NCBI GenBank assembly: GCA_002841295.1
Contig: PHEU01000009.1
Span: 1 to 64,000 of the forward strand
DNA: 64,000 nt
Direction of reading: 5' to 3'
Source: Actinobacteria bacterium HGW-Actinobacteria-6
GTDB lineage: Bacteria; Actinomycetota; Coriobacteriia; Anaerosomatales; Anaerosomataceae
The position numbers and the translations under genes are program-made. Within the stretch, counting starts at the first letter, position 1; the number at the start of each line of letters is the position of its first letter. Below are positions 1-64,000 of this stretch, one piece after another. The notes under the pieces are model-generated. The model had not been told where the DNA came from. It saw nothing but the letters and a program-made list of their open reading frames with translations, and ran no database searches.

Positions 1-703
<703 letters not shown>

Positions 704-707
<4 letters not shown>

Positions 708-2197
708 GCCGACACCTCCTCGTGCATCCCGGCGGCTAATTCAAGCGCACGATGGAGTGCGCGCGCCTTGTGCTGGCACTCCTCGAACTCGCTCACCGGG
801 TCGCTGTCGGCGACGATGCCGGCGCCCGACTGCAGGTACGCTCGGCCGTTCGCAAGCACGAACGTCCGGATCGTGATGCACATGTCCATCGCGCCATCGA
901 GGCCGAAGTAGCCGACGGTGCCGGCGTACGGCCCGCGCGCAGCGGGCTCGAGGCCCGAGATGATCTCCATCGCCCGAACCTTGGGAGCGCCCGAGACGGT
1001 GCCGGCAGGGAACGTGGCGCGCAGTGCGTCGAAAGCGTCCTTGTCCTTGGCCATGGTCCCGGTGACGTTGCTCACGATGTGCATGACGTGGCTGTAGTAC
1101 TCGACTTCCATGAGCTCGTCGACTTTCACGGTGCCAGGCACGCTCACGCGACCAACATCGTTGCGGCCGAGATCTACGAGCATGACGTGCTCGGCACGCT
1201 CCTTCTCATCGGCGAGCAGGTCGGCGCGAAGGCGGCCGTCCTCGGCAGCATCGACGCCTCGCGGACGCGTGCCGGCGAGCGGGCGGGTCAGCACGGTGTC
1301 GTCTTCCACCCGCACGAGCGGCTCGGGGCTCGAACCCACAAGCGTGACCTCACGCGTGCGGACGTAGAACATGTACGGGCTCGGGTTGACCGCGCGAAGC
1401 ACGCGATAGAGGTCCAGCCCATCACCCTCATACGGTGCCGAGAAGCGCTGCGAGAGCACGATCTGGAAGATGTCGCCTGCCATGATGTGTTCTTTGGCGT
1501 TCTTGACGCTGGCGATGAAATCCTCGCGGGATGTGTGAGATTTCAGGGGCACCTCGGCAGCCTGGCCAACCGAGCCGAGTTCGGCGCCGCGTGGGCCCTC
1601 GTCGATGCGCTTGAGGTACGTGTCTATCCGCTTGAGCGCCGCGTCGTAGGCGGCCTCTGGTGCGCCTCCGGGACGTACCGGCGCGATGACCTGCATGACG
1701 CGCCGCGCGTGATCGAAGGCGACTACGATGTCGGCCATCATGAACACCATGTCGGGGACGTCGAGCTCGTCGTTCTCATGCCTCGGCACGCGTTCGAACC
1801 CGGCAGTCGCTTCATAGCCGAGGAACCCGACCGCTCCGCCAACAAACAGCGGCAGTCCAGGCACGCGAGCCACCCGGCCGGCGTCAAGCTTACGCGCCAC
1901 GACCCTGAGTGGATCGGCCTCGTGCTCGCCGGTTACGCCACCGTTCTCGATGACCACCTCGGCACCGCGCGCCGTGATGACTTCGCGATCCCCCACACCG
2001 AGGAAGCTGTAGCGGCCAAGCCGCTCGCCGCCGATAACGCTCTCGAGCAGAAACGCATGCTCGGCACCCTCGGCCAGCGACATGAACGCGCTGATGGGCG
2101 TGGTGAGGTCCGCGTAGACCTCGCGCGCCACGGGGACCACATCGTGCTCCGCCGCCAGTGCAACAAACTCTTCTTTGCTTGGGACGATCATCGTCAT
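704..2197 (-). CDS. trpE: Anthranilate synthase component I
   Basis: Converts chorismate plus ammonia to anthranilate, the first committed step of tryptophan synthesis. The 497-residue length is typical. The N-terminal region carries the LLES motif of the tryptophan feedback site ([19 protein letters not shown]). The C-terminal chorismate-binding domain shows [35 protein letters not shown] and [12 protein letters not shown] chose the ATG at 2197 because AGGAG lies just upstream; an ATG two codons later (2191) and a GTG at 2212 are also in frame. The gene is preceded by a T-box leader and overlaps trpG by ATGA. PabB is the main alternative, but the LLES motif and the leader favour TrpE. Confidence 0.95.
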
Positions 2198-2220
2198 ACC
2201 TCTCCTGGACACTCCTGGGA

Positions 2221-2515
2221 ATACAAAAAAGCCCTCATCCCGAAAGGGACGAGAGCTTACTCCCGTGGTGCCACCCTAATTGCCGAAACCTCGCGGTTCC
2301 GACCACTTCCTGCAGTACTGCGACTTAACTCGCCGCTCATACCCGGTCCCTGGTATCGGTGGGCGTCCGCCGGGGCTAGTAGGCATCTTGGCCGTTGTCC
2401 CGGAGCCTCAAGGGTCCATTCCCACCGGTTACACACGTCGGGTTTCCACCGTCCCCGACTCTCTATGCAGTGTTTCCGGAGTACTACTCCCCGTCACAGG
2501 CGTGCTATGTGATTG
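2221..2515 (-). promoter_or_regulatory. Tryptophan-specific T-box riboswitch leader of trpE
   Basis: Read on the minus strand, the leader has a distal Stem I hairpin with a GGTG loop, an AGTA/GAA S-turn pair, and a specifier loop in which GAA is followed by TGG (2418-2416) and ACC. TGG is the tryptophan codon. The conserved T-box/antiterminator sequence AGGGTGGCACCACGGGAGT lies at 2277-2259. It is followed by a competing terminator hairpin (2256-2231) and a run of six T (2230-2225). The layout is the transcription-attenuation type: uncharged tRNA-Trp would stabilise the antiterminator and allow trpE expression. The 5' boundary is approximate. Confidence 0.92.
2231..2256 (-). terminator. Intrinsic terminator of the trpE T-box leader
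   Basis: A GC-rich hairpin (arms about 2256-2246 and 2241-2231 on the minus strand) is followed immediately by six T residues. It sits between the T-box sequence and the trpE ribosome binding site, as in attenuating T-box leaders. Confidence 0.85.
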
Positions 2516-2557
2516 ACGAGAACTCTACCAGCCTGATGGGGCGTGCGCAAGCCGGAA

Positions 2558-3199
2558 CTACTTGGCACAGCCCGTCAGACCGAAGACCACGGAGCATGCG
2601 CACCGCTGGCCCTGAATCTCGTTACCGACAGATGCGGGAACCTCAATGCGAATCTTCCACGTCCCTACGTCACGACAACAACTGGAATACACGCCAAGCT
2701 TTACGGGCGCAGAATATGTGAGTCCGGACGCGGCCAACTGGCGAAGTGTGCCGGTAGCAACGGCGTAATCCGTACCCGGTGTGAGCGACGAGGTGTACGT
2801 CACAGTCACGTTTATGTTGCTGCTGAGCACACCGGAGTCCACCAGATCGCGGATTGAGATGCTCGGGATGCCGCACACCGTACCCGTGTTCTTGACGTAG
2901 GCAACCATAGTTCCTGAGCGACCCGGATACAGGTGCGAGGCGATCTCGGTGATCTGATCAGTGAGCGCAGGTGGCGGATTGGCTGCGTCGTACCACTCAA
3001 GCGGTGTCGCGGCGGGTGCGACCTTGAGAACGCCGACAGGCGTCGGCCTACAGTGAAGTGCGGGCGCCGCGTACGAGGATCCGCCGTTGCCGAACGCTAG
3101 CGCGCCCAAAAAGACAGCCACGGCTGCGCCCAACCTGAGCACAGACTCCCACGCCGAGCGCGTCGTGCCCTTCGGCGTCTGTCGGCCGCGCCTTCTCAT
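2558..3199 (-). CDS. Secreted CalY/TasA-like surface protein, Cys-rich
   Basis: Protein of 213 residues with a basic N-terminus, a hydrophobic segment at about residues 20-45 (AVAVFLGALAFGNGGSSYA) and a beta-rich body. Near the C-terminus VGNEIQG matches VGNDIQS at the same place in the TasA-like protein encoded at 4664-5272; GN-x-x-Q is a recurrent pattern in CalY/TasA proteins. Unlike that protein it has several Cys, including a CC pair and CAC near the end, suggesting disulphides. Its ATG overlaps the preceding stop as ATGA. It is probably a minor or accessory fibre subunit exported with help from the upstream SipW-type peptidase. Family membership is inferred from the short motif, the size and the neighbours. 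Confidence 0.6.
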   Translation of the reverse strand: MRRRGRQTPKGTTRSAWESVLRLGAAVAVFLGALAFGNGGSSYAAPALHCRPTPVGVLKVAPAATPLEWYDAANPPPALTDQITEIASHLYPGRSGTMVAYVKNTGTVCGIPSISIRDLVDSGVLSSNINVTVTYTSSLTPGTDYAVATGTLRQLAASGLTYSAPVKLGVYSSCCRDVGTWKIRIEVPASVGNEIQGQRCACSVVFGLTGCAK

Positions 3200-3993
3200 G
3201 GCAACGACGGCGGCACATCAGGCGAAGGCGGCGGCTCGGGATCCGCCTCAGGCTCAGGAGCTGGTGGCGGGTCGGGTGCCGGGTCGGGGTCGGGTTCGGG
3301 GTCGGGGTCGGGGTCGGGCGTGATGCGGGGCTTGGGCGCATTCTGCTCAGGAACCACCGGCGCGATTCGAACCCGAGGTGTGCCAGTACTGGCCCTCGGG
3401 CCGCCAGGCACCCCTTGCTCGTCCTCCGTCGCTTGCTTCTCACTCGGAGCAAGAACCTTCACCCTCACCTGGATCTCCTTCGTGAAGCTCCCGAACAGAT
3501 CGGCAACTGTGAGCGTGCCTTCATACGAACCCGGAGCAACGCCGTGTGTGTCAAGCTTCATCCCGAGTGTGGACGTGCCACCCGGTGGGAGCGACTCCGG
3601 AGCGAGCGAAACGACCGAGAACAGCGTTCGGATATCGGTCGAAAGCGATGCGCTCAGCGCATAAGGTATGTCGCCGGGATTGTCGATCAACAGCACCTCG
3701 GGCGAGTTGTTCGAATTACCCTCAGAGACAGCTCCGAAATCGAGCCACACGCTTGTGCCGTCCACGTGCGCAATCCGCGGAGACGGGCCGGTTCCCCCGG
3801 CATCTGTTGCCCGCGACTTACCTTCACGGAAGACGGCGGCAATCGGCTGCTGGCAGGCGCCCTTGAAGCGCACCCCGGCAGAAACCGAGTTGCCTAACAG
3901 CGCAGCTGCCTGCATGACGGTCAAGATCGCGCACAACAATGTCCCCACCGCGACACAGGCAACGCGACGACGTGTCCACAACGCCCTGTTCAC
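3196..3993 (-). CDS. Exported Ig-like protein with Pro/Asp/Glu repeat tail
   Basis: Protein of 265 residues, GTG start at 3993 overlapping the sipW stop (GTGA). A signal-like hydrophobic segment lies at residues 10-35. The central part (about 70-180) reads like an Ig-like/ASPM-type beta-sandwich (VWLDFGAVSEG, GTLTVADLFGSFTKEIQVRVKV). The last 45 residues are nearly all Pro, Asp, Glu and Ala in DP/EP repeats, a typical extended wall-spanning or spacer segment. It lies between the SipW-type peptidase and a second CalY-like protein, so an accessory or anchoring role in a surface fibre is plausible. I do not recognise a named family. Confidence 0.6.
   Translation of the reverse strand: MNRALWTRRRVACVAVGTLLCAILTVMQAAALLGNSVSAGVRFKGACQQPIAAVFREGKSRATDAGGTGPSPRIAHVDGTSVWLDFGAVSEGNSNNSPEVLLIDNPGDIPYALSASLSTDIRTLFSVVSLAPESLPPGGTSTLGMKLDTHGVAPGSYEGTLTVADLFGSFTKEIQVRVKVLAPSEKQATEDEQGVPGGPRASTGTPRVRIAPVVPEQNAPKPRITPDPDPDPEPDPDPAPDPPPAPEPEADPEPPPSPDVPPSLP
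3270..3319. repeat. GGGGTC tandem repeat with G-quadruplex potential
   Basis: The plus strand has a run of at least six GGG/GGGG tracts separated by one to three bases (GGGTC/GGGGTC units). It encodes the DP/EP repeat tail of the protein at 3196-3993 on the other strand. Confidence 0.8.
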
Positions 3994-4655
3994 TCCGTGT
4001 CCTCCCGCAACTCGCTGCCGGCGCGAGGAACGCTGTGGCGCTCGCGAACGGTCTTGCCAATCGATCCGATTTCCAGAATGACGATGAGTGACGCCGGAAG
4101 AACCACCAGTGTCAGAAGTCCGAGGCGAGTGCGCACGAAAGAACTGAGGTAGCCCAGGTATGGAATCGCAAAAGAGGCGCTGCCGAGTACTGCATCGGAC
4201 GACACTACCCAGCGATCCTCCACCCGATTAGCGTCCCCCTTCGTATGGAACCGAGCGGTTCCACCTGTCATGTCGATCGAGGTCACCCGGTGGGTTGTGA
4301 TGCTACCTGGTTCACGAGAGTCTTCGGTCGGCGTCTGAAACGAAATGACATCTCCGACCCGGACTTCCTCAGCGCTCACCCGCCGCACGAAAAGAACGCT
4401 GCCAACGCGGAAGGTCGGCTCCATGCTTCCGCCGAGGACGACCATCGTCGAGTAGCCACCCACGAAGACCACGCGACGGGAACCACCTTGAGTGGTTGCG
4501 GCGAACAGGGCCGCAGCTAGGATGACGAGCGCCAGCATGAGCGCCAGCCCCGTGAGCGTCTTGCCCACAGTCCTCAATGCGTGCGCCAATCCCATTCTTA
4601 TCCGCCGCCCTGGTTTTGATGGCACGAGGACGATTCGCCCCCGTGCCATCACCAA
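3990..4655 (-). CDS. sipW: SipW-type (ER-type) signal peptidase I
   Basis: Membrane serine protease that releases exported precursors. It has a TM helix at residues 33-54 and a second hydrophobic segment near the C-terminus (about 178-200). The nucleophile is Ser77 in GGSMEPTF. The partner is a histidine (H122 in ITTHRV) instead of the Lys of ordinary bacterial enzymes, which is the mark of the SipW/ER-type subfamily. The frame opens with GTG at 4655, immediately followed by ATG at 4652. It follows the TasA-like gene by 8 bp and overlaps the next gene as GTGA. In Bacillus, SipW processes the fibre proteins TasA and TapA; the neighbours here fit the same job. Confidence 0.9.
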   Translation of the reverse strand: MVMARGRIVLVPSKPGRRIRMGLAHALRTVGKTLTGLALMLALVILAAALFAATTQGGSRRVVFVGGYSTMVVLGGSMEPTFRVGSVLFVRRVSAEEVRVGDVISFQTPTEDSREPGSITTHRVTSIDMTGGTARFHTKGDANRVEDRWVVSSDAVLGSASFAIPYLGYLSSFVRTRLGLLTLVVLPASLIVILEIGSIGKTVRERHSVPRAGSELREDTE

Positions 4656-4663
4656 TGAAACCG

Positions 4664-5272
4664 CTACTGATCCAGCGTGTAGACAGCCTTGAAGCTCAGC
4701 TCGTCACTCTGGATATCGTTGCCCACAGTTGTCGGAATCCAGATCTTCATGGCGTACGCGTGCTGCTCTCCCGCGGCGTACGTGCCAAGCGCGATCGGAC
4801 AAGCGGCCTTCAGCGAAGCGAACGAACCGGGACCCCAGACCACGGTTCCGGGAGCCGGCCCGAACGATGTCCCGTCCTTGTAGACGGTGACCATCGTGTT
4901 TGCACCGAGTTCGCCGGTAACGTCGGTGTCGCCCATTGCCTCCTCTGGCGGCATCAAGCCAGCCTCGTCATCATCCCAGTCTGCAATGTTCATGGACACC
5001 TTGCCGGGCATGTTGCCGGCGTTCTTGACGATGACCACCCACGGCGACGCATCCGGATTTAGGTCGCCGATGCCAGTGAACGTGTGCCACCCCGGCGCAA
5101 CCGTACCGACCATCTCATAGTCGATGATGCTGACGCGATCGAGGTAGAGCTCAGCAGCTTCGCCATTGAACGCAGCGGGAGCTTCGTCGTGATACAACGC
5201 CCATGTCCCCACACCGACGAGGCCGATAGCCACAACGATCACGAGGACACTGAGAAGAATCTTCTTGCTCAT
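4664..5272 (-). CDS. TasA/CalY-like fibre protein with SipW-dependent-type signal peptide
   Basis: Protein of 202 residues, starting MSKKILLSVLVIVVAIGLVG and continuing VGTWALYHDEAPAAFNG. This Lys-rich n-region, long hydrophobic core and G-T-W/F-A segment is characteristic of SipW-dependent signal peptides on TasA/camelysin proteins. The mature part is acidic and Cys-poor and ends with a GNDIQ motif, as in TasA-type subunits. It is first in a four-gene operon with its own peptidase. A ribosome binding site (AGGGGG) precedes the ATG. Likely role: main subunit of a surface fibre or matrix. Whether it polymerises cannot be told from sequence. Confidence 0.8.
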   Translation of the reverse strand: MSKKILLSVLVIVVAIGLVGVGTWALYHDEAPAAFNGEAAELYLDRVSIIDYEMVGTVAPGWHTFTGIGDLNPDASPWVVIVKNAGNMPGKVSMNIADWDDDEAGLMPPEEAMGDTDVTGELGANTMVTVYKDGTSFGPAPGTVVWGPGSFASLKAACPIALGTYAAGEQHAYAMKIWIPTTVGNDIQSDELSFKAVYTLDQ

Positions 5273-5299
5273 TTTCTAGAACCCCCTATTGGATGATTG

Positions 5300-5330
5300 C
5301 TATTTCCGCGCTCCCCCTCGGAGCGCTTCG
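5300..5330 (-). promoter_or_regulatory. Hairpin between the regulator gene and the TasA-like operon
   Basis: On the minus strand the arms GCGCTCC and GGGAGCGC pair perfectly around a four-base loop, in the 70-bp gap before the TasA-like gene. No T-run follows, so it is not a clear intrinsic terminator; it could be a processing or attenuation element. Confidence 0.35.
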
Positions 5331-5342
5331 AGCGAAGAGCCT

Positions 5343-5744
5343 CTACTCGCCGGCATCACCCCCTTCGAGGTCAGCGCTTGATACCAGTTCGCGAATGACC
5401 CCGATCAGACGCGTGCCGGCATCCACTTTCGGGACGAATGCTCGCGCTCCCGCCTCGATGCTCATGTGCTCGTTGTCGGCGGACCGGTGTGCGGTCAGCG
5501 CGACAACGCTGACTTCAGGGTGTGTGTCCGAGAGAATCCGGGTGGCGTCGAAGCCATTCATCCTCGGCATAAAGAGATCCATGAGGACAACATCCGGCGA
5601 AAGTGCGTCGGTCATGCGAACAGCCTCTCGGCCATCTACCGCACGACCAACCACGATCATGTCGTGCTGTGCGGCGACAAACCGGCCCAAGAGCGTGCTG
5701 AAGCCGTCATTGTCATCTGCAACGAGAACCCGGGCTTGCCGCAT
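5343..5744 (-). CDS. Single-domain response regulator (receiver only)
   Basis: CheY-like receiver of 133 residues without an output domain. Phospho-acceptor Asp56 lies in VVLMDLFMP, the acidic pocket in VLVADDND, the switch Thr in VALTAHR and the conserved Lys in FVPKVD. I chose the ATG at 5744 (GGGGGG upstream) because residues encoded upstream in the same frame do not resemble a receiver. It is the last gene of a kinase/NarL-regulator group and lies just upstream of the TasA-like operon. It may act as a phosphate sink or signal through protein contact. Confidence 0.85.
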   Translation of the reverse strand: MRQARVLVADDNDGFSTLLGRFVAAQHDMIVVGRAVDGREAVRMTDALSPDVVLMDLFMPRMNGFDATRILSDTHPEVSVVALTAHRSADNEHMSIEAGARAFVPKVDAGTRLIGVIRELVSSADLEGGDAGE

Positions 5745-5769
5745 TGGCCCCCCATACGCGACACAGAAA

Positions 5770-5808
5770 CACACCTCCCGAAGCCCGATTGTGGCATCGT
5801 GAGGTGTG
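5770..5808. repeat. Inverted repeat in the gap between two response regulators
   Basis: Perfect 8-bp arms (5770-5777 CACACCTC and 5801-5808 GAGGTGTG) separated by 23 bp, in the 133-bp gap upstream of the receiver-only gene. It could be a regulator-binding site or an mRNA hairpin. Nothing else is recognised in this gap. Confidence 0.4.
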
Positions 5809-5877
5809 GGAGGCATCGGCCCGAAGACCAGTCCGGGTGGCTCAGAAGAGCAGTTAAGACCTAACCGAACGGCCAGG

Positions 5878-6528
5878 TCAGTTGCAGATTCCCCTGCGGT
5901 GGGCAGCGCAAATCGCTTCGGCGCGACTATGCAGGTCAAGCTTGCGCAAGAGATTGTGCACGTGGAACTTCACAGTGTGCTCAGAGATGAAGAGTGCGTG
6001 GGCAATCTCGGCATTCGAGAGACCATGAGCGAGCGAGCTCCACACCTGACGCTCTCGGTCGGTCAGCGAGTCGACGCCCGGCTCCGTGCGCGCGCGGAGT
6101 GCCGCAATGAGTCCGGTGGAGGCTTCTGCCGAGAGCGGCGCTTGGTTGGACATCACGTTGCGGACAGCATCAACGATTTCTCGCGGTTTGGCTGACTTGG
6201 TGAGATAACCATTGGCGCCACTTTCCATGGCAAGGCTCACTGATGGCCCGCCGCCCTGACATGAGAAGATGATGACCTTCGAGTTCCCGCTGGACCTGAT
6301 GACCTGAAGTGTCTTAATGCCGTCCATCCCCGGGAGACCGATATCGAGCAGGACAACATCCGGGACGAGCTGGTTCACGACCGCGATACCCTGCTCTCCG
6401 GTGTCGGCCTCTCCGATGACCTCGATGTCTGAGACGTGCTCGAGCACGGAGCGAACGCCGGCCCGCATGACGGGATGGTCCTCGATGAGGACAACACGCG
6501 TGACCCGCATATCGCTCACCCGCGCCAT
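5878..6528 (-). CDS. NarL/LuxR-family response regulator
   Basis: Transcription factor of 216 residues: receiver domain with phospho-acceptor Asp62 (VVLLDIGLPGMDG) and Lys in GYLTKSAKP, then a LuxR-type helix-turn-helix (LTDRERQVWSSLAHGLSNAE, followed by SEHTVKFHVHNLLRKL). The ATG at 6528 overlaps the 3' end of the kinase gene; an in-frame ATG at 6510 is also possible. It is the likely partner of the adjacent kinase, and the nearest downstream target is the TasA-like operon. The target assignment is inferred from position. Confidence 0.9.
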   Translation of the reverse strand: MARVSDMRVTRVVLIEDHPVMRAGVRSVLEHVSDIEVIGEADTGEQGIAVVNQLVPDVVLLDIGLPGMDGIKTLQVIRSSGNSKVIIFSCQGGGPSVSLAMESGANGYLTKSAKPREIVDAVRNVMSNQAPLSAEASTGLIAALRARTEPGVDSLTDRERQVWSSLAHGLSNAEIAHALFISEHTVKFHVHNLLRKLDLHSRAEAICAAHRRGICN

Positions 6529-7235
6529 ATGGGTATCCTCGCTGTCACAGTCGTGCCGACGCCAGGGGTACTGTCGATATCGCACGCACCGTCCAGCAGT
6601 TGCGCGCGCTCGCGCATCCCCGTAAGCCCACAGCACTCCCGCTGTCCGCGGACGGCGATCTCGTCACCCACGAAGAACCCACAGCCGTTGTCGGCCACGA
6701 TGCAGCGTACGACGTCTTCCGACAACTCCAGGCGGATATCGACACGGGAGGCTCCAGAGTGACGCTTCACGTTGGAGAGAGCCTCCTGAACGATCCGGAA
6801 CATCGCGATTCTCAATGAACGAGACATAGCAGTCTCGACGCCATCAACGGTGAAGTTCACGCGGATGCCGGAACCGGCGGCGAACGTCAGAGAGTGAACA
6901 CGCAGTGAGTCGACCATTCCTTCAACTTCAAATGGACGGCCATGCAGATCATCGATGAGTACGTACATCTCATCGAGTGCTGCTGCGAGCAGTCGCTCAA
7001 CCTCAATCAACGTACCGTCGGCTCCATCACCATCGGATTCCCTCACCATCCGGAGCAGCAGTAACGCAGATGCAATCGTCTGCGTTGGACCGTCGTGAAG
7101 GTCGAAGCCTATGCGCAACCGCTCGCGCTCCTGAAGCTCCAGCGCAGTACTCGCATCGACGACCAAAGCAGACCCTGTCGGCGGCCAACGGTGACTAGAC
7201 TCGTTGTGGCTTTGGTCGCTGTTATGCAAGTTCAC
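6516..7235 (-). CDS. Soluble NarL-family sensor histidine kinase
   Basis: Kinase of about 239 residues with a HisKA_3 dimerisation helix (GFDLHDGPTQTIASALLLL, phosphorylated His at about residue 47) and a HATPase domain (VQEALSNVKRHS, DNGCGF, GLTGMRERAQLL, GTTVTARI). It has no TM segment and no recognisable sensory domain, so like DegS it probably senses a cytoplasmic signal or a partner. I prefer the GTG at 7235, which has AGGGG four bases upstream; a TTG at 7256 also opens the frame. It overlaps the regulator gene by 13 bp. Confidence 0.85.
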   Translation of the reverse strand: MNLHNSDQSHNESSHRWPPTGSALVVDASTALELQERERLRIGFDLHDGPTQTIASALLLLRMVRESDGDGADGTLIEVERLLAAALDEMYVLIDDLHGRPFEVEGMVDSLRVHSLTFAAGSGIRVNFTVDGVETAMSRSLRIAMFRIVQEALSNVKRHSGASRVDIRLELSEDVVRCIVADNGCGFFVGDEIAVRGQRECCGLTGMRERAQLLDGACDIDSTPGVGTTVTARIPIWRG

Positions 7236-7256
7236 CCATCCCCTCACGGGCGCCAA

Positions 7257-7374
7257 AAAGCCAGCTCTCCAGGCAACGGTTGCAAGCGAACCTCAACGCT
7301 GTCGGCCCCCCGGCGACAGCCAATTTAGTATACACCTGCGCAACGACGCCTAAACGCACGCAGGAATCGCGACG
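7257..7374 (-). promoter_or_regulatory. Promoter region of the kinase/regulator group
   Basis: On the minus strand a TATACT -10-like hexamer preceded by TG (about 7333-7328) is followed by a GC-rich hairpin (CTGTCG/CGACAG arms) and then the kinase start. The -35 is weak. This is a plausible but unproven promoter. Confidence 0.35.
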
Positions 7375-8475
7375 TCACTCTCGGACAGATGAGTCCTGCG
7401 ATACCGCCCCAAGAAAGGTCACACGGGAATCCCCGATACGGAACGACTGTCCGCTCAGAAGCGTTGTCTCCCGGTGGCAGCCATCGCCGCAGAACAAGCC
7501 GCCGGAATCAGTGAGTTCGAGCGCATGTACAGAGTCGCCCACCGAACTGAGCCGTACGGCGTAGGCTGGAGTGTCTTCGACATGGATGTCGGCGTTGGCT
7601 GCGGTCCCGATCACCGATGGAAGTCTGACCAGCTTCTCGGCATGCATGGTGCCGGTGTCGATGCTGAACCTATAGCGCAGCGCATGAATCGCCTCGCTCT
7701 CGCTCGACTCGCCTGCCGCTAGCCTCCTTCGCCAGAAGAACGCGGCAACAGCGAACACCAGAACGCCGAGACCCGCTAGCATGGGCACGACAACGTCCCA
7801 CACGCCTGCACCCGCCCGCTTTGTCCCGGAGTCGGTGACAAGAGCGACGTCCGGTGCGTTCTCGGCAAGGAACGCGCGGACGTCATCGACCGGGATACTG
7901 AATCCGACCGCGTCGACTTCGACGTCTGCGATCTTGGCGACGTTCACTCCAACGAGACGACCCTGATCATCTACGAGCGGGCCACCACTGTTGCCCGGGT
8001 TGATGGCTGCATCCGTCTGCACGTACGTGAACCCTTCGAACGTCTGCAACGGCGAAGACACAACGCCCTTGGTGAGCGACACCGACTTGAGCCCGATTGG
8101 GAAGCCGAGGACGATCACGTCCTGCCCTCGCTCCAGGGCTGCACTGCTGCCCCACACGATCGGGTCGACATCCGGCAGCGAGACCTCGAGCAACGCGAGG
8201 TCACGATTGCGGTCGATTGCCAGCACGCGGTACGGCTCAAGGCGATCCGCCACAAGGACCCTGGCCTGCAGCCCTTCGGCGGCATCAACGACGTGCGAAA
8301 CGGTGAGCACGCGGTTCGGCGCGATGATGAATCCCGTGCCAATGCGGTCTGCGCCCGCCGTGATCGCGACAATGGACTCAGTGGCGCGCTCAAGCGAGGA
8401 CTGCGCGTAGGCGACACCGGCGACCAAGAGCACGCCAGCAATCACTGCCGAGACCACTGTGCGACGGACTCTCAC
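7375..8475 (-). CDS. Membrane S1C (HtrA-like) serine protease with FHA-like C-terminal domain
   Basis: Protein of 366 residues. An N-terminal signal/anchor (residues 5-25) is followed by a trypsin-fold domain with an intact triad: His61 (LTVSHVV), Asp92 (RDLALLEV) and Ser163 (NPGNSGGPL). There is no PDZ domain. A TM helix at about 224-245 is followed by a cytoplasmic segment (about 285-360) that reads like an FHA or FHA-like fold (RLPSVIGTAANADIHV, SFRIGDSRVTFLG). The GTG at 8475 overlaps the preceding stop as GTGA. The topology suggests an extracytoplasmic protease linked to a cytoplasmic phospho-peptide reader. The FHA call rests on a few motifs. Confidence 0.82.
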   Translation of the reverse strand: MRVRRTVVSAVIAGVLLVAGVAYAQSSLERATESIVAITAGADRIGTGFIIAPNRVLTVSHVVDAAEGLQARVLVADRLEPYRVLAIDRNRDLALLEVSLPDVDPIVWGSSAALERGQDVIVLGFPIGLKSVSLTKGVVSSPLQTFEGFTYVQTDAAINPGNSGGPLVDDQGRLVGVNVAKIADVEVDAVGFSIPVDDVRAFLAENAPDVALVTDSGTKRAGAGVWDVVVPMLAGLGVLVFAVAAFFWRRRLAAGESSESEAIHALRYRFSIDTGTMHAEKLVRLPSVIGTAANADIHVEDTPAYAVRLSSVGDSVHALELTDSGGLFCGDGCHRETTLLSGQSFRIGDSRVTFLGAVSQDSSVRE

Positions 8476-9584
8476 TGTGCACCCTCATCGATGCGGGGCG
8501 CCGGAGGCGGAGTCGCCCATCCTGCCAGGTTAGGCGCCGGACGATGCGCGAGCCCTTCGGCGCCGAGAATCTCGCGCAACCGGGATACGCGGCAGAATTC
8601 AGGATCGTCTTCCGGCGCAAACCCAAAGCCGGCCCAGCAGTAGAAGAGCTGCGAGTACGCATCACCGGCTTGCGGCACGAAGTTGTCCGAGTCGAGCACT
8701 CGCTCAAGGGCTGTGAGCATCGAGCGCGGGTCCTTCAGAAGCAGCATTCCCTCGGCATCTGCCTTCTCGGACGCCATCCATGCCGACTTCTGGTGCCACC
8801 AAGAGAGCAGCTCCGTGATCACGACCACGACGCCGTAGAAGACGAACCACGCTGCAAAGGCATCAGCACCGGTGCGGCCACCCGCCGTCGTAAGATACGT
8901 CTGCTCCCGTGGGTCAGACCAGTCCCGATCCTTCATCTTGAGGTCATGATCACGGATCGCCCATATCGGCCCCATGAGCGCCGAGACTGCAGTGGCAAAG
9001 AGCGTGTCGAGCGAACGGACGCGCGCCATCAGGTTCGCGAATACCGCGCGCTGCTCATCGGGGGTGAGCTTCTCAACGAAACCCGTCGTCACACCGATGG
9101 CCGCAGTGGCGTACGTGCGGCCAATCGCGAACGCATTCACCTTGTCCACTTCGATGATGTAGAGCGGCGGCGAGTGCTCGAAGCCTGCGGCGATGGTCAT
9201 GTCTTTCAGAACGCGCTTGACGTCAGAGATCTCTCCACGCGCCGTGATCCGGGCGCCGATGCGCTTGATCAGGAACCGCTCGGATCGCGACAGGCGCCAG
9301 AGAGCCCAGCTGAGCGTCCCGACAAACGCCACCGGGAATCCGAAGGCGACGCCAGTGCGGAGAATCCAGGTTCCGATCTCTATGTCGGACACGAGAATCC
9401 CCAGCAAAAGCATGCCCAGGGTGAGGACCAGAGCACTGAAGCACGCGATGAGCGCCGAGAACACCACGGAGAACACGGCGACCTTAACGCGGTTGCGGTC
9501 GACGCGATTCCATAGCGGTTCGATCCGATCCGAGCGAACACCCGGCGGGAGCGTGATCTCGGTCATACCTGAGCGCAACCGCAT
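8472..9584 (-). CDS. HtpX/M48-like membrane protein lacking the zinc site (pseudo-peptidase)
   Basis: Protein of 370 residues with two N-terminal TM helices (about 34-60 and 70-95), then a region aligning with HtpX/M48 peptidases: VNAFAIG, VTTGFVEKLTPDEQRAVFANLMA (given here in part: near residues 165-185) and SEKADAEGMLLLKDP near 270. Where M48 enzymes have the HExxH zinc motif, this protein has NLMAR, and the downstream Glu ligand of the E-x-x-A-D motif is Ser, so all expected metal ligands are gone. A further TM helix lies near 245-262. It starts 6 bp after hisE and is coupled to the S1C protease. A scaffold or regulatory role is more likely than proteolysis. Confidence 0.72.
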   Translation of the reverse strand: MRLRSGMTEITLPPGVRSDRIEPLWNRVDRNRVKVAVFSVVFSALIACFSALVLTLGMLLLGILVSDIEIGTWILRTGVAFGFPVAFVGTLSWALWRLSRSERFLIKRIGARITARGEISDVKRVLKDMTIAAGFEHSPPLYIIEVDKVNAFAIGRTYATAAIGVTTGFVEKLTPDEQRAVFANLMARVRSLDTLFATAVSALMGPIWAIRDHDLKMKDRDWSDPREQTYLTTAGGRTGADAFAAWFVFYGVVVVITELLSWWHQKSAWMASEKADAEGMLLLKDPRSMLTALERVLDSDNFVPQAGDAYSQLFYCWAGFGFAPEDDPEFCRVSRLREILGAEGLAHRPAPNLAGWATPPPAPRIDEGAQ

Positions 9585-9590
9585 GGGGTT

Positions 9591-9902
9591 CTACTTCCCG
9601 CGACGACCGTCGAGTTCGGTCGCAAGGTCATCGAGCGTGAGGCCCTCACGGACCATGACGACCATCAGGTGGTAGAGCAGGTCGCCGATCTCGTACTGAA
9701 GCTGCTTGGGATCCCGGTCGCGCGCAGCGATGATGACCTCACTCGCCTCCTCGCCGATCTTCTTGAGGAGCTTGTCCTGTGGACCCTGTAGCAACTTTGC
9801 GGTGTAAGAATCCTCGGGCATCGCGTCTTTGCGCGACTCCAGAACCGCAAACAGCTCTGTTAGAACGGAGCCAAGCTCCGGGGTTGCCTGATCGGTCGTC
9901 AT
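9591..9902 (-). CDS. hisE: Phosphoribosyl-ATP pyrophosphatase
   Basis: Hydrolyses phosphoribosyl-ATP to phosphoribosyl-AMP, step 2 of histidine synthesis. The protein has 103 residues, a standard stand-alone HisE. An all-alpha MazG-like core with KLLKKIGEEASEVIIAA (metal-binding Glu residues) and YEIGDLLYHLMVVM is visible. I chose the ATG at 9902 because residues upstream in this frame do not match the family. It is the last his gene, 16 bp after hisI. Confidence 0.95.
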   Translation of the reverse strand: MTTDQATPELGSVLTELFAVLESRKDAMPEDSYTAKLLQGPQDKLLKKIGEEASEVIIAARDRDPKQLQYEIGDLLYHLMVVMVREGLTLDDLATELDGRRGK

Positions 9903-9918
9903 AGTGCGCTCCGTTCGT

Positions 9919-10296
9919 CTACGACAGCGGGATGCCGTCGGTGCTCTCATTCGTCTTAGCGGCGCCGTCACCGGGCACCGGGTACATCGCGCGGTAGAAG
10001 CAGCTTCTCTCGCCGGTATGACACGCTACGCCAACCTGGTCGACGAGCAGGAGCAGCGTGTCACCGTCGCAGTCGTAGCGAATCTCCTTCACGATCTGCA
10101 TATGACCGGACGTCTCGCCCTTGTTCCAGTATGCCTGACGCGAGCGACTCCAAAACCACGTGCGGCCGCTCTCGGCGGTTCGGCGGAGCGCCTCTGCATC
10201 CATCCATGCGACCATCAACACCTCGAGCGTGTCGAACTGCTGCACGACCGCGGTGATAAGACCCCGCTCGTCAAAGGTAAGGTCGGGATACTCCAC
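9919..10296 (-). CDS. hisI: Phosphoribosyl-AMP cyclohydrolase
   Basis: Opens the adenine ring of phosphoribosyl-AMP, step 3 of histidine synthesis. The protein has 125 residues with [44 protein letters not shown] and [12 protein letters not shown]; the Cys and Asp residues form the zinc and magnesium sites. The GTG start at 10296 has GGGAG 7 bases upstream. It follows the flavin-binding gene at 1 bp and precedes hisE as a separate gene rather than a hisIE fusion. Confidence 0.95.
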
Positions 10297-10297
10297 G

Positions 10298-10777
10298 CTA
10301 CTCCCCTCCCTCGCTCGGCTGGTGGTGCCACTTGCCTTCCATCGTCTCAATATCGATTGCTACGACGGTCGTTTGCCTGAGCGTCACGTCCGGAATCCCG
10401 TCGCCAGTGCTCCCATACTGACGCATGATGACGTCGAGCCCGGCGCGCTTCTCCTCGGCCGAGACAAGCATATACGCACGACCGTATCCGATGACGCTCT
10501 TGAAGCGGGCGGTGAAGCCACACGGCCTGTCGGCGGCGATGATCTCGCACTCATCAACCTCGAAGCACACACGCGGGTCAGCCGCGATGGCATCGAGGCG
10601 CCGCCCTTGGCCCGGACCGTGCACGTAGATGCGGCCGTCGGCATACCCGAAGTTCACCGGCACCACGTACGGTCCGTCGTCGTCAGTCATCCCTAGGCGC
10701 AGCACCTCAGCCTTGCCGAGAAACGCCTCGGCCTCTTCGGGAGGCATCTTGTGGTCGTAGCGTCGCATCTCTCGCAT
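10298..10777 (-). CDS. Pyridoxamine 5'-phosphate oxidase-family (FMN-binding split barrel) protein
   Basis: Protein of 159 residues of the small flavin-binding PNPOx-like family: [48 protein letters not shown] and [11 protein letters not shown] match the split-barrel strands and phosphate-binding region. I chose the ATG at 10777; the upstream extension of the frame is antisense to hisF and has no homology. It sits inside the his operon, 8 bp after hisF and 1 bp before hisI, although no such enzyme is part of histidine synthesis. Cofactor (FMN, F420 or haem) and substrate are unknown. Confidence 0.85.
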
Positions 10778-10785
10778 GGCGCCCC

Positions 10786-11541
10786 CTACAGCCGCACCGG
10801 CACGCCGTGCCCGGCCATTGCCTCTTTGACTTGCCTCACCGAGAACTGCCCGAAGTGGAAGACGCTGGCCGCAAGCACCGCATCGGCATCGGCCTCGATG
10901 ACCACCTCGGCAAAGTGGTCGAGCTCGCCGGCCCCACCGCTGGCGATGACCGGGATGTTGACTGCACGCGTGATCGCGCGGGTCAGGTCGATATCGAAGC
11001 CGTCCTTCGTGCCGTCGCGGTCCATGCTCGTGAGCAGGATCTCGCCGGCGCCAAGCCGCTCGGCTTCCTCGGCCCACGCTACCGCGTCGAGTCCAGTGTT
11101 CTTGCGGCCACCGGAGACGAACACTTCCCAACGGCTTGAACCAGACACGCGTCGAGCATCGATGGCGACCACGATGCACTGCGCGCCGTAGATGCGGCTC
11201 GTCTCGGTGATGAGTTCCGGCGCCGCAACCGCCGCCGAGTTCATGGATATCTTGTCGCAGCCGGCTGCAAGCATCGCGCGGATATCTGCCGAGGTACGCA
11301 TGCCGCCACCGACGGTGTACGGGATGAAGACCTCCTCGGCGGTGCGTCGCGCTACGTCAAGCATGAGCGGACGATCCTCATGCGTAGCAGTTATGTCGAG
11401 GAAGACGAGCTCGTCGGCGCCCTCTTTGTCGTACGCGGCCGCAAGCTCGACCGGGTCACCCGCATCGCGCAGGTTGATGAAGTTGATGCCTTTCACCACG
11501 CGCCCCTCGTGAACGTCGAGGCACGGGATGACTCGCTTCAT
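10786..11541 (-). CDS. hisF: Imidazole glycerol phosphate synthase cyclase subunit
   Basis: Uses ammonia delivered by HisH to form IGP and AICAR from PRFAR. A (beta/alpha)8 barrel of about 251 residues: [18 protein letters not shown] (catalytic Asp in CLD), [30 protein letters not shown] (second catalytic Asp) and PVIASGGAG. An in-frame GTG lies two codons upstream at 11547 behind AGAGG and could be the true start. Co-transcribed after hisA. Confidence 0.97.
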
Positions 11542-11549
11542 GAGCACAG

Positions 11550-12278
11550 CTATGCCTCTTCGCCGTGGCCGACACGGATCGCCTCGGCAAGGGTGAAGGA
11601 GTTCTCGTAGAGCGCTTTGCCGACGATGACTCCCTCAAGCTGCATGCCGATCGTGTTCAGGTCCTGAATATCCTCAAGCGTGGAAACGCCACCCGAGGCG
11701 GTCAGCGGGATGTCGATCTGATTAGCAAGCGCGCGATACGCGCCGTAGTTCACGCCGGTCTGCATGCCGTCCTTGCTGATGTCGGTGTACGCAAGGCGCT
11801 TCACGCCGAGCAGTTCAAGCTCTTTGACAAGCTCGAGCACACCGTACTCGGTTCCCTGACGCCAGCCCTGGATGGCAACCTTGCCATCGCGAGCGTCGAC
11901 GCCGGCCACAATTGCTGCTCCGAAACGCTCGCATGCCTCGGCAACGAGCGTCGGCTGCGTCACCAGCGCGGTGCCGAGCACCATTCGGCGGATACCTACG
12001 GCGCTGAGGCGATCGAGTACCTCCATCGAGCGAAGCCCGCCGCCGGTCTGAACCGGTATGCCGAGTGCCGCGATCCGCTCGAGAATCTCGATGTTCTTAG
12101 CCTCGCCGGTGACGGCTCCGTCCAGGTCGACGACATGCAGCCACTCGGCACCCTGGTCGATCCAGCGCCTGGCCTGGTCGACCGGATCGTCGTTGTAGAT
12201 CGTTACCGCGTCGAGGCGGCCCTGCAGAAGCCGCACCGCCTTGCCGTCAAGGATATCGATGGCGGGAAAGACGATCAT
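11550..12278 (-). CDS. hisA: ProFAR isomerase
   Basis: Amadori isomerase of histidine synthesis (ProFAR to PRFAR). The 242-residue barrel shows [46 protein letters not shown] and [12 protein letters not shown]; the catalytic Asp residues are in AIDI and TDIS. Overlaps hisH as ATGA. In some actinobacteria HisA also replaces TrpF (PriA), and nothing here settles that; the trp genes seen do not show a trpF. Confidence 0.96.
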
Positions 12279-12898
12279 CTAGAGCCCCTCTCGGTGACGA
12301 TGGCGCCGAAGTTTGCCAGCAACTTGAGTCCCATATCCGAGGACTTCTCGGGATGGAACTGAACCGCATACGCCGAGCCGCTCTGAACGGCTGCGGCGAA
12401 CCTGACTCCGTGCTCAGTGCGTCCGATGATACAAGACTCATCGGCGGGTCGCAGGTAGTACGAGTGCACAAAGTAGAACGCGCTGCCCGGAGCGACACCA
12501 TCGAACAGGCGGCTCTCGCGCGGATACTCGACGGTGTTCCAACCGATATGTGGGACCTTCACGCCACCCGGCAGCTTCTCGCAGGTGCCCGGAATGATTC
12601 CGAGGCCCTCCCATTCGCCTTCCTCAAGACCAACCGAGGCAAGCAACTGCATCCCAAGACAGATGCCGAGGAACGGCGTGCCTGCAGCGACTTGCTCCAG
12701 CAGCAGGTCCCACAGTCCGCTTGCCTTGAGATTCGCGCTCGCGTCGCGGAACGCACCAACACCAGGAAGCACGATGCCGTCAGCAGCGCGTACGACCTCG
12801 GGATCGCCAGTGATGACCACATCGGTCACGCCGGCGTGCTCGAAACCCTTCTGGACGCTCCTGAGGTTGCCCATCTTGTAGTCGATGATCGCGATCAC
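12275..12898 (-). CDS. hisH: Imidazole glycerol phosphate synthase amidotransferase subunit
   Basis: Glutaminase partner of HisF. The 207-residue class I amidotransferase has nucleophile Cys80 in GTPFLGICLGMQLL, the oxyanion region LPGVGAF and the His/Glu pair in VQFHPEKS. The GTG start at 12898 overlaps the hisB stop as GTGA, and its own stop overlaps hisA as ATGA. Confidence 0.97.
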   Translation of the reverse strand: MIAIIDYKMGNLRSVQKGFEHAGVTDVVITGDPEVVRAADGIVLPGVGAFRDASANLKASGLWDLLLEQVAAGTPFLGICLGMQLLASVGLEEGEWEGLGIIPGTCEKLPGGVKVPHIGWNTVEYPRESRLFDGVAPGSAFYFVHSYYLRPADESCIIGRTEHGVRFAAAVQSGSAYAVQFHPEKSSDMGLKLLANFGAIVTERGSR

Positions 12899-13482
12899 AG
12901 CGAGCCCTTCGTGCTCGGGACGCCGGTCACCCTCGGATCGAGCGAGACCGCCTCGGCAAGAGCGCGAGCGACAGACTTGAACGCCGCTTCTATGATGTGG
13001 TGCGCGTTCTCGCCCGCGAACGCCATAACGTGCAGCGTGATGCCCGCGTTCGTGGCAAGCGCGATGAGGAACTCCTTGGCAAGCGTTGTGTCGAACGTCC
13101 CGACGATCTCGATGGGCATCTCAACGGCGTAGTGCAGCGAGCCCCGCCCGGAGATATCAACGGCAGCGAGCACGAGCGCTTCGTCCATCGGCACGATTGC
13201 CGAGCCGAAACGCCTGATTCCCGATTTGTCGCCGAGTGCCTGTGCGATCGCCGAGCCGAGCACGATGCCAACGTCTTCCACGGTGTGGTGCGCGTCGACC
13301 TCCAAGTCGCCGGTCGCCTGGATGCTCAGATCGAGCAGTCCGTGTCGGCCGAACGCGTCAAGCATGTGATCGAAGAACGGCACACCTGTGGAGACATCGG
13401 TCTTGCCGGCGCCATCCAGGTCGATCGTGATGGTGATGTCTGTCTCGCGCGTGGTGCGGAGAATCGTCGCGGTGCGTCCCAC
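12895..13482 (-). CDS. hisB: Imidazoleglycerol-phosphate dehydratase
   Basis: Dehydrates IGP to imidazole-acetol phosphate, step 7 of the pathway. The protein has 195 residues and is monofunctional (no phosphatase domain). Manganese-ligand motifs are visible: FFDHMLDAFGRHG, DAHHTVEDVGI, ENAHHIIEAAFK and the C-terminal S-T-K-G. GTG start 2 bp after the hisC stop. The histidinol phosphatase of the pathway is not in the window. Confidence 0.97.
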   Translation of the reverse strand: MGRTATILRTTRETDITITIDLDGAGKTDVSTGVPFFDHMLDAFGRHGLLDLSIQATGDLEVDAHHTVEDVGIVLGSAIAQALGDKSGIRRFGSAIVPMDEALVLAAVDISGRGSLHYAVEMPIEIVGTFDTTLAKEFLIALATNAGITLHVMAFAGENAHHIIEAAFKSVARALAEAVSLDPRVTGVPSTKGSL

Positions 13483-13483
13483 G

Positions 13484-14614
13484 CTACTCCCCTTCCTCGG
13501 TATACCGTGAAGCCGTGGCAGCCATGCCGAAGTGCTCGCTTGCGTGACGCCGCGACATGATCTCTTCCATGGCCTTCAGGAAACGACCGACCTCCTCGTC
13601 GGTGCCGACGCTTACGCGCAGGCAATCCTCGAGTCCCGGCGCACGAGAGAAATCGCGCACGAGCACCGAATGCTCATGCAGCAGATCGCGCCAGACCGCC
13701 GAGGCGTGCCGGGTCTTGAAGAGTACGAAGTTTGCCTCGGAAGGATAGACCGTGACCTCGGGAAGCGCCGAGAGTCCGTGAACGAGCATGTCACGCTGAC
13801 GGAGCAGCTGGCTGATCCCGGCCTCAAAGACAGGGCGCTCGCGGAAGACCATCGCCGCAGCCACTTGCGAGAAACGGTTGACTGAATACGGCTGCCGCAC
13901 CTTGGTGAGCTCACGGATGACATCCTCGTGGGCAAGCAGGTAACCGGCGCGCAGCCCGGCGAGCGAGAACGCCTTCGAGAACGTACGCAGGATGACGAGA
14001 TTCGGATGCCTGAGCATGTGCGGACGCATCGTGTGCCGCGAGAACTCAAAGTACGCCTCGTCGACGAGCACAAGTGCGTCGGTCGAGTTGAGCACGTCGA
14101 TGAGCAGCGTCTCGGCCGCAAGCGTACCGGTCGGGTTGTTCGGGTTCGCGATCATGACGATGTCGACATCACCCGGCTTGAGGCGTTCAAGCAGCGCTTC
14201 GCCATCGATTGCGAAGTCCTCCTGACGCGGCAGTCGGATGACCTCGGTGCCCGTCATCTCGGCATCGATGCCATACATCGCGAATGTCGGCGGCAAGTCG
14301 ATGAGCTTGCGCCCGGGTCCACCCCACGCGAGCAGGAGGTCGAAGATGAGCTCATCGCCACCGTTGCCGACGAGCACGTTACCGGGCTCAAGGCCGTTAG
14401 CCTCGGCGATCATCTCGCGAAGCTTGCCGGACAGCGGATCGGGATAGCGGTTGAACGGGATGCGCGTGGTGATTTCTGCCAGCTTCTCAAGAAGCTCGCC
14501 AGGGAGATTGAGCGGGTTCTCGTTGCTCGCGAGCATGACGTCGGCGCGCACGTCTTTCGCGTCGTACGGTACCAGCTGCTCGAGTTCTGGCCGAGGCGGG
14601 CGGACGCGGTCCAT
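13484..14614 (-). CDS. hisC: Histidinol-phosphate aminotransferase
   Basis: PLP enzyme of fold type I that converts imidazole-acetol phosphate to histidinol phosphate. The protein has 376 residues with LASNENPL, GNGGDELI, MIANPNNPTG, LVDEAYFEF and the PLP lysine in RTFSKAFSLAGLRAGY (about residue 212). It lies 3 bp after hisD and in the his operon, so the histidine role is preferred over other class II aminotransferases. Confidence 0.96.
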   Translation of the reverse strand: MDRVRPPRPELEQLVPYDAKDVRADVMLASNENPLNLPGELLEKLAEITTRIPFNRYPDPLSGKLREMIAEANGLEPGNVLVGNGGDELIFDLLLAWGGPGRKLIDLPPTFAMYGIDAEMTGTEVIRLPRQEDFAIDGEALLERLKPGDVDIVMIANPNNPTGTLAAETLLIDVLNSTDALVLVDEAYFEFSRHTMRPHMLRHPNLVILRTFSKAFSLAGLRAGYLLAHEDVIRELTKVRQPYSVNRFSQVAAAMVFRERPVFEAGISQLLRQRDMLVHGLSALPEVTVYPSEANFVLFKTRHASAVWRDLLHEHSVLVRDFSRAPGLEDCLRVSVGTDEEVGRFLKAMEEIMSRRHASEHFGMAATASRYTEEGE

Positions 14615-14617
14615 CGC

Positions 14618-15928
14618 CTACGCCTCCTCTTCGTCGAGGCTGTACGCCATGGCAAGCCGGATCCCTACGGCGCGTGCGTGCGCCTCAAGGCCCTCGGCCT
14701 GCGCGATCGTCATAACGGTCGGGCCGTCCATCTCAAGGCCCTCAAGCGAGTAGCTGAGCACCGAGGACTTCTTCACGAAGTCGTCGACCGAAAGCGGGCT
14801 TGAGAACCGCGCGGTTCCGCCCGTCGGGAGCACGTGGTTGGGACCTGCGACATAGTCGCCGACGCTCTCTGGCGTCCACGGGCCAAGGAAGATCGCGCCT
14901 GCATTGCGGATGCTGCCGAGAAGCTCGAGCGGCTCGGCCATCATGACCTCAAGGTGCTCGGGAGCAACGAGGTTGGCGGCGTCGAGAGCAACATTGACGT
15001 CAGGGCAGATCACGACGACACCGTTATCCGTCAGCGAGCGGCGAATGACATCGGCGCGCGAAGAGTCCTCAAGCAGCACCTCGAGCGCGGCATCAACGGC
15101 GTCGGGTAGATCCGGGTCGGTCGTCACCAGATACGTGGCGGCCTTCGGGTCGTGCTCGGCCTGCGCCATGAGGTCGATGGCGACGAATGCGGGCTCGGCG
15201 GTCTCATCGGCGAGGATGAGAACCTCGCTCGGTCCGGCGAGCATATCGATGCCCACCTCGCCCATGACGAGCTTTTTAGCAGCGGTCACATACGCGTTGC
15301 CGGGGCCGGTGATCTTGTCCACCCGCGGGATCGACTCGGTGCCGAATGCGAGCGCGGCGATCGCCTGTGCGCCGCCGACCTTGTAGATCTCGAAGACTCC
15401 GGCCTCAGACGCCGCCGCAAGCGTGTACGGATTCACACGACCATCGGGGCCCGGAGGCACGACCATCGCGATTTCCTCGACGCCCGCTACGATCGCGGGT
15501 ATCGCGTTCATGAGAACGCTTGACGGGTAGCACGCCCGGCCACCGGGGACGTAGATGCCCACACGGGCGATCGGCGTCACCTTCTGGCCGAGGAAGATAC
15601 CACCCTCCTCAACCGTGAACCAGCTCTGAGGAACCTGCCTGCGGTGGAACTCCTCGATTGCGAGCGCCGCGACTGAGATGGCCTCTCGGAAATCCTCGCC
15701 GACCTCGGCGACCGCCTCGGCGATCTCCTCTTCGGTAACGGCGAAGACCTCGATGTTCGTGTGGTCGAACTGCTCGGTGTAGTCGCGTAGCGCCTCGTCG
15801 CCGCGATCGCGGACGTCCTCGACGATACGCGCAGCGACATTGAGCACCTCAACATCGATACCGCCGGTGCGCGGAACGTCCGACGACTCAAGACGTGCCC
15901 CACGGGCCAGTTCAATACGTCGCATCAT
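14618..15928 (-). CDS. hisD: Histidinol dehydrogenase
   Basis: NAD-dependent zinc enzyme that oxidises histidinol to histidine in two steps. The protein has 436 residues with ARVGIYVPGGRACYPSSVLM, GGAQAIAALAFGT, VDKITGPGNAYVTAAKK, DMLAGPSEVLILAD, LMAQAEHDP and GPNHVLPTGGTARFSS. The zinc and catalytic Glu/His residues lie in the QAEHD and PEHLE motifs. Gene order hisG-hisD-hisC-hisB is the classic order. Confidence 0.97.
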   Translation of the reverse strand: MMRRIELARGARLESSDVPRTGGIDVEVLNVAARIVEDVRDRGDEALRDYTEQFDHTNIEVFAVTEEEIAEAVAEVGEDFREAISVAALAIEEFHRRQVPQSWFTVEEGGIFLGQKVTPIARVGIYVPGGRACYPSSVLMNAIPAIVAGVEEIAMVVPPGPDGRVNPYTLAAASEAGVFEIYKVGGAQAIAALAFGTESIPRVDKITGPGNAYVTAAKKLVMGEVGIDMLAGPSEVLILADETAEPAFVAIDLMAQAEHDPKAATYLVTTDPDLPDAVDAALEVLLEDSSRADVIRRSLTDNGVVVICPDVNVALDAANLVAPEHLEVMMAEPLELLGSIRNAGAIFLGPWTPESVGDYVAGPNHVLPTGGTARFSSPLSVDDFVKKSSVLSYSLEGLEMDGPTVMTIAQAEGLEAHARAVGIRLAMAYSLDEEEA

Positions 15929-15946
15929 AGCTGCGCTCTCCCCTTC

Positions 15947-16618
15947 TTACGGCAGCGGCACAACAGCCGCAAGCCTGTCTGCGAGATCTCGTACACGCTC
16001 AGATTCGGTCTTGAGGCTTACCGGGTTCGCTACGAACCGCGCTGTGGACTCGAGCACGGTCTCCACGATGCGCAGTCGGTTCTCGGCAAGCGTGCGACCG
16101 GTCGCCGTGATGTCCACGATGCGATCGGCCAGCCCGATGAGCGGGGCCAACTCTATGTTCCCATGAAGCTTCACGATCTCCACTTGAACACCACGGGCGG
16201 CGAAGTGCGCCTCGGCGATGCGCGGATACTTGGTCGCAACGCGGATCACGCCGAGATGACGGTAGAGATCGTCGATGCTGCGTGGCGCATCCTCTGACTC
16301 CGCCACGACGAACCGACAACCGCCAAAGCCGAGGTCGACCATCTCGACGACATCAAGGTCAGCCTCAACGAGCACGTCCTTGCCGCCGATGGCGACATCG
16401 ACGCCGCCATACGCGACGTAGATGGGGACGTCGGTCGGCTTGGCGATGATGTACTCAACGTCCGGTGTGCGCACGATAAGGTGCCGTCCGGGATCCGCCA
16501 GGCCGGTCACATCAAGGCCGGCAAGCTCCAGGACGCGCACTGAGTCCTTGAAGAGCGAGCCCTTCGGGATTGCGATGCGGAGCGGACGGGACGACTGGGA
16601 GGGTACGCGCACGATCAT
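15947..16618 (-). CDS. hisG: ATP phosphoribosyltransferase, short form
   Basis: First enzyme of histidine synthesis (ATP + PRPP to PR-ATP). At about 223 residues this is the short form without the C-terminal regulatory domain, which requires HisZ. Motifs: LRIAIPKGSLFKDSV, VEYIIAKPTDVPIYVAYGG, DVAIGGKDVL, RVATKYPRIAE and the PRPP loop LIGLADRIVDITATGRTL. I chose the ATG at 16618, which overlaps the hisZ stop (ATGA). Confidence 0.96.
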   Translation of the reverse strand: MIVRVPSQSSRPLRIAIPKGSLFKDSVRVLELAGLDVTGLADPGRHLIVRTPDVEYIIAKPTDVPIYVAYGGVDVAIGGKDVLVEADLDVVEMVDLGFGGCRFVVAESEDAPRSIDDLYRHLGVIRVATKYPRIAEAHFAARGVQVEIVKLHGNIELAPLIGLADRIVDITATGRTLAENRLRIVETVLESTARFVANPVSLKTESERVRDLADRLAAVVPLP

Positions 16619-17892
16619 CGCGCACCGCCTTTCTGTCCCCACGTGGCTCGCGGAGGCGCGGGCAGCGGTCGCTCGAGCGGCAGCGCGCGCTCGCCCGAAC
16701 GGTCGATGCGGACGATAAGTTCACCGTCGGCCATGAGTGCCTCGGCCGCTCCGATACGATCCGCCTCGCGAACGAGGGCCTCTCCGCTGTGGCCGACGGC
16801 CGTCGTCACTCGCCAGCCAGCGTTATGCAGCGCACGCGTCGCCGCGAAGACCGCGACCGAGTCGATGCCACCAATAACCGCGTCAGTGCCCGAAGTCACC
16901 GGCGTGCGTCCCTGCTCGGCAAGCGCGATCATGACCCGCTCCAGGCCGAGAGCAAAACCGGCCGCAGGGGCCGGTGCGCCGAATGCGGCAAGCAGCCGGT
17001 CGTAACGACCGCCTCCGCCGAGCGGGAGACCGAGGCCGGGCGCGTACGCTTCCAGCACGAGGCCGGTGTAGTAGTCGAAAGAACGCATGATTCCGAAGTC
17101 GACGGTTACGCGGTCTGCGTATCCGAGCCCTTCGAGCACGCGGTACGTCTCGCGCAGATCGCCAAGCGTGTTCATGCATCCGCATGCGACGAGAAGATCA
17201 CGGCACTGATCGAGCGCCTCTCGGCCACCGCGAATGCGCGGCGCGGCAGCAAGTGCCTTCGCAACTGCCGGACGGACGCTCGGATCTGCCGCGAGGCGGT
17301 CAAGCTCGACGAGGTTGCGCTGGTGCGCGGCCGCGATGACAGCGGCCCCCCAGTGCTCATCAGCACCGGATGCAGCGATGAGATCGCGCAGCACCTCAAC
17401 GGTGCCGATGCCGATCGAGTACGAGCTGAGCCCGGAGGCCTCGAGCGCCTCGACTGCGAGCGTAACGACCTCGGCATCTGCCGTCGAACCTCCGGCGCCG
17501 ATGAACTCTATCCCGGCCTGTGTGAATTGCCGGGCCTGGCCGCGCATGGAAGCGTGCTCGCGAAAGACCGGCGCAACGTAGCGCACGCGGTGCGGACCCG
17601 CCTGCTCGGCAAGTCGCGATGCTGCAACGCGAGCGATCGGGACGGTCATCTCGGGGCGAAGCGCGAGCAAGCTTCCGTCAAGGTCGAACAGCCGAAACGC
17701 GGTGCGCTCAGCGGCCGAGCCAACTCCCGCCGTGAGCACGGAGTACTCCTCGACAACCGGCGTCTCCACGGGCGCATACCCCCATAGAGCGAACACCTCG
17801 CCGATAGCACGAGAAACGGCCTCACGTTCGGCCGCCTCTTGGAAAAGCACATCCCTGAACCCTCTCGGCGTCACTGGCCGCATTGGTATCAC
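16615..17892 (-). CDS. hisZ: ATP phosphoribosyltransferase regulatory subunit
   Basis: Histidyl-tRNA synthetase paralogue that activates short-form HisG and confers histidine feedback. The 425-residue protein shows class II synthetase-like motifs (FQEAAEREAVS, LRPEMTVPIAR, RYVAPVFRE, FDYYTGLVLEAY, LGGGGRYDRLL, GFALGLERVM). It is shorter than HisS and has no clear anticodon-binding domain. Coupling to hisG by ATGA fits a stoichiometric complex. A ribosome binding site (AAAGGTGAT) precedes the ATG. Confidence 0.93.
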   Translation of the reverse strand: MIPMRPVTPRGFRDVLFQEAAEREAVSRAIGEVFALWGYAPVETPVVEEYSVLTAGVGSAAERTAFRLFDLDGSLLALRPEMTVPIARVAASRLAEQAGPHRVRYVAPVFREHASMRGQARQFTQAGIEFIGAGGSTADAEVVTLAVEALEASGLSSYSIGIGTVEVLRDLIAASGADEHWGAAVIAAAHQRNLVELDRLAADPSVRPAVAKALAAAPRIRGGREALDQCRDLLVACGCMNTLGDLRETYRVLEGLGYADRVTVDFGIMRSFDYYTGLVLEAYAPGLGLPLGGGGRYDRLLAAFGAPAPAAGFALGLERVMIALAEQGRTPVTSGTDAVIGGIDSVAVFAATRALHNAGWRVTTAVGHSGEALVREADRIGAAEALMADGELIVRIDRSGERALPLERPLPAPPRATWGQKGGAR

Positions 17893-17965
17893 CTTTCAAG
17901 TTACTTTATCACGGTGGAGTGGTAACGTAGCGCAGTATCGCACGAGGTCCCTGACGCGTCAAGCG

Positions 17966-20900
17966 TCATTCCTCCCAGACGGACCCCTCGCCGAGAAGCT
18001 CCTTGATCTCAGCGTGCAGTGATGCTGACGATGCATCCACGCGGTATTCCTCGGCCATCTTGAGAACCTTCGTCGCGTCGGTGCCGACAAGCTTCACATG
18101 TACCCAATCCCGGCCGCTGTGATGCTTGAGTATCTCCTTGAACGCCGCTCCCCGGCCGTTGCTCAGCATGGATGCGTCGGCGCGCACCCACAAAGTCGCC
18201 GGCGGCTTCTCGAAGCGCCCCGTCGCGCTGAGCGGCTGGACTTCTTGCACCATAAGCTTGGTGCCGCGGTCAGATGACTCGACCTTGGCACGCACGCGTA
18301 CCACCGCGTCGACTTTGAGCAAGTCGCGGAACTTGTCGTACGTCTGTGGAAAGAGCACGCCTTCCATGGAGCCCTCAAGATCCTCCAGGACGAACGTTCC
18401 CATGAGCTTGCCGGCCTTGGTCGCGATTCGCTCGGCCTTGGTGACGATGCCCGCGAACCACCCGATAGTCCCATCCCGCAGCGAATCCCCGTCGCCGAGC
18501 GACAACGTCCGGGCGGCTTTGATCGTATCAGCGATGTCTGACAGCGGATGATCGCTGACGTAGATGCCGAGCATCTCCTTCTCAAAGGCAAGCAAGACAC
18601 CCTTGTCCCACTCGTCGCCATTGGGTGGAGGGGTCTCATCGGCCATGCCGTGCTCTTCGGGCTCGAACATATCGAACATCGAGACCTGTCCGCTCTCGGC
18701 ATCCTTCTGGCGCTTGAGGGCGCTGTCGACGGCGCCTTCCATGAGCTGCATCAGGTGTTTGCGGGAATAGCCAGTCGACTCGAACGCGCCCGCCTTAATG
18801 AGCGCTTCAAGCGTCTTCTTGTTGAGCTGCCGCATGTCGACGCGGGCACAGAAATCATGAAGCGACGTGAACGGACCGTCCGCTTTGCGCTCGGCAACGA
18901 TGGTGTTGACGATGCCCTCGCCGACGTTGCGAATGCCAGCGAGCCCGAAGCGAATCGCGCCCTCAACAGCGGTGAAGTCCTTGCCCGAGGAGTTCACGTC
19001 CGGCGGCAGCACCTTGATGCCCGCGCTGTTGCAGGCCGCGATGTACTTGACGATCGTCTCGGACTTGCCGGTGTAGCTTGTGAGGTTTGCCGCCATGTAC
19101 TCAAGCGGGTAGTGCGCCTTCAGATATGCGGTCTGGTACGAGACGAGACCGTATGCAGCGGCGTGACTCTTGTTGAAGGCGTACTGAGCGAACGCCTCGA
19201 TGTCGGTCCAGACCTTCTCGGCGACCTTTGGGTCGTACCCGCGGCTTGCCGCACCCGAGATGAACTCCGGCTTGAGGCTGTCGACGATCGCCTGGATCTT
19301 CTTGCCCATGCCCTTGCGGAGTTTGTCGGCCTTCGCTGCCGAGAAGCCGCCCATCTCCATCGTCATGAGCATTGCCTGCTCCTGATAGACGATGGCGCCG
19401 TACGTCTCTTCCAGGATGTACTTGATGCGCTCGTCGTAGTACGAGATGGCCTTGCGTCCATGCTTGCGAGCGACGAAGTCAGGAATAGAATCCATCGGAC
19501 CCGGGCGATAGAGCGCGACGACCGCGACGATGTCGGCGAACACGGTCGGCTTCAGGTCCTTGAGAACGCGCTTCATGCCGGGCGATTCAACCTGAAAGAC
19601 ACCGTCGGTGTCGGCGCGCTGCAGCAGATCGAACGTGGCCTTGTCGTCCATGGGGATCGTCTCAAGATCGATGTCGACGCCGTGATTCTCACGAATCGCC
19701 TTGACGGCCTTGGCCAGCACCGTGAGTGTCCTCAGGCCGAGGAAGTCCATCTTGAGCAGGCCGAGGTCGGCAATCACGTTGCCTTCGTACTGCGTGATGA
19801 TGGAGCCGCCCTTGGTGTCGAGCTTCACCGGGGTGTAGCACGACAGCGGTTCTCGGCAAATGACAACTGCGGCGGCGTGAATGCCCTCGCCACGCGCGGT
19901 GCCCTCCAGGGAGCGCGCGGCATCGACGATGCGCTTGGTGTCGCCGCCGGTATCGTAGTCAGCCTTGAGATCGGAGTTGGTCGCGAGCGACCCCTCGATG
20001 GTGGCGTCGGGGCCTTCCTGAATCTGCTTGGCGATCTTGTCAGGAACGCCGAAGGGATAGCCGAGCACGCGCCCGGCGTCGCGGATGGCCGCTCGCGCTT
20101 TCATCGTGGAATACGTCACGACCTGCGCGACTCGGTCCTCGCCGTACTTCTGCTTCACGTACTCGATGACGTCGAGGCGACGCTCGTCGTCGAAGTCGAT
20201 ATCGATATCGGGCATCTCCGTGCGTTCCGGGTTGAGGAAGCGCTCGAACAGCAGCTTATGCTCGAGGGGATCGAGACTCGTGATACCAAGGGCGTAGCTG
20301 ATGATCGAACCGGCGGCGCTTCCTCGTCCGGGGCCGACCCCGATCTCGTTGCCTTTCGCCCATTTGACGAAGTCGGCCACGATAAGGAAATACGCCGAGA
20401 TACCCTTGTCCGAGATGACCTTCAGCTCGTGCTCGAGTCGCGCCATGGGCGCCTCGGGAATCGGGTCGCCGTAGCGCTTCTTGAGTCCCTCGATGCACTC
20501 TTCACGAAGGTACCGGTCTTCAGTTGAGCCCTGCGGCACATCGAACACCGGGAGGATGATCTTGCCGAACTCGAGGTTCACGTCGCATCGCTCGGCGATT
20601 TCAAGCGTGGTGGCAAATGCCTGCGGATACTCGGGAAGCGCCGTCTCCATTTCCTCGGCCGTCTTGAGATAGAACTGATCCGAGGAGAACTTCATACGGC
20701 TTTCATCATCGACGGTCTTGCCGGTCTGGATGCAGACGAGCATGTCTTGCGCCTCGGCATGCGCCGCGTGGGTGTAGTGGATGTCGTTCGTGGCGATGAC
20801 GGGCAAGCCCATCTCATCGGCCAGACCGACGATCTGACGGTTGAGGTCCTTTTGCGACACGCCGGCATCGGTGATGATGCCCTGCTCCTGGATCTCCAGG

Positions 20901-21430
20901 TAGAAGTTCTTTTCGCCGAAGATGGAAGCGTACGTCTCGGCCCAGCGCCGGGCCTCCTCTGGCTGATGATGCTCGAAGGACTTGCTGATGATGCCGCTCA
21001 TACAGGCCGAGGTCGCGATGAGTCCATCCGAGTACTGCCTGAGCAGGTCTTCATCGACCTGTGGCTTGTAGTAGAAGCCAGAGGTCCAAGCCTCTGAGAC
21101 CATCGCCATTAGGTTTCTGTAGCCGGTGTCGTTGCGTGCAAGCAGCAACAGGTGGTTTAGTCTCGGCTTGCCATCACGCTTCTTGCGCGAATCGGGCGTG
21201 AAGTAGATCTCACAGCCGATGACGGGCTTGATCGGAGCGCGACCCTTCTTCTCGTTGCCGAACGTCGCTGCCTTGTAGAACTCGACCGCACCGAACATCA
21301 CGCCATGGTCGGTCAGCGCGAGCGCCGGCATGTCGAGCTCTGCCGCACGGTCAAGAAGTCCCTCGATCTTCGCGTGGCCATCGAGAAGCGAGTACTCAGA
21401 GTGTGTATGCAGGTGGACGAACCGCGACAT
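17966..21430 (-). CDS. dnaE: DNA polymerase III alpha subunit
   Basis: Replicative polymerase catalytic subunit, 1154 residues, the usual DnaE length. The N-terminal PHP domain (FVHLHTHSEYSLLDG, ALTDHGVMFG) is followed by the C-family polymerase core with the catalytic aspartates in MPDIDIDFDDERRLDV and the GPGRGSAAGS region, the helix-hairpin-helix region, and a C-terminal OB-fold (IGWFAGIVTKAE, GTFVLEDLEGSMEGVLFP). It lies 5 bp after yerC and about 70 bp before hisZ, so yerC-dnaE-his may form one transcript. Confidence 0.97.
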   Translation of the reverse strand: MSRFVHLHTHSEYSLLDGHAKIEGLLDRAAELDMPALALTDHGVMFGAVEFYKAATFGNEKKGRAPIKPVIGCEIYFTPDSRKKRDGKPRLNHLLLLARNDTGYRNLMAMVSEAWTSGFYYKPQVDEDLLRQYSDGLIATSACMSGIISKSFEHHQPEEARRWAETYASIFGEKNFYLEIQEQGIITDAGVSQKDLNRQIVGLADEMGLPVIATNDIHYTHAAHAEAQDMLVCIQTGKTVDDESRMKFSSDQFYLKTAEEMETALPEYPQAFATTLEIAERCDVNLEFGKIILPVFDVPQGSTEDRYLREECIEGLKKRYGDPIPEAPMARLEHELKVISDKGISAYFLIVADFVKWAKGNEIGVGPGRGSAAGSIISYALGITSLDPLEHKLLFERFLNPERTEMPDIDIDFDDERRLDVIEYVKQKYGEDRVAQVVTYSTMKARAAIRDAGRVLGYPFGVPDKIAKQIQEGPDATIEGSLATNSDLKADYDTGGDTKRIVDAARSLEGTARGEGIHAAAVVICREPLSCYTPVKLDTKGGSIITQYEGNVIADLGLLKMDFLGLRTLTVLAKAVKAIRENHGVDIDLETIPMDDKATFDLLQRADTDGVFQVESPGMKRVLKDLKPTVFADIVAVVALYRPGPMDSIPDFVARKHGRKAISYYDERIKYILEETYGAIVYQEQAMLMTMEMGGFSAAKADKLRKGMGKKIQAIVDSLKPEFISGAASRGYDPKVAEKVWTDIEAFAQYAFNKSHAAAYGLVSYQTAYLKAHYPLEYMAANLTSYTGKSETIVKYIAACNSAGIKVLPPDVNSSGKDFTAVEGAIRFGLAGIRNVGEGIVNTIVAERKADGPFTSLHDFCARVDMRQLNKKTLEALIKAGAFESTGYSRKHLMQLMEGAVDSALKRQKDAESGQVSMFDMFEPEEHGMADETPPPNGDEWDKGVLLAFEKEMLGIYVSDHPLSDIADTIKAARTLSLGDGDSLRDGTIGWFAGIVTKAERIATKAGKLMGTFVLEDLEGSMEGVLFPQTYDKFRDLLKVDAVVRVRAKVESSDRGTKLMVQEVQPLSATGRFEKPPATLWVRADASMLSNGRGAAFKEILKHHSGRDWVHVKLVGTDATKVLKMAEEYRVDASSASLHAEIKELLGEGSVWEE

Positions 21431-21435
21431 AGACG

Positions 21436-21747
21436 CTACTCGCCCTCTTTCGGGGCGCTCTCGCCCATGCGATCGATGACGCGACGGTACCCGTCAGCGC
21501 CGTAGTTGAGGGAGCGACTCACCCGGCTGATCGTCGTCGTCGACGCGCCTGTGGCTTCCTGGATGTCCGTGTAGTGCTCGCCCGCAGCGAGCATGCTGGC
21601 AACAGCCAGGCGTTGACCCATATCTTTGATCTCGCGGATGGTACACAGATCCTGCAGCAGCGAGTACGCCTCCTCTTCGTTCTCCAGCGTAAGAAGGGCG
21701 CGCAAGAGAGCCTCGACTTCAGGCGTGCGGAGGCGGTCGGAAGACAT
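21436..21747 (-). CDS. YerC/YecD-type TrpR-superfamily DNA-binding protein
   Basis: Protein of 103 residues with the TrpR-like fold: LLTLENEEEAYSLLQDLCT, EIKDMGQRLAVASMLAAGEH and the helix-turn-helix YTDIQEATGASTTTISRVSR. I chose the ATG at 21747 (MSSDRLRTPEVE); the upstream extension does not match the family. YerC/YecD proteins of Gram-positive bacteria are named as TrpR homologues but their ligand is not settled. Its position upstream of dnaE and the his operon makes local control possible but unproven. Confidence 0.88.
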   Translation of the reverse strand: MSSDRLRTPEVEALLRALLTLENEEEAYSLLQDLCTIREIKDMGQRLAVASMLAAGEHYTDIQEATGASTTTISRVSRSLNYGADGYRRVIDRMGESAPKEGE

Positions 21748-21905
21748 CGCAGCAGGCTCCCCGGATTGTGGTGGATGCACAAGATGATGTGCCAATCCTA
21801 CCACTCAAAGACCACATCTTGCCCCTGACCCAGCCGAGCGGATGGGGCTTTCCGACAGGCGGCGAGACCGCAGTGGCGATCACAACGCGGGAGCCAGCAT
21901 GCGGC
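21748..21905. other. Intergenic gap, nothing recognised
   Basis: This gap of about 158 bp lies upstream of the YerC-type gene and presumably carries its promoter. I see no clear -35/-10 pair, hairpin or repeat. Confidence 0.3.
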
Positions 21906-22538
21906 TCAGAGAACGCCGAGGGATCGAATTACCGAGCCGACCAGGGAGTATGCAGGGATGTACCACAGCAACCCGCCGACCAGGTACGACACCTGATCCT
22001 TGCGAAGCACATCCGACAGTGTCCCCTGCTGCGTCAGTATGACCCACGCGATCCACGCGAACGCCGCAATCGCCGCAAGAAGAATGAGCGTCTCCATGAG
22101 CGCAACGGCACTCGGCTTGCGAACTCTGGCGATCACCGCAAGAACGAGCGGCAGCATGTATCCCACCATGATGATCGCAATGCCCACTTGCAGAGGATCG
22201 AACGTATGTGACTCAAATGCCGGGCCGAGGAAAGCGAGGAAGAAACTCGACGTGAGGAAGAGTGCCCCTCCGCCGATCATGCTCACAACCCCGAAGAGCA
22301 GCGCCTTGCCGAGCGTGCGAACCGGCGTCACGGAAGGCTGGTGCATGAAGATGAGAGCGATCATGGCAAGCAGCGGCGGTGCGGTCATGAATGCGAGATA
22401 GCCCGGAGTGTACGAGTAGTACGCCTGCGTGCCCAACCCAAAGATGGCCGGAATGAATACCGCCAGCGTGAATGCGAACAACAACGCATACGAGTCACGG
22501 AAGCTGAGTTCTTTGTGGCCTGCGCTAGTTGCATCCAA
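21906..22538 (-). CDS. Integral membrane protein of unknown function
   Basis: Protein of 210 residues with about six predicted TM helices (for example YALLFAFTLAVFIPAIFGLG, LAFMTAPPLLAMIALIF, FGVVSMIGGGALFLTSSFFL). No catalytic or transport motif is recognised. The TTG at 22538 is chosen because AGGAG lies 7 bases upstream; the longer frame (to 22616) has no such site. It is 91 bp downstream of the CWB2 surface protein on the same strand. Function unknown. Confidence 0.7.
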   Translation of the reverse strand: MDATSAGHKELSFRDSYALLFAFTLAVFIPAIFGLGTQAYYSYTPGYLAFMTAPPLLAMIALIFMHQPSVTPVRTLGKALLFGVVSMIGGGALFLTSSFFLAFLGPAFESHTFDPLQVGIAIIMVGYMLPLVLAVIARVRKPSAVALMETLILLAAIAAFAWIAWVILTQQGTLSDVLRKDQVSYLVGGLLWYIPAYSLVGSVIRSLGVL

Positions 22539-22629
22539 GATGGTTCTCCTCGGCGAAAGTTGGTTGCTGAGATGATGATGCGACAGCGCGATACCCTTCG
22601 CCTTGACGGAGGTCAAGCAACCTAGAATC

Positions 22630-24957
22630 TCACCTCTCGAACAGGCGAGAAGCGATGTCGTTTGCGACGTTGGCCGACACCGCAGAATCCGCTCCGAGTA
22701 TGTACCACCGGATGGTGTCCGGCATTGGGTTCAACAAGCTTGACGTGGCCGAAGGCAGGGCATCGGCCTCTGTGAGCAGAAGCAGCCCATTGACTCGCGC
22801 CGCAAGCACGCCACCTGCGAGCGCATCGGGGAAGTTCTCTCCCGTGCACACGACGAATCGCTCAAGTGACATCCCCTGCGTCTGCGCGTACTCCCCGATG
22901 ATACGCGCGGTTTGCCAGCGGTCGTCGCCGCCAAGCCGGGAAACCCACGGCGTCAGCGCGGATACAGATATGGCGACGCTCACGCTCACGGCCGCATCAC
23001 TGCCCACGATGATTGCGCTCGTGGCACCGCTCGCCGCGATAGCATCTGCCGTCACCGGTGTGAGCACGGTCGGATGCGTGAGCAAGATCGGCATGTTCTT
23101 CTTGGCTGCAAGCGGCGAAATGGCGAGCGCGTCCGGAAAGTCGACGCCCGATGCGACGACGACCCGTGCAGGCACGCCACGTACGGCCGCCATCTCGCGC
23201 TGGATGAGTACGGCGGTCTCATACCTGTTCGTGCCACCGAGTCGCTTCACTGTTCGCGGCTTCCCCAGGATCGCCGACACCTGGGAAGCGACCGCAGCTG
23301 ATAGCGCTGATTCACTTCCAAGCAGCACCGCCTTCGTGGCCCCGAGCCGTGTGATTTCCTCGGCAGCACTTGCCTCAAGCGAGCGCGGATCGGTCAGAAT
23401 GATCGGCGCTTTCAGCGAATGAGCGAGGGGGGCGCCACAAAGCGCGTCCGGGAAGTTCGCCTTGGAAGCGATCACTACAGTTGAGGCACCCGAAGAAAAC
23501 GTCTCCTTCGAGACCTCGACAGCGGTACCAACGCGATTGATGCCTGCAAGCCGCTCGGACTCGGGCGTGAACTCCCTGCCAGCGAATCCGTCATCTCCCC
23601 ACAAGAAGACCTTGTGCACGTAATTGGCGAAATCGTTGTTCCATTCCGAGAAGAAGACACGTGGTCCCCCCTCGTACGAATCCACAATCTGTGGGTCGTT
23701 ATACCTCGCCCACGCCCCGGGCGACGCCTTCAGCGTCTGCTGTTGCCGGAAGCTCGCGCCGCCATCCTTCGAGGTGAACCGGACGATGTCGCCACCACGG
23801 GCAGCGAGGAACGCCTCGGCAAGTGATGAGTTCTCGTCGGGCGTGCCGCCGACGGTCAGGAACGCCTCGATCTCGCCATCGGGGAGCACCTGGAACGTAC
23901 CGGCGTCGAAGAGGTGGTCCGTGTGCACGATAGTGGTCGGCGCGGTCCACGTCCCATCCTCCGATGACCATCGGATGAACTTCCAGTCATACGACGGACG
24001 AGGCGTTTCGGATCCGCTCACAAAGAGAATGCAGGGACCATCTTCGGAATCACGGACGACCACCTGGTTCACATACTGCGTCCCGGAGTCGTACACCAGA
24101 CATGTCGCATCAAGACTTGCCTTCGACCGGTCGTCTGGCACCGGTTCGCCGAGAGCATTTTGCCAGAGGCCCGTCTCACCGTCCCGGCGCATGAAATAGA
24201 CGTTGCGTCGAATGAAATAATCAGACCCACTGGCTGCGAGGTCTCTGAAGAGAAACGTCGTGAGAACATCACCGTCACTGGTGGGACAGAAGTTCACGTA
24301 CCATCCCTCGACGTTCCGCTTGCCCATGAGGACGCTCTCACGCTGGGTCCAAACGCCAAGGCCATCGGTGGCAACAGCGCTGTACCATTGGCCGTATGTA
24401 TCGCCGCTGGCGAAACCTCGATAGAACAGCCGAATCGTGCCGTCAGCCTGCAAGACAGGCTGTGGGTAGGTGGCTGGTGCCCGCTCGACCGTGGTCACTG
24501 TCGAATCGACCGACTGAGTTTCGACAAGGACAGCACCAAGGTTCTCCCACGCGCTGATGTCATGAGGCGAGATGCTTCGGGCGTGCAAAAGCGACGCCCC
24601 GTGCGAGCCATAGAACGCGTGGATATATCCGCCGCCGTCGATGATGATCGAAGGCCCGCCGTGAGCATCGTCATCGAGCGGATTCACGCCGAGTTGATAT
24701 GGCCCTTCCCAGGTCTTGCTCACGTCGTCATACGCCGCAATGAACGGGTTCATACCCCAGCCCTGATACGCGACAAGGGTCTTGCCCGTGGCGGCATCAT
24801 AGACGGCCTCAGGTCGAATCACCATGTCTTCATACACAGCGTTTCCTGAAGCATCAGCATCGAAGAACTCAGCCATGAAGGCGGCAGCCGATGAGGGGAA
24901 TCCGAGGGCGATGACAAGTGTGAAGGTCGCTACGCTGGCGATCCAGCGGTTATTCAT
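22630..24957 (-). CDS. Exported BNR/sialidase-like protein with three CWB2 cell-wall-binding repeats
   Basis: Protein of 775 residues. It has a signal peptide (residues 1-26, ending SSAAAF), then a beta-propeller region (about 27-480) with BNR-like features (RPEAVYDAATGKTLVAYQGW, GGPSIIIDGGGYIHAFYGSHG, KDGGASFRQQ, YNDPQIV) resembling PF15892-type proteins. Three cell wall binding repeat 2 (CWB2) modules follow, seen as INRVGTAVEVSKETF, KRLGGTNRYETAVLIQREM and SRLGGDDRWQTARII with ANFPDAL/VDFPDAL/ENFPDAL cores. CWB2 modules hold proteins to anionic wall polymers in monoderm bacteria. The propeller substrate is unknown; I see no sialidase catalytic set. Confidence 0.85.
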   Translation of the reverse strand: MNNRWIASVATFTLVIALGFPSSAAAFMAEFFDADASGNAVYEDMVIRPEAVYDAATGKTLVAYQGWGMNPFIAAYDDVSKTWEGPYQLGVNPLDDDAHGGPSIIIDGGGYIHAFYGSHGASLLHARSISPHDISAWENLGAVLVETQSVDSTVTTVERAPATYPQPVLQADGTIRLFYRGFASGDTYGQWYSAVATDGLGVWTQRESVLMGKRNVEGWYVNFCPTSDGDVLTTFLFRDLAASGSDYFIRRNVYFMRRDGETGLWQNALGEPVPDDRSKASLDATCLVYDSGTQYVNQVVVRDSEDGPCILFVSGSETPRPSYDWKFIRWSSEDGTWTAPTTIVHTDHLFDAGTFQVLPDGEIEAFLTVGGTPDENSSLAEAFLAARGGDIVRFTSKDGGASFRQQQTLKASPGAWARYNDPQIVDSYEGGPRVFFSEWNNDFANYVHKVFLWGDDGFAGREFTPESERLAGINRVGTAVEVSKETFSSGASTVVIASKANFPDALCGAPLAHSLKAPIILTDPRSLEASAAEEITRLGATKAVLLGSESALSAAVASQVSAILGKPRTVKRLGGTNRYETAVLIQREMAAVRGVPARVVVASGVDFPDALAISPLAAKKNMPILLTHPTVLTPVTADAIAASGATSAIIVGSDAAVSVSVAISVSALTPWVSRLGGDDRWQTARIIGEYAQTQGMSLERFVVCTGENFPDALAGGVLAARVNGLLLLTEADALPSATSSLLNPMPDTIRWYILGADSAVSANVANDIASRLFER

Positions 24958-25044
24958 GAAGTTCTCCTAAACAAGATCGGAAAGCGTCCCACGCTGAAGT
25001 CTGCGGGTTGGTGGCAGTATAGCCTACCGTGCTGACACGCCGGA
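24958..25044 (-). promoter_or_regulatory. Putative promoter of the CWB2 surface-protein gene
   Basis: On the minus strand a TATACT -10-like hexamer lies about 55-60 bp before the ATG, followed by a short hairpin (AGCGT/ACGCT) and a TTAGGAGA ribosome binding site. No good -35 is seen, so this is tentative. Confidence 0.35.
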
Positions 25045-25794
25045 TCAGACGACCGAGTTGATGAGGCTCCCGATGCCCTCTATGCGCACTTCAATAACGT
25101 CGCCACGACGCATCGGGCCGATGCCCGAAGGCGTTCCCGTGAGGACGATATCACCGGGCAGCAGCGTCATGATGCCACTGATGAAGCTCACCAGCTCAAA
25201 CGGATCACGAATCATGTCCGAGGTACGAGCGGACTGCTTCAGCTCACCGTTCAGGTACGTCTCAAGCTTGAGGTCGAGCGGATCAACATCTGTCTCAACC
25301 CACGGTCCAACCGGACAGAACGTGTCAAAACCCTTCGCGCGCGTCCACTGACCATCGATCTTCTGTAGAGACCGGGCGGTGACATCATTCGCACACAGGT
25401 ACCCGAGGATATGAGATTGCGCGGCCTCAGGGGTCACACGATGCGTACGTCGACCAATGACGACGGCAAGCTCGCCTTCATAGTCAACGGTGTCCATGCC
25501 CTCGGGAATCCTAATCTCTCCGTGAGGACCATTCACAGCCGTCGGCGGCTTGAGGAAGATGACTGGCTCAGCGTGAAGCTGATGGCCCATCTCCTTCGCG
25601 TGCTCACGGTAGTTGATCCCGACGCAGACGATCTTGGTGGGAATCACCGGGGACAGCAGTTGCGCATGGCTGAGCGGCAGAACGCCTTCCGCCTCCCACG
25701 CAGCGAACGGCTCGTCAGAGATGAGGGTGATGGTGGTGTCGTCCGCAAGACCGTAGCGAACATCCTCGTCTTGGAATATGCGAACGACTCTCAT
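25045..25794 (-). CDS. Fumarylacetoacetate hydrolase (FAH) family protein
   Basis: Protein of 249 residues of the FAH superfamily: KIVCVGINYREHAKEMG, VIFLKPPTAVNGP, DYEGELAVVIGRR (metal-binding Glu), GYLCANDVTARSLQ, KGFDTFCPVGPWV and LTGTPSGIGPMRRGD. Family members include acylpyruvases, oxaloacetate decarboxylases/tautomerases and 2-hydroxyhepta-2,4-diene-1,7-dioate isomerases. Sequence alone does not fix the substrate. It sits downstream of cimA, and a housekeeping role on oxaloacetate or acylpyruvates is possible. Confidence 0.9.
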   Translation of the reverse strand: MRVVRIFQDEDVRYGLADDTTITLISDEPFAAWEAEGVLPLSHAQLLSPVIPTKIVCVGINYREHAKEMGHQLHAEPVIFLKPPTAVNGPHGEIRIPEGMDTVDYEGELAVVIGRRTHRVTPEAAQSHILGYLCANDVTARSLQKIDGQWTRAKGFDTFCPVGPWVETDVDPLDLKLETYLNGELKQSARTSDMIRDPFELVSFISGIMTLLPGDIVLTGTPSGIGPMRRGDVIEVRIEGIGSLINSVV

Positions 25795-25845
25795 GCTTGC
25801 TCCCGGGCACGGAATGCGAGTACGACTCTCACAGGTTCAGTTCCA

Positions 25846-27420
25846 CTAATGATGCTCGTTCTCCTGCTTCGGGTGTGAAAGTCCATACTCCACCGAGTCG
25901 ACGAGCGCCTCCCATGAGGCTTCAATGATGTTTTCCGAGACACCCACGGTGCCCCAGCTCTTGTCGCCATCAGTCGACTCGATGAGAACGCGTGTGACCG
26001 CGCCGGTGCCCTTCTTCTCATCGAGGACACGCACCTTGAAGTCCGTGAGTTCGATCGGCTCAAGGGCCGGATAGTAGCGACCGATCGCGATGCGAAGTGC
26101 ACGGTCGAGTGCGTTCACCGGGCCATTGCCCTCAGCAGTCGCGATAAAGCGATGACCTTCGACATGGACCTTTATGGTTGCCTCGGTCATGACTCGACCG
26201 TCCTCGCGCTTCTCCATGATGCAGCGGAACGACTCGAGCCTGAAGAACGGCACGTGCGTGCCCACGGCCTTCCGGAGCATGATCTCCAGTGATGCGTCGG
26301 CAGCCTCGAACGAGTACCCGCGGTACTCCTTCTCCTTGATGGAGTCGAGCACTCCTGTAAGAACCGTGTCGTGTGCCGAGACCTCAATGCCCATCTCGGC
26401 GGCCTTCATGACGAGGCTCGCGCGACCTGCCAGCTCGCTCACGACGACGCGTGCAAGGTTTCCTACAGTGGAGGGGTCGATGTGCTCGTACGCCTCAGGC
26501 AGGCGCGCAGCGGCACTCGCGTGCACTCCGCCCTTATGTGCGAAGGCGCTTGCACCCACGTACGGCTGCTGCGGGTACGGCGACAGGTTCGCGGTCTCCG
26601 CGACGAAGTGCGAGACCTCGGTGAGAAGACGCAGCTGATCGTCCGTGACGCAATCGACGCCCATCTTGAGTTTGAGGCCCGGGATGATCGAAGTCAGATC
26701 GGCGTTACCGGCACGCTCGCCGTAACCGTTCATCGTGCCTTGCACGTGAACGCACCCTGCGTCGACCGCCACCAGCGAGTTTGCAACCGCGCACGCTGTG
26801 TCGTTGTGGGCATGGACGCCGAGCGGAACGTCGAACTCCTCGGCCATGGCGAGCACGATACGGTGCACCTGGTGCGGAAGCGTGCCGCCGTTGGTGTCAC
26901 ACATGACGATCGCGTCAGCGCCCGCCTCGGCAGCTGCCCTGCAGACCTCGATCGCGTAGCCGGCGTTGTTGCGGTAACCGTCAAAGAAGTGCTCGGCATC
27001 GAAGAACACGGTGCGGCCGGCGGCCTTGAGGAACACGACCGAGTCGCGCACCATCCGGACGTTCTCCTCCAGCGTGGTCTGCAAGGTCTCGGTCACGTGG
27101 ATGTCCCACGCCTTACCGAAGATACAGATCGCCGGGCAGCCGGTATCGAGCAGCGCCTGCAGGCCGAGGTCATCAGCTGCGGCGGTGTCTTTGCGACATG
27201 TTGAGCCAAACGCGCTCACGACAGCATGCGAGAACGAGACCGTGCGAACGCGCTCAAAGAACTCGATGTCCTTTGGGTTGCTGCCAGGAAAACCGCCCTC
27301 GATGTAATCGATGCCGAGGTCATCCAGGCGCATCGCAATGCGCAGCTTGTCTTCCACCGAGAGGGAGAGTCCTTCTCGCTGTGTGCCGTCCCGCAATGTC
27401 GTGTCGTAAAGCGTGACCAT
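25846..27420 (-). CDS. cimA: (R)-citramalate synthase
   Basis: Condenses pyruvate and acetyl-CoA to (R)-citramalate, giving a threonine-independent route to 2-oxobutyrate and isoleucine. The protein has 524 residues: a DRE-TIM barrel with TLYDTTLRDGTQREG, EGGFPGSNPKD, GVHAHNDTACAVANS and GTMNGYGERAGN, then a LeuA-type allosteric domain (about 405-524). It belongs to the CimA family distinguished from LeuA by the FFDAEHFFDGY segment. I chose the ATG at 27420, 1 bp after the ilvE stop. Its products are processed by the LeuC, LeuD and LeuB enzymes encoded here. Confidence 0.93.
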   Translation of the reverse strand: MVTLYDTTLRDGTQREGLSLSVEDKLRIAMRLDDLGIDYIEGGFPGSNPKDIEFFERVRTVSFSHAVVSAFGSTCRKDTAAADDLGLQALLDTGCPAICIFGKAWDIHVTETLQTTLEENVRMVRDSVVFLKAAGRTVFFDAEHFFDGYRNNAGYAIEVCRAAAEAGADAIVMCDTNGGTLPHQVHRIVLAMAEEFDVPLGVHAHNDTACAVANSLVAVDAGCVHVQGTMNGYGERAGNADLTSIIPGLKLKMGVDCVTDDQLRLLTEVSHFVAETANLSPYPQQPYVGASAFAHKGGVHASAAARLPEAYEHIDPSTVGNLARVVVSELAGRASLVMKAAEMGIEVSAHDTVLTGVLDSIKEKEYRGYSFEAADASLEIMLRKAVGTHVPFFRLESFRCIMEKREDGRVMTEATIKVHVEGHRFIATAEGNGPVNALDRALRIAIGRYYPALEPIELTDFKVRVLDEKKGTGAVTRVLIESTDGDKSWGTVGVSENIIEASWEALVDSVEYGLSHPKQENEHH

Positions 27421-27421
27421 G

Positions 27422-28336
27422 CTAGACGCGCTCCAACCAGTCCTCGAAATCGGACTCCTCGCCATGCACGACGCGGAAGAAGGCTTTCTGCAACTCGAGC
27501 GTTATGGGACCTGCGTCGCCGATGACGCGCCCGTCCACCGAGCGGACCGGAACGAGCTCTGCCGCCGAGCCGGTCATGAACATCTCGTCAGCGGTGTAGA
27601 GGTCCGTGCGTACGAGCGACTCCTCGATAACCGTGTACTCCATCGCATCGGCGATGACCATGATCGAGTCGCGCGTGATGCCCTGGAGCAGGCCGTCAGA
27701 GACCGGCGGGGTCGAAATGATGCCGTCGCGAACGACGAACAGGTTCTCGCCCGTACCTTCAGTGACCTTGCCCTCCTCATTGAGGAGGATGGCCTCGTTG
27801 TAGCCGTGCTGATTCGCCTCGATGCGGGCGAGCGAGCTGTTGAGGTAGTTACCGGTCGCCTTGATGGCGGGAGGCAGCGAGTTGATGCCGCGCTGGCGCC
27901 AGGACGAAACACCAACGTCAACGCCGCGGGACAGGGCCTCTTCGCCCATATACGTCTCCCATGGCCACGCCGCGATGATGACTTGCACGGGAGCCGGAAT
28001 CGGGTCGAGACCCATCACGCCGTAGCCGCGAAACGCGAGCGGGCGGATGTAGCACGAAGGCAGGTTGTTCACCCGGATGGTCTCTTTGACCGCTTCGACC
28101 ATCTCATCGACCGAGTAGCCCAGATCCATGAAGAGCATCTTGGCCGAGCGCTCGAAGCGCGCCATATGCTCTCGGAGCCGGAACACCGCGGGCCCGTCGG
28201 CAGTCTCATAACAGCGAATGCCCTCAAAGACGCCAGAGCCGTAATGCAGGGCGTGTGTCAGAACGTGAACCTGGGCTTTGTCCCAGTCCACGAGAGCTCC
28301 GTCCATCCAGATCTTGTCCACCTTGGGCAGCGTCAT
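27422..28336 (-). CDS. ilvE: Branched-chain-amino-acid aminotransferase
   Basis: PLP fold-type IV transaminase for Leu, Ile and Val. The protein has 304 residues with HALHYGSGVFEGIRCYE, CYIRPLAFRGYG, PAIKATGNYLNSSLARIEA (PLP lysine in the K-A-T-G-N motif), EAILLNEEGKVTEGTGENLF, LLQGITRDSIM and EMFMTGSAAELVPV. It lies in the leuD-leuB-ilvE-cimA group, so the branched-chain role is well supported over 4-amino-4-deoxychorismate lyase. Confidence 0.96.
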   Translation of the reverse strand: MTLPKVDKIWMDGALVDWDKAQVHVLTHALHYGSGVFEGIRCYETADGPAVFRLREHMARFERSAKMLFMDLGYSVDEMVEAVKETIRVNNLPSCYIRPLAFRGYGVMGLDPIPAPVQVIIAAWPWETYMGEEALSRGVDVGVSSWRQRGINSLPPAIKATGNYLNSSLARIEANQHGYNEAILLNEEGKVTEGTGENLFVVRDGIISTPPVSDGLLQGITRDSIMVIADAMEYTVIEESLVRTDLYTADEMFMTGSAAELVPVRSVDGRVIGDAGPITLELQKAFFRVVHGEESDFEDWLERV

Positions 28337-28393
28337 GGTCGTCCTCCTTCTTGAAAGCCCCGCGAACTCCAGTTCACAGAACGTGTACTCATA

Positions 28394-29517
<1,124 letters not shown>

Positions 29518-29518
<1 letters not shown>

Positions 29519-30027
29519 CAGGCGTCGCTCCTGGAGTCCGCAAGCTTCTCGCGTGCCGAGGCCACAAGGCCACCGGTCTCAATGATGTCTTTGATAAACG
29601 GCGGGAACGGCTGTGCCTGAAAGACAGCGCCCGTGGTCTCGTTCGTGATAACGCCGGAGTCCGCGTCTACAGTGACAACGTCGCCGTCGCTGATGCCGTC
29701 AACGGCCTCGGGCGCCTCCATGATGGGGAGCCCCGTGTTGATCGCGTTGCGGTAGAAGATGCGTGCGAAGGACTTCGCGATGATCACACTCACGCCGGCC
29801 GCTTTGATTGAGATCGGTGCGTGCTCACGGCTTGAGCCGCAGCCGAAGTTCTCCTCGGCAACCAAGATGTCGCCGGATGCGACCTTCCCGACGAAGCCTG
29901 CGTCGAGGTCCTCCATGCAGTGCTTCGCAAGCTCCTCGGGCACCGACGTGTTGAGATAGCGGGCCGGGATGATGACGTCGGTATCGATGTCTCGCCCGTA
30001 CTTGTGAACTGTGCCACTGAATTTCAC
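29518..30027 (-). CDS. leuD: 3-isopropylmalate dehydratase small subunit (short type)
   Basis: Swivel-domain subunit that pairs with LeuC. The protein has 169 residues, the short archaeal/anaerobe type, with [43 protein letters not shown] and [14 protein letters not shown] chose the GTG at 30027, preceded by GGGAGG; residues upstream have no homology. Its partner leuC is about 32 kb away at 61837-63105, not adjacent as usual. Confidence 0.95.
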
Positions 30028-30111
30028 GGTATATCCGCCTCCCAAAAGACCCTCAACAACGTGTGCTTGGGCACGAATCCTAGCACATTGAGGCGCCAAA
30101 GCGGCCCCTAC

Positions 30112-31260
30112 CTAGGACAGAAGGGACTCACAGAAGCGCACGAGGCGCAGCGACAGCTCGTCCCATCCCCAGTTCTTGAGCGCGTACTCACGACACTCCG
30201 CCGACAGCACCTCGTACTTCTCATCGCTGATTGCGTACGCCTCGGCAAGCAAATCTCGCAGCGACGCCGCGTCGTCCGGGGGAAAGAGCCATCCGGTTTG
30301 ACGATCGACGACTTGCTCAGCCAGCCCGTCGGTCGCCGAGGCGATCGCCGGCACTCCATATGCCGAGGCGAACGGAACCACACCCGATTGTGTCGCCGAG
30401 CGATACGGCAGCACCACGAAACGGGCTCCGGCCACGAGCATCGCGACCTGTACGTCTGTCAGCCAGGAATTCAGGAAGCGAACGGGCCTGCCCGCAAGCG
30501 CCCGCAAGCGCTGCCGCGCATCACTCGAAAGCTCTCCGCTGCCGGCGATCACGAGCGGTCCGGCCTTCTCAGTAGCAAGCATCCCGTATGCCTCAAGGAG
30601 CGTGTCCACGCCCTTGTATGGCAGGATGCGGCCGACGAACAGCACGTACTTCCCTGCCTCGGCACTACTCATGCCGGTCAGCGAGGCAATGCTCTCGACG
30701 TCGCTCGCCTCGGCGGTGTAGTCGTCGACCACGCCATGCGGGATGACTACCACTCTCGCCGGATCCAGCCCATGTCGCGCCGAGAAGCCAGCACGGTGGG
30801 ACTGATTAAGGAGCACGTACCCCGACGCGCGACGCTTGTTCACCCAGTCAAGCATGCGCCAGGCGACCGAATCCTCGCCAGAATGCAGCTGAGGATCGTG
30901 CACCGTGATCACCGTAGCGGCCGACCGGGGCAAGAGCAGGTCAAGAAGCGGTTTCCATGCGTGCCCGCCCGGATAGTAGATGACGTCGGGCGCAAACCCA
31001 TGCGCGAATCGCCAGATGCGGACAAAGCGAGGAACAGCGAGAAACGACAGAAGCAGGCCCACAACGCTGTTGAATGTTGGGACTTCAAGCTGCGGACAGC
31101 CAAGCATGGTGTACCTGTCGCGATTCTCTGCAAAAGCAGAGCGAACGACAGCAATGTCGGCGTGCTCGGCCAGCGCCTTGGTCATCAGCCACCCGTACTG
31201 CGTCACGCCGCCGCGACGTCCAAGGTTGACGACCAATATCCGCAAGCGGCGATCCGTCAT
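30112..31260 (-). CDS. GT4-family glycosyltransferase
   Basis: Protein of 382 residues with a GT-B fold. The N-terminal acceptor domain starts RRLRILVVNLGRRGGVTQYG and the C-terminal donor domain shows YVLFVGRILPYKGVDTLLEAYGML, LVIAGSGELS and the E-x7-E-like region LPYRSATQSGVVPFASAYGVPAIAS, in which the first Glu is replaced (S-A-T-Q-S). I chose the ATG at 31260 with GGAGGGG 8 bases upstream; an in-frame ATG at 31284 is also present. It is divergent from the next GT4 gene and marks one end of the glycan locus. Donor and acceptor sugars are unknown. Confidence 0.88.
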   Translation of the reverse strand: MTDRRLRILVVNLGRRGGVTQYGWLMTKALAEHADIAVVRSAFAENRDRYTMLGCPQLEVPTFNSVVGLLLSFLAVPRFVRIWRFAHGFAPDVIYYPGGHAWKPLLDLLLPRSAATVITVHDPQLHSGEDSVAWRMLDWVNKRRASGYVLLNQSHRAGFSARHGLDPARVVVIPHGVVDDYTAEASDVESIASLTGMSSAEAGKYVLFVGRILPYKGVDTLLEAYGMLATEKAGPLVIAGSGELSSDARQRLRALAGRPVRFLNSWLTDVQVAMLVAGARFVVLPYRSATQSGVVPFASAYGVPAIASATDGLAEQVVDRQTGWLFPPDDAASLRDLLAEAYAISDEKYEVLSAECREYALKNWGWDELSLRLVRFCESLLS

Positions 31261-31416
31261 CGTGACCGCCCCTCCAAATCGCATGTCGTGGCAGGAATCT
31301 CACATTAGAAGATGCCGCCATTGTACAAGGATTAGCACGCATACCGGCGAGACCTATGCCACAGAACAGCTTCCATGATGCGGAGCCAGGAGGGTATCCT
31401 CTAGAGACTGGCGGCC
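31261..31416. promoter_or_regulatory. Divergent promoter region between two GT4 genes
   Basis: This gap of about 156 bp separates oppositely oriented glycosyltransferase genes, so it must hold promoters for both directions, including the long plus-strand run to 42522. I cannot pick out a confident -35/-10 pair. AGGAGG lies about 26 bp before the plus-strand start. Confidence 0.4.
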
Positions 31417-32574
31417 ATGACGGAGGATACCATCGCAACGACCGCTCACATGAAGGTGCCCGCGCGACCTCGCGTGCTCGTTGTGACTCACCTGTTCCCG
31501 TCGGCTCATGCGCCGATGCGGGGCCCATGGGTAGCCGAGCAGGTAGACGCACTCATGGCATATGTCGACGTCGAGGTCCTGTGCTGCACACCGGGCGCCT
31601 CGGAGCCTCCATCCGTGCGCGATTCCGGCGTGCTAGTGACGTATGTCAACACATCGACATTCCTTGGCGAAGGACGCACCGGGCTCATAGGCTCGACGCT
31701 TGTCTATACACATGCGCTCAAGCGGCACCTCAAAGAGAACCGAGGCCGCTACGATGTCGTGCACGCCCATTTCGCGTTCCCGGATGCGTTCGCGGCAGCA
31801 AGGGCCACCCGGCGCACCGGCATCCCGCTGATCGTCACGCTGCACGGGACCGACGCGCTCGGCGTAGCACCCCGCCGAGATATCATCGGGATGGTCGTGC
31901 GCTGGGGAATCAAGGCTGCAAAGATCGTACTGTGCGTTAGCGAGGACATGACCGCCGTGGTACGCAAGCTCCTTCCGGATCTTGACGTCCGTGTGGCCGT
32001 CAACGGCTTCGACGATAGTCTCTTCCGAGTGACCGAGACCAAGCGGGACCTCGGAGTGCTCTTTGTGGGCCTGCTCCTTCCGGTAAAGAACGTCCACTCG
32101 TTGCTGCGCGCCCATGCGCGCGTACACGAGAAGACCGACGCGCCCCTCACAATTGTGGGTCATGGTCCGCTGCGCGAAGAACTTGAGGAGCTTTCCGCCG
32201 AGCTGGGAATCGTCGACTCCGTGCATTTCCTCGGCCATAAGAGCCGTGCCGAGGTGGCCTCTATCATGCAGCGCGCACGCGTGCTTGCCCTCCCAAGTTC
32301 AAGCGAGGGGTATCCGCTGGTCGTCGTCGAAGCGCTTGCCTGCGGCACGCCGGTGGTCGCATCACGCGTTGGGGGGATTCCGGAGATCATCACATCTGAC
32401 GCAGCTGGCACGCTCGTGGCTCCTGGCGATACAGAGTCGCTCGCGGGCGCGCTGACTGCGTGGGCGACGACCGATGTCGACCATACTGCTGTGGCTGCTG
32501 CATCCGGTGCCCGGCCCTGGTCGGCAATGGTGCTGCCCATCGTCGACGCCTACAAGGATGTGACCCGACCGTGA
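31417..32574 (+). CDS. GT4-family glycosyltransferase
   Basis: Protein of 385 residues: PRVLVVTHLFPSAHAPMRGPWV at the start, VVHAHFAFPDAFAA, PLIVTLHGTDAL, then donor-binding motifs GVLFVGLLLPVKNVHSLL, LTIVGHGPL and SSSEGYPLVVVEALACGTPVVASRVGGIPE (given in parts; E-x7-E present). These match the WcaL/EpsD-type GT4 transferases of exopolysaccharide clusters. It is the first gene of the plus-strand operon and overlaps the next as GTGA. Confidence 0.92.
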   Translation: MTEDTIATTAHMKVPARPRVLVVTHLFPSAHAPMRGPWVAEQVDALMAYVDVEVLCCTPGASEPPSVRDSGVLVTYVNTSTFLGEGRTGLIGSTLVYTHALKRHLKENRGRYDVVHAHFAFPDAFAAARATRRTGIPLIVTLHGTDALGVAPRRDIIGMVVRWGIKAAKIVLCVSEDMTAVVRKLLPDLDVRVAVNGFDDSLFRVTETKRDLGVLFVGLLLPVKNVHSLLRAHARVHEKTDAPLTIVGHGPLREELEELSAELGIVDSVHFLGHKSRAEVASIMQRARVLALPSSSEGYPLVVVEALACGTPVVASRVGGIPEIITSDAAGTLVAPGDTESLAGALTAWATTDVDHTAVAAASGARPWSAMVLPIVDAYKDVTRP

Positions 32575-33392
32575 GCTCAGAGCCCACGACGCCGCTCATA
32601 TCGATCGTCACTGTGTGCCTCAACGCCGAGGCGTACATCGGTCGCGCGATGGAGTCAGTGCTCGCTCAAGAGTATCCCTCGGTCGAGCACATCATCATCG
32701 ACGGCGGCTCAACGGATGCCACCCTTTCCATCATCGCGGAGCTCGAAGTGCGCTATGCGGGTCGACTCACATGGCTTTCCGAGAAAGACGACGGTCTCTA
32801 CGACGCGATGAACAAAGGTGTCGCTCGCGCACGAGGCGAACTCATCGGCACGCTTAACGCAGACGACCACTACGAGGACGACGCAGTTGCCAGGGTTGCC
32901 TCGGCATATCGCGCGAACCCGACCACCGGGGTCTTCTATGGCGACCTGCGGGCCATCGATGAGTCCGGTACGAGCAATGTGCGATCCGCGCCCGCAGCAG
33001 TGCGTCGCGAGTCACTGCTCGGCGACATGATGCTCTTTCATCCTGCAACGTTCATGACCGCAGCCGTCTACGATTCTCTCGGCGGGTATGACACCCGCTA
33101 TCCGATCGCTGCGGATTACGACTACCTACTCAGGTGTGCCGAGGCCGGTGTTGGGTTCGCACGCGTGGACGGCGTGCTCACCAATTTCTCGGTGCATGGA
33201 GTGAGCAGCACGAACGTGAGAGCGACCGACCGCGATTCGACTCGCGTGCGCATCGCGCATGGCGTGAGCCCGATTGCCGCCTGGGCGCGCTATTTCCGCC
33301 GGGCGCTGGCGTTCGCTACGTACAACCGATTCGCGGGCTCGGCGGCCTTCCGGCGCGCATACAACAGTTACAAGGGTCGCGACCATGCCTGA
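32571..33392 (+). CDS. GT2-family glycosyltransferase
   Basis: Protein of 273 residues with a GT-A fold: ISIVTVCLNAEAYIGRAMES, HIIIDGGSTDATLSII, YDAMNKGVARARGELIGTLNADD (in parts; D-x-D-type metal site in the LNADD motif) and AADYDYLLRCAEAG. The GTG at 32571 overlaps the preceding stop (GTGA). It is a close paralogue of the GT2 domain of the following fusion protein, apparently a tandem duplicate. Sugar specificity is unknown. Confidence 0.92.
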   Translation: MSSEPTTPLISIVTVCLNAEAYIGRAMESVLAQEYPSVEHIIIDGGSTDATLSIIAELEVRYAGRLTWLSEKDDGLYDAMNKGVARARGELIGTLNADDHYEDDAVARVASAYRANPTTGVFYGDLRAIDESGTSNVRSAPAAVRRESLLGDMMLFHPATFMTAAVYDSLGGYDTRYPIAADYDYLLRCAEAGVGFARVDGVLTNFSVHGVSSTNVRATDRDSTRVRIAHGVSPIAAWARYFRRALAFATYNRFAGSAAFRRAYNSYKGRDHA

Positions 33393-35823
33393 AACCACCG
33401 GGACGCCCCCCGTGCTCGTTTCAATCATCACGGTATGCCTGAATGCCGAGCGCCATCTGCGCGAGGCGATGGACTCAGTGCTCGCGCAGACCTACGCGGA
33501 CATCGAGTACATCGTCGTTGATGGCGGATCATCCGATGCGACGCTCGAGATCATCAAGGAATACGAGCAGCGCTTCGGCGGTCGCATGCGCTGGACGTCC
33601 GAGTCGGACAGCGGCCTATACGACGCGATGAACAAGGGCGTCGCATCAGCGCGCGGTGATCTGATCGGGATACTCAACGCAGACGACCTGTATCCGACAG
33701 ACGCGGTCAAACTCGCGGTCGAAACCTGGCGCGCTAACCCTGGAGCGGGCATCGTCTTTGGCGACACCTGCAATATCGATGAGAGCGGCAACGTCACGCT
33801 TGATCGCCCGGCGCCGCCAGAGATCACCCGCGAAGTCATGATGCGCGGCATGATGGTGTGCCACCAGTCGATGTTCATCGGCGCCGATACGTACCGCCAG
33901 CAAGGCGCATACGACACGCAGTACCGCATCCTCGCCGACTACGAGTTCGTGATGAGGTGTATTCGGGCGGGAGTTGGTTTTGCGAGCACCGGAGCTCTGC
34001 TGTCATCATTCAGGCTCGGTGGTGTCAGTGGGTCATTCGATCGGCAGTTCGACCGCGAGCTCTCGCTGATCCGCATCCGTTACGGAGCGAACCCTCTCGG
34101 CCAATGGGCACTCTATTACAAGCATGCGCTCTCTATCTTCGTGTTCAGCATTCTGGGGCGCAGCGAGCGCTTCGTGCGCCTCTACAACAAGCACAAGGCG
34201 CGCAAGATTGCCTACGCGACTCCCTCACCTGCTGCGGCTATCGGAGCCGACACGGACTCTCAAGCTCAGGTTGACTCTAACCTTGTTGGCAAGCGTCGCC
34301 TGTTCACGAACACGGCTGCTAACGGCCTCGCCCAGGCAGTTTCCGTGATCACGACATTCCTGTTCCTGCCGCTGCTCATGCGCGCGTTCGGCGTCGCCAA
34401 CTACGGCCTCTACCTGCTCGCTGCTTCCGCTTCGGCGTACGCATACCTCCTCGACTTCGGGATTGGAGTCGTGCTCATCCGGCGTGTCTCAGAGCGCCTT
34501 GCTGTAGGTGAGCGTGAGCGTGTCCCCGGGCTGCTCCTCTCGGCGGCAATGCTCTACAGCGCTATCGGGGTACTTGCGGCAGTTCTGCTCGTAGTCGTTG
34601 GACGATTCGCAGGCAGCATCTTCAACGTCGCTGCAACTGAAGCGCTCCTGCTTGAGAGGCTGCTCTGGATCGCCGCCGCACTACAGCTCTGGTACTGGCC
34701 CGCATCGACGGCGCGTCACGCCCTGGCAGGCATGCAGCAGTACCGCTTCCTGGCAACGACGTCGTCAGCGGGACAACTGGGTGGCGCCGCTGCGACCATC
34801 GCAGTCCTCGTAGCGGGACAGGGACCGCTCGTTCTGGCGCTCGCCAGCGGCGGTGTCATGATCTCGGTGTCACTTACCGAGGTCTGGTTCGTGCGGCGCC
34901 AACTGCGCGGCTTCGGACGCCCGTCTCGGCCGTCGTTCAGCATCATGCGCAGCCTGGTTGACGAAGGGCTTCCGATCTTCGGCATACAGGTCGCCGATAT
35001 GGTCATGAAGCAGCAAACCGACAGACTCGTACTGGGCGTGTACCTTGGAGCCGCCGCAGTCGCCGTCTACGAGGTGGCGGCGAAGCTCAGTGCGCTCATA
35101 TCGCAAGCCAGCACGATATTGGTCTCAGCGCTTCTGCCCGTCGCGTCCTCTCTAAGCGCGCAGCAGCGGCACGCATCGGTGAACTCCCTGTTCTTGCGTG
35201 GCTCAAAGTACATCACGCTCGTGTTGTCGCCCTTGATCGTCGTTGCGACGGTGCTTGCCGGGGCATTCATCACCGGCTGGCTCGGTCCGGAGTTTGGCAA
35301 CAGCATCCCTGTGGCTCGCGCACTCATGCTCGCTCAGTTCTTCGTGCCGCTGTATGTGGTGGGCGACTCGATACTCATCGGGAAGAACCGGTTCTCGCAA
35401 TGGCTGCCATTCTCGGTGCTCCTCGCGTTCTTCAACCTTACCCTAAGCGTCATCCTTGTTCTCAGGTTCGGGCTCATCGGTGTGGCGCTCGGAACAGCGG
35501 CTGCGTGTCTGCTCGAATTCCCGCTCTATGGCCGTATGGTGCTCCGGGAGTTGAAGATCACGACCGCCGAGTGGCTGGGCAACGCCACTCTACCCGCGTA
35601 TCCGCTGCTGTTCATCCCCGTGACCATCTCAATCGCAGCGCTTTACACACCTCTGGCTAACAGCCTGCCAGGGGTCGTAGCCACGGGCATCGTAGCCCTG
35701 GCAGCATACTGGGGCGCAGCCTACTTCGTGGCTCTGTCAACGCAGGAGCGCGCGAAAGTGCGCGATCTCGTCAGGTCCTTCACCGCACCCGCTGCCAGCA
35801 AGGAGGCTGATCCGACATCATGA
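33385..35823 (+). CDS. GT2 glycosyltransferase fused to a Wzx-like polysaccharide flippase
   Basis: A single uninterrupted frame of 812 residues. Residues 1-270 are a GT2 transferase (VSIITVCLNAERHLREAMDS, VVDGGSSDATLEIIKEYE, YDAMNKGVASARGDLIG, ILNADDLYP, LADYEFVMRCIRAG) closely related to the upstream GT2. An Ala/Ser/Asp-rich linker (about 273-300) leads to a 12-14 TM MATE/Wzx-type flippase (301-812) starting GKRRLFTNTAANGLAQAVS, with MRAFGVANYGLYLLAAS and IFGIQVADMVMKQQTDRLVL. The fusion would couple addition of a sugar to export of the lipid-linked unit. The frame contains no stop near the junction. Overlaps its neighbours by 8 bp and 4 bp. Confidence 0.9.
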   Translation: MPETTGTPPVLVSIITVCLNAERHLREAMDSVLAQTYADIEYIVVDGGSSDATLEIIKEYEQRFGGRMRWTSESDSGLYDAMNKGVASARGDLIGILNADDLYPTDAVKLAVETWRANPGAGIVFGDTCNIDESGNVTLDRPAPPEITREVMMRGMMVCHQSMFIGADTYRQQGAYDTQYRILADYEFVMRCIRAGVGFASTGALLSSFRLGGVSGSFDRQFDRELSLIRIRYGANPLGQWALYYKHALSIFVFSILGRSERFVRLYNKHKARKIAYATPSPAAAIGADTDSQAQVDSNLVGKRRLFTNTAANGLAQAVSVITTFLFLPLLMRAFGVANYGLYLLAASASAYAYLLDFGIGVVLIRRVSERLAVGERERVPGLLLSAAMLYSAIGVLAAVLLVVVGRFAGSIFNVAATEALLLERLLWIAAALQLWYWPASTARHALAGMQQYRFLATTSSAGQLGGAAATIAVLVAGQGPLVLALASGGVMISVSLTEVWFVRRQLRGFGRPSRPSFSIMRSLVDEGLPIFGIQVADMVMKQQTDRLVLGVYLGAAAVAVYEVAAKLSALISQASTILVSALLPVASSLSAQQRHASVNSLFLRGSKYITLVLSPLIVVATVLAGAFITGWLGPEFGNSIPVARALMLAQFFVPLYVVGDSILIGKNRFSQWLPFSVLLAFFNLTLSVILVLRFGLIGVALGTAAACLLEFPLYGRMVLRELKITTAEWLGNATLPAYPLLFIPVTISIAALYTPLANSLPGVVATGIVALAAYWGAAYFVALSTQERAKVRDLVRSFTAPAASKEADPTS

Positions 35824-36836
35824 GCAACCAGGTCGCCGTCTCCATCCTGGTTCCCTACTACAATGCAGCGGAGCAGATCGGACGCTGTCTCGACTCGCTC
35901 GTGAATCAGTCCCTCGCGAGCACCGAGATCGTCGCGGTCGACGACGGCTCCGAGGACGGGTCGCGCGCTATCGTCGACGAGTACGCGGCGCGATACCCCG
36001 GGAAGATCATCTCGATCACCAAGCAACACACTGGTCGATCCGACACCCGGAACGTGGCACTCGCGCATGCGACCGGCGAATTCATCGGCTTCGTCGACAG
36101 CGACGACTGGGTCGACCCGGAGATGTACGAAAAGCTCCTCGCCAGCGCGCGCTCGACAGGTGCCGAGCTCGCGATCTGCGACTACGCATGGATGACCGAG
36201 ACGGATCCACAACCCCATCTCATCCACGAAGGCGACCCATCGGAATATGGACAGAGCCTTGCCGAGAACCCCCGCATCTTCACGTACTGCCACGGCAGCC
36301 TGTGCAACAAGCTCTACTCTCGGCGCCTCTTCGGCGCGGGCGGCGCGTTCTTCCCGGTTGACCTCGATTTCGAGGATCTGGCGACGGTATTCGGGCTTCT
36401 GGCGCGCGCTAACCGGATCGAGAAGGTGGACGGAGCCCCACTCTATTTCTATGTGCAGGGAGGCTCGGTCTCGATCATGGCGGCGTGCGACGAGCGCTTC
36501 CTGCAGATCGTCGACGCACTCGCTTTCATGGATGCGGGTTTCCGCGAGGACGGAGCGTTCGAGTACTTCTCGGCCGAACTACTGCGAGTGAACCTGCTGC
36601 ACCTCATCTTCGCGCGCTATAGCGACTTCTTCCGCTCGGCGCCGCGAGGCGTGCGTTCCCGCTTCATCGATCGCGCATTCACACACCTTGACCGCGATTT
36701 TCCGGGCTGGAGGCGCAGCAACATCACAGAGAGTTTCCAGTCGCACCCGGCGTATGTGTTCGTGAGCACGCACAAACCCCTGCTGAAAGCGTACGTAGCG
36801 CTGCTCGGCAGAGGCAAGTATCTCAAGCGTCCATGA
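35820..36836 (+). CDS. GT2-family glycosyltransferase
   Basis: Protein of 338 residues: VAVSILVPYYNAAEQIGRCL, VAVDDGSEDGSRAIVDEYA, KQHTGRSDTRNVALAHATGE and FIGFVDSDDWVDPEMYEKL with the DSDD metal motif near residue 95. This is the EpsJ/WcaA-like group with an extended C-terminal region. The ATG overlaps the flippase-fusion stop (ATGA). Specificity unknown. Confidence 0.92.
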   Translation: MSNQVAVSILVPYYNAAEQIGRCLDSLVNQSLASTEIVAVDDGSEDGSRAIVDEYAARYPGKIISITKQHTGRSDTRNVALAHATGEFIGFVDSDDWVDPEMYEKLLASARSTGAELAICDYAWMTETDPQPHLIHEGDPSEYGQSLAENPRIFTYCHGSLCNKLYSRRLFGAGGAFFPVDLDFEDLATVFGLLARANRIEKVDGAPLYFYVQGGSVSIMAACDERFLQIVDALAFMDAGFREDGAFEYFSAELLRVNLLHLIFARYSDFFRSAPRGVRSRFIDRAFTHLDRDFPGWRRSNITESFQSHPAYVFVSTHKPLLKAYVALLGRGKYLKRP

Positions 36837-36905
36837 ATCCCTGCGTGATATCGTGATTCCAGCCCGCAGCAGGTGCCGCATCCAGCGAAACATAGTGAGC
36901 CAGTG

Positions 36906-37595
36906 ATGAATACTCTCCTCAAGAAAGCACTCATCGGCGCCAGATCGCGCTTTGCGTGGTTCGGCGGGCTCCGCTACCCCACACCCATCAACCCGGCGTT
37001 TGGCCGAGGTCATGGCACACCCGTCGACCGCTACTACATCGAGCGCTTCTTGGACACCCACAAGGGCGTCATCACCGGTCGGGTGCTTGAAGTCGGCGAC
37101 GCAACGTACACAGAGCGTTTCGGCCGTGACGTGGCCCAGAGTGATGTCCTGCACGCGACGGGTGCACCAGAGGCGACCATCATCGCCGACCTTGCATGCG
37201 CCACTCAGATCGCCGACAGCCAATTCGACTGCGTCATTCTCACGCAGACGCTTCACTACATCTTCGACATGAAGGCGGCTATCTCGGAGGTTCATCGCAT
37301 CTTGCGGCCGGGCGGCTGCGTACTGTGCACGGTACCGGGGATCAGCCAGATCAGCCGATGGGATATGGACCGCTGGGGGGACCGTTGGCGTTTGACGACA
37401 CTCTCCGCGCGAGAGCTGTTCGAGACATCGTTTGCGCCCGAATCGGTCACGGTCGCCAGCCACGGAAACGTACTCACATCCGTGTGTTTGCTCGAAGGCA
37501 TCGTTGCCGAGAAGCTCAGAGCGCGAGAGCTTGACCATCACGACGAGGAATACCAGTTGGTGGTCACCATCGCAGCCACCAAGGAGCCTGCATGA
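36906..37595 (+). CDS. Class I SAM-dependent methyltransferase
   Basis: Protein of 229 residues (Methyltransf_11-like). The SAM-binding motif I is GRVLEVGDATYTERFG, an unusual form with Asp-Ala-Thr in place of a second and third Gly. Motif IV is FDCVILTQTLHYIFD, followed by ISEVHRILRPGGCVLCTVPG. It lies in the glycan operon and probably methylates a sugar or a terminal phosphate. The ATG at 36906 is favoured; a GTG at 36873 is in frame. The 69-bp gap before it is the largest in this part of the operon. Confidence 0.85.
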   Translation: MNTLLKKALIGARSRFAWFGGLRYPTPINPAFGRGHGTPVDRYYIERFLDTHKGVITGRVLEVGDATYTERFGRDVAQSDVLHATGAPEATIIADLACATQIADSQFDCVILTQTLHYIFDMKAAISEVHRILRPGGCVLCTVPGISQISRWDMDRWGDRWRLTTLSARELFETSFAPESVTVASHGNVLTSVCLLEGIVAEKLRARELDHHDEEYQLVVTIAATKEPA

Positions 37596-38647
37596 CAGCC
37601 GGTTCAGCTCGCCAGGCGATCAAGGCGGCGTGGCGCTCTGCTCGAATGCGCGTTGGCGGAGCCGCCGCCGTGCTCATCTACCACCGGATCTCATCGATGG
37701 AATCGGATCCGGAGCTCCTTGCGCTCAGCCCCGAACGATTCGACGAACAGGTCGCGGCCCTGAGCCGGGATTTCAACGTCGTGCCCGTCGGTGAGGTCTT
37801 CCGACTCCTGAATCGCCCGGGGCGAATTCCGAAACGCACGGTCGCGATCACCTTCGACGACGGCTACGCGGACGCACTTCACTCGGCTGTGCCGATTCTG
37901 CACGCCCACGGAGTACCGGGGACGGTATTCCTGAGCAGCGGCGCGATCGACTCGCCTGACGAATACTGGTGGGACCAGCTCGAACAGCTCTGCTTCGCGC
38001 CGGGTAAGCTACCGTCGACCATCACGATCGACACAGGCGCCCGCATCTTCTCGCACGCGCTTGAGACAGACGCGACCTATGCGCCGGAGGCTGCCACACG
38101 CCATGCGTCATGGAACGTCACGCAGCCTGCGCCGAGCGGCCGTCAGCGCCTGTATCTTGAGCTTGCGTCGTTCATGCGGCAGCTCCCGCCTGCGGAACGA
38201 AACCCGGCCATGGTGTCGCTGCTAGAGCTGACCGGCGTCGCTCTCAGCACTCGCCCATCACACCGGACGCTCGATGCTGCAGAAGTCGCATTGCTGTCAC
38301 GTGACCCGTTCATTGAGCTCGGCGGGCACACGATCGACCACGCAGTGCTCTCAGCGTGTAGCACCGAGGAACAGCGACACCAGATCCACGACGATAAGCT
38401 ACGCCTGGAGCAGCTATGCGGGTGCCGACTGGCCTCGTTCAGCTACCCGCACGGCGGATTCGATGATTTCAGCACCGAGTCGGTCCGCCTCGTCCGAGAA
38501 GTCGGCTACGAAGGCGCGTGCACGACAGACTCCGACATCTGCGTGGCATGGGGCGACCGTTTCAGGGTACCGCGCTATCTCCCGAGAGACATGGGCGCCG
38601 AGGATCTCGCGGCAAGACTTGCGAGGTGGCTCGATGAAGGTCGCTGA
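37592..38647 (+). CDS. Polysaccharide deacetylase (NodB/CE4 family)
   Basis: Protein of 351 residues. The NodB core shows AAVLIYHRISS, RTVAITFDDGYADALHSAVPIL (catalytic and metal Asp in FDDG), GVPGTVFLSSGAID, the His motif ELGGHTIDHAVLSAC (H-x3-H) and FSYPHGGFDDFS. The order and intact residues fit CE4 deacetylases with a metal triad D-H-H. No signal peptide is seen, so it may act on a cytoplasmic lipid-linked sugar or precursor. Overlaps the methyltransferase as ATGA. Confidence 0.9.
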   Translation: MTAGSARQAIKAAWRSARMRVGGAAAVLIYHRISSMESDPELLALSPERFDEQVAALSRDFNVVPVGEVFRLLNRPGRIPKRTVAITFDDGYADALHSAVPILHAHGVPGTVFLSSGAIDSPDEYWWDQLEQLCFAPGKLPSTITIDTGARIFSHALETDATYAPEAATRHASWNVTQPAPSGRQRLYLELASFMRQLPPAERNPAMVSLLELTGVALSTRPSHRTLDAAEVALLSRDPFIELGGHTIDHAVLSACSTEEQRHQIHDDKLRLEQLCGCRLASFSYPHGGFDDFSTESVRLVREVGYEGACTTDSDICVAWGDRFRVPRYLPRDMGAEDLAARLARWLDEGR

Positions 38648-39977
38648 TCTGCACGTTGCGCAGGTGTCCCCGCGCGAGGTCAGTGCGGGCGCCGAGAAGG
38701 TCGCACACCAGCTGCACCGCCAGTACACCGCACGCGGCGTCGACTCGTGGCTCGTCGTCGCCGAGAAGCAAACCGACGACCCGAAGGTCATCGAGCTGTC
38801 CAACGACAGCTATCGCCCGGCGTGGACGCGCGCGCTCTGGCGGGTAGCTGATAGCCTCCCGGAGTCGGGTGCCTACCATCTTCTCGACCGGGCACTGCGA
38901 ACCATCGCCGACCCACTCCGGATGCTGCAGATCCAGCGGGGCATCGAGACGATCTCGTACCCGGCATCGGCGCACATCCCAGCGCTCGTTCCGGAATCGC
39001 TCGACGTGCTGCATCTGCACAATCTGCATGGTGACTACTTCGACCTCCGTGCCCTCCCCCGGCTCAACGCGCTTGTCCCCACGATCTACACGCTGCATGA
39101 CGCCTGGCCGCTCACTGGCCACTGCGCATACCCCATGCAGTGCGAGAAGTGGCGGACCGGATGCGGCGACTGCGAGTACCTGGACCGCTACGTCGGAATC
39201 AGGCGCGATGGCAGCGCGCACAACGCGCGGATCAAGCGCAAGGCCCTCACGGACAGCGGAGTCCGTCTCGCCACTCCGTCCCGGTGGCTGATGCAAATGG
39301 CCGAGGAGTCCGGGGTCGCTGGACTTTCGGCCGAGACCCGGGTCATCCCAAACGGTGTCGATACGACCGTGTTCTCGCCCGGCGACAAGGTAGCCGCACG
39401 CGCGCTCCTCGGATTGCCCACCGACGCCACGATCGTGCTCTACACGGCCCGCTCGGCCAAGGACAATCCGTACAAGGGGTTCGAGACGCTCGAGGCCGCA
39501 CTACCTCTCATCGCCGAGCAGACCCAGGGCGACAAGCTGCTGTTCCTTGCCATCGGGCAGGACGCACCCGCCTACATGCTGGGCGATGCTCGCGTGCAGT
39601 TCGTGCCGTTCGTGAGCGACGAGGCGACGGTGGCCGCGTACTACCGCGCAGCCGATCTCTATCTCCACCCATCACATGCAGAGAACCACTCGCTCGCCCT
39701 GCTCGAGGCGATGGCTTCAGGGCTGTCCATCGTGTCGAGCGATGCCGGCGGGAACCCCGAGATCGTCGAGGACGGCGTCACTGGCCGCGTATTCGCTAAT
39801 CGCGACGCGTCTGCACTTGCCGAGGCGACCGTCCAGCTCATACGGAGCCCGGAAACGCGCAATCGCTATGTGGCGGCGGGCGTGCCGCGCGCACGTGAGC
39901 GCTTCACGATAGAGCGGCAAGTGAGCGCCTATCTGGATTGGTATCTCGAAATCACGGCTTCGCGCCAACGTGGCTAA
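38634..39977 (+). CDS. GT4-family glycosyltransferase
   Basis: Protein of 447 residues of the WcaC/colanic-acid-type GT4 group: VADLHVAQVSPREVSAGAEK, DVLHLHNLHGDYFDLRALPRL, TIYTLHDAWPLTGHCAYPMQ and CEKWRTGCGDCEYL (the Cys-rich segment typical of this subgroup), RVIPNGVDTTVFSPGDK, IVLYTARSAKDNPYKG and HPSHAENHSLALLEAMASG (E-x7-E). I chose the ATG at 38634, overlapping the deacetylase by 14 bp. The longer upstream frame is a shadow. Confidence 0.92.
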   Translation: MKVADLHVAQVSPREVSAGAEKVAHQLHRQYTARGVDSWLVVAEKQTDDPKVIELSNDSYRPAWTRALWRVADSLPESGAYHLLDRALRTIADPLRMLQIQRGIETISYPASAHIPALVPESLDVLHLHNLHGDYFDLRALPRLNALVPTIYTLHDAWPLTGHCAYPMQCEKWRTGCGDCEYLDRYVGIRRDGSAHNARIKRKALTDSGVRLATPSRWLMQMAEESGVAGLSAETRVIPNGVDTTVFSPGDKVAARALLGLPTDATIVLYTARSAKDNPYKGFETLEAALPLIAEQTQGDKLLFLAIGQDAPAYMLGDARVQFVPFVSDEATVAAYYRAADLYLHPSHAENHSLALLEAMASGLSIVSSDAGGNPEIVEDGVTGRVFANRDASALAEATVQLIRSPETRNRYVAAGVPRARERFTIERQVSAYLDWYLEITASRQRG

Positions 39978-39994
39978 GAGGACGGCAGACAAAG

Positions 39995-40735
39995 ATGCGT
40001 GAGCTTATCGTGGTCATCCCGGTGTACAACGAGGCGGCCTGTATCGCCGATGTGATTCGCTCCTGGCAGGCCACGCTCGATGGTCTCTCGGCAGATTATG
40101 AGATCCTCGTGCTCGATGACGGTTCGACCGACGGCACGGCGGCGGCCCTCCGGGAACTCGAGAACGAACCCCGCGTGAGCGTCACCTCAAAGCCCAACAG
40201 CGGTCACGGGCCCACGATACTCATGGGCTACAGGATGGCGTACCCCAGGGCGCAGTGGGTCTTCCAGTGCGACAGTGACGACGAGATGCCAGCATCCAGC
40301 TTCCCGGCGCTCTGGCGCAAGCGCGATGGCTTCGACGCCATCTTCGGCGCACGAACAGGCAGGTCTCAGAGCACAGGCCGACGACTCATCAGCGCCACCT
40401 CACGGTTCATCGTGAACCTGGCATACGGTGCCGGCGTTCAGGACGTGAACACACCGTACCGCCTTGTGAGATCCGCAATTCTCGGACCGATCGTGCTCGC
40501 GATTCCCGATACGACATTCGCACCTAATCTCGTTGTCTCAGGAACGCTCGCCCTGGCCGGAGCTCGGATTCTCAACGTACCCGTGCCACACCAGAATCGC
40601 CGTACGGGCACCGTATCGATCGTCCGGTGGCGCCTTTGGAAGGCAGCAGTAAAATCACTCGTCGAGACCATCGTCTTGGCACGAACCATGCGAGTCGTTG
40701 CACGCAGAGTCGCCTCTCAAGGAGAAACCACGTGA
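39995..40735 (+). CDS. GT2-family glycosyltransferase (DPM1/undecaprenyl-phosphate type)
   Basis: Protein of 246 residues: LIVVIPVYNEAACIADVIRS, ILVLDDGSTDGTAAALRELE, NSGHGPTILMGYRMA and VFQCDSDDEMPASSF. The GHGPTI segment and the DSDDEM metal motif are typical of dolichyl/undecaprenyl-phosphate mannose/glucose synthases. There are no TM helices. Together with the GtrA and GT-C membrane proteins nearby it could make a polyprenyl-phosphate sugar donor for transfer outside the cell; that pairing is inferred. Confidence 0.9.
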   Translation: MRELIVVIPVYNEAACIADVIRSWQATLDGLSADYEILVLDDGSTDGTAAALRELENEPRVSVTSKPNSGHGPTILMGYRMAYPRAQWVFQCDSDDEMPASSFPALWRKRDGFDAIFGARTGRSQSTGRRLISATSRFIVNLAYGAGVQDVNTPYRLVRSAILGPIVLAIPDTTFAPNLVVSGTLALAGARILNVPVPHQNRRTGTVSIVRWRLWKAAVKSLVETIVLARTMRVVARRVASQGETT

Positions 40736-42111
40736 AGCAGGTCAAGGTCCTGGTGATCGGCGCGGGCCCCACCGGGCTTGGGGCGGCATACCAACTCAAC
40801 AGGCACGAGGGCGTCGACTGGCTGCTCTGCGAGCAGAGCACCGAGATTGGCGGGCTTTCCCAAAGCATCATCGATGATGCGGGCTACACCTGGGACATCG
40901 GTGGCCACGTGTGGTTCTCGCACTATGATGTCGTCTCGAATCTGCTCGCCGAGATCCTCGGATCCGATGGCTACTACGAGCACCGGCGCGATGCCGCGAT
41001 CCAATACGGCTCGCACTGGGTGCCCTACCCTTTCCAGGACCACCTGCAAGCACTCCCTGGAGACGTCAGGACGGAGTGCCTGGCAGGACTCGTCGAGGCC
41101 GCAATCACCGCAGCGTCAGGCTCACAGGGTCCGCCGGAGAATTTCTCCGAGTACATCACGGCTGCCTTTGGAATCGGAATCACCGAGGCATTCATGCGCC
41201 CGTACAACGAGAAGGTCTGGGCACATCCGCTCGGAGACATGTCATGGTCGTGGATCGGCGAACGGGTCTCCGTGCCCGACCCTATCGCGGCGATTCGAAA
41301 CGCGCTCGGCGCCCCGAAGGACACAGAATGGGGTCCCAATAGCACCTTCGTGTACCCGAAATCGGGCGGCACAGGCGCATTCTGGGACGCACTCGCAAAC
41401 ACGCTGCCGCAGGAACGCATCCGACTCGGCGCACGTGCCGTCTCAATCGACCGGGAGAACAAGATCGTCAGTTTCGAGGACGGAGCAACCATCGGCTACG
41501 AGTACCTCATCACCACGGTGCCACTTGATATCACCGCCCGGCTCATCGGCGATCCATCCCTCATCGAGCTGACCTCCGGACTATCTCACAGCTCCGTTCA
41601 CGTCATTGGCCTTGGGGTCGACGCCGCAGTTGGAGAACGGCTCGGCGACCGGTGCTGGATGTACTTCCCCGATCCGGAACTCCCCTTCTATCGGGTCACC
41701 CACTTCAGCCACTACAGCCCAGCCAATGTGCCGGCGGGTATCGACGGTTCCTCACTCTTGATCGAAGTCGCTGAATCCGCGACCATGCCCGTTGATACCG
41801 ACGACCTGGTGGACCGTGTTATTGCCGGGCTCGTCTCGGCAGGTGTGCTTGAGAACGCAGAGCAGGTCTCGCACGTGTGGACACACCGCGCCGAGTACGG
41901 ATACCCGACGCCCACGCTGAACCGCGAGGAGATCGTGAGTCTCGCACTGGCCGAGCTCGGTTCCGCCAACATCCTCTCTCGCGGGCGATTCGGCGCGTGG
42001 CGCTACGAAGTCGGCAACATGGACCACAGCTTCATGCAGGGCTACGAGGCTGCCGCCCGCGCGCTCACCGGGTGTGCAGAGCCTACCCTCGGGTTGGACG
42101 GGGACCGGTAG
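40732..42111 (+). CDS. FAD-dependent oxidoreductase, UDP-galactopyranose mutase/protoporphyrinogen oxidase-like
   Basis: Protein of 459 residues with an N-terminal dinucleotide-binding motif VLVIGAGPTGLGAAYQL, the GG motif EIGGLSQSIIDDAGYTWDIGGH and a Glf/HemY-like aromatic segment (HWVPYPFQDHLQALPGDV). Proteins of this sort occur in polysaccharide clusters and are often annotated as protoporphyrinogen oxidases; haem synthesis is unlikely in this position. A nucleotide-sugar mutase or oxidase role is the better guess. The GTG at 40732 overlaps the GT2 stop (GTGA). Confidence 0.83.
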   Translation: MKQVKVLVIGAGPTGLGAAYQLNRHEGVDWLLCEQSTEIGGLSQSIIDDAGYTWDIGGHVWFSHYDVVSNLLAEILGSDGYYEHRRDAAIQYGSHWVPYPFQDHLQALPGDVRTECLAGLVEAAITAASGSQGPPENFSEYITAAFGIGITEAFMRPYNEKVWAHPLGDMSWSWIGERVSVPDPIAAIRNALGAPKDTEWGPNSTFVYPKSGGTGAFWDALANTLPQERIRLGARAVSIDRENKIVSFEDGATIGYEYLITTVPLDITARLIGDPSLIELTSGLSHSSVHVIGLGVDAAVGERLGDRCWMYFPDPELPFYRVTHFSHYSPANVPAGIDGSSLLIEVAESATMPVDTDDLVDRVIAGLVSAGVLENAEQVSHVWTHRAEYGYPTPTLNREEIVSLALAELGSANILSRGRFGAWRYEVGNMDHSFMQGYEAAARALTGCAEPTLGLDGDR

Positions 42112-42522
42112 ATGGCCGCGAGCGGACGACTGCCTTCCGTTGCGCGGGAGGTCCTGTCCTACGGCGTGATCGGAGTGCTCAGCGCCAGCACCGATGCCAT
42201 AATCTTCTGGTCGCTCACAACCCGCTTCGCGCTCGATCCACAGCTCGCGAACGCCGCAGGCGTCGTCTGCGGCATCACCTTGAGCTTCTGGCTCAATCGG
42301 GCGTTCACGTTCCGGGTGCGTGATCGCGCGCTCGCGCGCTTTGCCACGTTTTGGGCAGTCGGGCTCGGAGGCCTGGCGCTTTCCGCACTCATCCTGCAGA
42401 CCGGCCTGTCACTCGGGTTGCCCGCAATGCGCGTAAAGCTCGTGTCGATTCTCATCGTGGCGAGTGTACAGTTCGCGCTGAACCGGACGATCACCTTCAG
42501 GCGCGGACCGGACAGGTCCTAG
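42112..42522 (+). CDS. GtrA-family membrane protein
   Basis: Protein of 136 residues with four TM helices: VLSYGVIGVLSASTDAIIFW, ANAAGVVCGITLSFWLNRAFTF and FALNRTITF match GtrA/PF04138. GtrA proteins are proposed flippases or partners for polyprenyl-phosphate-linked sugars. It directly abuts the flavoprotein and lies two genes after the DPM1-like GT2, the expected donor synthase. Last gene of the plus-strand run. Confidence 0.92.
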   Translation: MAASGRLPSVAREVLSYGVIGVLSASTDAIIFWSLTTRFALDPQLANAAGVVCGITLSFWLNRAFTFRVRDRALARFATFWAVGLGGLALSALILQTGLSLGLPAMRVKLVSILIVASVQFALNRTITFRRGPDRS

Positions 42523-42528
42523 TCAGGC

Positions 42529-42554
42529 GCGAGGAAGTGGAAGTCACTTCTCGC
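42529..42554. terminator. Hairpin between convergent glycan genes
   Basis: Arms GCGAGGAAGTG (42529-42539) and CACTTCTCGC (42545-42554) pair with one bulged base around a 5-base loop, at the junction of the convergent gtrA-like and GT-C genes. There is no strong T-run on either strand, so it may act as a weak bidirectional terminator. Confidence 0.4.
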
Positions 42555-44247
42555 CGACCTCGGCACGCAGCGCCGGGTAGTAGGTCCATTCACCCTGCGA
42601 CTGGCCTTGCGCGGAGATGACTTCCACCTCGAAGCCGGCATCCTCTAGTCGCCTCACGAGAGCCCGGGAGTGCATCTCGGCAACCCAGGGATCCGGGAAC
42701 CGGACATGCAGGTTCTCGGCGCCATCAAGCGCCGCCAGCGTCTCTGTGCGAGCGATCGCCCGGTTGCGGTAGTCGTACCCCTGTGCAACGAGCGCCAGTA
42801 GGCCATTCGCGCAGAGAATCACCACGACCGCGATCGCTGCAAGCCGGGCAGCACGACCGCTGCGTCCCTCGGCAGACAGCCCTGCCACCGCAATCAGGAG
42901 CGGGACGAGGAACAAGATCGGGGCGAGCCTGGCCCACCACGACTCGACCATCAGAAGCGTGAGCACGACGGTCGCAATGGTCCCGAAAGCCACGGCTTCA
43001 AGCGGAAGATCGAAACGCACGGTCTTTCGCCGCAGGAGCATGAGCGCCGACAACGCGGCAGCCGCGATCAGAGCGAGGAAGAACAGTGGTCCGTATCCGC
43101 CTCGGCGGGCATCCGGAAACTGAAGTGCCACTAACTCATCGCGCGTCACCGAGAGCGGGTTCTTGAGCCGGTACGGTGCTGCCATCGTCTGGTCGGTCGC
43201 AGTGGATGTCTGCTCGGTAAGTGACATCAGGAACGCGACCGGCGCGGGCACCTCGCGATATGGAACGGGGCGCTGCGTCACGTCGGGCGGATCAGGGACT
43301 CGAGCAAGGTCGGGGCTGAAGAGCGGATAGAACGGATTCCCCTGTTGATACAGGTTCGTGATGTACGGATTGAATCCAACGATGAGTATCCCGAGTACAA
43401 GCGCGACAAGCGGCAGAACAGTCGGCTTCCATGCACGATCAGCGCCGCGCCTCGCTTTCAAAGCGCGCCAAACCGCCGAGCCAAGCACCAGCGCGACCAC
43501 GAACACCAGTCCCGTGAACTTGAGATTCGCAAGCAGCACGGCGGCGGCAACCCCCAGTGTGGGCAGCGACGTCCGAGAGCCGCCTAGATCGATCTTCTCA
43601 GTGCTTTCGGCAACCGCGATCAACACGAGCATCAGCCCGAGGCTGGCAAAGAGCCCGTCCACATAATGTGTGTCAAGCTGAGCGACTGTAACAGGATTGA
43701 GCGCTGCGACTGCTGCCAGGACGTACGCCCAGCTGATCCGGATACCCGGAATCGCCAGGAAGAAGGCGCCGGCCACGCCGAAACTCGCAAGCGCGAACAA
43801 GACCGTGAGAATCTTTCCGTACTCGATATTCCCGGTGAGGGCGTACACGCCGCCCGAGAACACCAATGACGCTTTGGGGTAATGGTCAGCCAGAACATGG
43901 CCGAGGGAAGCCGACATCGGATTGACGCCATCGCCGATCGAGATGGCCGCCGGCTCGTGATACGTCAGGCTGTCATGTGTGTTATCCCAGGAGCCGCCCT
44001 GAATCGCGAGTGCAGCCACCACGACAATTGAAACCACGACGTAGGCCAGCCATAAGCCGCGCGTGTGTTGCCGGAGCACGATCGGAAGCAGCACTCCGAT
44101 GGCCAAGCCGAACGCGAAGCTCATCACACTCAGCGAGACGCCCGCAAGGAACAGCGTCGACTGAAGCAGCACAGGGAGCAGCACGAGTGAGATCGTGAGC
44201 GTGGATATCGACAGCAGCGTCTCCTGGTGAGCGCGCACGTCCTTCAA
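42544..44247 (-). CDS. GT-C membrane glycosyltransferase (GT39/ArnT-like)
   Basis: Protein of about 567 residues with some 12 TM helices. The first external loop carries the acidic motif GGSWDNTHDSLTYHEPAA, in the place of the Asp-containing active site of GT-C enzymes that use polyprenyl-phosphate sugars, and a long loop (VPDPPDVTQRPVPYREVP) lies before the C-terminal helices. I prefer the TTG at 44247, which has AGAGGAG 6 bases upstream; an ATG at 44286 is in frame without such a site. It is preceded by the radical SAM pair on the same strand. Sugar and acceptor are unknown. Confidence 0.8.
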   Translation of the reverse strand: MKDVRAHQETLLSISTLTISLVLLPVLLQSTLFLAGVSLSVMSFAFGLAIGVLLPIVLRQHTRGLWLAYVVVSIVVVAALAIQGGSWDNTHDSLTYHEPAAISIGDGVNPMSASLGHVLADHYPKASLVFSGGVYALTGNIEYGKILTVLFALASFGVAGAFFLAIPGIRISWAYVLAAVAALNPVTVAQLDTHYVDGLFASLGLMLVLIAVAESTEKIDLGGSRTSLPTLGVAAAVLLANLKFTGLVFVVALVLGSAVWRALKARRGADRAWKPTVLPLVALVLGILIVGFNPYITNLYQQGNPFYPLFSPDLARVPDPPDVTQRPVPYREVPAPVAFLMSLTEQTSTATDQTMAAPYRLKNPLSVTRDELVALQFPDARRGGYGPLFFLALIAAAALSALMLLRRKTVRFDLPLEAVAFGTIATVVLTLLMVESWWARLAPILFLVPLLIAVAGLSAEGRSGRAARLAAIAVVVILCANGLLALVAQGYDYRNRAIARTETLAALDGAENLHVRFPDPWVAEMHSRALVRRLEDAGFEVEVISAQGQSQGEWTYYPALRAEVGEK

Positions 44248-44295
44248 TCCGATCTCCTCTTGCTCAGCACGGAAGCCTGGCTGCATCCGGGCGGT

Positions 44296-45222
44296 CTACT
44301 CGGCGTCTATCCACTCGCCTGCTTCATGCTTGGACCGACTCCAGGGACGCATCACCATCGCGTCGAAGTCGCAGTACTGACACCAGGGAACCGGCTTCAC
44401 AAGGAAATCCATGACCGTATACCCGTCGTCCTCGGCGTAGATTGAGACCGAGTCGTCCTCGGTTACCTCCATGCCGTCGAGACCGAACTTCTCCTTGAGG
44501 ATATCCACATACGCCGTGTACGCACACGGGTACAGCTTCCCATCGCGCAGAATCGGACAGTTGTTGACCCAGCGACACCGCTCAAAGGCGTCGGCGACGT
44601 CATGCCCGCCTGCCGGATCGATCGGCAGTCGGAAGAACTCGTCGCGGGACTCGGTCCACTCCACGGTGGCGCCATGTTCTGCCGCCAACGCATCCACACG
44701 CTCGACTTTGAGTGCGATCGGGTACAAGTCGCACACCAGCGTGCAATCGTACTCCCGAAGCGCCTCCCAGAACGGCGCCTCCATGCGATGCGCGAGGACG
44801 CCGTTGGTCATGACTTTGATGCTCGACTCGGGGAACTGTTCGCGCGTGATGCGCATGAACTCGATCAGGTCAGGATGCAGAAGCGGTTCTCCGCCGAGCA
44901 GATAGATCTCGCTTATGGCCGAGAAGAGCACCGCAAGGCGCGCCATATCGCGCTCGAACTCCTCGACGCTCGCGAAACCGGGTTCGCTGATGTTGCTGAA
45001 ATGCGTGCAGCCGGCACAGTTGAGGTTGCAGTGATCTGTGACGTGGACGACAAGGCGATGCAGCCTCGGCTTGCGCCTCAGCACGTGTCGGTCCCACCAG
45101 AAGCGGGGCCAACTCTCGCGTAAAGCCATCCCATCGCTATAGAGGTGCTCTCGAAGCCACCCTCTGACCGGGCCAGGGACAGCGCCCCTCACAACATCCG
45201 GCATTCGCAGCGCTGGCGTCAC
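44296..45222 (-). CDS. Radical SAM enzyme with C-terminal SPASM-like cysteines (paralogue 1)
   Basis: Protein of 308 residues. The [4Fe-4S] cluster motif is CNLNCAGC in HVTDHCNLNCAGCTHFSN, and the SAM-binding GGE is in YLLGGEPLLHPDLIEF. C-terminal cysteines (CRWVNNCPILRDGKLYPCAYTA, in parts, and PVPWCQYCDF) look like ligands of an auxiliary cluster. The GTG at 45222 overlaps the stop of the second radical SAM gene as GTGA. The reaction is unknown; the setting suggests modification of a sugar or of a small molecule attached to the glycan. Confidence 0.87.
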   Translation of the reverse strand: MTPALRMPDVVRGAVPGPVRGWLREHLYSDGMALRESWPRFWWDRHVLRRKPRLHRLVVHVTDHCNLNCAGCTHFSNISEPGFASVEEFERDMARLAVLFSAISEIYLLGGEPLLHPDLIEFMRITREQFPESSIKVMTNGVLAHRMEAPFWEALREYDCTLVCDLYPIALKVERVDALAAEHGATVEWTESRDEFFRLPIDPAGGHDVADAFERCRWVNNCPILRDGKLYPCAYTAYVDILKEKFGLDGMEVTEDDSVSIYAEDDGYTVMDFLVKPVPWCQYCDFDAMVMRPWSRSKHEAGEWIDAE

Positions 45223-46211
45223 GACCGGCCACGCTCCCCTCTTGCGGCGCACCCAACGCCGGAGCCATCCACCCGCACCCACTCATCGATACTGCGGCTT
45301 GTGCGGCCCCACTCGAAGTACTCGAGCGCCGGATAATCGCAATTCGCGCACCATGGCACCGGGCTCATGAGGAAATCGACGATATCATCACCGGTCGCGT
45401 CACCGTGAACCGAGATTGAGTCTTCAGGCCCGGGATGGAGCTGCTCGATATCAAAGCGCTCCCGCAAGATGTCCGCGTACGCGATGTGAGCGCACGGGTA
45501 CATGCGACCGTCTTTGATAGTGGCGCAGTTGCTCACACCCGTGCAACGCACGAAGGACTCCTGCGGATCGCACGTGCCGCTCAAATCGATAGGCGCTCGG
45601 AAGAACTGCTCGGTGGCCTGAACGAACTCGACGACGACTCCGTGCTCCGCTCCAAGCGCTGTGATGGCTTCGACATCGGCCACGCCCGGATACTGATCGC
45701 ACAGCAGGATCGTCTCGGTCTCATGCAGCGCGCCCCAAAATGAATCACCCATTTTGGGCACCAGGACGCCGTTGGTCATGAGACAGATCCGCGTACCGGG
45801 CAGATGCTTCCGGGCTACCCGGACGAACTCCTCAACCTGGGGGTGTAGCAGAGGTTCTCCGCCGAGAAGATAGACCTGATCGATGCCCTCAAACAGTCCC
45901 GCAAGTCGCGTGAGGTCGGCCTCAAACGTCGACAAGTCCGTAAACACCGGCTTGCTGATGCTGCTGTAATGCTCGCAGCTCCGGCAGTTCAGGTTGCAGT
46001 GATCGGTGAGGTGGACATCGAGATGATGCAGGCGCGGCGGCCGCCCGGACGCCTTGCGGGCGCGCGCCTCGGCACGGGTCTCCCGGCATATCAGGCTCGT
46101 GGCGTCGTAGCGCCCAAAAACGCGGTTCCAGAGCCGATTGCCCTGCCGTTTCGTCAGCAGCGCGCGGGCCATCTTGAGCGTTGTGGGTGTCTTACGAAGA
46201 GGTGGTCGCAT
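45219..46211 (-). CDS. Radical SAM enzyme with C-terminal SPASM-like cysteines (paralogue 2)
   Basis: Protein of 330 residues, clearly paralogous to the next gene: HLTDHCNLNCRSCEHYSSIS holds the CxxxCxxC cluster motif, YLLGGEPLLHPQVEEF the GGE motif, and CTGVSNCATIKDGRMYPCAH with PVPWCANCDYPAL the C-terminal cysteines. The two share motif spacing throughout. I chose the ATG at 46211, 36 bp after the ATP-grasp/HAD gene. Substrate unknown; the pair may act in sequence or as a heterodimer. Confidence 0.87.
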   Translation of the reverse strand: MRPPLRKTPTTLKMARALLTKRQGNRLWNRVFGRYDATSLICRETRAEARARKASGRPPRLHHLDVHLTDHCNLNCRSCEHYSSISKPVFTDLSTFEADLTRLAGLFEGIDQVYLLGGEPLLHPQVEEFVRVARKHLPGTRICLMTNGVLVPKMGDSFWGALHETETILLCDQYPGVADVEAITALGAEHGVVVEFVQATEQFFRAPIDLSGTCDPQESFVRCTGVSNCATIKDGRMYPCAHIAYADILRERFDIEQLHPGPEDSISVHGDATGDDIVDFLMSPVPWCANCDYPALEYFEWGRTSRSIDEWVRVDGSGVGCAARGERGRS

Positions 46212-46247
46212 GCAGCAGAGTATAGCACCGAGCATGCCAAAGAGACC

Positions 46248-47531
46248 CTACGCGCGGTCGTCGATGAGCGCTTCAAGCATGCTCACGTCAAACGTCGGAA
46301 TCCCTGCCTCGCGAGCGACATCGGCGCGCTCTCCGAACGAATCGTCGATGAAGATGGCATCAGCGTCAGCAATCACATCGGCCTTGGAGCTGTGTCGGTC
46401 AAGGTGCACGACTTCATCAGGGACTCCGGAGAGCCTGAATCGGCGCAGCGTCTCTTCCGGGTCGCCGTCATGCCGCGTGATCAAGACGATCCTCTTGCCG
46501 GCGTTTATGGCCTGAAACAGGAATCGGACGACCGGGATATTCACCCTGTCGCCAAGAATCAACGTGTCGTCGAGGTCGACATAGACCGTGGAGTACCGAA
46601 CACCTGTCGAGAAGCGGTTCAAGAGCGCCCTGTCTATGCGAACGTCGTACTCTCCGAGGAGCACGTCAAACTCCGATCCTTCGGCTTCGAGGATCGATAG
46701 CCACGCAAGGTTAGCTCCCCGCGCGCGACTGAGAGCCATCGTTCCGCCGAGACGGGCCCCGACCTCAAGAAGGCACCATTCTCCGGTGATAGCCCTGCGC
46801 GCCTGGAAGAACCACGCACCTCGCGGGTGAAGGGTCTTGTCGATGGCGCGCGCCATCTCATCGAGCTCCGGATCCTGCACGTTGTAGCTATCCATGGAAA
46901 TGCCGCTGCGCGTTCTGACGCGCCTGCGAGGACCTGAATAGACGAGCCCCCGCACACGGTCGGACAGGCAATCGACGGTACACTCCTCGCCCGGCAGATT
47001 CTCCGAGACGATCATCTGCTCATCTACGCTCACCGCGCGAACAAGATCCTCAACCGAATCGACGACTCTCGCGTCTCGCGAGCCCGCTCCACGATCGGGC
47101 TTGACGAACACCGGGAATGCCAGAAGCGGGTCACCGGCGTCGAGCAGCGCGGGGGTTCGAACAACACCCTGCAGCGCAGCGTACGTTGCGGTCTTCGAGC
47201 GCGCGATCTCGAGAGTCTCTTGTGCGCTTGCGACCAGGACCGCACCGAGCTCGTCTCGGCGGCGCCCAAGCTCCAGGAGCACATCCTCATGCGCGGCGAA
47301 TACATAATCGATCTCGCGATGCTGGATGACCTCGCACAGTGCGTCAAACCACTCGGGATCACCGAGCGGCGGCACAACGTCATGGAAGCGATATGCGAAG
47401 GGAGCGTGATTGGAATCCGGTGCTGCTGCCGAGAAGAGCTGGACTTCTTTCCGATCCGCGAGGCAGTTGCGGATCTCGAGTCCTATCTCGGTTCCGCCGG
47501 GGAAAACCAGCACGTTTCGAACACGCACCAT
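46248..47531 (-). CDS. ATP-grasp ligase fused to a HAD-family phosphatase domain
   Basis: Protein of 427 residues. Residues 1-300 are a CarB-like ATP-grasp module (VLVFPGGTEIGLEI, AHEDVLLELGRR, FPVFVKPDRGAGSRDARVV, ENLPGEECTVDCL, LLEVGARLGGTMALSRA). Residues 310-427 are a HAD domain with intact motifs: TVYVDLDDTLILGD (I), VLITRHDGDP (II), SSKADVI (Lys, III) and AIFIDDSFGERAD (IV). The ATG at 47531 is preceded by GAGG. Such a fusion could form an acyl-phosphate-activated amide or ester bond and also dephosphorylate a substrate. It is upstream of the radical SAM pair, apparently one operon. Confidence 0.85.
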   Translation of the reverse strand: MVRVRNVLVFPGGTEIGLEIRNCLADRKEVQLFSAAAPDSNHAPFAYRFHDVVPPLGDPEWFDALCEVIQHREIDYVFAAHEDVLLELGRRRDELGAVLVASAQETLEIARSKTATYAALQGVVRTPALLDAGDPLLAFPVFVKPDRGAGSRDARVVDSVEDLVRAVSVDEQMIVSENLPGEECTVDCLSDRVRGLVYSGPRRRVRTRSGISMDSYNVQDPELDEMARAIDKTLHPRGAWFFQARRAITGEWCLLEVGARLGGTMALSRARGANLAWLSILEAEGSEFDVLLGEYDVRIDRALLNRFSTGVRYSTVYVDLDDTLILGDRVNIPVVRFLFQAINAGKRIVLITRHDGDPEETLRRFRLSGVPDEVVHLDRHSSKADVIADADAIFIDDSFGERADVAREAGIPTFDVSMLEALIDDRA

Positions 47532-47649
47532 CTCAGTCCTCCCTCGGTACCGCGACGGTGATTCTCTCGCGGTAATGAACGGTCCAAGTCCGCCGCACAC
47601 TGTACAATACTACACGCACGAAACGTTACTATCCCGCCCGCTGGTGCAG
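47532..47649. promoter_or_regulatory. Divergent promoter region
   Basis: This 118-bp gap lies between the minus-strand ATP-grasp/radical SAM group and the plus-strand PglC/E/F-like group, so both promoters should be here. An A+T-richer stretch around 47601-47630 (ACTGTACAATACTAC) could hold a plus-strand -10 (TACAAT). Confidence 0.4.
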
Positions 47650-48837
47650 ATGAGGCCGACCATCGTGATCGACGCTCCAACCGACAGCACAGGGCCTTCG
47701 ATTCTGTTTGTTTGCACGGTCGCATCGACCCTGGAAGCATTCTTGCTGCCGTACGCGGATCGACTGCACGGCCGAGGCTGGCACGTCGATGCGCTCGCGC
47801 ACGGCGCTGGCTCGAACTCGCGGATCGCCGGCAGCTTCGATCGGCTGTTCGATATCGGCTGGAGCCGCAACGCGCTCGCCCCGGGAAACCTCTTCGGCCC
47901 AGTGAGGCGCGTTCGCCAAGTCGTGAGCGCCGGCGGCTACGAACTCGTGCACGTCCATACGCCGGTTGCGGCGTTCGTGACCCGATTAGCACTTCGCTCG
48001 ATGGGTGCCACGCGTCCCATCGTGATCTACACCGCACACGGCTTCCACTTCTATAAAGGTGGCGGGAGACTTCGCAATCTCATCTTCCGCTGGCTCGAGA
48101 AGACAGCCGCCACGTGGACCGACTTCATCGTTACGATGAACCAGGAAGACTTCGAAGCTGCGCGTGCCTTCGATGACATCAAGGCCGACCGGGTTCGCTT
48201 CATACCCGGAGTCGGCGTGGACACCGCCCGCTACTCGCCGAGAAGCGCTGCGCCCGAGAGCTCCGATGCGCTTCGCGCCTCGCTTTTCATCCCGCGCGAT
48301 GCATTCGTAGTCACGATCATCGCCGAGCTTGGCGCGGTGAAGCGCCACGCGCATCTCCTCTCGGCACTGGCGCTCGTTGAAGACCCGCGAGTCGTTCTGC
48401 TGATCGTCGGCGAGGGTTCTCTTGAGTCGGAGCTACGTAACCAGGCACAGCGCCTTGGCATTGCCGAGCGAATCAGGTGGGCAGGTTACCGCAGCGACAT
48501 CGCCTCTGTTCTCGGCGCAAGCGACGCACTCGCCTTGGTCTCGGAGCGCGAAGGCCTGAACCGCTCCGTCCTTGAGGCGATGTCGATTGGCATCCCCGTG
48601 ATCGGTACGGCTACACGCGGAATCACCGATGCCGTAGCGCCGGACGCAGGCTGGATCGTCGACAAACATGATGTGTCCGCGCTGGCCGCCGCCATAGACG
48701 AGGCGGCCGCAGCTCCAGATGAAGTATCCCGCCGAGGAGCCACAGGACGCCTGCGCGTCAAAGAACGTTATGCCCTGCCGCTGATCATCGCCGCCTACGA
48801 GGAGTTGTACCGTGAAGCGCTTGCACTCCGCGTATAG
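47650..48837 (+). CDS. GT4-family glycosyltransferase (PglA/EpsD-like)
   Basis: Protein of 395 residues: SILFVCTVASTLEAFLLPYA, YELVHVHTPVAAFVTRLALR, IVIYTAHGFHFYKGGG, FIPGVGVDTARYSPRS, VVTIIAELGAVKRHAHLLSAL and VSEREGLNRSVLEAMSIGIP (E-x7-E). The AHGFHF segment is typical of the EpsD/PglA group, which add the second sugar to an undecaprenyl-diphosphate-linked sugar. I chose the ATG at 47650. It is followed by the PglC-like transferase with a 26-bp overlap. Confidence 0.92.
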   Translation: MRPTIVIDAPTDSTGPSILFVCTVASTLEAFLLPYADRLHGRGWHVDALAHGAGSNSRIAGSFDRLFDIGWSRNALAPGNLFGPVRRVRQVVSAGGYELVHVHTPVAAFVTRLALRSMGATRPIVIYTAHGFHFYKGGGRLRNLIFRWLEKTAATWTDFIVTMNQEDFEAARAFDDIKADRVRFIPGVGVDTARYSPRSAAPESSDALRASLFIPRDAFVVTIIAELGAVKRHAHLLSALALVEDPRVVLLIVGEGSLESELRNQAQRLGIAERIRWAGYRSDIASVLGASDALALVSEREGLNRSVLEAMSIGIPVIGTATRGITDAVAPDAGWIVDKHDVSALAAAIDEAAAAPDEVSRRGATGRLRVKERYALPLIIAAYEELYREALALRV

Positions 48838-49471
48838 CCCCGTGAAACGGCTGCTTGACGTCGTTTCGGCTGCCGTGCTCCTGGTCGTCCTCAGCCCGCT
48901 GCTGCTCGTCGTTGCCGTCGCCATCGCACTCTCGATGGGAACGCCGGTCATATTCCGACAGGCGCGTCCGGGTCTGGGTGGAAGAGTCTTCACCATGTAC
49001 AAGTTCCGCACCATGCGCTCCGCGCCCATGGGGGCTACTCTCGAGCAACTACAGAGAACTGACGCCGACCGAACCACGCAGGTCGGACGATTCCTGCGTT
49101 CGACATCAATGGACGAGCTCCCCGAGCTTGTGAATGTACTGCTCGGCCAGATGAGCGTTGTCGGCCCACGGCCGTTACTGCCCGAGTACCTCGAGAAGTA
49201 CAATCAGGAGCAGGCCCGTCGCCACGATGTGCGACCCGGCATCACGGGCTGGGCCCAGGTCAACGGACGCAACGCCATCTCCTGGGACGAGCGCCTGAAA
49301 ATGGACGTCTGGTATGTCGATAACCGCTCGCTCATCTTGGATGCACGAATCTTGCTGCTGACTATCTCGACGGTCCTCGGTGGCCGGGGCACTGACTCGC
49401 CGAGCGGCGACACACCTGAGCCTTTCAGCGGAAGCTCTGATGAATCAAACGATTGGAACGAACGTGTCTGA
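48812..49471 (+). CDS. Undecaprenyl-phosphate sugar phosphotransferase (PglC/WcaJ-type)
   Basis: Small monotopic phosphoglycosyl transferase that starts glycan assembly by moving a sugar phosphate to undecaprenyl phosphate. The protein has 219 residues: VKRLLDVVSAAVLLVVLSP (re-entrant membrane helix), GTPVIFRQARPGLGG, MYKFRTMRSAP, the catalytic Asp-Glu dyad in STSMDELPELVNVL, and MSVVGPRPLLPEYLEKY and RPGITGWAQVNGRN. The size matches PglC rather than the long WcaJ/WbaP form. GTG start at 48812 or 48842. Confidence 0.94.
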   Translation: MKRLHSAYSPVKRLLDVVSAAVLLVVLSPLLLVVAVAIALSMGTPVIFRQARPGLGGRVFTMYKFRTMRSAPMGATLEQLQRTDADRTTQVGRFLRSTSMDELPELVNVLLGQMSVVGPRPLLPEYLEKYNQEQARRHDVRPGITGWAQVNGRNAISWDERLKMDVWYVDNRSLILDARILLLTISTVLGGRGTDSPSGDTPEPFSGSSDESNDWNERV

Positions 49472-50684
49472 TCTTCTTGCAATCGAAGGCGGAGCTCCGG
49501 TTCGAACGAGCCCCCTGCCCACCTGGCCCTCTCCTGGTGCCGAGGAGATATCTGCCGTCACGGCAGTTCTCACTTCCGGTCGCCTCAACTACTGGACCGG
49601 AGAACAGGGACATCTGCTTGAGCAGGAATTCTCGGCATACCTGGGTCGCGATCGCGCCATCGCCGTGGCAAACGGCACGGTTGCACTCGAACTTGCGTTG
49701 CGCGCATTCGGCATCGGTGCAGGCGACAAGGTGGTCGTCCCGGCAAGAACGTTCATCGCGACCGCGAGCGCTGTTGTCGCAGTGGGTGCGACCCCGATTG
49801 TGTGCGACGTAGACCCGGTGAGTGGCACTATGACCGCAGAGAGCGCCTCGGCAGTGCTCGACGCATCGGTTCGCGCCGTCATTCCGGTGCACCTGGGTGG
49901 ATGGCCCGTCGACTTGGATCCGATCCTCGAGCTCGCCGAGCACCACGATCTCGTAGTCATCGAGGATTGCGCGCAGGCACACGGAGGCACATACCGCGGT
50001 CGGCCGATAGGCGCCGGACCGAGCCACGCGGCTGCGTTCTCGTTTTGTCAGGACAAGATCATCCCCGTCGGTGACGGCGGCCTGGTCGTACTCGACGATG
50101 AGGCCGCGTACACACGGGCTTGGGAGTACAAAGACCACGGCAAGTCGCTGGCCAAGCTCAAAGACCCCGCGTTCATGGACGAACCAGCGTCGTTTCGCTG
50201 GCTGCATGACGAGTTCGGCACGAACTGGCGGCTCGACGAGATGTCCTCGGCGGTAGCGCGCGTGGGCCTGACGAAGCTCCCCTCCTGGCATCACACGCGC
50301 ACCGCTCACGCCCGGCGAATCGCCGAGGGCCTGACGGGAGTACGCGGAATCAGAGTGCTGCTGCCGGGCGACGGCGCGGAGCACGCCTTCTACCGCCTGT
50401 ACGCAACGATTGTCCCGGAAGAACTCACCTCCGGATGGAATCGCGACCGAATCCTTGAGGCGGTACTCGCCGAGGGTGTTCGCATCCAGTACGGATCGTG
50501 TGCCGAGGTATATCGCGAAGGTGCGTTCATCAAGCACGGACTCGGCCCAGCGCAGCGACTCCCGAATGCTGCCCGCTTGGACGAGACCTCGCTCGCGTTC
50601 TTCGTGCACCCCACCCTCGGCAATCAAGATATCGACGACACTGTGACCGCCGTTAGAAAAGTGCTGGGAGTAGCAACATCATGA
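49440..50684 (+). CDS. DegT/DnrJ/EryC1/StrS-family sugar aminotransferase
   Basis: PLP enzyme that aminates keto-sugars. The protein has 414 residues: SGRLNYWTGEQGHLLEQEF, AVANGTVALELALRAFGIG, VVPARTFIATASAVV, VIEDCAQAHGGTYRGRPIG, SFCQDKIIPVGDGGLVVLDD (PLP lysine in this motif) and GTNWRLDEMSSAVARVGL. Placed between a PglC-like transferase and a PglF-like dehydratase, it is the expected PglE-like partner that aminates the 4-keto product. ATG at 49440; a GTG at 49464 is also in frame. Confidence 0.93.
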   Translation: MNQTIGTNVSDLLAIEGGAPVRTSPLPTWPSPGAEEISAVTAVLTSGRLNYWTGEQGHLLEQEFSAYLGRDRAIAVANGTVALELALRAFGIGAGDKVVVPARTFIATASAVVAVGATPIVCDVDPVSGTMTAESASAVLDASVRAVIPVHLGGWPVDLDPILELAEHHDLVVIEDCAQAHGGTYRGRPIGAGPSHAAAFSFCQDKIIPVGDGGLVVLDDEAAYTRAWEYKDHGKSLAKLKDPAFMDEPASFRWLHDEFGTNWRLDEMSSAVARVGLTKLPSWHHTRTAHARRIAEGLTGVRGIRVLLPGDGAEHAFYRLYATIVPEELTSGWNRDRILEAVLAEGVRIQYGSCAEVYREGAFIKHGLGPAQRLPNAARLDETSLAFFVHPTLGNQDIDDTVTAVRKVLGVATS

Positions 50685-52543
50685 ACCCCATGGCATTCCT
50701 TCGTCGGGTACGAGCGGCAGGTCACCTCTGGAGCTCGGCCACGATCGTTCTCGACGTCATCGCGATCGTCGTGTCTACCGCTGCCGCCTACTGGCTCCGC
50801 TTCGAAGGCCTCGTCCCGGCTGAGTTCGCACGCTGGCAGCTGCCGTTGGCCGGCCTGGCGATCGTCGTATACATGACGATCTTCTCGGCGTTTGGCCTCT
50901 ACCGGCTGCTGCTCCGCTACGTGGGCGTCGATACGCTGCTTAGACTCTTCGCATCCACCTTGCTCGGCATGGCACTGCTCATGGCCGTCGACTTTTTTGC
51001 CCCGAGCAGCTCGAACATGCGCCCGGTACCCGTTGGTGTATTGCTCATCCAGGCGATTCTGGTCTTTCTCGGCGCGTCGGCCGTGCGCCTCACGGCACGC
51101 GTCTTCTTGCATATGCGTGCATCCCGCAGGGGCACGGGTCGCAGGGTTCTCGTCGTAGGTGCCGGCAGCGCTGGCTCCCTCCTTCTGCGCGAGATACAGT
51201 CGCGACCGCATCTCGGCCTGCTCGTTGTAGGCTTCCTGGACGACGACCGGACATTGCTCGGCAAGACCATCAACGGCGTCTCCGTACTTGGCTCGACAAG
51301 CCAACTCGGCGCTGTAGTCTCTCGGCATGCCGTGGAAGAGATATTCGTCGCGCTACCATCTGCTCCACAAGAGACCGTCAGGCGCATCCTGAACGCCGCT
51401 GCAGACGCAGACGTGCAAACCCGCGTTATGCCCCCGATCGTCATCGCAAAGGGCTCAGTGAGCCTTAGAGACCTCCGCAGCGTGGACGTCGAAGACCTCC
51501 TGGGACGCGAACCCACAGAGATCGACGTCGAGCAGGTACGCTCCACCATCGCCGGCGCAGTCGTTGCGGTCACAGGCGCGGGTGGCTCGATCGGCTCCGA
51601 GCTGTGCCGGCAGATCATCCAGTTGGATCCGAAACACCTGGTCCTCATCGAGATCGACGAGACGCGCCTCTACGAGCTGTACCTAGAACTGGAATCAATC
51701 GCCCCTGGGATCGCAACGATGTGCGTATGTGATATCCGGGACGGTCAAAGACTCGACACGCTGTTTGCCGTGCACAGCCCCGACCTGGTCTTGCACGCCG
51801 CAGCGTACAAGCACGTCCCTCTCATGGAGGACGCGCCCGCCGAGGCCGTCAAGACGAATGTCCACGGAACGCTCATGGTGCTTGAAGCGTGCGAACGTCA
51901 CTCGGTCGGGCGCTTCGTGCTCATCTCGACCGACAAAGCAGTCGCACCGGCAAACGTCATGGGACTCACCAAGTCACTTGCCGAGTCAGAGATGCTGAGC
52001 GCAACACGCCGCAGCCGACTGAGTGCTGTTGCCGTGCGTTTCGGCAACGTGCTCGCAAGCCGCGGGTCCGTGGTTCCGATCTTCCAGGACCAACTCCGCC
52101 GAGGCGGACCGCTCACGGTCACACATCCCGATGTGACCCGCTACTTCATGACGATTCCGGAAGCCGCGCGCCTGGTCCTGCAGGCGCAGGCAATCGGTGA
52201 GCCGGGCGACATCTTCGTTCTTGAGATGGGCGAACCTGTGAGAATCGTGGATCTAGCGAGGAAGATGATCGCGCTCTCAGGCGTACCGGCAGCAATAGAG
52301 TTCACGGGACTGCGCCCCGGGGAGAAGCTTCACGAGGAGCTCGTGACCGCGACCGAGGCTCTCCTTCCAACCACACGCACGAACATCTTGCGTGTCGATC
52401 GTGTGCGCGTTCCCGATGCGTCGTTCGACAAGAACATCCTCGAGCTGATCGCAGCTGCCAGTGCCGCTGACGAGCCGGGGATGTGGTCGGCTATCGGCAC
52501 GCTGGCTCCAGAATTCGCCACGCGAACGCGCGGAGCCTACTGA
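50681..52543 (+). CDS. Membrane nucleoside-diphosphate sugar 4,6-dehydratase (PglF/CapD type)
   Basis: Protein of 620 residues. Four N-terminal TM helices (about 15-130) are followed by a CoA-binding-like Rossmann domain (RVLVVGAGSAGSLLLREI) and the short-chain dehydrogenase domain with VTGAGGSIGSELCRQII, HAAAYKHVPLMEDAPAEAV, and STDKAVAPANVMGLTKSLAE, in which Met replaces the usual catalytic Tyr as in PglF/FlaA1 enzymes. It likely makes a UDP-4-keto-6-deoxy-hexosamine for the adjacent aminotransferase. It converges with the ligase gene, overlapping it by 7 bp. Confidence 0.94.
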   Translation: MNPMAFLRRVRAAGHLWSSATIVLDVIAIVVSTAAAYWLRFEGLVPAEFARWQLPLAGLAIVVYMTIFSAFGLYRLLLRYVGVDTLLRLFASTLLGMALLMAVDFFAPSSSNMRPVPVGVLLIQAILVFLGASAVRLTARVFLHMRASRRGTGRRVLVVGAGSAGSLLLREIQSRPHLGLLVVGFLDDDRTLLGKTINGVSVLGSTSQLGAVVSRHAVEEIFVALPSAPQETVRRILNAAADADVQTRVMPPIVIAKGSVSLRDLRSVDVEDLLGREPTEIDVEQVRSTIAGAVVAVTGAGGSIGSELCRQIIQLDPKHLVLIEIDETRLYELYLELESIAPGIATMCVCDIRDGQRLDTLFAVHSPDLVLHAAAYKHVPLMEDAPAEAVKTNVHGTLMVLEACERHSVGRFVLISTDKAVAPANVMGLTKSLAESEMLSATRRSRLSAVAVRFGNVLASRGSVVPIFQDQLRRGGPLTVTHPDVTRYFMTIPEAARLVLQAQAIGEPGDIFVLEMGEPVRIVDLARKMIALSGVPAAIEFTGLRPGEKLHEELVTATEALLPTTRTNILRVDRVRVPDASFDKNILELIAAASAADEPGMWSAIGTLAPEFATRTRGAY

Positions 52544-54393
52544 GTCGCCAGCAACTGCTCGGCACGTTCGATGTAGGCTGCGGTGTACGGATATGGTGCA
52601 CCCCACGTTCGCGCATCATCCAGGACAGCGCCAACCTCCACTGCGTCCCCCGATACAAGCGCCACGTGCAGGCGTTCGGCGACCAAAGAAGGCATCAACG
52701 GCAGCCGCGACGCAGCCTCGTCCAGCATTCCCCGCTCCCACGTAAGGTCGGTGCGACCGGTTCGCTCGGCCTGGGTTGCCGAATACGCGACGAAGTTCAC
52801 CAGATTCGGCGCAAAATCACGCTGAAGTGTCGGCGCCGTCTCAACCGCACGTTGCGCGCGAGAGAGTGCCTCATCATCTGCCGAGAGCAGCAACTGCGTT
52901 TCAAGCAACCGTCGCTGCGTTAGCGGGTGCTGCGGCACTATCGCGAGCGCACTCTCATAGTTGCTCACGGTCGTCACGACATCCTGCGATGGAGCGGTGT
53001 ACGCCTGCCATTCACCCACCCCCAGCCAAACACTCGCGATCATCAGCACGATGCCAACAGCGGCAATAGAACCTCGCCACGCCTTCGTGGCTGGTGCAGT
53101 GTCGTCTCGGCGGGAGGTGACAAGCGGAGCGATGGCGACTCCTGCGGCTGCGGCGCCGAGCAATCCGATCGGGAACACGACCGGATTGACCATGAGCGCG
53201 AACAGCGAGGCAACGAATCCGGCTGCAAGCGCGGTGCGCAGCCCACCGGTGCCATCAGCGACCTTCAGACGTCGCAGCAAGGCTCTTGCCCATACGAACC
53301 CGAGGACCAGGAATGCCACAAGGCCTGCCACGCCGAGACGTGTGAGTACCTCCCAAAGCAAAGCGTGAGGCGACTGCGGGCTGAAGACGGTTGGATCAGC
53401 ATTGCCTTCAGCGTCAGCGCCGTACTGCAGCGCCTCAGGAGCGAGGTACTCTACCGCGGCAATACGGTAGCCGGAGGGCCCGTAGCCAAACAGCGGCTTA
53501 TCCAGGAACATCGCCTGGGCACCCTCCCACATCTGCGCGCGCCCTCTTACATTCCTATCGATCGACCCCGCGCTCGTGACGATGCCCGACGCTCCGAAAA
53601 CCGGAACCTGAACGACGAGCAGCGCCGCTACCATGCTCGCGGCCAAAGCGATCGCAAGCCGCGGAAGCGCCCGAGTAAGGCCGGTCTTCGCCCGCCAGAG
53701 TGCAGGTTGCGCCGCAACCGATGCGGCGAGCGCGAAGATCACCGCGAGTGTCCCCATCGCGGATGCTGAGAACACACCGAGTGAAACCGCGATGACCGCG
53801 CTGACGGCCAGCCACACCACACGCCGATGGCCGCTGGCACGCAGTGCGAGAGCGATTCCCATCGGAAGCGTCACGATCAGCGCAGTGATGCTGTACGCAG
53901 TCGTCCCGAACACACGATTAACGCCGACGGTGATCTGCTGAAACGCCAACACCACCGAGAGAACTGCACCGATGATCGCGAGTACGCCGACCGCTCGCCA
54001 CACATTCTCGGACGTCCAGCGCACGCCCGCGGCCAGGAAGAACACCAGAGGGAAGGTGAGCCAGAGCAACAGCGGCATATTGCCGAAGAGGTCATAGAAG
54101 GCCACTTGGAACCACGAACCGCCGAGAATGAACGAGATCGCCACGACGGCGATCAGGGCTGCGAGCGCCCTGTTCACACGCCGGTCAGGCATCCCAAACG
54201 GCACAAAGCCCAGGCCGACAGCCATGGCCCAGGCTGCCGCCGACAACGAAACGAGCGCTCTGGCGATCGGCATCGGGGGCAGCGTCGTCACGAGCCACGC
54301 ACCTGGCGCCAAGAAAGCAATGAGCATGAATGTGGTGGTGGCCCACCTGCCGTGCGTGTCAGGTACCTGGGCCGCGAGACTTCCGGTTCTCAC
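52537..54393 (-). CDS. O-antigen ligase/PglL-like (Wzy_C family) membrane protein
   Basis: Protein of 618 residues with some 12 TM helices (to about 440) and a C-terminal helical, TPR-like extracytoplasmic tail (about 455-618; AIVPQHPLTQRRLLETQLLL, ALSRAQRAVETAP). The Wzy_C signature is the long loop with RGRAQMWEGAQAMFLDKPLFGYGPSGYR (in parts) and SPQSPHALLWEVLTRLG (conserved His). Family members are WaaL ligases, Wzy polymerases and PglL-type protein O-oligosaccharyltransferases. The GTG at 54393 overlaps the cytochrome stop as GTGA, so it is coupled to the cytochrome operon rather than to the convergent glycan genes. Confidence 0.85.
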   Translation of the reverse strand: MRTGSLAAQVPDTHGRWATTTFMLIAFLAPGAWLVTTLPPMPIARALVSLSAAAWAMAVGLGFVPFGMPDRRVNRALAALIAVVAISFILGGSWFQVAFYDLFGNMPLLLWLTFPLVFFLAAGVRWTSENVWRAVGVLAIIGAVLSVVLAFQQITVGVNRVFGTTAYSITALIVTLPMGIALALRASGHRRVVWLAVSAVIAVSLGVFSASAMGTLAVIFALAASVAAQPALWRAKTGLTRALPRLAIALAASMVAALLVVQVPVFGASGIVTSAGSIDRNVRGRAQMWEGAQAMFLDKPLFGYGPSGYRIAAVEYLAPEALQYGADAEGNADPTVFSPQSPHALLWEVLTRLGVAGLVAFLVLGFVWARALLRRLKVADGTGGLRTALAAGFVASLFALMVNPVVFPIGLLGAAAAGVAIAPLVTSRRDDTAPATKAWRGSIAAVGIVLMIASVWLGVGEWQAYTAPSQDVVTTVSNYESALAIVPQHPLTQRRLLETQLLLSADDEALSRAQRAVETAPTLQRDFAPNLVNFVAYSATQAERTGRTDLTWERGMLDEAASRLPLMPSLVAERLHVALVSGDAVEVGAVLDDARTWGAPYPYTAAYIERAEQLLATQ

Positions 54394-55580
54394 CGTGGGC
54401 TGCTCTCGACCGCCAACTCCGTGTGGCACAGGTCTGTGCAGTAATCGCGCCCTCTAACGAACGCCATACTCTGATGGCATGTGTTGCAGCGGACTTCGTC
54501 GGAGGTCTTGTGACCTTCGGCAAGTCCGGCGTCATGGCCACGCCCGAGATATTCGCTATGACACTTGGTACAGGGATTACGGGTCGCAGTGTGGCAACGC
54601 CCGCACGTCTTGCCGCCGTTGTACCAGATGTCGACAACGCCGGCGCGGGCATGCGCGTAGACCATGAACTTCTGCGTGTGAGGCATGCGAACGCCGTGAC
54701 AGGTGTCGCATTCCTTCTTCTCGTCGTGGCATCCACCACATGTCACTTCGGATATCTGCACCTTGGCCAACCCGGTGGCCGTGGAACGCGCGGCCGCAGC
54801 AGCGGTTCTATCGTGACACGTGGCGCACTCGCTCGAAGCAGTGACCGAGTCGTGGCACTGCAGGCATGGATTCATACCAGCATTGTGCGCCCCAACGACA
54901 CCCTCATTGGGCTTGTGGCAGTCGAGGCATTCGGCAGATGCTGCCAACGGCTCAGCGTGCGACATCTTGAGCCCGCGTGCCTTGTTGGTTACAACACCCT
55001 TGAGTTCGGACGTGTGACACGCCGAGCAGGAGTCAGAAGTCGCCTTTCCATAATCTCCCTGAGCCTGAAGGTCGGTCCAGGCGTCAATCATATGGAGCGC
55101 ACGCGCTGTGCCGCCGATCGTGAAGTGCCCGAGCGCGCCTCCGGGCTCATGGCAGTCAACGCACGCAACGCTGGCGTGAGAGTCCGCAGCAGCAGTGGTA
55201 GTGACATGAGGATTGTCCTCGTGGCAACTCAGGCAGACAGCTGAGTTGGACGTCGCGACATTTGAGACGATGAAAACGACAGCGACGACAGCGACCCATA
55301 TCCCGGCTGTAATCAGAGTACGCCTTGGATCGCGAGGTCGTAAAACAGCGGCCGCTTTGCGCTTTGCTCCTGCTTTGACGGCTGCGACCTTGCCGACCGC
55401 ATCCTCGTCTGAAGATTCCTCCTCAGCACCCATCACAAAGATGATGGCCACAACCAGAAGAATCAGCAGCAACATGCCAATGGCGCCGTAAAGCAAGAAT
55501 GCGGCCGTCAGGTTCGAGGTGGGATCAGTGAGCAGGATCGATATCTGCTCGGGAATCCGCGAGAGGGTGTCAAGATCCAC
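54390..55580 (-). CDS. Membrane-anchored multiheme c-type cytochrome (11 CxxCH + 1 CX3CH)
   Basis: Protein of 396 residues with two N-terminal TM helices (about 27-52 and 88-108). The cytoplasmic segment between them is Lys/Ala-rich. The extracytoplasmic part has eleven CxxCH haem sites (CLSCH, CVDCH, CSACH, CLDCH, CLQCH, CATCH, CGGCH, CDTCH, CGRCH, CTKCH, CNTCH) and a terminal CTDLCH, a CX3CH variant. The first sites after the TM helix resemble NapC/NirT quinol dehydrogenases. It probably takes electrons from the membrane to the outer face. GTG start overlapping the next cytochrome's stop by one base. Confidence 0.93.
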   Translation of the reverse strand: MDLDTLSRIPEQISILLTDPTSNLTAAFLLYGAIGMLLLILLVVAIIFVMGAEEESSDEDAVGKVAAVKAGAKRKAAAVLRPRDPRRTLITAGIWVAVVAVVFIVSNVATSNSAVCLSCHEDNPHVTTTAAADSHASVACVDCHEPGGALGHFTIGGTARALHMIDAWTDLQAQGDYGKATSDSCSACHTSELKGVVTNKARGLKMSHAEPLAASAECLDCHKPNEGVVGAHNAGMNPCLQCHDSVTASSECATCHDRTAAAAARSTATGLAKVQISEVTCGGCHDEKKECDTCHGVRMPHTQKFMVYAHARAGVVDIWYNGGKTCGRCHTATRNPCTKCHSEYLGRGHDAGLAEGHKTSDEVRCNTCHQSMAFVRGRDYCTDLCHTELAVESSPR

Positions 55581-56548
55581 TAACTAGCACCCCCTTTGCC
55601 GGCACTGTAAGAAGATGCGCTTCCTATGGCTCCGCCGGGGTGCACATGCTTCTCGTGGCAAGTCGTGCAATCGGACGCGGCATGGCAACGATTGCAGAGA
55701 TCTCGATTGGCCTCAGCAGCGTCGGAGTGGCCGCGTGTGAACGTGCGAGGGTGTGGCATGTCCAGGCCGTGGCAATCATCACACATCGCCTGCTCGTGGC
55801 AGGTAAAGCATTTGGCTCCCGGGCTAGATGCGATCGCTGAGTGCTTCTCAACGAACTTCGCTGCGTGAGGGAGTCCCGGACCGTGACACTTGTCGCACGA
55901 TGCAGCGGTATGACATGCCGAGCATGTGAGCGAGTTGCCCATACCGTGCGTCTTCTCCCACTGAGGTCCGTGGGTAATAGCGAAGACACCCGAAGTGATT
56001 CTCTCTGCGGGTCCCCTGCCGTCGTGACAGAGGTCGCACTGAGCAGACTCCTGCGGTGAATGACACTCAAGGCACGTGTCCATATCGTAGACTCGAACCC
56101 ACTCCGACGACACGCCGTGCGCGACTGATGAGTGGCAGTCGGTGCATGAGGCCCCGACTGCGCAGACGCTGTGGTCAACCCTGATGCCCTTGGCTTGAAC
56201 GACTGCCTCGCCGATCATCTCGTGACACTTCAGGCAGCGGCTGTCCGGAACCGCAGCCCACCCTCGGCCATCCCCACTGACTATCGGCAGGACCATATGG
56301 AATGCCTGGCGGTAGCCGAAGGAAACACGTGCGGCGACCGCTGTGGAAACGTGGCAGTCAACACACGCCACAGTCGAGTGAGTTGCGCTCTGGGTCTGCT
56401 CCACGAAGGTGCTCTCATCATGGCATGCCACACAGCCGGGAAGCGTCGTCGCGAAATAGACGCCCGACAAGAGCAGGGCAGCCACGGGCACAACGACCAT
56501 GATCCAGATTACCCAAGATCGAACCCTTGGGACGGCACCTGAGCCCAC
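55580..56548 (-). CDS. Membrane-anchored multiheme c-type cytochrome (12 CxxCH)
   Basis: Protein of 322 residues with one N-terminal TM anchor (VWIMVVVPVAALLLSGVYF region, about 12-33) followed at once by TTLPGCVACHDES, as in NapC/NrfH-type proteins. Twelve CxxCH sites: CVACH, CVDCH, CLKCH, CTDCH, CLECH, CDLCH, CSACH, CDKCH, CFTCH, CDDCH, CNRCH and CTTCH. GTG start at 56548 with AAGGAT upstream. With the next gene it forms a two-cytochrome membrane module, probably a quinol-oxidising relay. The acceptor is not known. Confidence 0.94.
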   Translation of the reverse strand: MGSGAVPRVRSWVIWIMVVVPVAALLLSGVYFATTLPGCVACHDESTFVEQTQSATHSTVACVDCHVSTAVAARVSFGYRQAFHMVLPIVSGDGRGWAAVPDSRCLKCHEMIGEAVVQAKGIRVDHSVCAVGASCTDCHSSVAHGVSSEWVRVYDMDTCLECHSPQESAQCDLCHDGRGPAERITSGVFAITHGPQWEKTHGMGNSLTCSACHTAASCDKCHGPGLPHAAKFVEKHSAIASSPGAKCFTCHEQAMCDDCHGLDMPHPRTFTRGHSDAAEANRDLCNRCHAASDCTTCHEKHVHPGGAIGSASSYSAGKGGAS

Positions 56549-56763
56549 AGATTGATCCTTACTCTAAGCGCTCGCAGGGAGAACGGGAGCACCGCTCATC
56601 ACGGTGCGAGACGTATCTTATCTCAGCTTAGCAGGTCTCGTTCCATCTCATCGCACGCAGCCAAGCATACACAACAAAAACACAGAAAGAAGGGGCCGAC
56701 TCCCTGAGGAGCCGACCCCTTCCAGACTTTCACTAGCACAGAACGGGAATGCTTGGTCTCGAA
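56549..56763. other. Intergenic gap before the two membrane cytochromes
   Basis: The gap of about 215 bp holds the terminator of the upstream exported cytochrome (56689-56722) and presumably the promoter for the two membrane cytochromes and the ligase. I see no convincing -35/-10 pair. Confidence 0.4.
56672..56722 (-). terminator. Intrinsic terminator after the 6-haem exported cytochrome
   Basis: On the minus strand, 15-base arms (56722-56708 and 56703-56689) pair with only G-T substitutions around a 4-base loop. They are followed by a T-rich tract (56688-56672). This should end transcription from the 56764-57792 gene and separate it from the membrane cytochromes. Confidence 0.88.
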
Positions 56764-57792
56764 TTAGTGATCGAGGCCGATACCCAGCAGACCAGTGCTG
56801 TCACGGTGGCACTTGAGGCAAGTACCGTCCATTGCCTTCTCGAGTGATGAGGCAAGGCCCGTGGTGTCGGCAGCGCCGGCATACGAGGCACGAGTCATCC
56901 AGAGATAGGCACGACCGCTCGTGTTGTCGCTGGTGCCATACGCGGTCTCAGAGTGCGGGAACGTGTAGCCGCTGGTGACACCGTCGTCAGTCTGGTCGTG
57001 GCAGCTTACGCAACCGGTGACCGCGACGTACGAACCGGCGCCAGAGGTGGCGACAGCCGAGCTCATGTGACCCGTCTTGGCGTACATGTTGTCCGAGCCG
57101 TACACACCTTCACGAACCTCGGAGTAGCCCTTCTTGACCACTGCGAGCAAGGTCTGAACGTGGCAACCATCCTGGTTACAGGTGTAACCGGTACGGACGG
57201 CTGAACGAGTCGCCTCGGTCCACGTCGACGCAACGTCGGCGTTGAGGTCGTCGGTCGTGATGCCGGACGATGCCGACACAGACGCGGCGGTCGCAAGGCC
57301 GGTGTCAGCCCTGGAGCTGAGCAGCTTGGCGGCAACGATCTTGTAGTCGGAGCCATTTGCACCATGCGGGCTCGAAACGTGGCACGTGCGGTTCAGGCAG
57401 CTCGTGAGAGTACCAGAGCCGTGAGGACCGCCGGACTGCCAGCTGACGAGCTTGGTGGTGACGGTACCCGTACCGGCAGCGTGGCAGCCACCGCAGGTCG
57501 CGACTGAAGCGTTCAGCAGCTTGACGCCGTCGGCCTTGGCGCGGTGAACGGAGTGGCAGATGCCGCACTTGGCGGTCGTGGTCTGGTAGTTAGCGTGCAC
57601 GCCCGGGTTGGACGGGTTGGTGCCGATGGAGCTGAGCAGCGTCGCGGTGCTGTTCACGCTACCTGCAGCGGATCCCCAGCTGTAGTAATCATAGTCGGCG
57701 TTCCAAGTCTTAGCAGCAGTTGCACTTGCAGTGGCCGCAAAAGAAAGTGTGAGGGCGACAGCAAGAACAACAACAATCAGAGTCTTTTTCAT
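56764..57792 (-). CDS. Exported multiheme cytochrome c (4 CxxCH + 2 CX4CH)
   Basis: Protein of 342 residues with a clear Sec signal peptide (MKKTLIVVVLAVALTLSFAA, cleavage near ASA-TA). It starts with a conserved NADYDYYSWGSAAGSV segment. The haem sites are CGICH, CGGCH, CVSCH and CLKCH, plus two CX4CH motifs (CLNRTCH and CNQDGCH). There is no wall anchor or TM helix after the signal, so it is secreted or held by partners. ATG at 57792 has AAGGAG 5 bases upstream; an in-frame ATG at 57837 also has a strong site (GGGAGGTGA). It is the shorter paralogue of the 60366-61757 protein. Confidence 0.92.
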   Translation of the reverse strand: MKKTLIVVVLAVALTLSFAATASATAAKTWNADYDYYSWGSAAGSVNSTATLLSSIGTNPSNPGVHANYQTTTAKCGICHSVHRAKADGVKLLNASVATCGGCHAAGTGTVTTKLVSWQSGGPHGSGTLTSCLNRTCHVSSPHGANGSDYKIVAAKLLSSRADTGLATAASVSASSGITTDDLNADVASTWTEATRSAVRTGYTCNQDGCHVQTLLAVVKKGYSEVREGVYGSDNMYAKTGHMSSAVATSGAGSYVAVTGCVSCHDQTDDGVTSGYTFPHSETAYGTSDNTSGRAYLWMTRASYAGAADTTGLASSLEKAMDGTCLKCHRDSTGLLGIGLDH

Positions 57793-58037
57793 AGTGGCTC
57801 CTTGTTGTGTTGGATTAACAAACGCAGCTTGTTTCATGTATCTGTCACCTCCCTTCCCAAGCTAGCTACACAGACGTATCTTGGCGCACAATAGGCACAC
57901 GATACGGTTCTGACCTTCAGAAATCATAACACACCCAGAAGGTGGATATGTCGCATTATATCAATCTGAATTCACTAGACAATAACAAGCAATCTACATG
58001 CCATTCACACAAGATTCTTAAACTTCCTAAACAGCCT
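57793..58037 (-). other. AT-rich leader of the exported cytochrome gene
   Basis: About 245 bp of DNA markedly richer in A+T than its surroundings, with the promoter at 57955-57982, a small inverted repeat (CCTTC/GAAGG, about 57913-57942) in the 5' leader, and two ribosome binding sites. No known riboswitch is recognised. Confidence 0.5.
57955..57982 (-). promoter_or_regulatory. Sigma-70-type promoter of the 6-haem exported cytochrome gene
   Basis: Minus strand: -35 TTGTCT (57982-57977), 16-bp spacer, perfect -10 TATAAT (57960-57955). It gives a leader of about 110-155 nt, depending on which start is used. A consensus -10 is rare in this GC-rich window, suggesting strong expression. Confidence 0.7.
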
Positions 58038-59306
58038 CTACTGCTCGCCAAGTTCAGTATCGGAAATCTGAGGGGAAGTCTTAAGCTCTGTTAGTTCACG
58101 CCTCTTGCGCGCCCGGCGAACGACCAGCCATACGATGATAGCAAGCAAGAGCAGTAAGAACGGATACACGCACGCACGGAGCGGCCCGGTCATTGCACGC
58201 CGAACTGCAGAGACGACTCCGTTGCCCGCAGAAGACCCTGGCAGACGCACGATCTGGATGCGGTTGTTCAGCGAGTCTGCCACGGTGAACCAATCGCGCT
58301 CGCTGTCGTACGTAACGCTGACCGGGTAGAAGAACTGCCCGTCATCCGGACCGACCTCGCCGTACTTGGCGACGAATGAACCGTCGGTGGGATCAAACAC
58401 CGCCAGCGCGCAGTCAAACATGTCAGCAACTACGATGCGACCGGCGCCATCGAGTGTGATGCCGAGAGGCAGTTGCATCGCATCGTCGCCGCTGAGTGCG
58501 GCGTCAGTCACGTCTTGGGTAACCAGACTGCCGTCGGTCATCTCGGCACCATTGGCCGGCTTACCGGTACGGACGATCCACAGCCGGTTGCCCTCAGGGT
58601 CATAGGCACTTAGGCGGTTGTTGTAAGAGTCCGACACGAAGATGTTGCCGTTCTCTGCTATGGCTACGCCATGCACATAATCGAACTGGTCATCGGCCTT
58701 TCCGCGAGAGCCAAGCACCTTGATAGGTGTGCCCTCTTTGTCGAGAATCGCGAAACCCGCCACGGTGCCCACAACGATACGATCGGAACTCACTGCGACC
58801 GACGTCGGCTCAGGGATCCCAAACGAGCCAGCGTCTTCGTTGTTGGTAGTAAGGACGCGAATGGCACCCTCTGTAAGCTCACACGCGTAGATCGTACCGT
58901 CAGTATCAATCGCGATTCTGGATGGGGAGAAGAGCGGCAAGTCATCCGGACCAGAGAGCGATCCGAGATAGCGGCCGTCAGCAGTAAAGTGAATGAGTGC
59001 CTGATGCTGACCATCCGTAACCCAGATAGAGCCGTCCGGTGCGGTGGCTGCTGACTGGGCGCGTGCGAGTTGGTCGTCTTCAGCATCGCTCATCCCATAG
59101 ATAGAGCGAACCCAGGTGATCCCGCCCGTCTCAACTGCGACATTGCTGGTGCGAGGAACTGATATTAGGTTGAACAGCAGATACGTCACAAGTCCAAGCA
59201 GAAGCATCAGCACGACGAGAACAAGTGCAAGGATCCGACGACCGCGACGCGACCGCACCGCCCGGCCTGTTGTCACGTCGGCGCCTACGTAGGCGGTGTC
59301 ACTCAT
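58038..59306 (-). CDS. Membrane-anchored NHL-repeat beta-propeller protein
   Basis: Protein of 422 residues with an N-terminal TM helix (about 24-50) and a C-terminal TM helix (about 378-398). Between them lies an extracytoplasmic six-bladed propeller with NHL-type blades: SAATAPDGSIWVTDGQHQAL, PSRIAIDTDGTIYACEL, VHGVAIAENGNIFVSDSYNNRL, PLGITLDGAGRIVVADMFDCAL and PVSVTYDSERDWFTVADSLNNRIQIV (in parts). Its ATG overlaps the TPR gene stop (ATGA). NHL propellers bind proteins or glycans. Within a cytochrome cluster it may organise or assemble the exported haem proteins. Confidence 0.85.
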   Translation of the reverse strand: MSDTAYVGADVTTGRAVRSRRGRRILALVLVVLMLLLGLVTYLLFNLISVPRTSNVAVETGGITWVRSIYGMSDAEDDQLARAQSAATAPDGSIWVTDGQHQALIHFTADGRYLGSLSGPDDLPLFSPSRIAIDTDGTIYACELTEGAIRVLTTNNEDAGSFGIPEPTSVAVSSDRIVVGTVAGFAILDKEGTPIKVLGSRGKADDQFDYVHGVAIAENGNIFVSDSYNNRLSAYDPEGNRLWIVRTGKPANGAEMTDGSLVTQDVTDAALSGDDAMQLPLGITLDGAGRIVVADMFDCALAVFDPTDGSFVAKYGEVGPDDGQFFYPVSVTYDSERDWFTVADSLNNRIQIVRLPGSSAGNGVVSAVRRAMTGPLRACVYPFLLLLLAIIVWLVVRRARKRRELTELKTSPQISDTELGEQ

Positions 59307-60097
59307 CGCTTCGCTCCTATCGCGTCAAGTCCTGCGATTGCCTCTGCACTATTCGGGATGAACTTGAGCGCTGCCCGGAAGTCCTTCTCCGCAGCATCTT
59401 CATTCCCGACCTTGATGTGAGCATTGCCCCGATCAATCAAGATGTCAGCAGCGGTGCTGTCATCCTTGAGGTAGATATCGTACTGCTCGATGGCTTGGTC
59501 CCACTCACCAAGATCTCGATATGCGTACGCCTTGATAAGAATCGCAACGCCGAAGTTGTCAGACATGCCGTCTAGATTGGCCACGCGTGCGCTCTCTCCG
59601 CCGGCTGCGATGCGGCCGTCGTAGGACTCCTGTATCTGCGTCATCGCTTTGTCGGCAGCAGCTATCGCCTCGTTGTACTTGCCTTGCGCGCTCAGCAGCC
59701 GCGCCTCGGCAAGCGTAAAGTCTGCGCCGATGGAGTCATCGACGGTACTACGGCCGTCTTCGATTGCACGACGAGCGCGACCGTACTCCCCTACTCCGAT
59801 CAGCGATGAGATGTACTCGTTCCAAACGTTCACGTCCGCCGTGCCATTAGCCACCTCGGTGCCGGAGACGAGCAGATTCTTCTCGGCAAGCGTACGTGGG
59901 CCCCGGTTGTTGCCGGCGCCAACCACGCCCGTGATCATGACACTGACGATTGCAACAAGGAACAAGATCACCAAGCCGCTGGCCACGTACGACATTGTGC
60001 GAACGACTGGGTCGTCAAATACGCCCGGCCTACGAACAGCCCGCTTAGACGACAGGTCGTCCGATTGTGGTTCCTGAGCGAAATCTGTTTCAGACAT
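59303..60097 (-). CDS. Membrane-anchored TPR protein
   Basis: Protein of 264 residues with one TM helix (about 37-60, VASGLVILFLVAIVSVMITG) and an extracytoplasmic helical region with tetratricopeptide repeats (ARRAIEDGRSTVDDS, ARLLSAQGKYNEAIAAADKA, AYAYRDLGEWDQAIEQYDIY, GNAHIKVGNEDAAEKDFRAA, in order). I chose the ATG at 60097, with GGAGG 8 bases upstream. It is translationally coupled to the NHL protein. Such a scaffold could resemble NrfG/CcmH-type TPRs of cytochrome maturation, but there is no direct evidence. Confidence 0.85.
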   Translation of the reverse strand: MSETDFAQEPQSDDLSSKRAVRRPGVFDDPVVRTMSYVASGLVILFLVAIVSVMITGVVGAGNNRGPRTLAEKNLLVSGTEVANGTADVNVWNEYISSLIGVGEYGRARRAIEDGRSTVDDSIGADFTLAEARLLSAQGKYNEAIAAADKAMTQIQESYDGRIAAGGESARVANLDGMSDNFGVAILIKAYAYRDLGEWDQAIEQYDIYLKDDSTAADILIDRGNAHIKVGNEDAAEKDFRAALKFIPNSAEAIAGLDAIGAKR

Positions 60098-60365
60098 CGA
60101 CGAGACCTCCATCACTACAACCAGATGCGCGGTGCCACGAAGTGGTACGCGAACGCACGCTAGTGTACTTGATTTGAATTGGCGTGCAAGAGCGCAGCCG
60201 CCGTTACCCACGTGACCCGCGGCAACCTTCAAGCAGGGGTTATTAAGCAAGACTAATGCCGAGAACCGGAGTGCAGGAATTCTGTTGCAGAACTTCCTTC
60301 TCCGTGACACGCACGTCTGCAGCCAAGGGGATTGGCTACGGTGCCAATGAGCCGTCCGTCGGCTT
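60098..60365 (-). other. Intergenic gap upstream of the TPR-NHL pair
   Basis: These 268 bp contain the likely promoter at 60162-60189 and several short inverted repeats, including GGTGCCACGAAGTGGTAC near 60131-60148. No terminator with a T-run is seen after the 10-haem cytochrome, so some read-through is possible. Confidence 0.4.
60162..60189 (-). promoter_or_regulatory. Sigma-70-type promoter of the TPR-NHL operon
   Basis: Minus strand: -35 TTGCAC (60189-60184), 16-bp A/T-rich spacer, -10 TACACT (60167-60162), followed by a leader of about 60 nt to the ATG at 60097. Confidence 0.5.
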
Positions 60366-61757
60366 CTACCTTGTCAGGCCGATACCCAGCAGACCAGTGC
60401 TGTCACGGTGGCACTTGAGGCAAGTACCGTCCATTGCCTTCTCGAGTGATGAAGCAAGGCCCGTGGTGTCGGCAGCGCCGGCATACGAGGCACGAGTCAT
60501 CCAGAGATAGGCACGACCGCTCGTGTTGCTGCTGGTGCCATACGCGGTCTCAGAGTGCGGGAACGTGTAGCCGCTGGTGACACCGTCGTCAGTCTGGTCG
60601 TGGCAGCTTACGCAGCCGGTGACCGCGACGTACGAACCGGCACCAGAGGTGGCGGCAGCCGAGCTCATGTGTCCCGTCTTGTTGTACATATCACCTGAGC
60701 CGTAGACACCCTCGCGCTCCTCGGCGTAGCCCTTCTTGACCACTGCGAGCAGGGTCTGAACGTGGCAACCATCCTGGTTACAGGTGTAACCGGTGCGGAC
60801 TGCCGAACGCGTGGCCTCGGTCCATGTCGACGCAACGTCGGCGTTGAGGTCCGCGACCGTGATGCCGGAAACGGACGACGAGGCAACGGCGGCGGCAAGA
60901 ACGCTGTCAGCATTCGAGCTCAGGAGCTTGGCGGCGACGATCTTGTACTGCGAGGCACCGGCACCGTGCGGGCTTGATGCATGGCACGAGCGCGTTGCGC
61001 AGTCTGCCAGCGTCCCAGAATGGTGGGGACCGCCGGACTCCCAGCTGATCAACTTGGAGGTGACCGTTCCCGTACCGGCAGCATGACATCCGGAACACGT
61101 TGCAACCGTCGCGTCGAGTAGCTTGACGCCATTCGCCCTAGCGCGATGAACCGAGTGGCAGATGCCGCACTTGGCGGTGGTGGTCTGATAGTTGGCGTGA
61201 ACGCCCGGGTTCGTCGGGTTTGCGCCAACCGAACCCAACACAGCACCGTCTTGGCCCACAGCACCCCAGCTGTAGTAATCCATCAAGCCCCAAGACATGC
61301 GTGCGACGCTATGCGAGGCGCCAGCCTGGAATACGTTCAACATGCCACTTGCGTGACAGGAGTTGCAGTCAACGCTGTCGAAGATCGTGATACTCGTGAA
61401 CCCGTAAGGACCGTGCGAGAACGGATATGCCCCATCATGGCACTCGTTGCATTGGGTAGTGCCGCTTACCCAATCTCCGTCATGCGAGCCACCATCACCA
61501 TCATGGGGCATTGGGAATGGACCGGGCACCGCAGAGTCCTCCCACGGGTGACAGGTGAAACACGAGGCGTCATCGTCAGTAGCAGGATGCGCCGAACGAG
61601 CCTGCGGGTGGCACGAAACACACTCGTCGGAGCTATAGACCGCTTCTCCGAGAGCTGTGGCCGGAAGAAGCATCACGCCAGCTAGCAGCACGAGTACTCC
61701 TGCGAGATAGACCTGCGGTCGAAAACAACCAAATGACAAGCTGCGTGATATACGCAT
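60366..61757 (-). CDS. Exported multiheme cytochrome c (8 CxxCH + 2 CX4CH)
   Basis: Protein of 463 residues with a signal peptide (VYLAGVLVLLAGVMLLPATA region, about 18-37). An N-terminal domain with four haem sites (CVSCH, CFTCH, CNECH, CNSCH) is followed by a C-terminal domain of about 310 residues that is almost the same as the 56764-57792 protein: CGICH, CSGCH, CATRSCH, CNQDGCH, CVSCH, CLKCH. Two of the ten motifs are CX4CH. It ends without an anchor. It probably receives electrons from the membrane cytochromes and passes them outward. ATG at 61757; it lies 79 bp after leuC. Confidence 0.93.
   Translation of the reverse strand: MRISRSLSFGCFRPQVYLAGVLVLLAGVMLLPATALGEAVYSSDECVSCHPQARSAHPATDDDASCFTCHPWEDSAVPGPFPMPHDGDGGSHDGDWVSGTTQCNECHDGAYPFSHGPYGFTSITIFDSVDCNSCHASGMLNVFQAGASHSVARMSWGLMDYYSWGAVGQDGAVLGSVGANPTNPGVHANYQTTTAKCGICHSVHRARANGVKLLDATVATCSGCHAAGTGTVTSKLISWESGGPHHSGTLADCATRSCHASSPHGAGASQYKIVAAKLLSSNADSVLAAAVASSSVSGITVADLNADVASTWTEATRSAVRTGYTCNQDGCHVQTLLAVVKKGYAEEREGVYGSGDMYNKTGHMSSAAATSGAGSYVAVTGCVSCHDQTDDGVTSGYTFPHSETAYGTSSNTSGRAYLWMTRASYAGAADTTGLASSLEKAMDGTCLKCHRDSTGLLGIGLTR
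60377..60862. repeat. Long direct repeat shared by the two exported cytochrome genes (copy 2 of 56775-57260)
   Basis: The 3' halves of the two cytochrome genes are nearly identical at DNA level: 60377-60662 and 56775-57060 differ at only about half a dozen positions. Similarity falls further toward the 5' ends. The pattern suggests a recent duplication or continuing gene conversion. Confidence 0.85.
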
Positions 61758-61836
61758 GATGCCGATCCAATCCCTCGCCAACCCAACAGCCAAGAACAGC
61801 TGCGGCTAAATCTAAGTGTATTTCCCCTAGAGCATC

Positions 61837-63105
61837 TTACCCCAAATCCTCAGGTAGCGCGATGTGCCCTAGCACCGCCGTCGCGGCCGCAACAGCCGGT
61901 GAGCCGAGGTAGACCTCGCTTGTCGGATCGCCCATACGACCGACGAAGTTGCGGTTGGTCGTTGCAAGCGCACGCTCCCCCGCCGCGAGGATTCCCATGT
62001 GCCCGCCGAGGCACGGACCACACGTCGGAGTCGAAACAGCGGCGTTCGCGTCGAGGAAGATATCGAATAGGCCCTCGTGCATGGCGTCGCGATAGATCTT
62101 CTGCGTCGCCGGCAGGATGATGAGCCGCACGTTCGGGTGAACCTTACGCCCCTTGAGTATCTCGGCAGCCACGCGAAGGTCCTCCAGGCGGCCGTTGGTG
62201 CAGGAGCCGATGATGACCTGATCCACCCAGATATCGCGGGAGTCCTCGGCATTACGGGTGTTGCTTGGTAGATGCGGGAAGGAAACCGTGGGCTTGATGC
62301 TTGCAGCGTCGATCTCATACACGTGAGCGTACTCAGCATCTGGGTCCGAGAAGTACTCGGTCCACGGGCGCTCGGTACGGCCTTCCATGTACAGCCGTGT
62401 GATGTCGTCGACGGCCATGATGCCGCCCTTGCCGCCCGCTTCGATCGCCATATTGCAGATCGTCATGCGGCCTTCCATGCTGAGCGAATCGATCGTGTCG
62501 CCAGTGAACTCCATCGCCTGATAAAGCGCACCATCCACGCCGATCATACCGATGATGTGCAGGATGATGTCCTTGGCACTGACCCACGGGCCAAGCGTGC
62601 CGGTCACGTTGAACTTGAGGCTCGAAGGAACCTTGAACCACGCTTCGCCTGTCGCCATGCCCACGGCCGCATCGGTCGAGCCAACACCCGTGGCGAACGC
62701 ACCGAGTGCGCCGTACGTACAGGTGTGACTGTCCGCACCGATGATGACGTCGCCAGCCCCCACCACGCCCTGCTCAGGCAGGAGCGCGTGCTCCACGCCC
62801 ATACAGCCGATCTCGTAGTAGTGCGAGATACCCTGCGCATGCGCGAACTCTCGCATCATCTTGGCTTGCTCGGCACTCTTGATGTCTTTGTTCGGGGTGT
62901 AGTGATCAGGTACGAGCGCGATCTTCTCGGCGTCCCACACCTTGTCGACGCCGATCTTCGCGAACTCCTTGATGGCGATCGGAGCCGTGACGTCGTTGCA
63001 CAGCACCAGGTCGAGCTCGCAGTTGATGAGCTGTCCGGGTGTGACTTCGTCCAGCCCTGCGTGGGCCGCGAGGATCTTCTCGGTGATGGTCATTGGACGT
63101 GGCAT
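61837..63105 (-). CDS. leuC: 3-isopropylmalate dehydratase large subunit (LeuC2/HacA-like type)
   Basis: [4Fe-4S] aconitase-family subunit isomerising 2- to 3-isopropylmalate. The protein has 422 residues, the shorter anaerobe/archaeal type that pairs with a small LeuD of about 165 residues. Motifs: [35 protein letters not shown] (first cluster Cys), [19 protein letters not shown] and [21 protein letters not shown] (the two other Cys). It starts 3 bp after leuA. Its leuD partner lies about 32 kb downstream at 29518. Confidence 0.96.
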
Positions 63106-63108
63106 GGA

Positions 63109-64000
63109 TCAGATCTCCTCGGTAATCGTGGTCTTCTGCGAGACGAGCAGCCGGTTGAGCGCGTTGGTATATGCCTTGGCTGAGGCGACAATGATATCTG
63201 AATGCGCGCCCCGACCGGTGAAGATGCGGCCGTCCGCGCTCTTGATGCGAATGGTGACCTCGCCGAGCGCATCGATGCCGCGTGTGACGGCCTCGACCCT
63301 GAACTCCGTGAGATCGTTATCAACATCCACGATGCGGTTGATGGCCTTGTACACCGCGTCGACCGGACCGGTGCCGTGGCTGGAGTCGATGAGATGTTCG
63401 CCATCTTGCGTCACCAGCTCGACTGTGGCGGTCGGGATACCCGGCTCGCCGCTCGTGAAGTGAATCTGCGCCAGGTGGTAGACCTCGTTGATCGTGCGCT
63501 CGGTCTCGCCGACCAGCGCCTCAAGGTCCTCGTCGTAGACTTCCTTCTTCTTGTCGGCAAGCTCAAGGAATGCGGTGTACACGCGGTCAAACTCCGCCTC
63601 CGGCATCTCATAGCTGAGCTCGGCCAGGCGATGCTTGAGTGCGTGGCGTCCGCTGCGCGCGGTGAGCACGATGCTGGAGCCGCCCACACCCACGTCGGCC
63701 GGGTCGATGATCTCGTAGGTGCTGCGCTCCTTGAGCACACCGTCCTGATGGATGCCCGAGGAGTGAGAGAACGCGTTGGCACCGACGATCGCCTTGTTGG
63801 GCTGAACGTGTATGCCGGTGATGCTGGATACCAGCCGGGATGTCCGATTGATTTCCTTCGTCACGATGCCGGTGTCCACGCCAAATACGTCGGGGCGCTG
63901 CTTGATCGCCATGACGACTTCCTCGAGCGCCGTGTTGCCCGCACGCTCGCCGATGCCGTTGATGGTGCACTCGACCTGCCGTGCACCCGCCTTCACGCCC
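63109..64000 (-). CDS. leuA: 2-isopropylmalate synthase (5' part beyond window)
   Basis: Condenses acetyl-CoA and 2-oxoisovalerate, the first step of leucine synthesis. About 296 C-terminal residues are visible. They include the end of the catalytic barrel ([40 protein letters not shown] in parts), the linker domains, and the leucine-binding LeuA_dimer domain ([20 protein letters not shown] to [11 protein letters not shown]). The GTG inside the visible frame is not the start; the gene continues off the right edge. First gene, in the visible part, of leuA-leuC. Confidence 0.96.

Follow-up and report, generated by a model that had tools for sequence, protein, structure and literature searches.

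The window, the whole 64,000-nucleotide stretch of contig PHEU01000009.1 of Actinobacteria bacterium HGW-Actinobacteria-6 analysed here, carries on its minus strand a gene cassette transcribed in the order TPR, NHL, C6, C12, C11, LIG1 (Table 1). C12 and C11 overlap by one base, and C11 runs into the start of LIG1, a ligase of the Wzy_C/WaaL fold. The twelve haem sites of C11 comprise eleven CXXCH motifs and one CX3CH, and hydropathy predicts two N-terminal transmembrane helices (residues 32-50 and 88-106) with the haem domain outside. The original prediction spoke of extracellular cytochromes, a description that suits the hexahaem protein C6 only, C11 and C12 being membrane-anchored by hydropathy. 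C6 starts at the MKK, a conserved upstream Gly probably being a ribosome-binding site translated as codons. The place of its ten-haem paralogue in the cassette varies among relatives. These two secreted multihaem proteins and a 15-haem protein from elsewhere in the genome (L130:212-1705) end alike: beyond the last haem, all three have a C-terminal motif of approximately the form (V/I)G(I/L/V)(T/D)(Y/H/F)-stop (alignment A2, columns 740-751).

Table 1. Features of the cassette and of the convergent sugar genes, in window coordinates.
Feature	Position	Strand	Evidence
C6 paralogue, ten haem sites (8 CXXCH + 2 CX4CH)	60366..61793	-	
TPR protein, one TM helix, cassette member	59303..60310	-	domain search, hydropathy
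NHL beta-propeller protein, N- and C-terminal TM helices, cassette member	58038..59306	-	
C6, secreted hexahaem cytochrome (4 CXXCH + 2 CX4CH), signal peptide	56764..57789	-	
C12, 12-CXXCH cytochrome, one N-terminal TM anchor, kept in the cassette	55580..56548	-	
C11, 12-haem-site cytochrome, overlaps ligase start (GTGA)	54390..55580	-	
C11 Ser-Pro-Arg codons (CH-x7-SPR-stop), proposed recognition/acceptor tail	54393..54401	-	conservation
LIG1, Wzy_C/WaaL-fold ligase, 618 aa	52537..54393	-	
PF02719 4,6-dehydratase	50681-52543	+	
DegT aminotransferase	49380-50684	+	
PF02397 sugar-phosphate transferase, PglC-like	48812-49471	+	

Converging on LIG1 from the plus strand is a sugar-nucleotide and initiation set (48812..52543) which lies within a longer run of glycosyltransferase genes and is kept beside the ligase in several relatives. 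Both the Pgl-like character of this set and its orientation, opposed to a ligase that shares the strand of the cytochromes, are thus as originally described. Further into the window, positions 33274-35823 form one 849-residue frame with a GT2 domain at its start; a genome search gave a Wzx flippase match (PF01943) at 34306-35154 within it, a match not listed by hmmscan of the ORF. Positions 42544-44286 encode a 580-residue protein that matches no Pfam family and has some 12 hydrophobic segments; it adjoins two radical-SAM genes and an ATP-grasp gene.

The junction itself reads ...AGC AGC CCA CGG TGA, and the letters at 54390-54393 confirm the predicted start of the ligase on the last bases of the cytochrome, its GTG at 54393 overlapping the C11 stop codon (GTGA). 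The LIG1 frame stays open for 12 further codons upstream, inside C11, but the GTG is the likely start because in relatives the ligase begins at the stop codon of the cytochrome or shortly beyond it. A search of 27 family genomes and 398 genomes of the class (Coriobacteriia) found LIG1 in 14 genomes of the order, namely our own and thirteen at 42-50% identity, and in four more distant class genomes at 31-35% identity. In all 18 a C11 homologue precedes LIG1 on the same strand (that of G044 is cut by a contig end), with a gap of about -4 to +37 bp within the order. As regards other classes, the single match at E <= 1e-20 among 396 genomes sampled from the phylum was our own genome, and a strict-pattern contig scan gave matches confined to Coriobacteriia/Actinobacteria records. 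The C11-ligase adjacency is not due to chance, because 18 of 18 well-matching Coriobacteriia keep the junction while the neighbouring sugar genes vary. Conservation of the junction had been suggested as a check on the glycosylation idea, with ligases that follow polysaccharide genes only as the contrary case; no such ligase was seen in the well-matching clade.

The core cassette TPR-NHL-C6-C12-C11, often with leuA-leuC upstream, recurs across the order both with and without LIG1. Divergence of LIG1 is correlated with that of C11 (r 0.75, Mantel p 0.0005) and the C11 tree places the order's ligase-positive members in a single group (support 0.99). Two ligase-free C11s are nested in this group: that of G015, which has leuD- and leuB-like genes after it on its own strand, and that of a second cassette in G017, a genome with LIG1 elsewhere. 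More distant ligases (25-27% identity) in G059 and G056 adjoin no cytochromes. The junction may have an older or parallel counterpart in G106 (L133:8971-12093), where a C11 homologue ending ...CHPGLRS-stop comes immediately before a ligase that shares 27% identity with LIG1. G082 contains a tandem partial duplication (L070:8440-9170), made up of the 5' end of a truncated ligase and another copy of the C11 3' end with its SPR tail, and in G050 the opposite strand carries, between C6 and C12, another, unrelated Wzy_C gene (L068:5529-7493).

The Wzy_C identity proposed for the ligase was borne out: LIG1 matches PF04932 at 37-42 bits, against a curated cut-off of 31.7, and with E values up to 10 a match is present in 17 of the 18 members. 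The suggestion of a PglL-type enzyme fared differently, since under the same E limit neither PglL_A (PF15864) nor Wzy_C_2 is matched in any of the 18, and LIG1 as a PglL proper is rejected. LIG1 consists of a membrane domain (about residues 13-465) and a C-terminal TPR domain (459-618). Its AF2 model (pLDDT 84.8, pTM 0.87) superimposes on WaaL (7tpg_B) with a Z-score of 22.9 and a deviation of 4.2 Å over 362 residues at 14% identity, while residues 459-618 of the model match TPR structures with Z about 11. There are thirteen predicted transmembrane helices, so that, by parity and assuming a cytoplasmic N-terminus as in WaaL, the TPR domain is predicted to be extracytoplasmic, like the catalytic loop. 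Arg285 and His343 of the external loop, aligned with and by that alignment equivalent to WaaL Arg288 and His338, are invariant in 18 of 18. By alignment alone, an equivalent of WaaL Arg215 is missing in 17 of 18, being present only in G094; the same alignment finds it in three of our genome's four other Wzy_C proteins. The TPR region is conserved like the membrane core (50.5% mean pairwise identity within the order vs 44-49%). Its residues Thr545-Gly546-Arg547, Asp549, Trp552 and Glu553 are invariant in the order ligases and mostly different in the class-level ones; that they bind the C11 tail is a speculation.

That tail is distinctive. Ligase-positive C11s have, after the His of the last haem site, exactly seven residues, most of them variable, before Ser-Pro-Arg and the stop codon. 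When 69 genomes of the order, presumably all contained in the class search for LIG1, were scanned for the tail pattern, LIG1 was present in 14, the CH-x7-SPR-stop tail in 14 and both in 13. The exceptions are G015, which has the tail with no ligase found, and G050, which has a ligase and the tail ASRF. Other matches to the tail pattern were taken as chance, most being without AGY or a true stop; the one clean-looking match, in G143:C78, is not in a haem ORF. The SPR ending occurs in none of 17 ligase-free C11 homologues outside the clade and is absent from the four class-level ligase-positive C11s. Within the clade the three SPR columns need 0, 1 and 1 parsimony changes, against a mean of 5.4, and SPR is among the four best-conserved of 310 non-haem triplets in C11, two of the other three containing His; the three residues just before it vary freely. 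All four synonyms are used for Pro (CCA/CCC/CCG/CCT) and for Arg (CGA/CGC/CGG/CGT), and selection therefore acts on the C11 protein. A cause at the DNA level, in the form of a ribosome-binding site for the ligase, is unlikely given this synonymous variation and the persistence of the tail in G015 and in the second G017 cassette, where no ligase follows. The co-occurrence of tail and ligase could be due to shared descent from one ancestral clade.

Our genome contains five Wzy_C genes, of which two lie beside multihaem or NHL genes and three in loci without multihaem genes. The second of the two, LIG2, is again a Wzy_C-TPR ligase, non-orthologous to LIG1 (about 22-29% identity over part of its length), and is found on contig C58 (L130:212-7807 = G000:C58:212-7807) in a single run with a WbaP-like initiating transferase, a Rex-type repressor, TPR and NHL proteins and a 15-haem cytochrome. 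Homologues occur in 66 of the 69 order genomes and, in 20 sampled loci, TPR and/or NHL genes adjoin in 17 and a protein with at least three haem motifs in 16. Across the order (L130, L166-L184) the LIG2 operon includes a protein having 15 or 7 haem motifs. Its composition suggests that glycan synthesis is under redox control and coupled to electron transfer. Two separate loci thus associate a Wzy_C-TPR ligase with an NHL/multihaem module, which makes a functional connection between glycan and electron conduit more likely; this says nothing as to whether the glycan is on the cytochrome or around it.

Together, the conserved order of ligase after cytochrome and the SPR tail suggest that a sugar chain is attached to an electron-transfer cytochrome, so that the original association, with its glycosylation reading, is partly supported. 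We tentatively regard LIG1 as a dedicated O-oligosaccharyltransferase, resembling TfpO/TfpM, that would act on C11 with the tail as its recognition or acceptor site; this is our best explanation, its likelihood falling a little short of even. The nearby sugar genes would build an undecaprenyl-linked glycan, subsequently flipped outward; the extracytoplasmic TPR domain of LIG1 would recruit C11; and the membrane domain would transfer the glycan to this protein, the simplest acceptor being the Ser of Ser-Pro-Arg. The purpose of the glycan might be protection and insulation of the conduit, or its retention in the wall. What is observed is the gene order, the fold as predicted and the conservation; every functional step beyond these we infer. 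The TfpO/TfpM enzymes (PMC12645811) and the glycosylated OmcS/OmcE filaments (PMC9473688) lend protein glycosylation plausibility short of proof. Several observations speak against it: the tail without a ligase in G015 and the ligase with ASRF in G050, the class-level C11s without SPR, the G106 junction with its distant ligase and, again, no SPR, the missing Arg215 equivalent, the distant ligases of G059 and G056 without cytochromes, and a sugar locus that usually adjoins LIG1 and fits a polysaccharide role too.

Such a polysaccharide role is the foremost alternative, a real possibility if on balance a doubtful one. LIG1 would ligate a polysaccharide of the surface or matrix to wall, lipid or chain, or polymerise it, and the electron-transfer machinery would be embedded in that polysaccharide, the operon reflecting co-regulation only. 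A parallel is found in Geobacter, in which the xap exopolysaccharide serves as an anchor for cytochromes. In G077 the next glycosyltransferase gene overlaps the stop codon of the ligase, sugar genes follow the ligase on the same strand in G050, G143, G082 and G075, Wzx-type flippases lie near several cassettes, and the LIG2 family has an initiating sugar transferase on one side and Rex/NHL/multihaem genes on the other, all of which fit this role. In favour of the C11 scheme, sugar genes are denser beside ligase-positive cassettes (3.3 per 10 kb, 35 in 105 kb of flank, at 12 of 14 cassettes) than beside ligase-free ones (0.73 per 10 kb, 13 in 179 kb, at 5 of 16), a count biased toward relatives of the window, from which the probe set was taken; three of those five ligase-free cassettes have other Wzy_C genes nearby. 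Against the polysaccharide role, the ligase-C11 adjacency is constant and the kind of sugar gene is not: it changes by lineage, the genus and some others having a set of diNAcBac-like type, G050 and G075 having ManC and GDP-mannose dehydratase. An acceptor-specific ligase would show just such a constant cytochrome and a variable glycan, and the polysaccharide alternative leaves the SPR tail and the TPR domain unexplained.

Alternatively, LIG1 might glycosylate another exported protein of the cassette (hexahaem, NHL or TPR) in the manner of the OmcE and OmcS filaments, which are known to be glycosylated (PMC9473688). The secreted hexahaem is indeed rich in Ser and Thr, at 24.6% in this window and 16-25% overall, so that the Ser/Thr/Ala-rich segments invoked originally do exist. 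As an argument for an acceptor they fail, and Ser/Thr enrichment was rejected as such a signal: the mature hexahaem averages 20.1% Ser plus Thr in cassettes with the ligase and 20.3% in those without. The tail of C11 suggests itself, on conservation, as the better acceptor candidate. For C6 as an OmcS/OmcE-like filament subunit, a sequence comparison with the PDB gave no match to any solved structure, and its AF2 model (pLDDT 49) was too poor for structure search. Only C11 directly adjoins the ligase everywhere and has a conserved tail, making modification of another cassette protein quite improbable. Synteny without function, the cassette merely sitting between leu genes and a sugar locus in a region where sugar genes are common, is very improbable and largely refuted by an adjacency that persists across the class despite proteins only 30-50% identical, by ligase-free cassettes mostly having no sugar genes either, and by the same kind of association at a second, unrelated ligase.

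Returning to C11 as the substrate, a fuller picture, which we consider unlikely in its entirety, would be C-terminal O-glycosylation of a respiratory multihaem cytochrome in a monoderm, with the LIG1 TPR domain recognising the tail, the glycan on the SPR Ser, and LIG2 making glycan attachment general and redox-regulated. The host lineage (Anaerosomatales, OPB41) is presumably monoderm, judging from PMC9686372. Modification of C11, if true, would widen both the substrate range (to a cytochrome) and the phylogenetic range (to Coriobacteriia) of dedicated O-oligosaccharyltransferases, point to a class of enzyme that might account for the glycans observed on cytochrome filaments, and hint at the means by which an electron conduit is held or insulated in the wall of a cell lacking an outer membrane. 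The hypothesis comes down to one predicted residue, Ser394 of C11.

Among known systems, the OmcS and OmcE filaments resemble the present proteins as multihaem cytochromes of extracellular electron transfer; theirs carry glycans (PMC9473688), whereas here a glycan is a candidate only, Geobacter is Gram-negative, and C6 lacks a structural counterpart by sequence. The multihaem clusters described from Anaerosomatales (OPB41), of the same class, encode multihaems of quinol-oxidising and of MtrA-like type, and one of the clusters has a Rex repressor (PMC9686372); the text of that paper contains neither 'glycosyl' nor 'polysaccharide' and reports no ligase link for its clusters. LIG1 shares with the O-antigen ligase WaaL its predicted fold and the Arg288/His338-equivalent residues, and differs in mostly lacking the Arg215 equivalent, in its added TPR domain and in that a lipid A-core acceptor is not expected in Coriobacteriia. 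With PglL it has in common PF04932, the conserved external-loop Arg and His and, near some members, diNAcBac-like initiation genes; unlike PglL, it is without PglL_A or Wzy_C_2 and is apparently tied to one operon rather than general. O-oligosaccharyltransferases of this superfamily are widespread in Gram-negative species, and the dedicated classes listed modify pilins or pilin-like proteins (PMC12645811). TfpO (PilO) and TfpM, of Gram-negative type IV pilin systems, are Wzy_C proteins without PglL_A or Wzy_C_2 that modify the C-terminal residue of a pilin encoded beside them (PMC12645811). LIG1 differs from these in its candidate substrate, a multihaem cytochrome rather than a pilin, in its extra C-terminal TPR domain, in its presumed monoderm host class, and in the position of the Ser, which is the last residue of the TfpO pilin and the third from last in C11. 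Nevertheless, LIG1 fits TfpO/TfpM better than PglL, because it has Wzy_C only, adjoins one putative dedicated substrate gene throughout, and would be expected to modify a Ser at or near the C-terminus of that candidate substrate.
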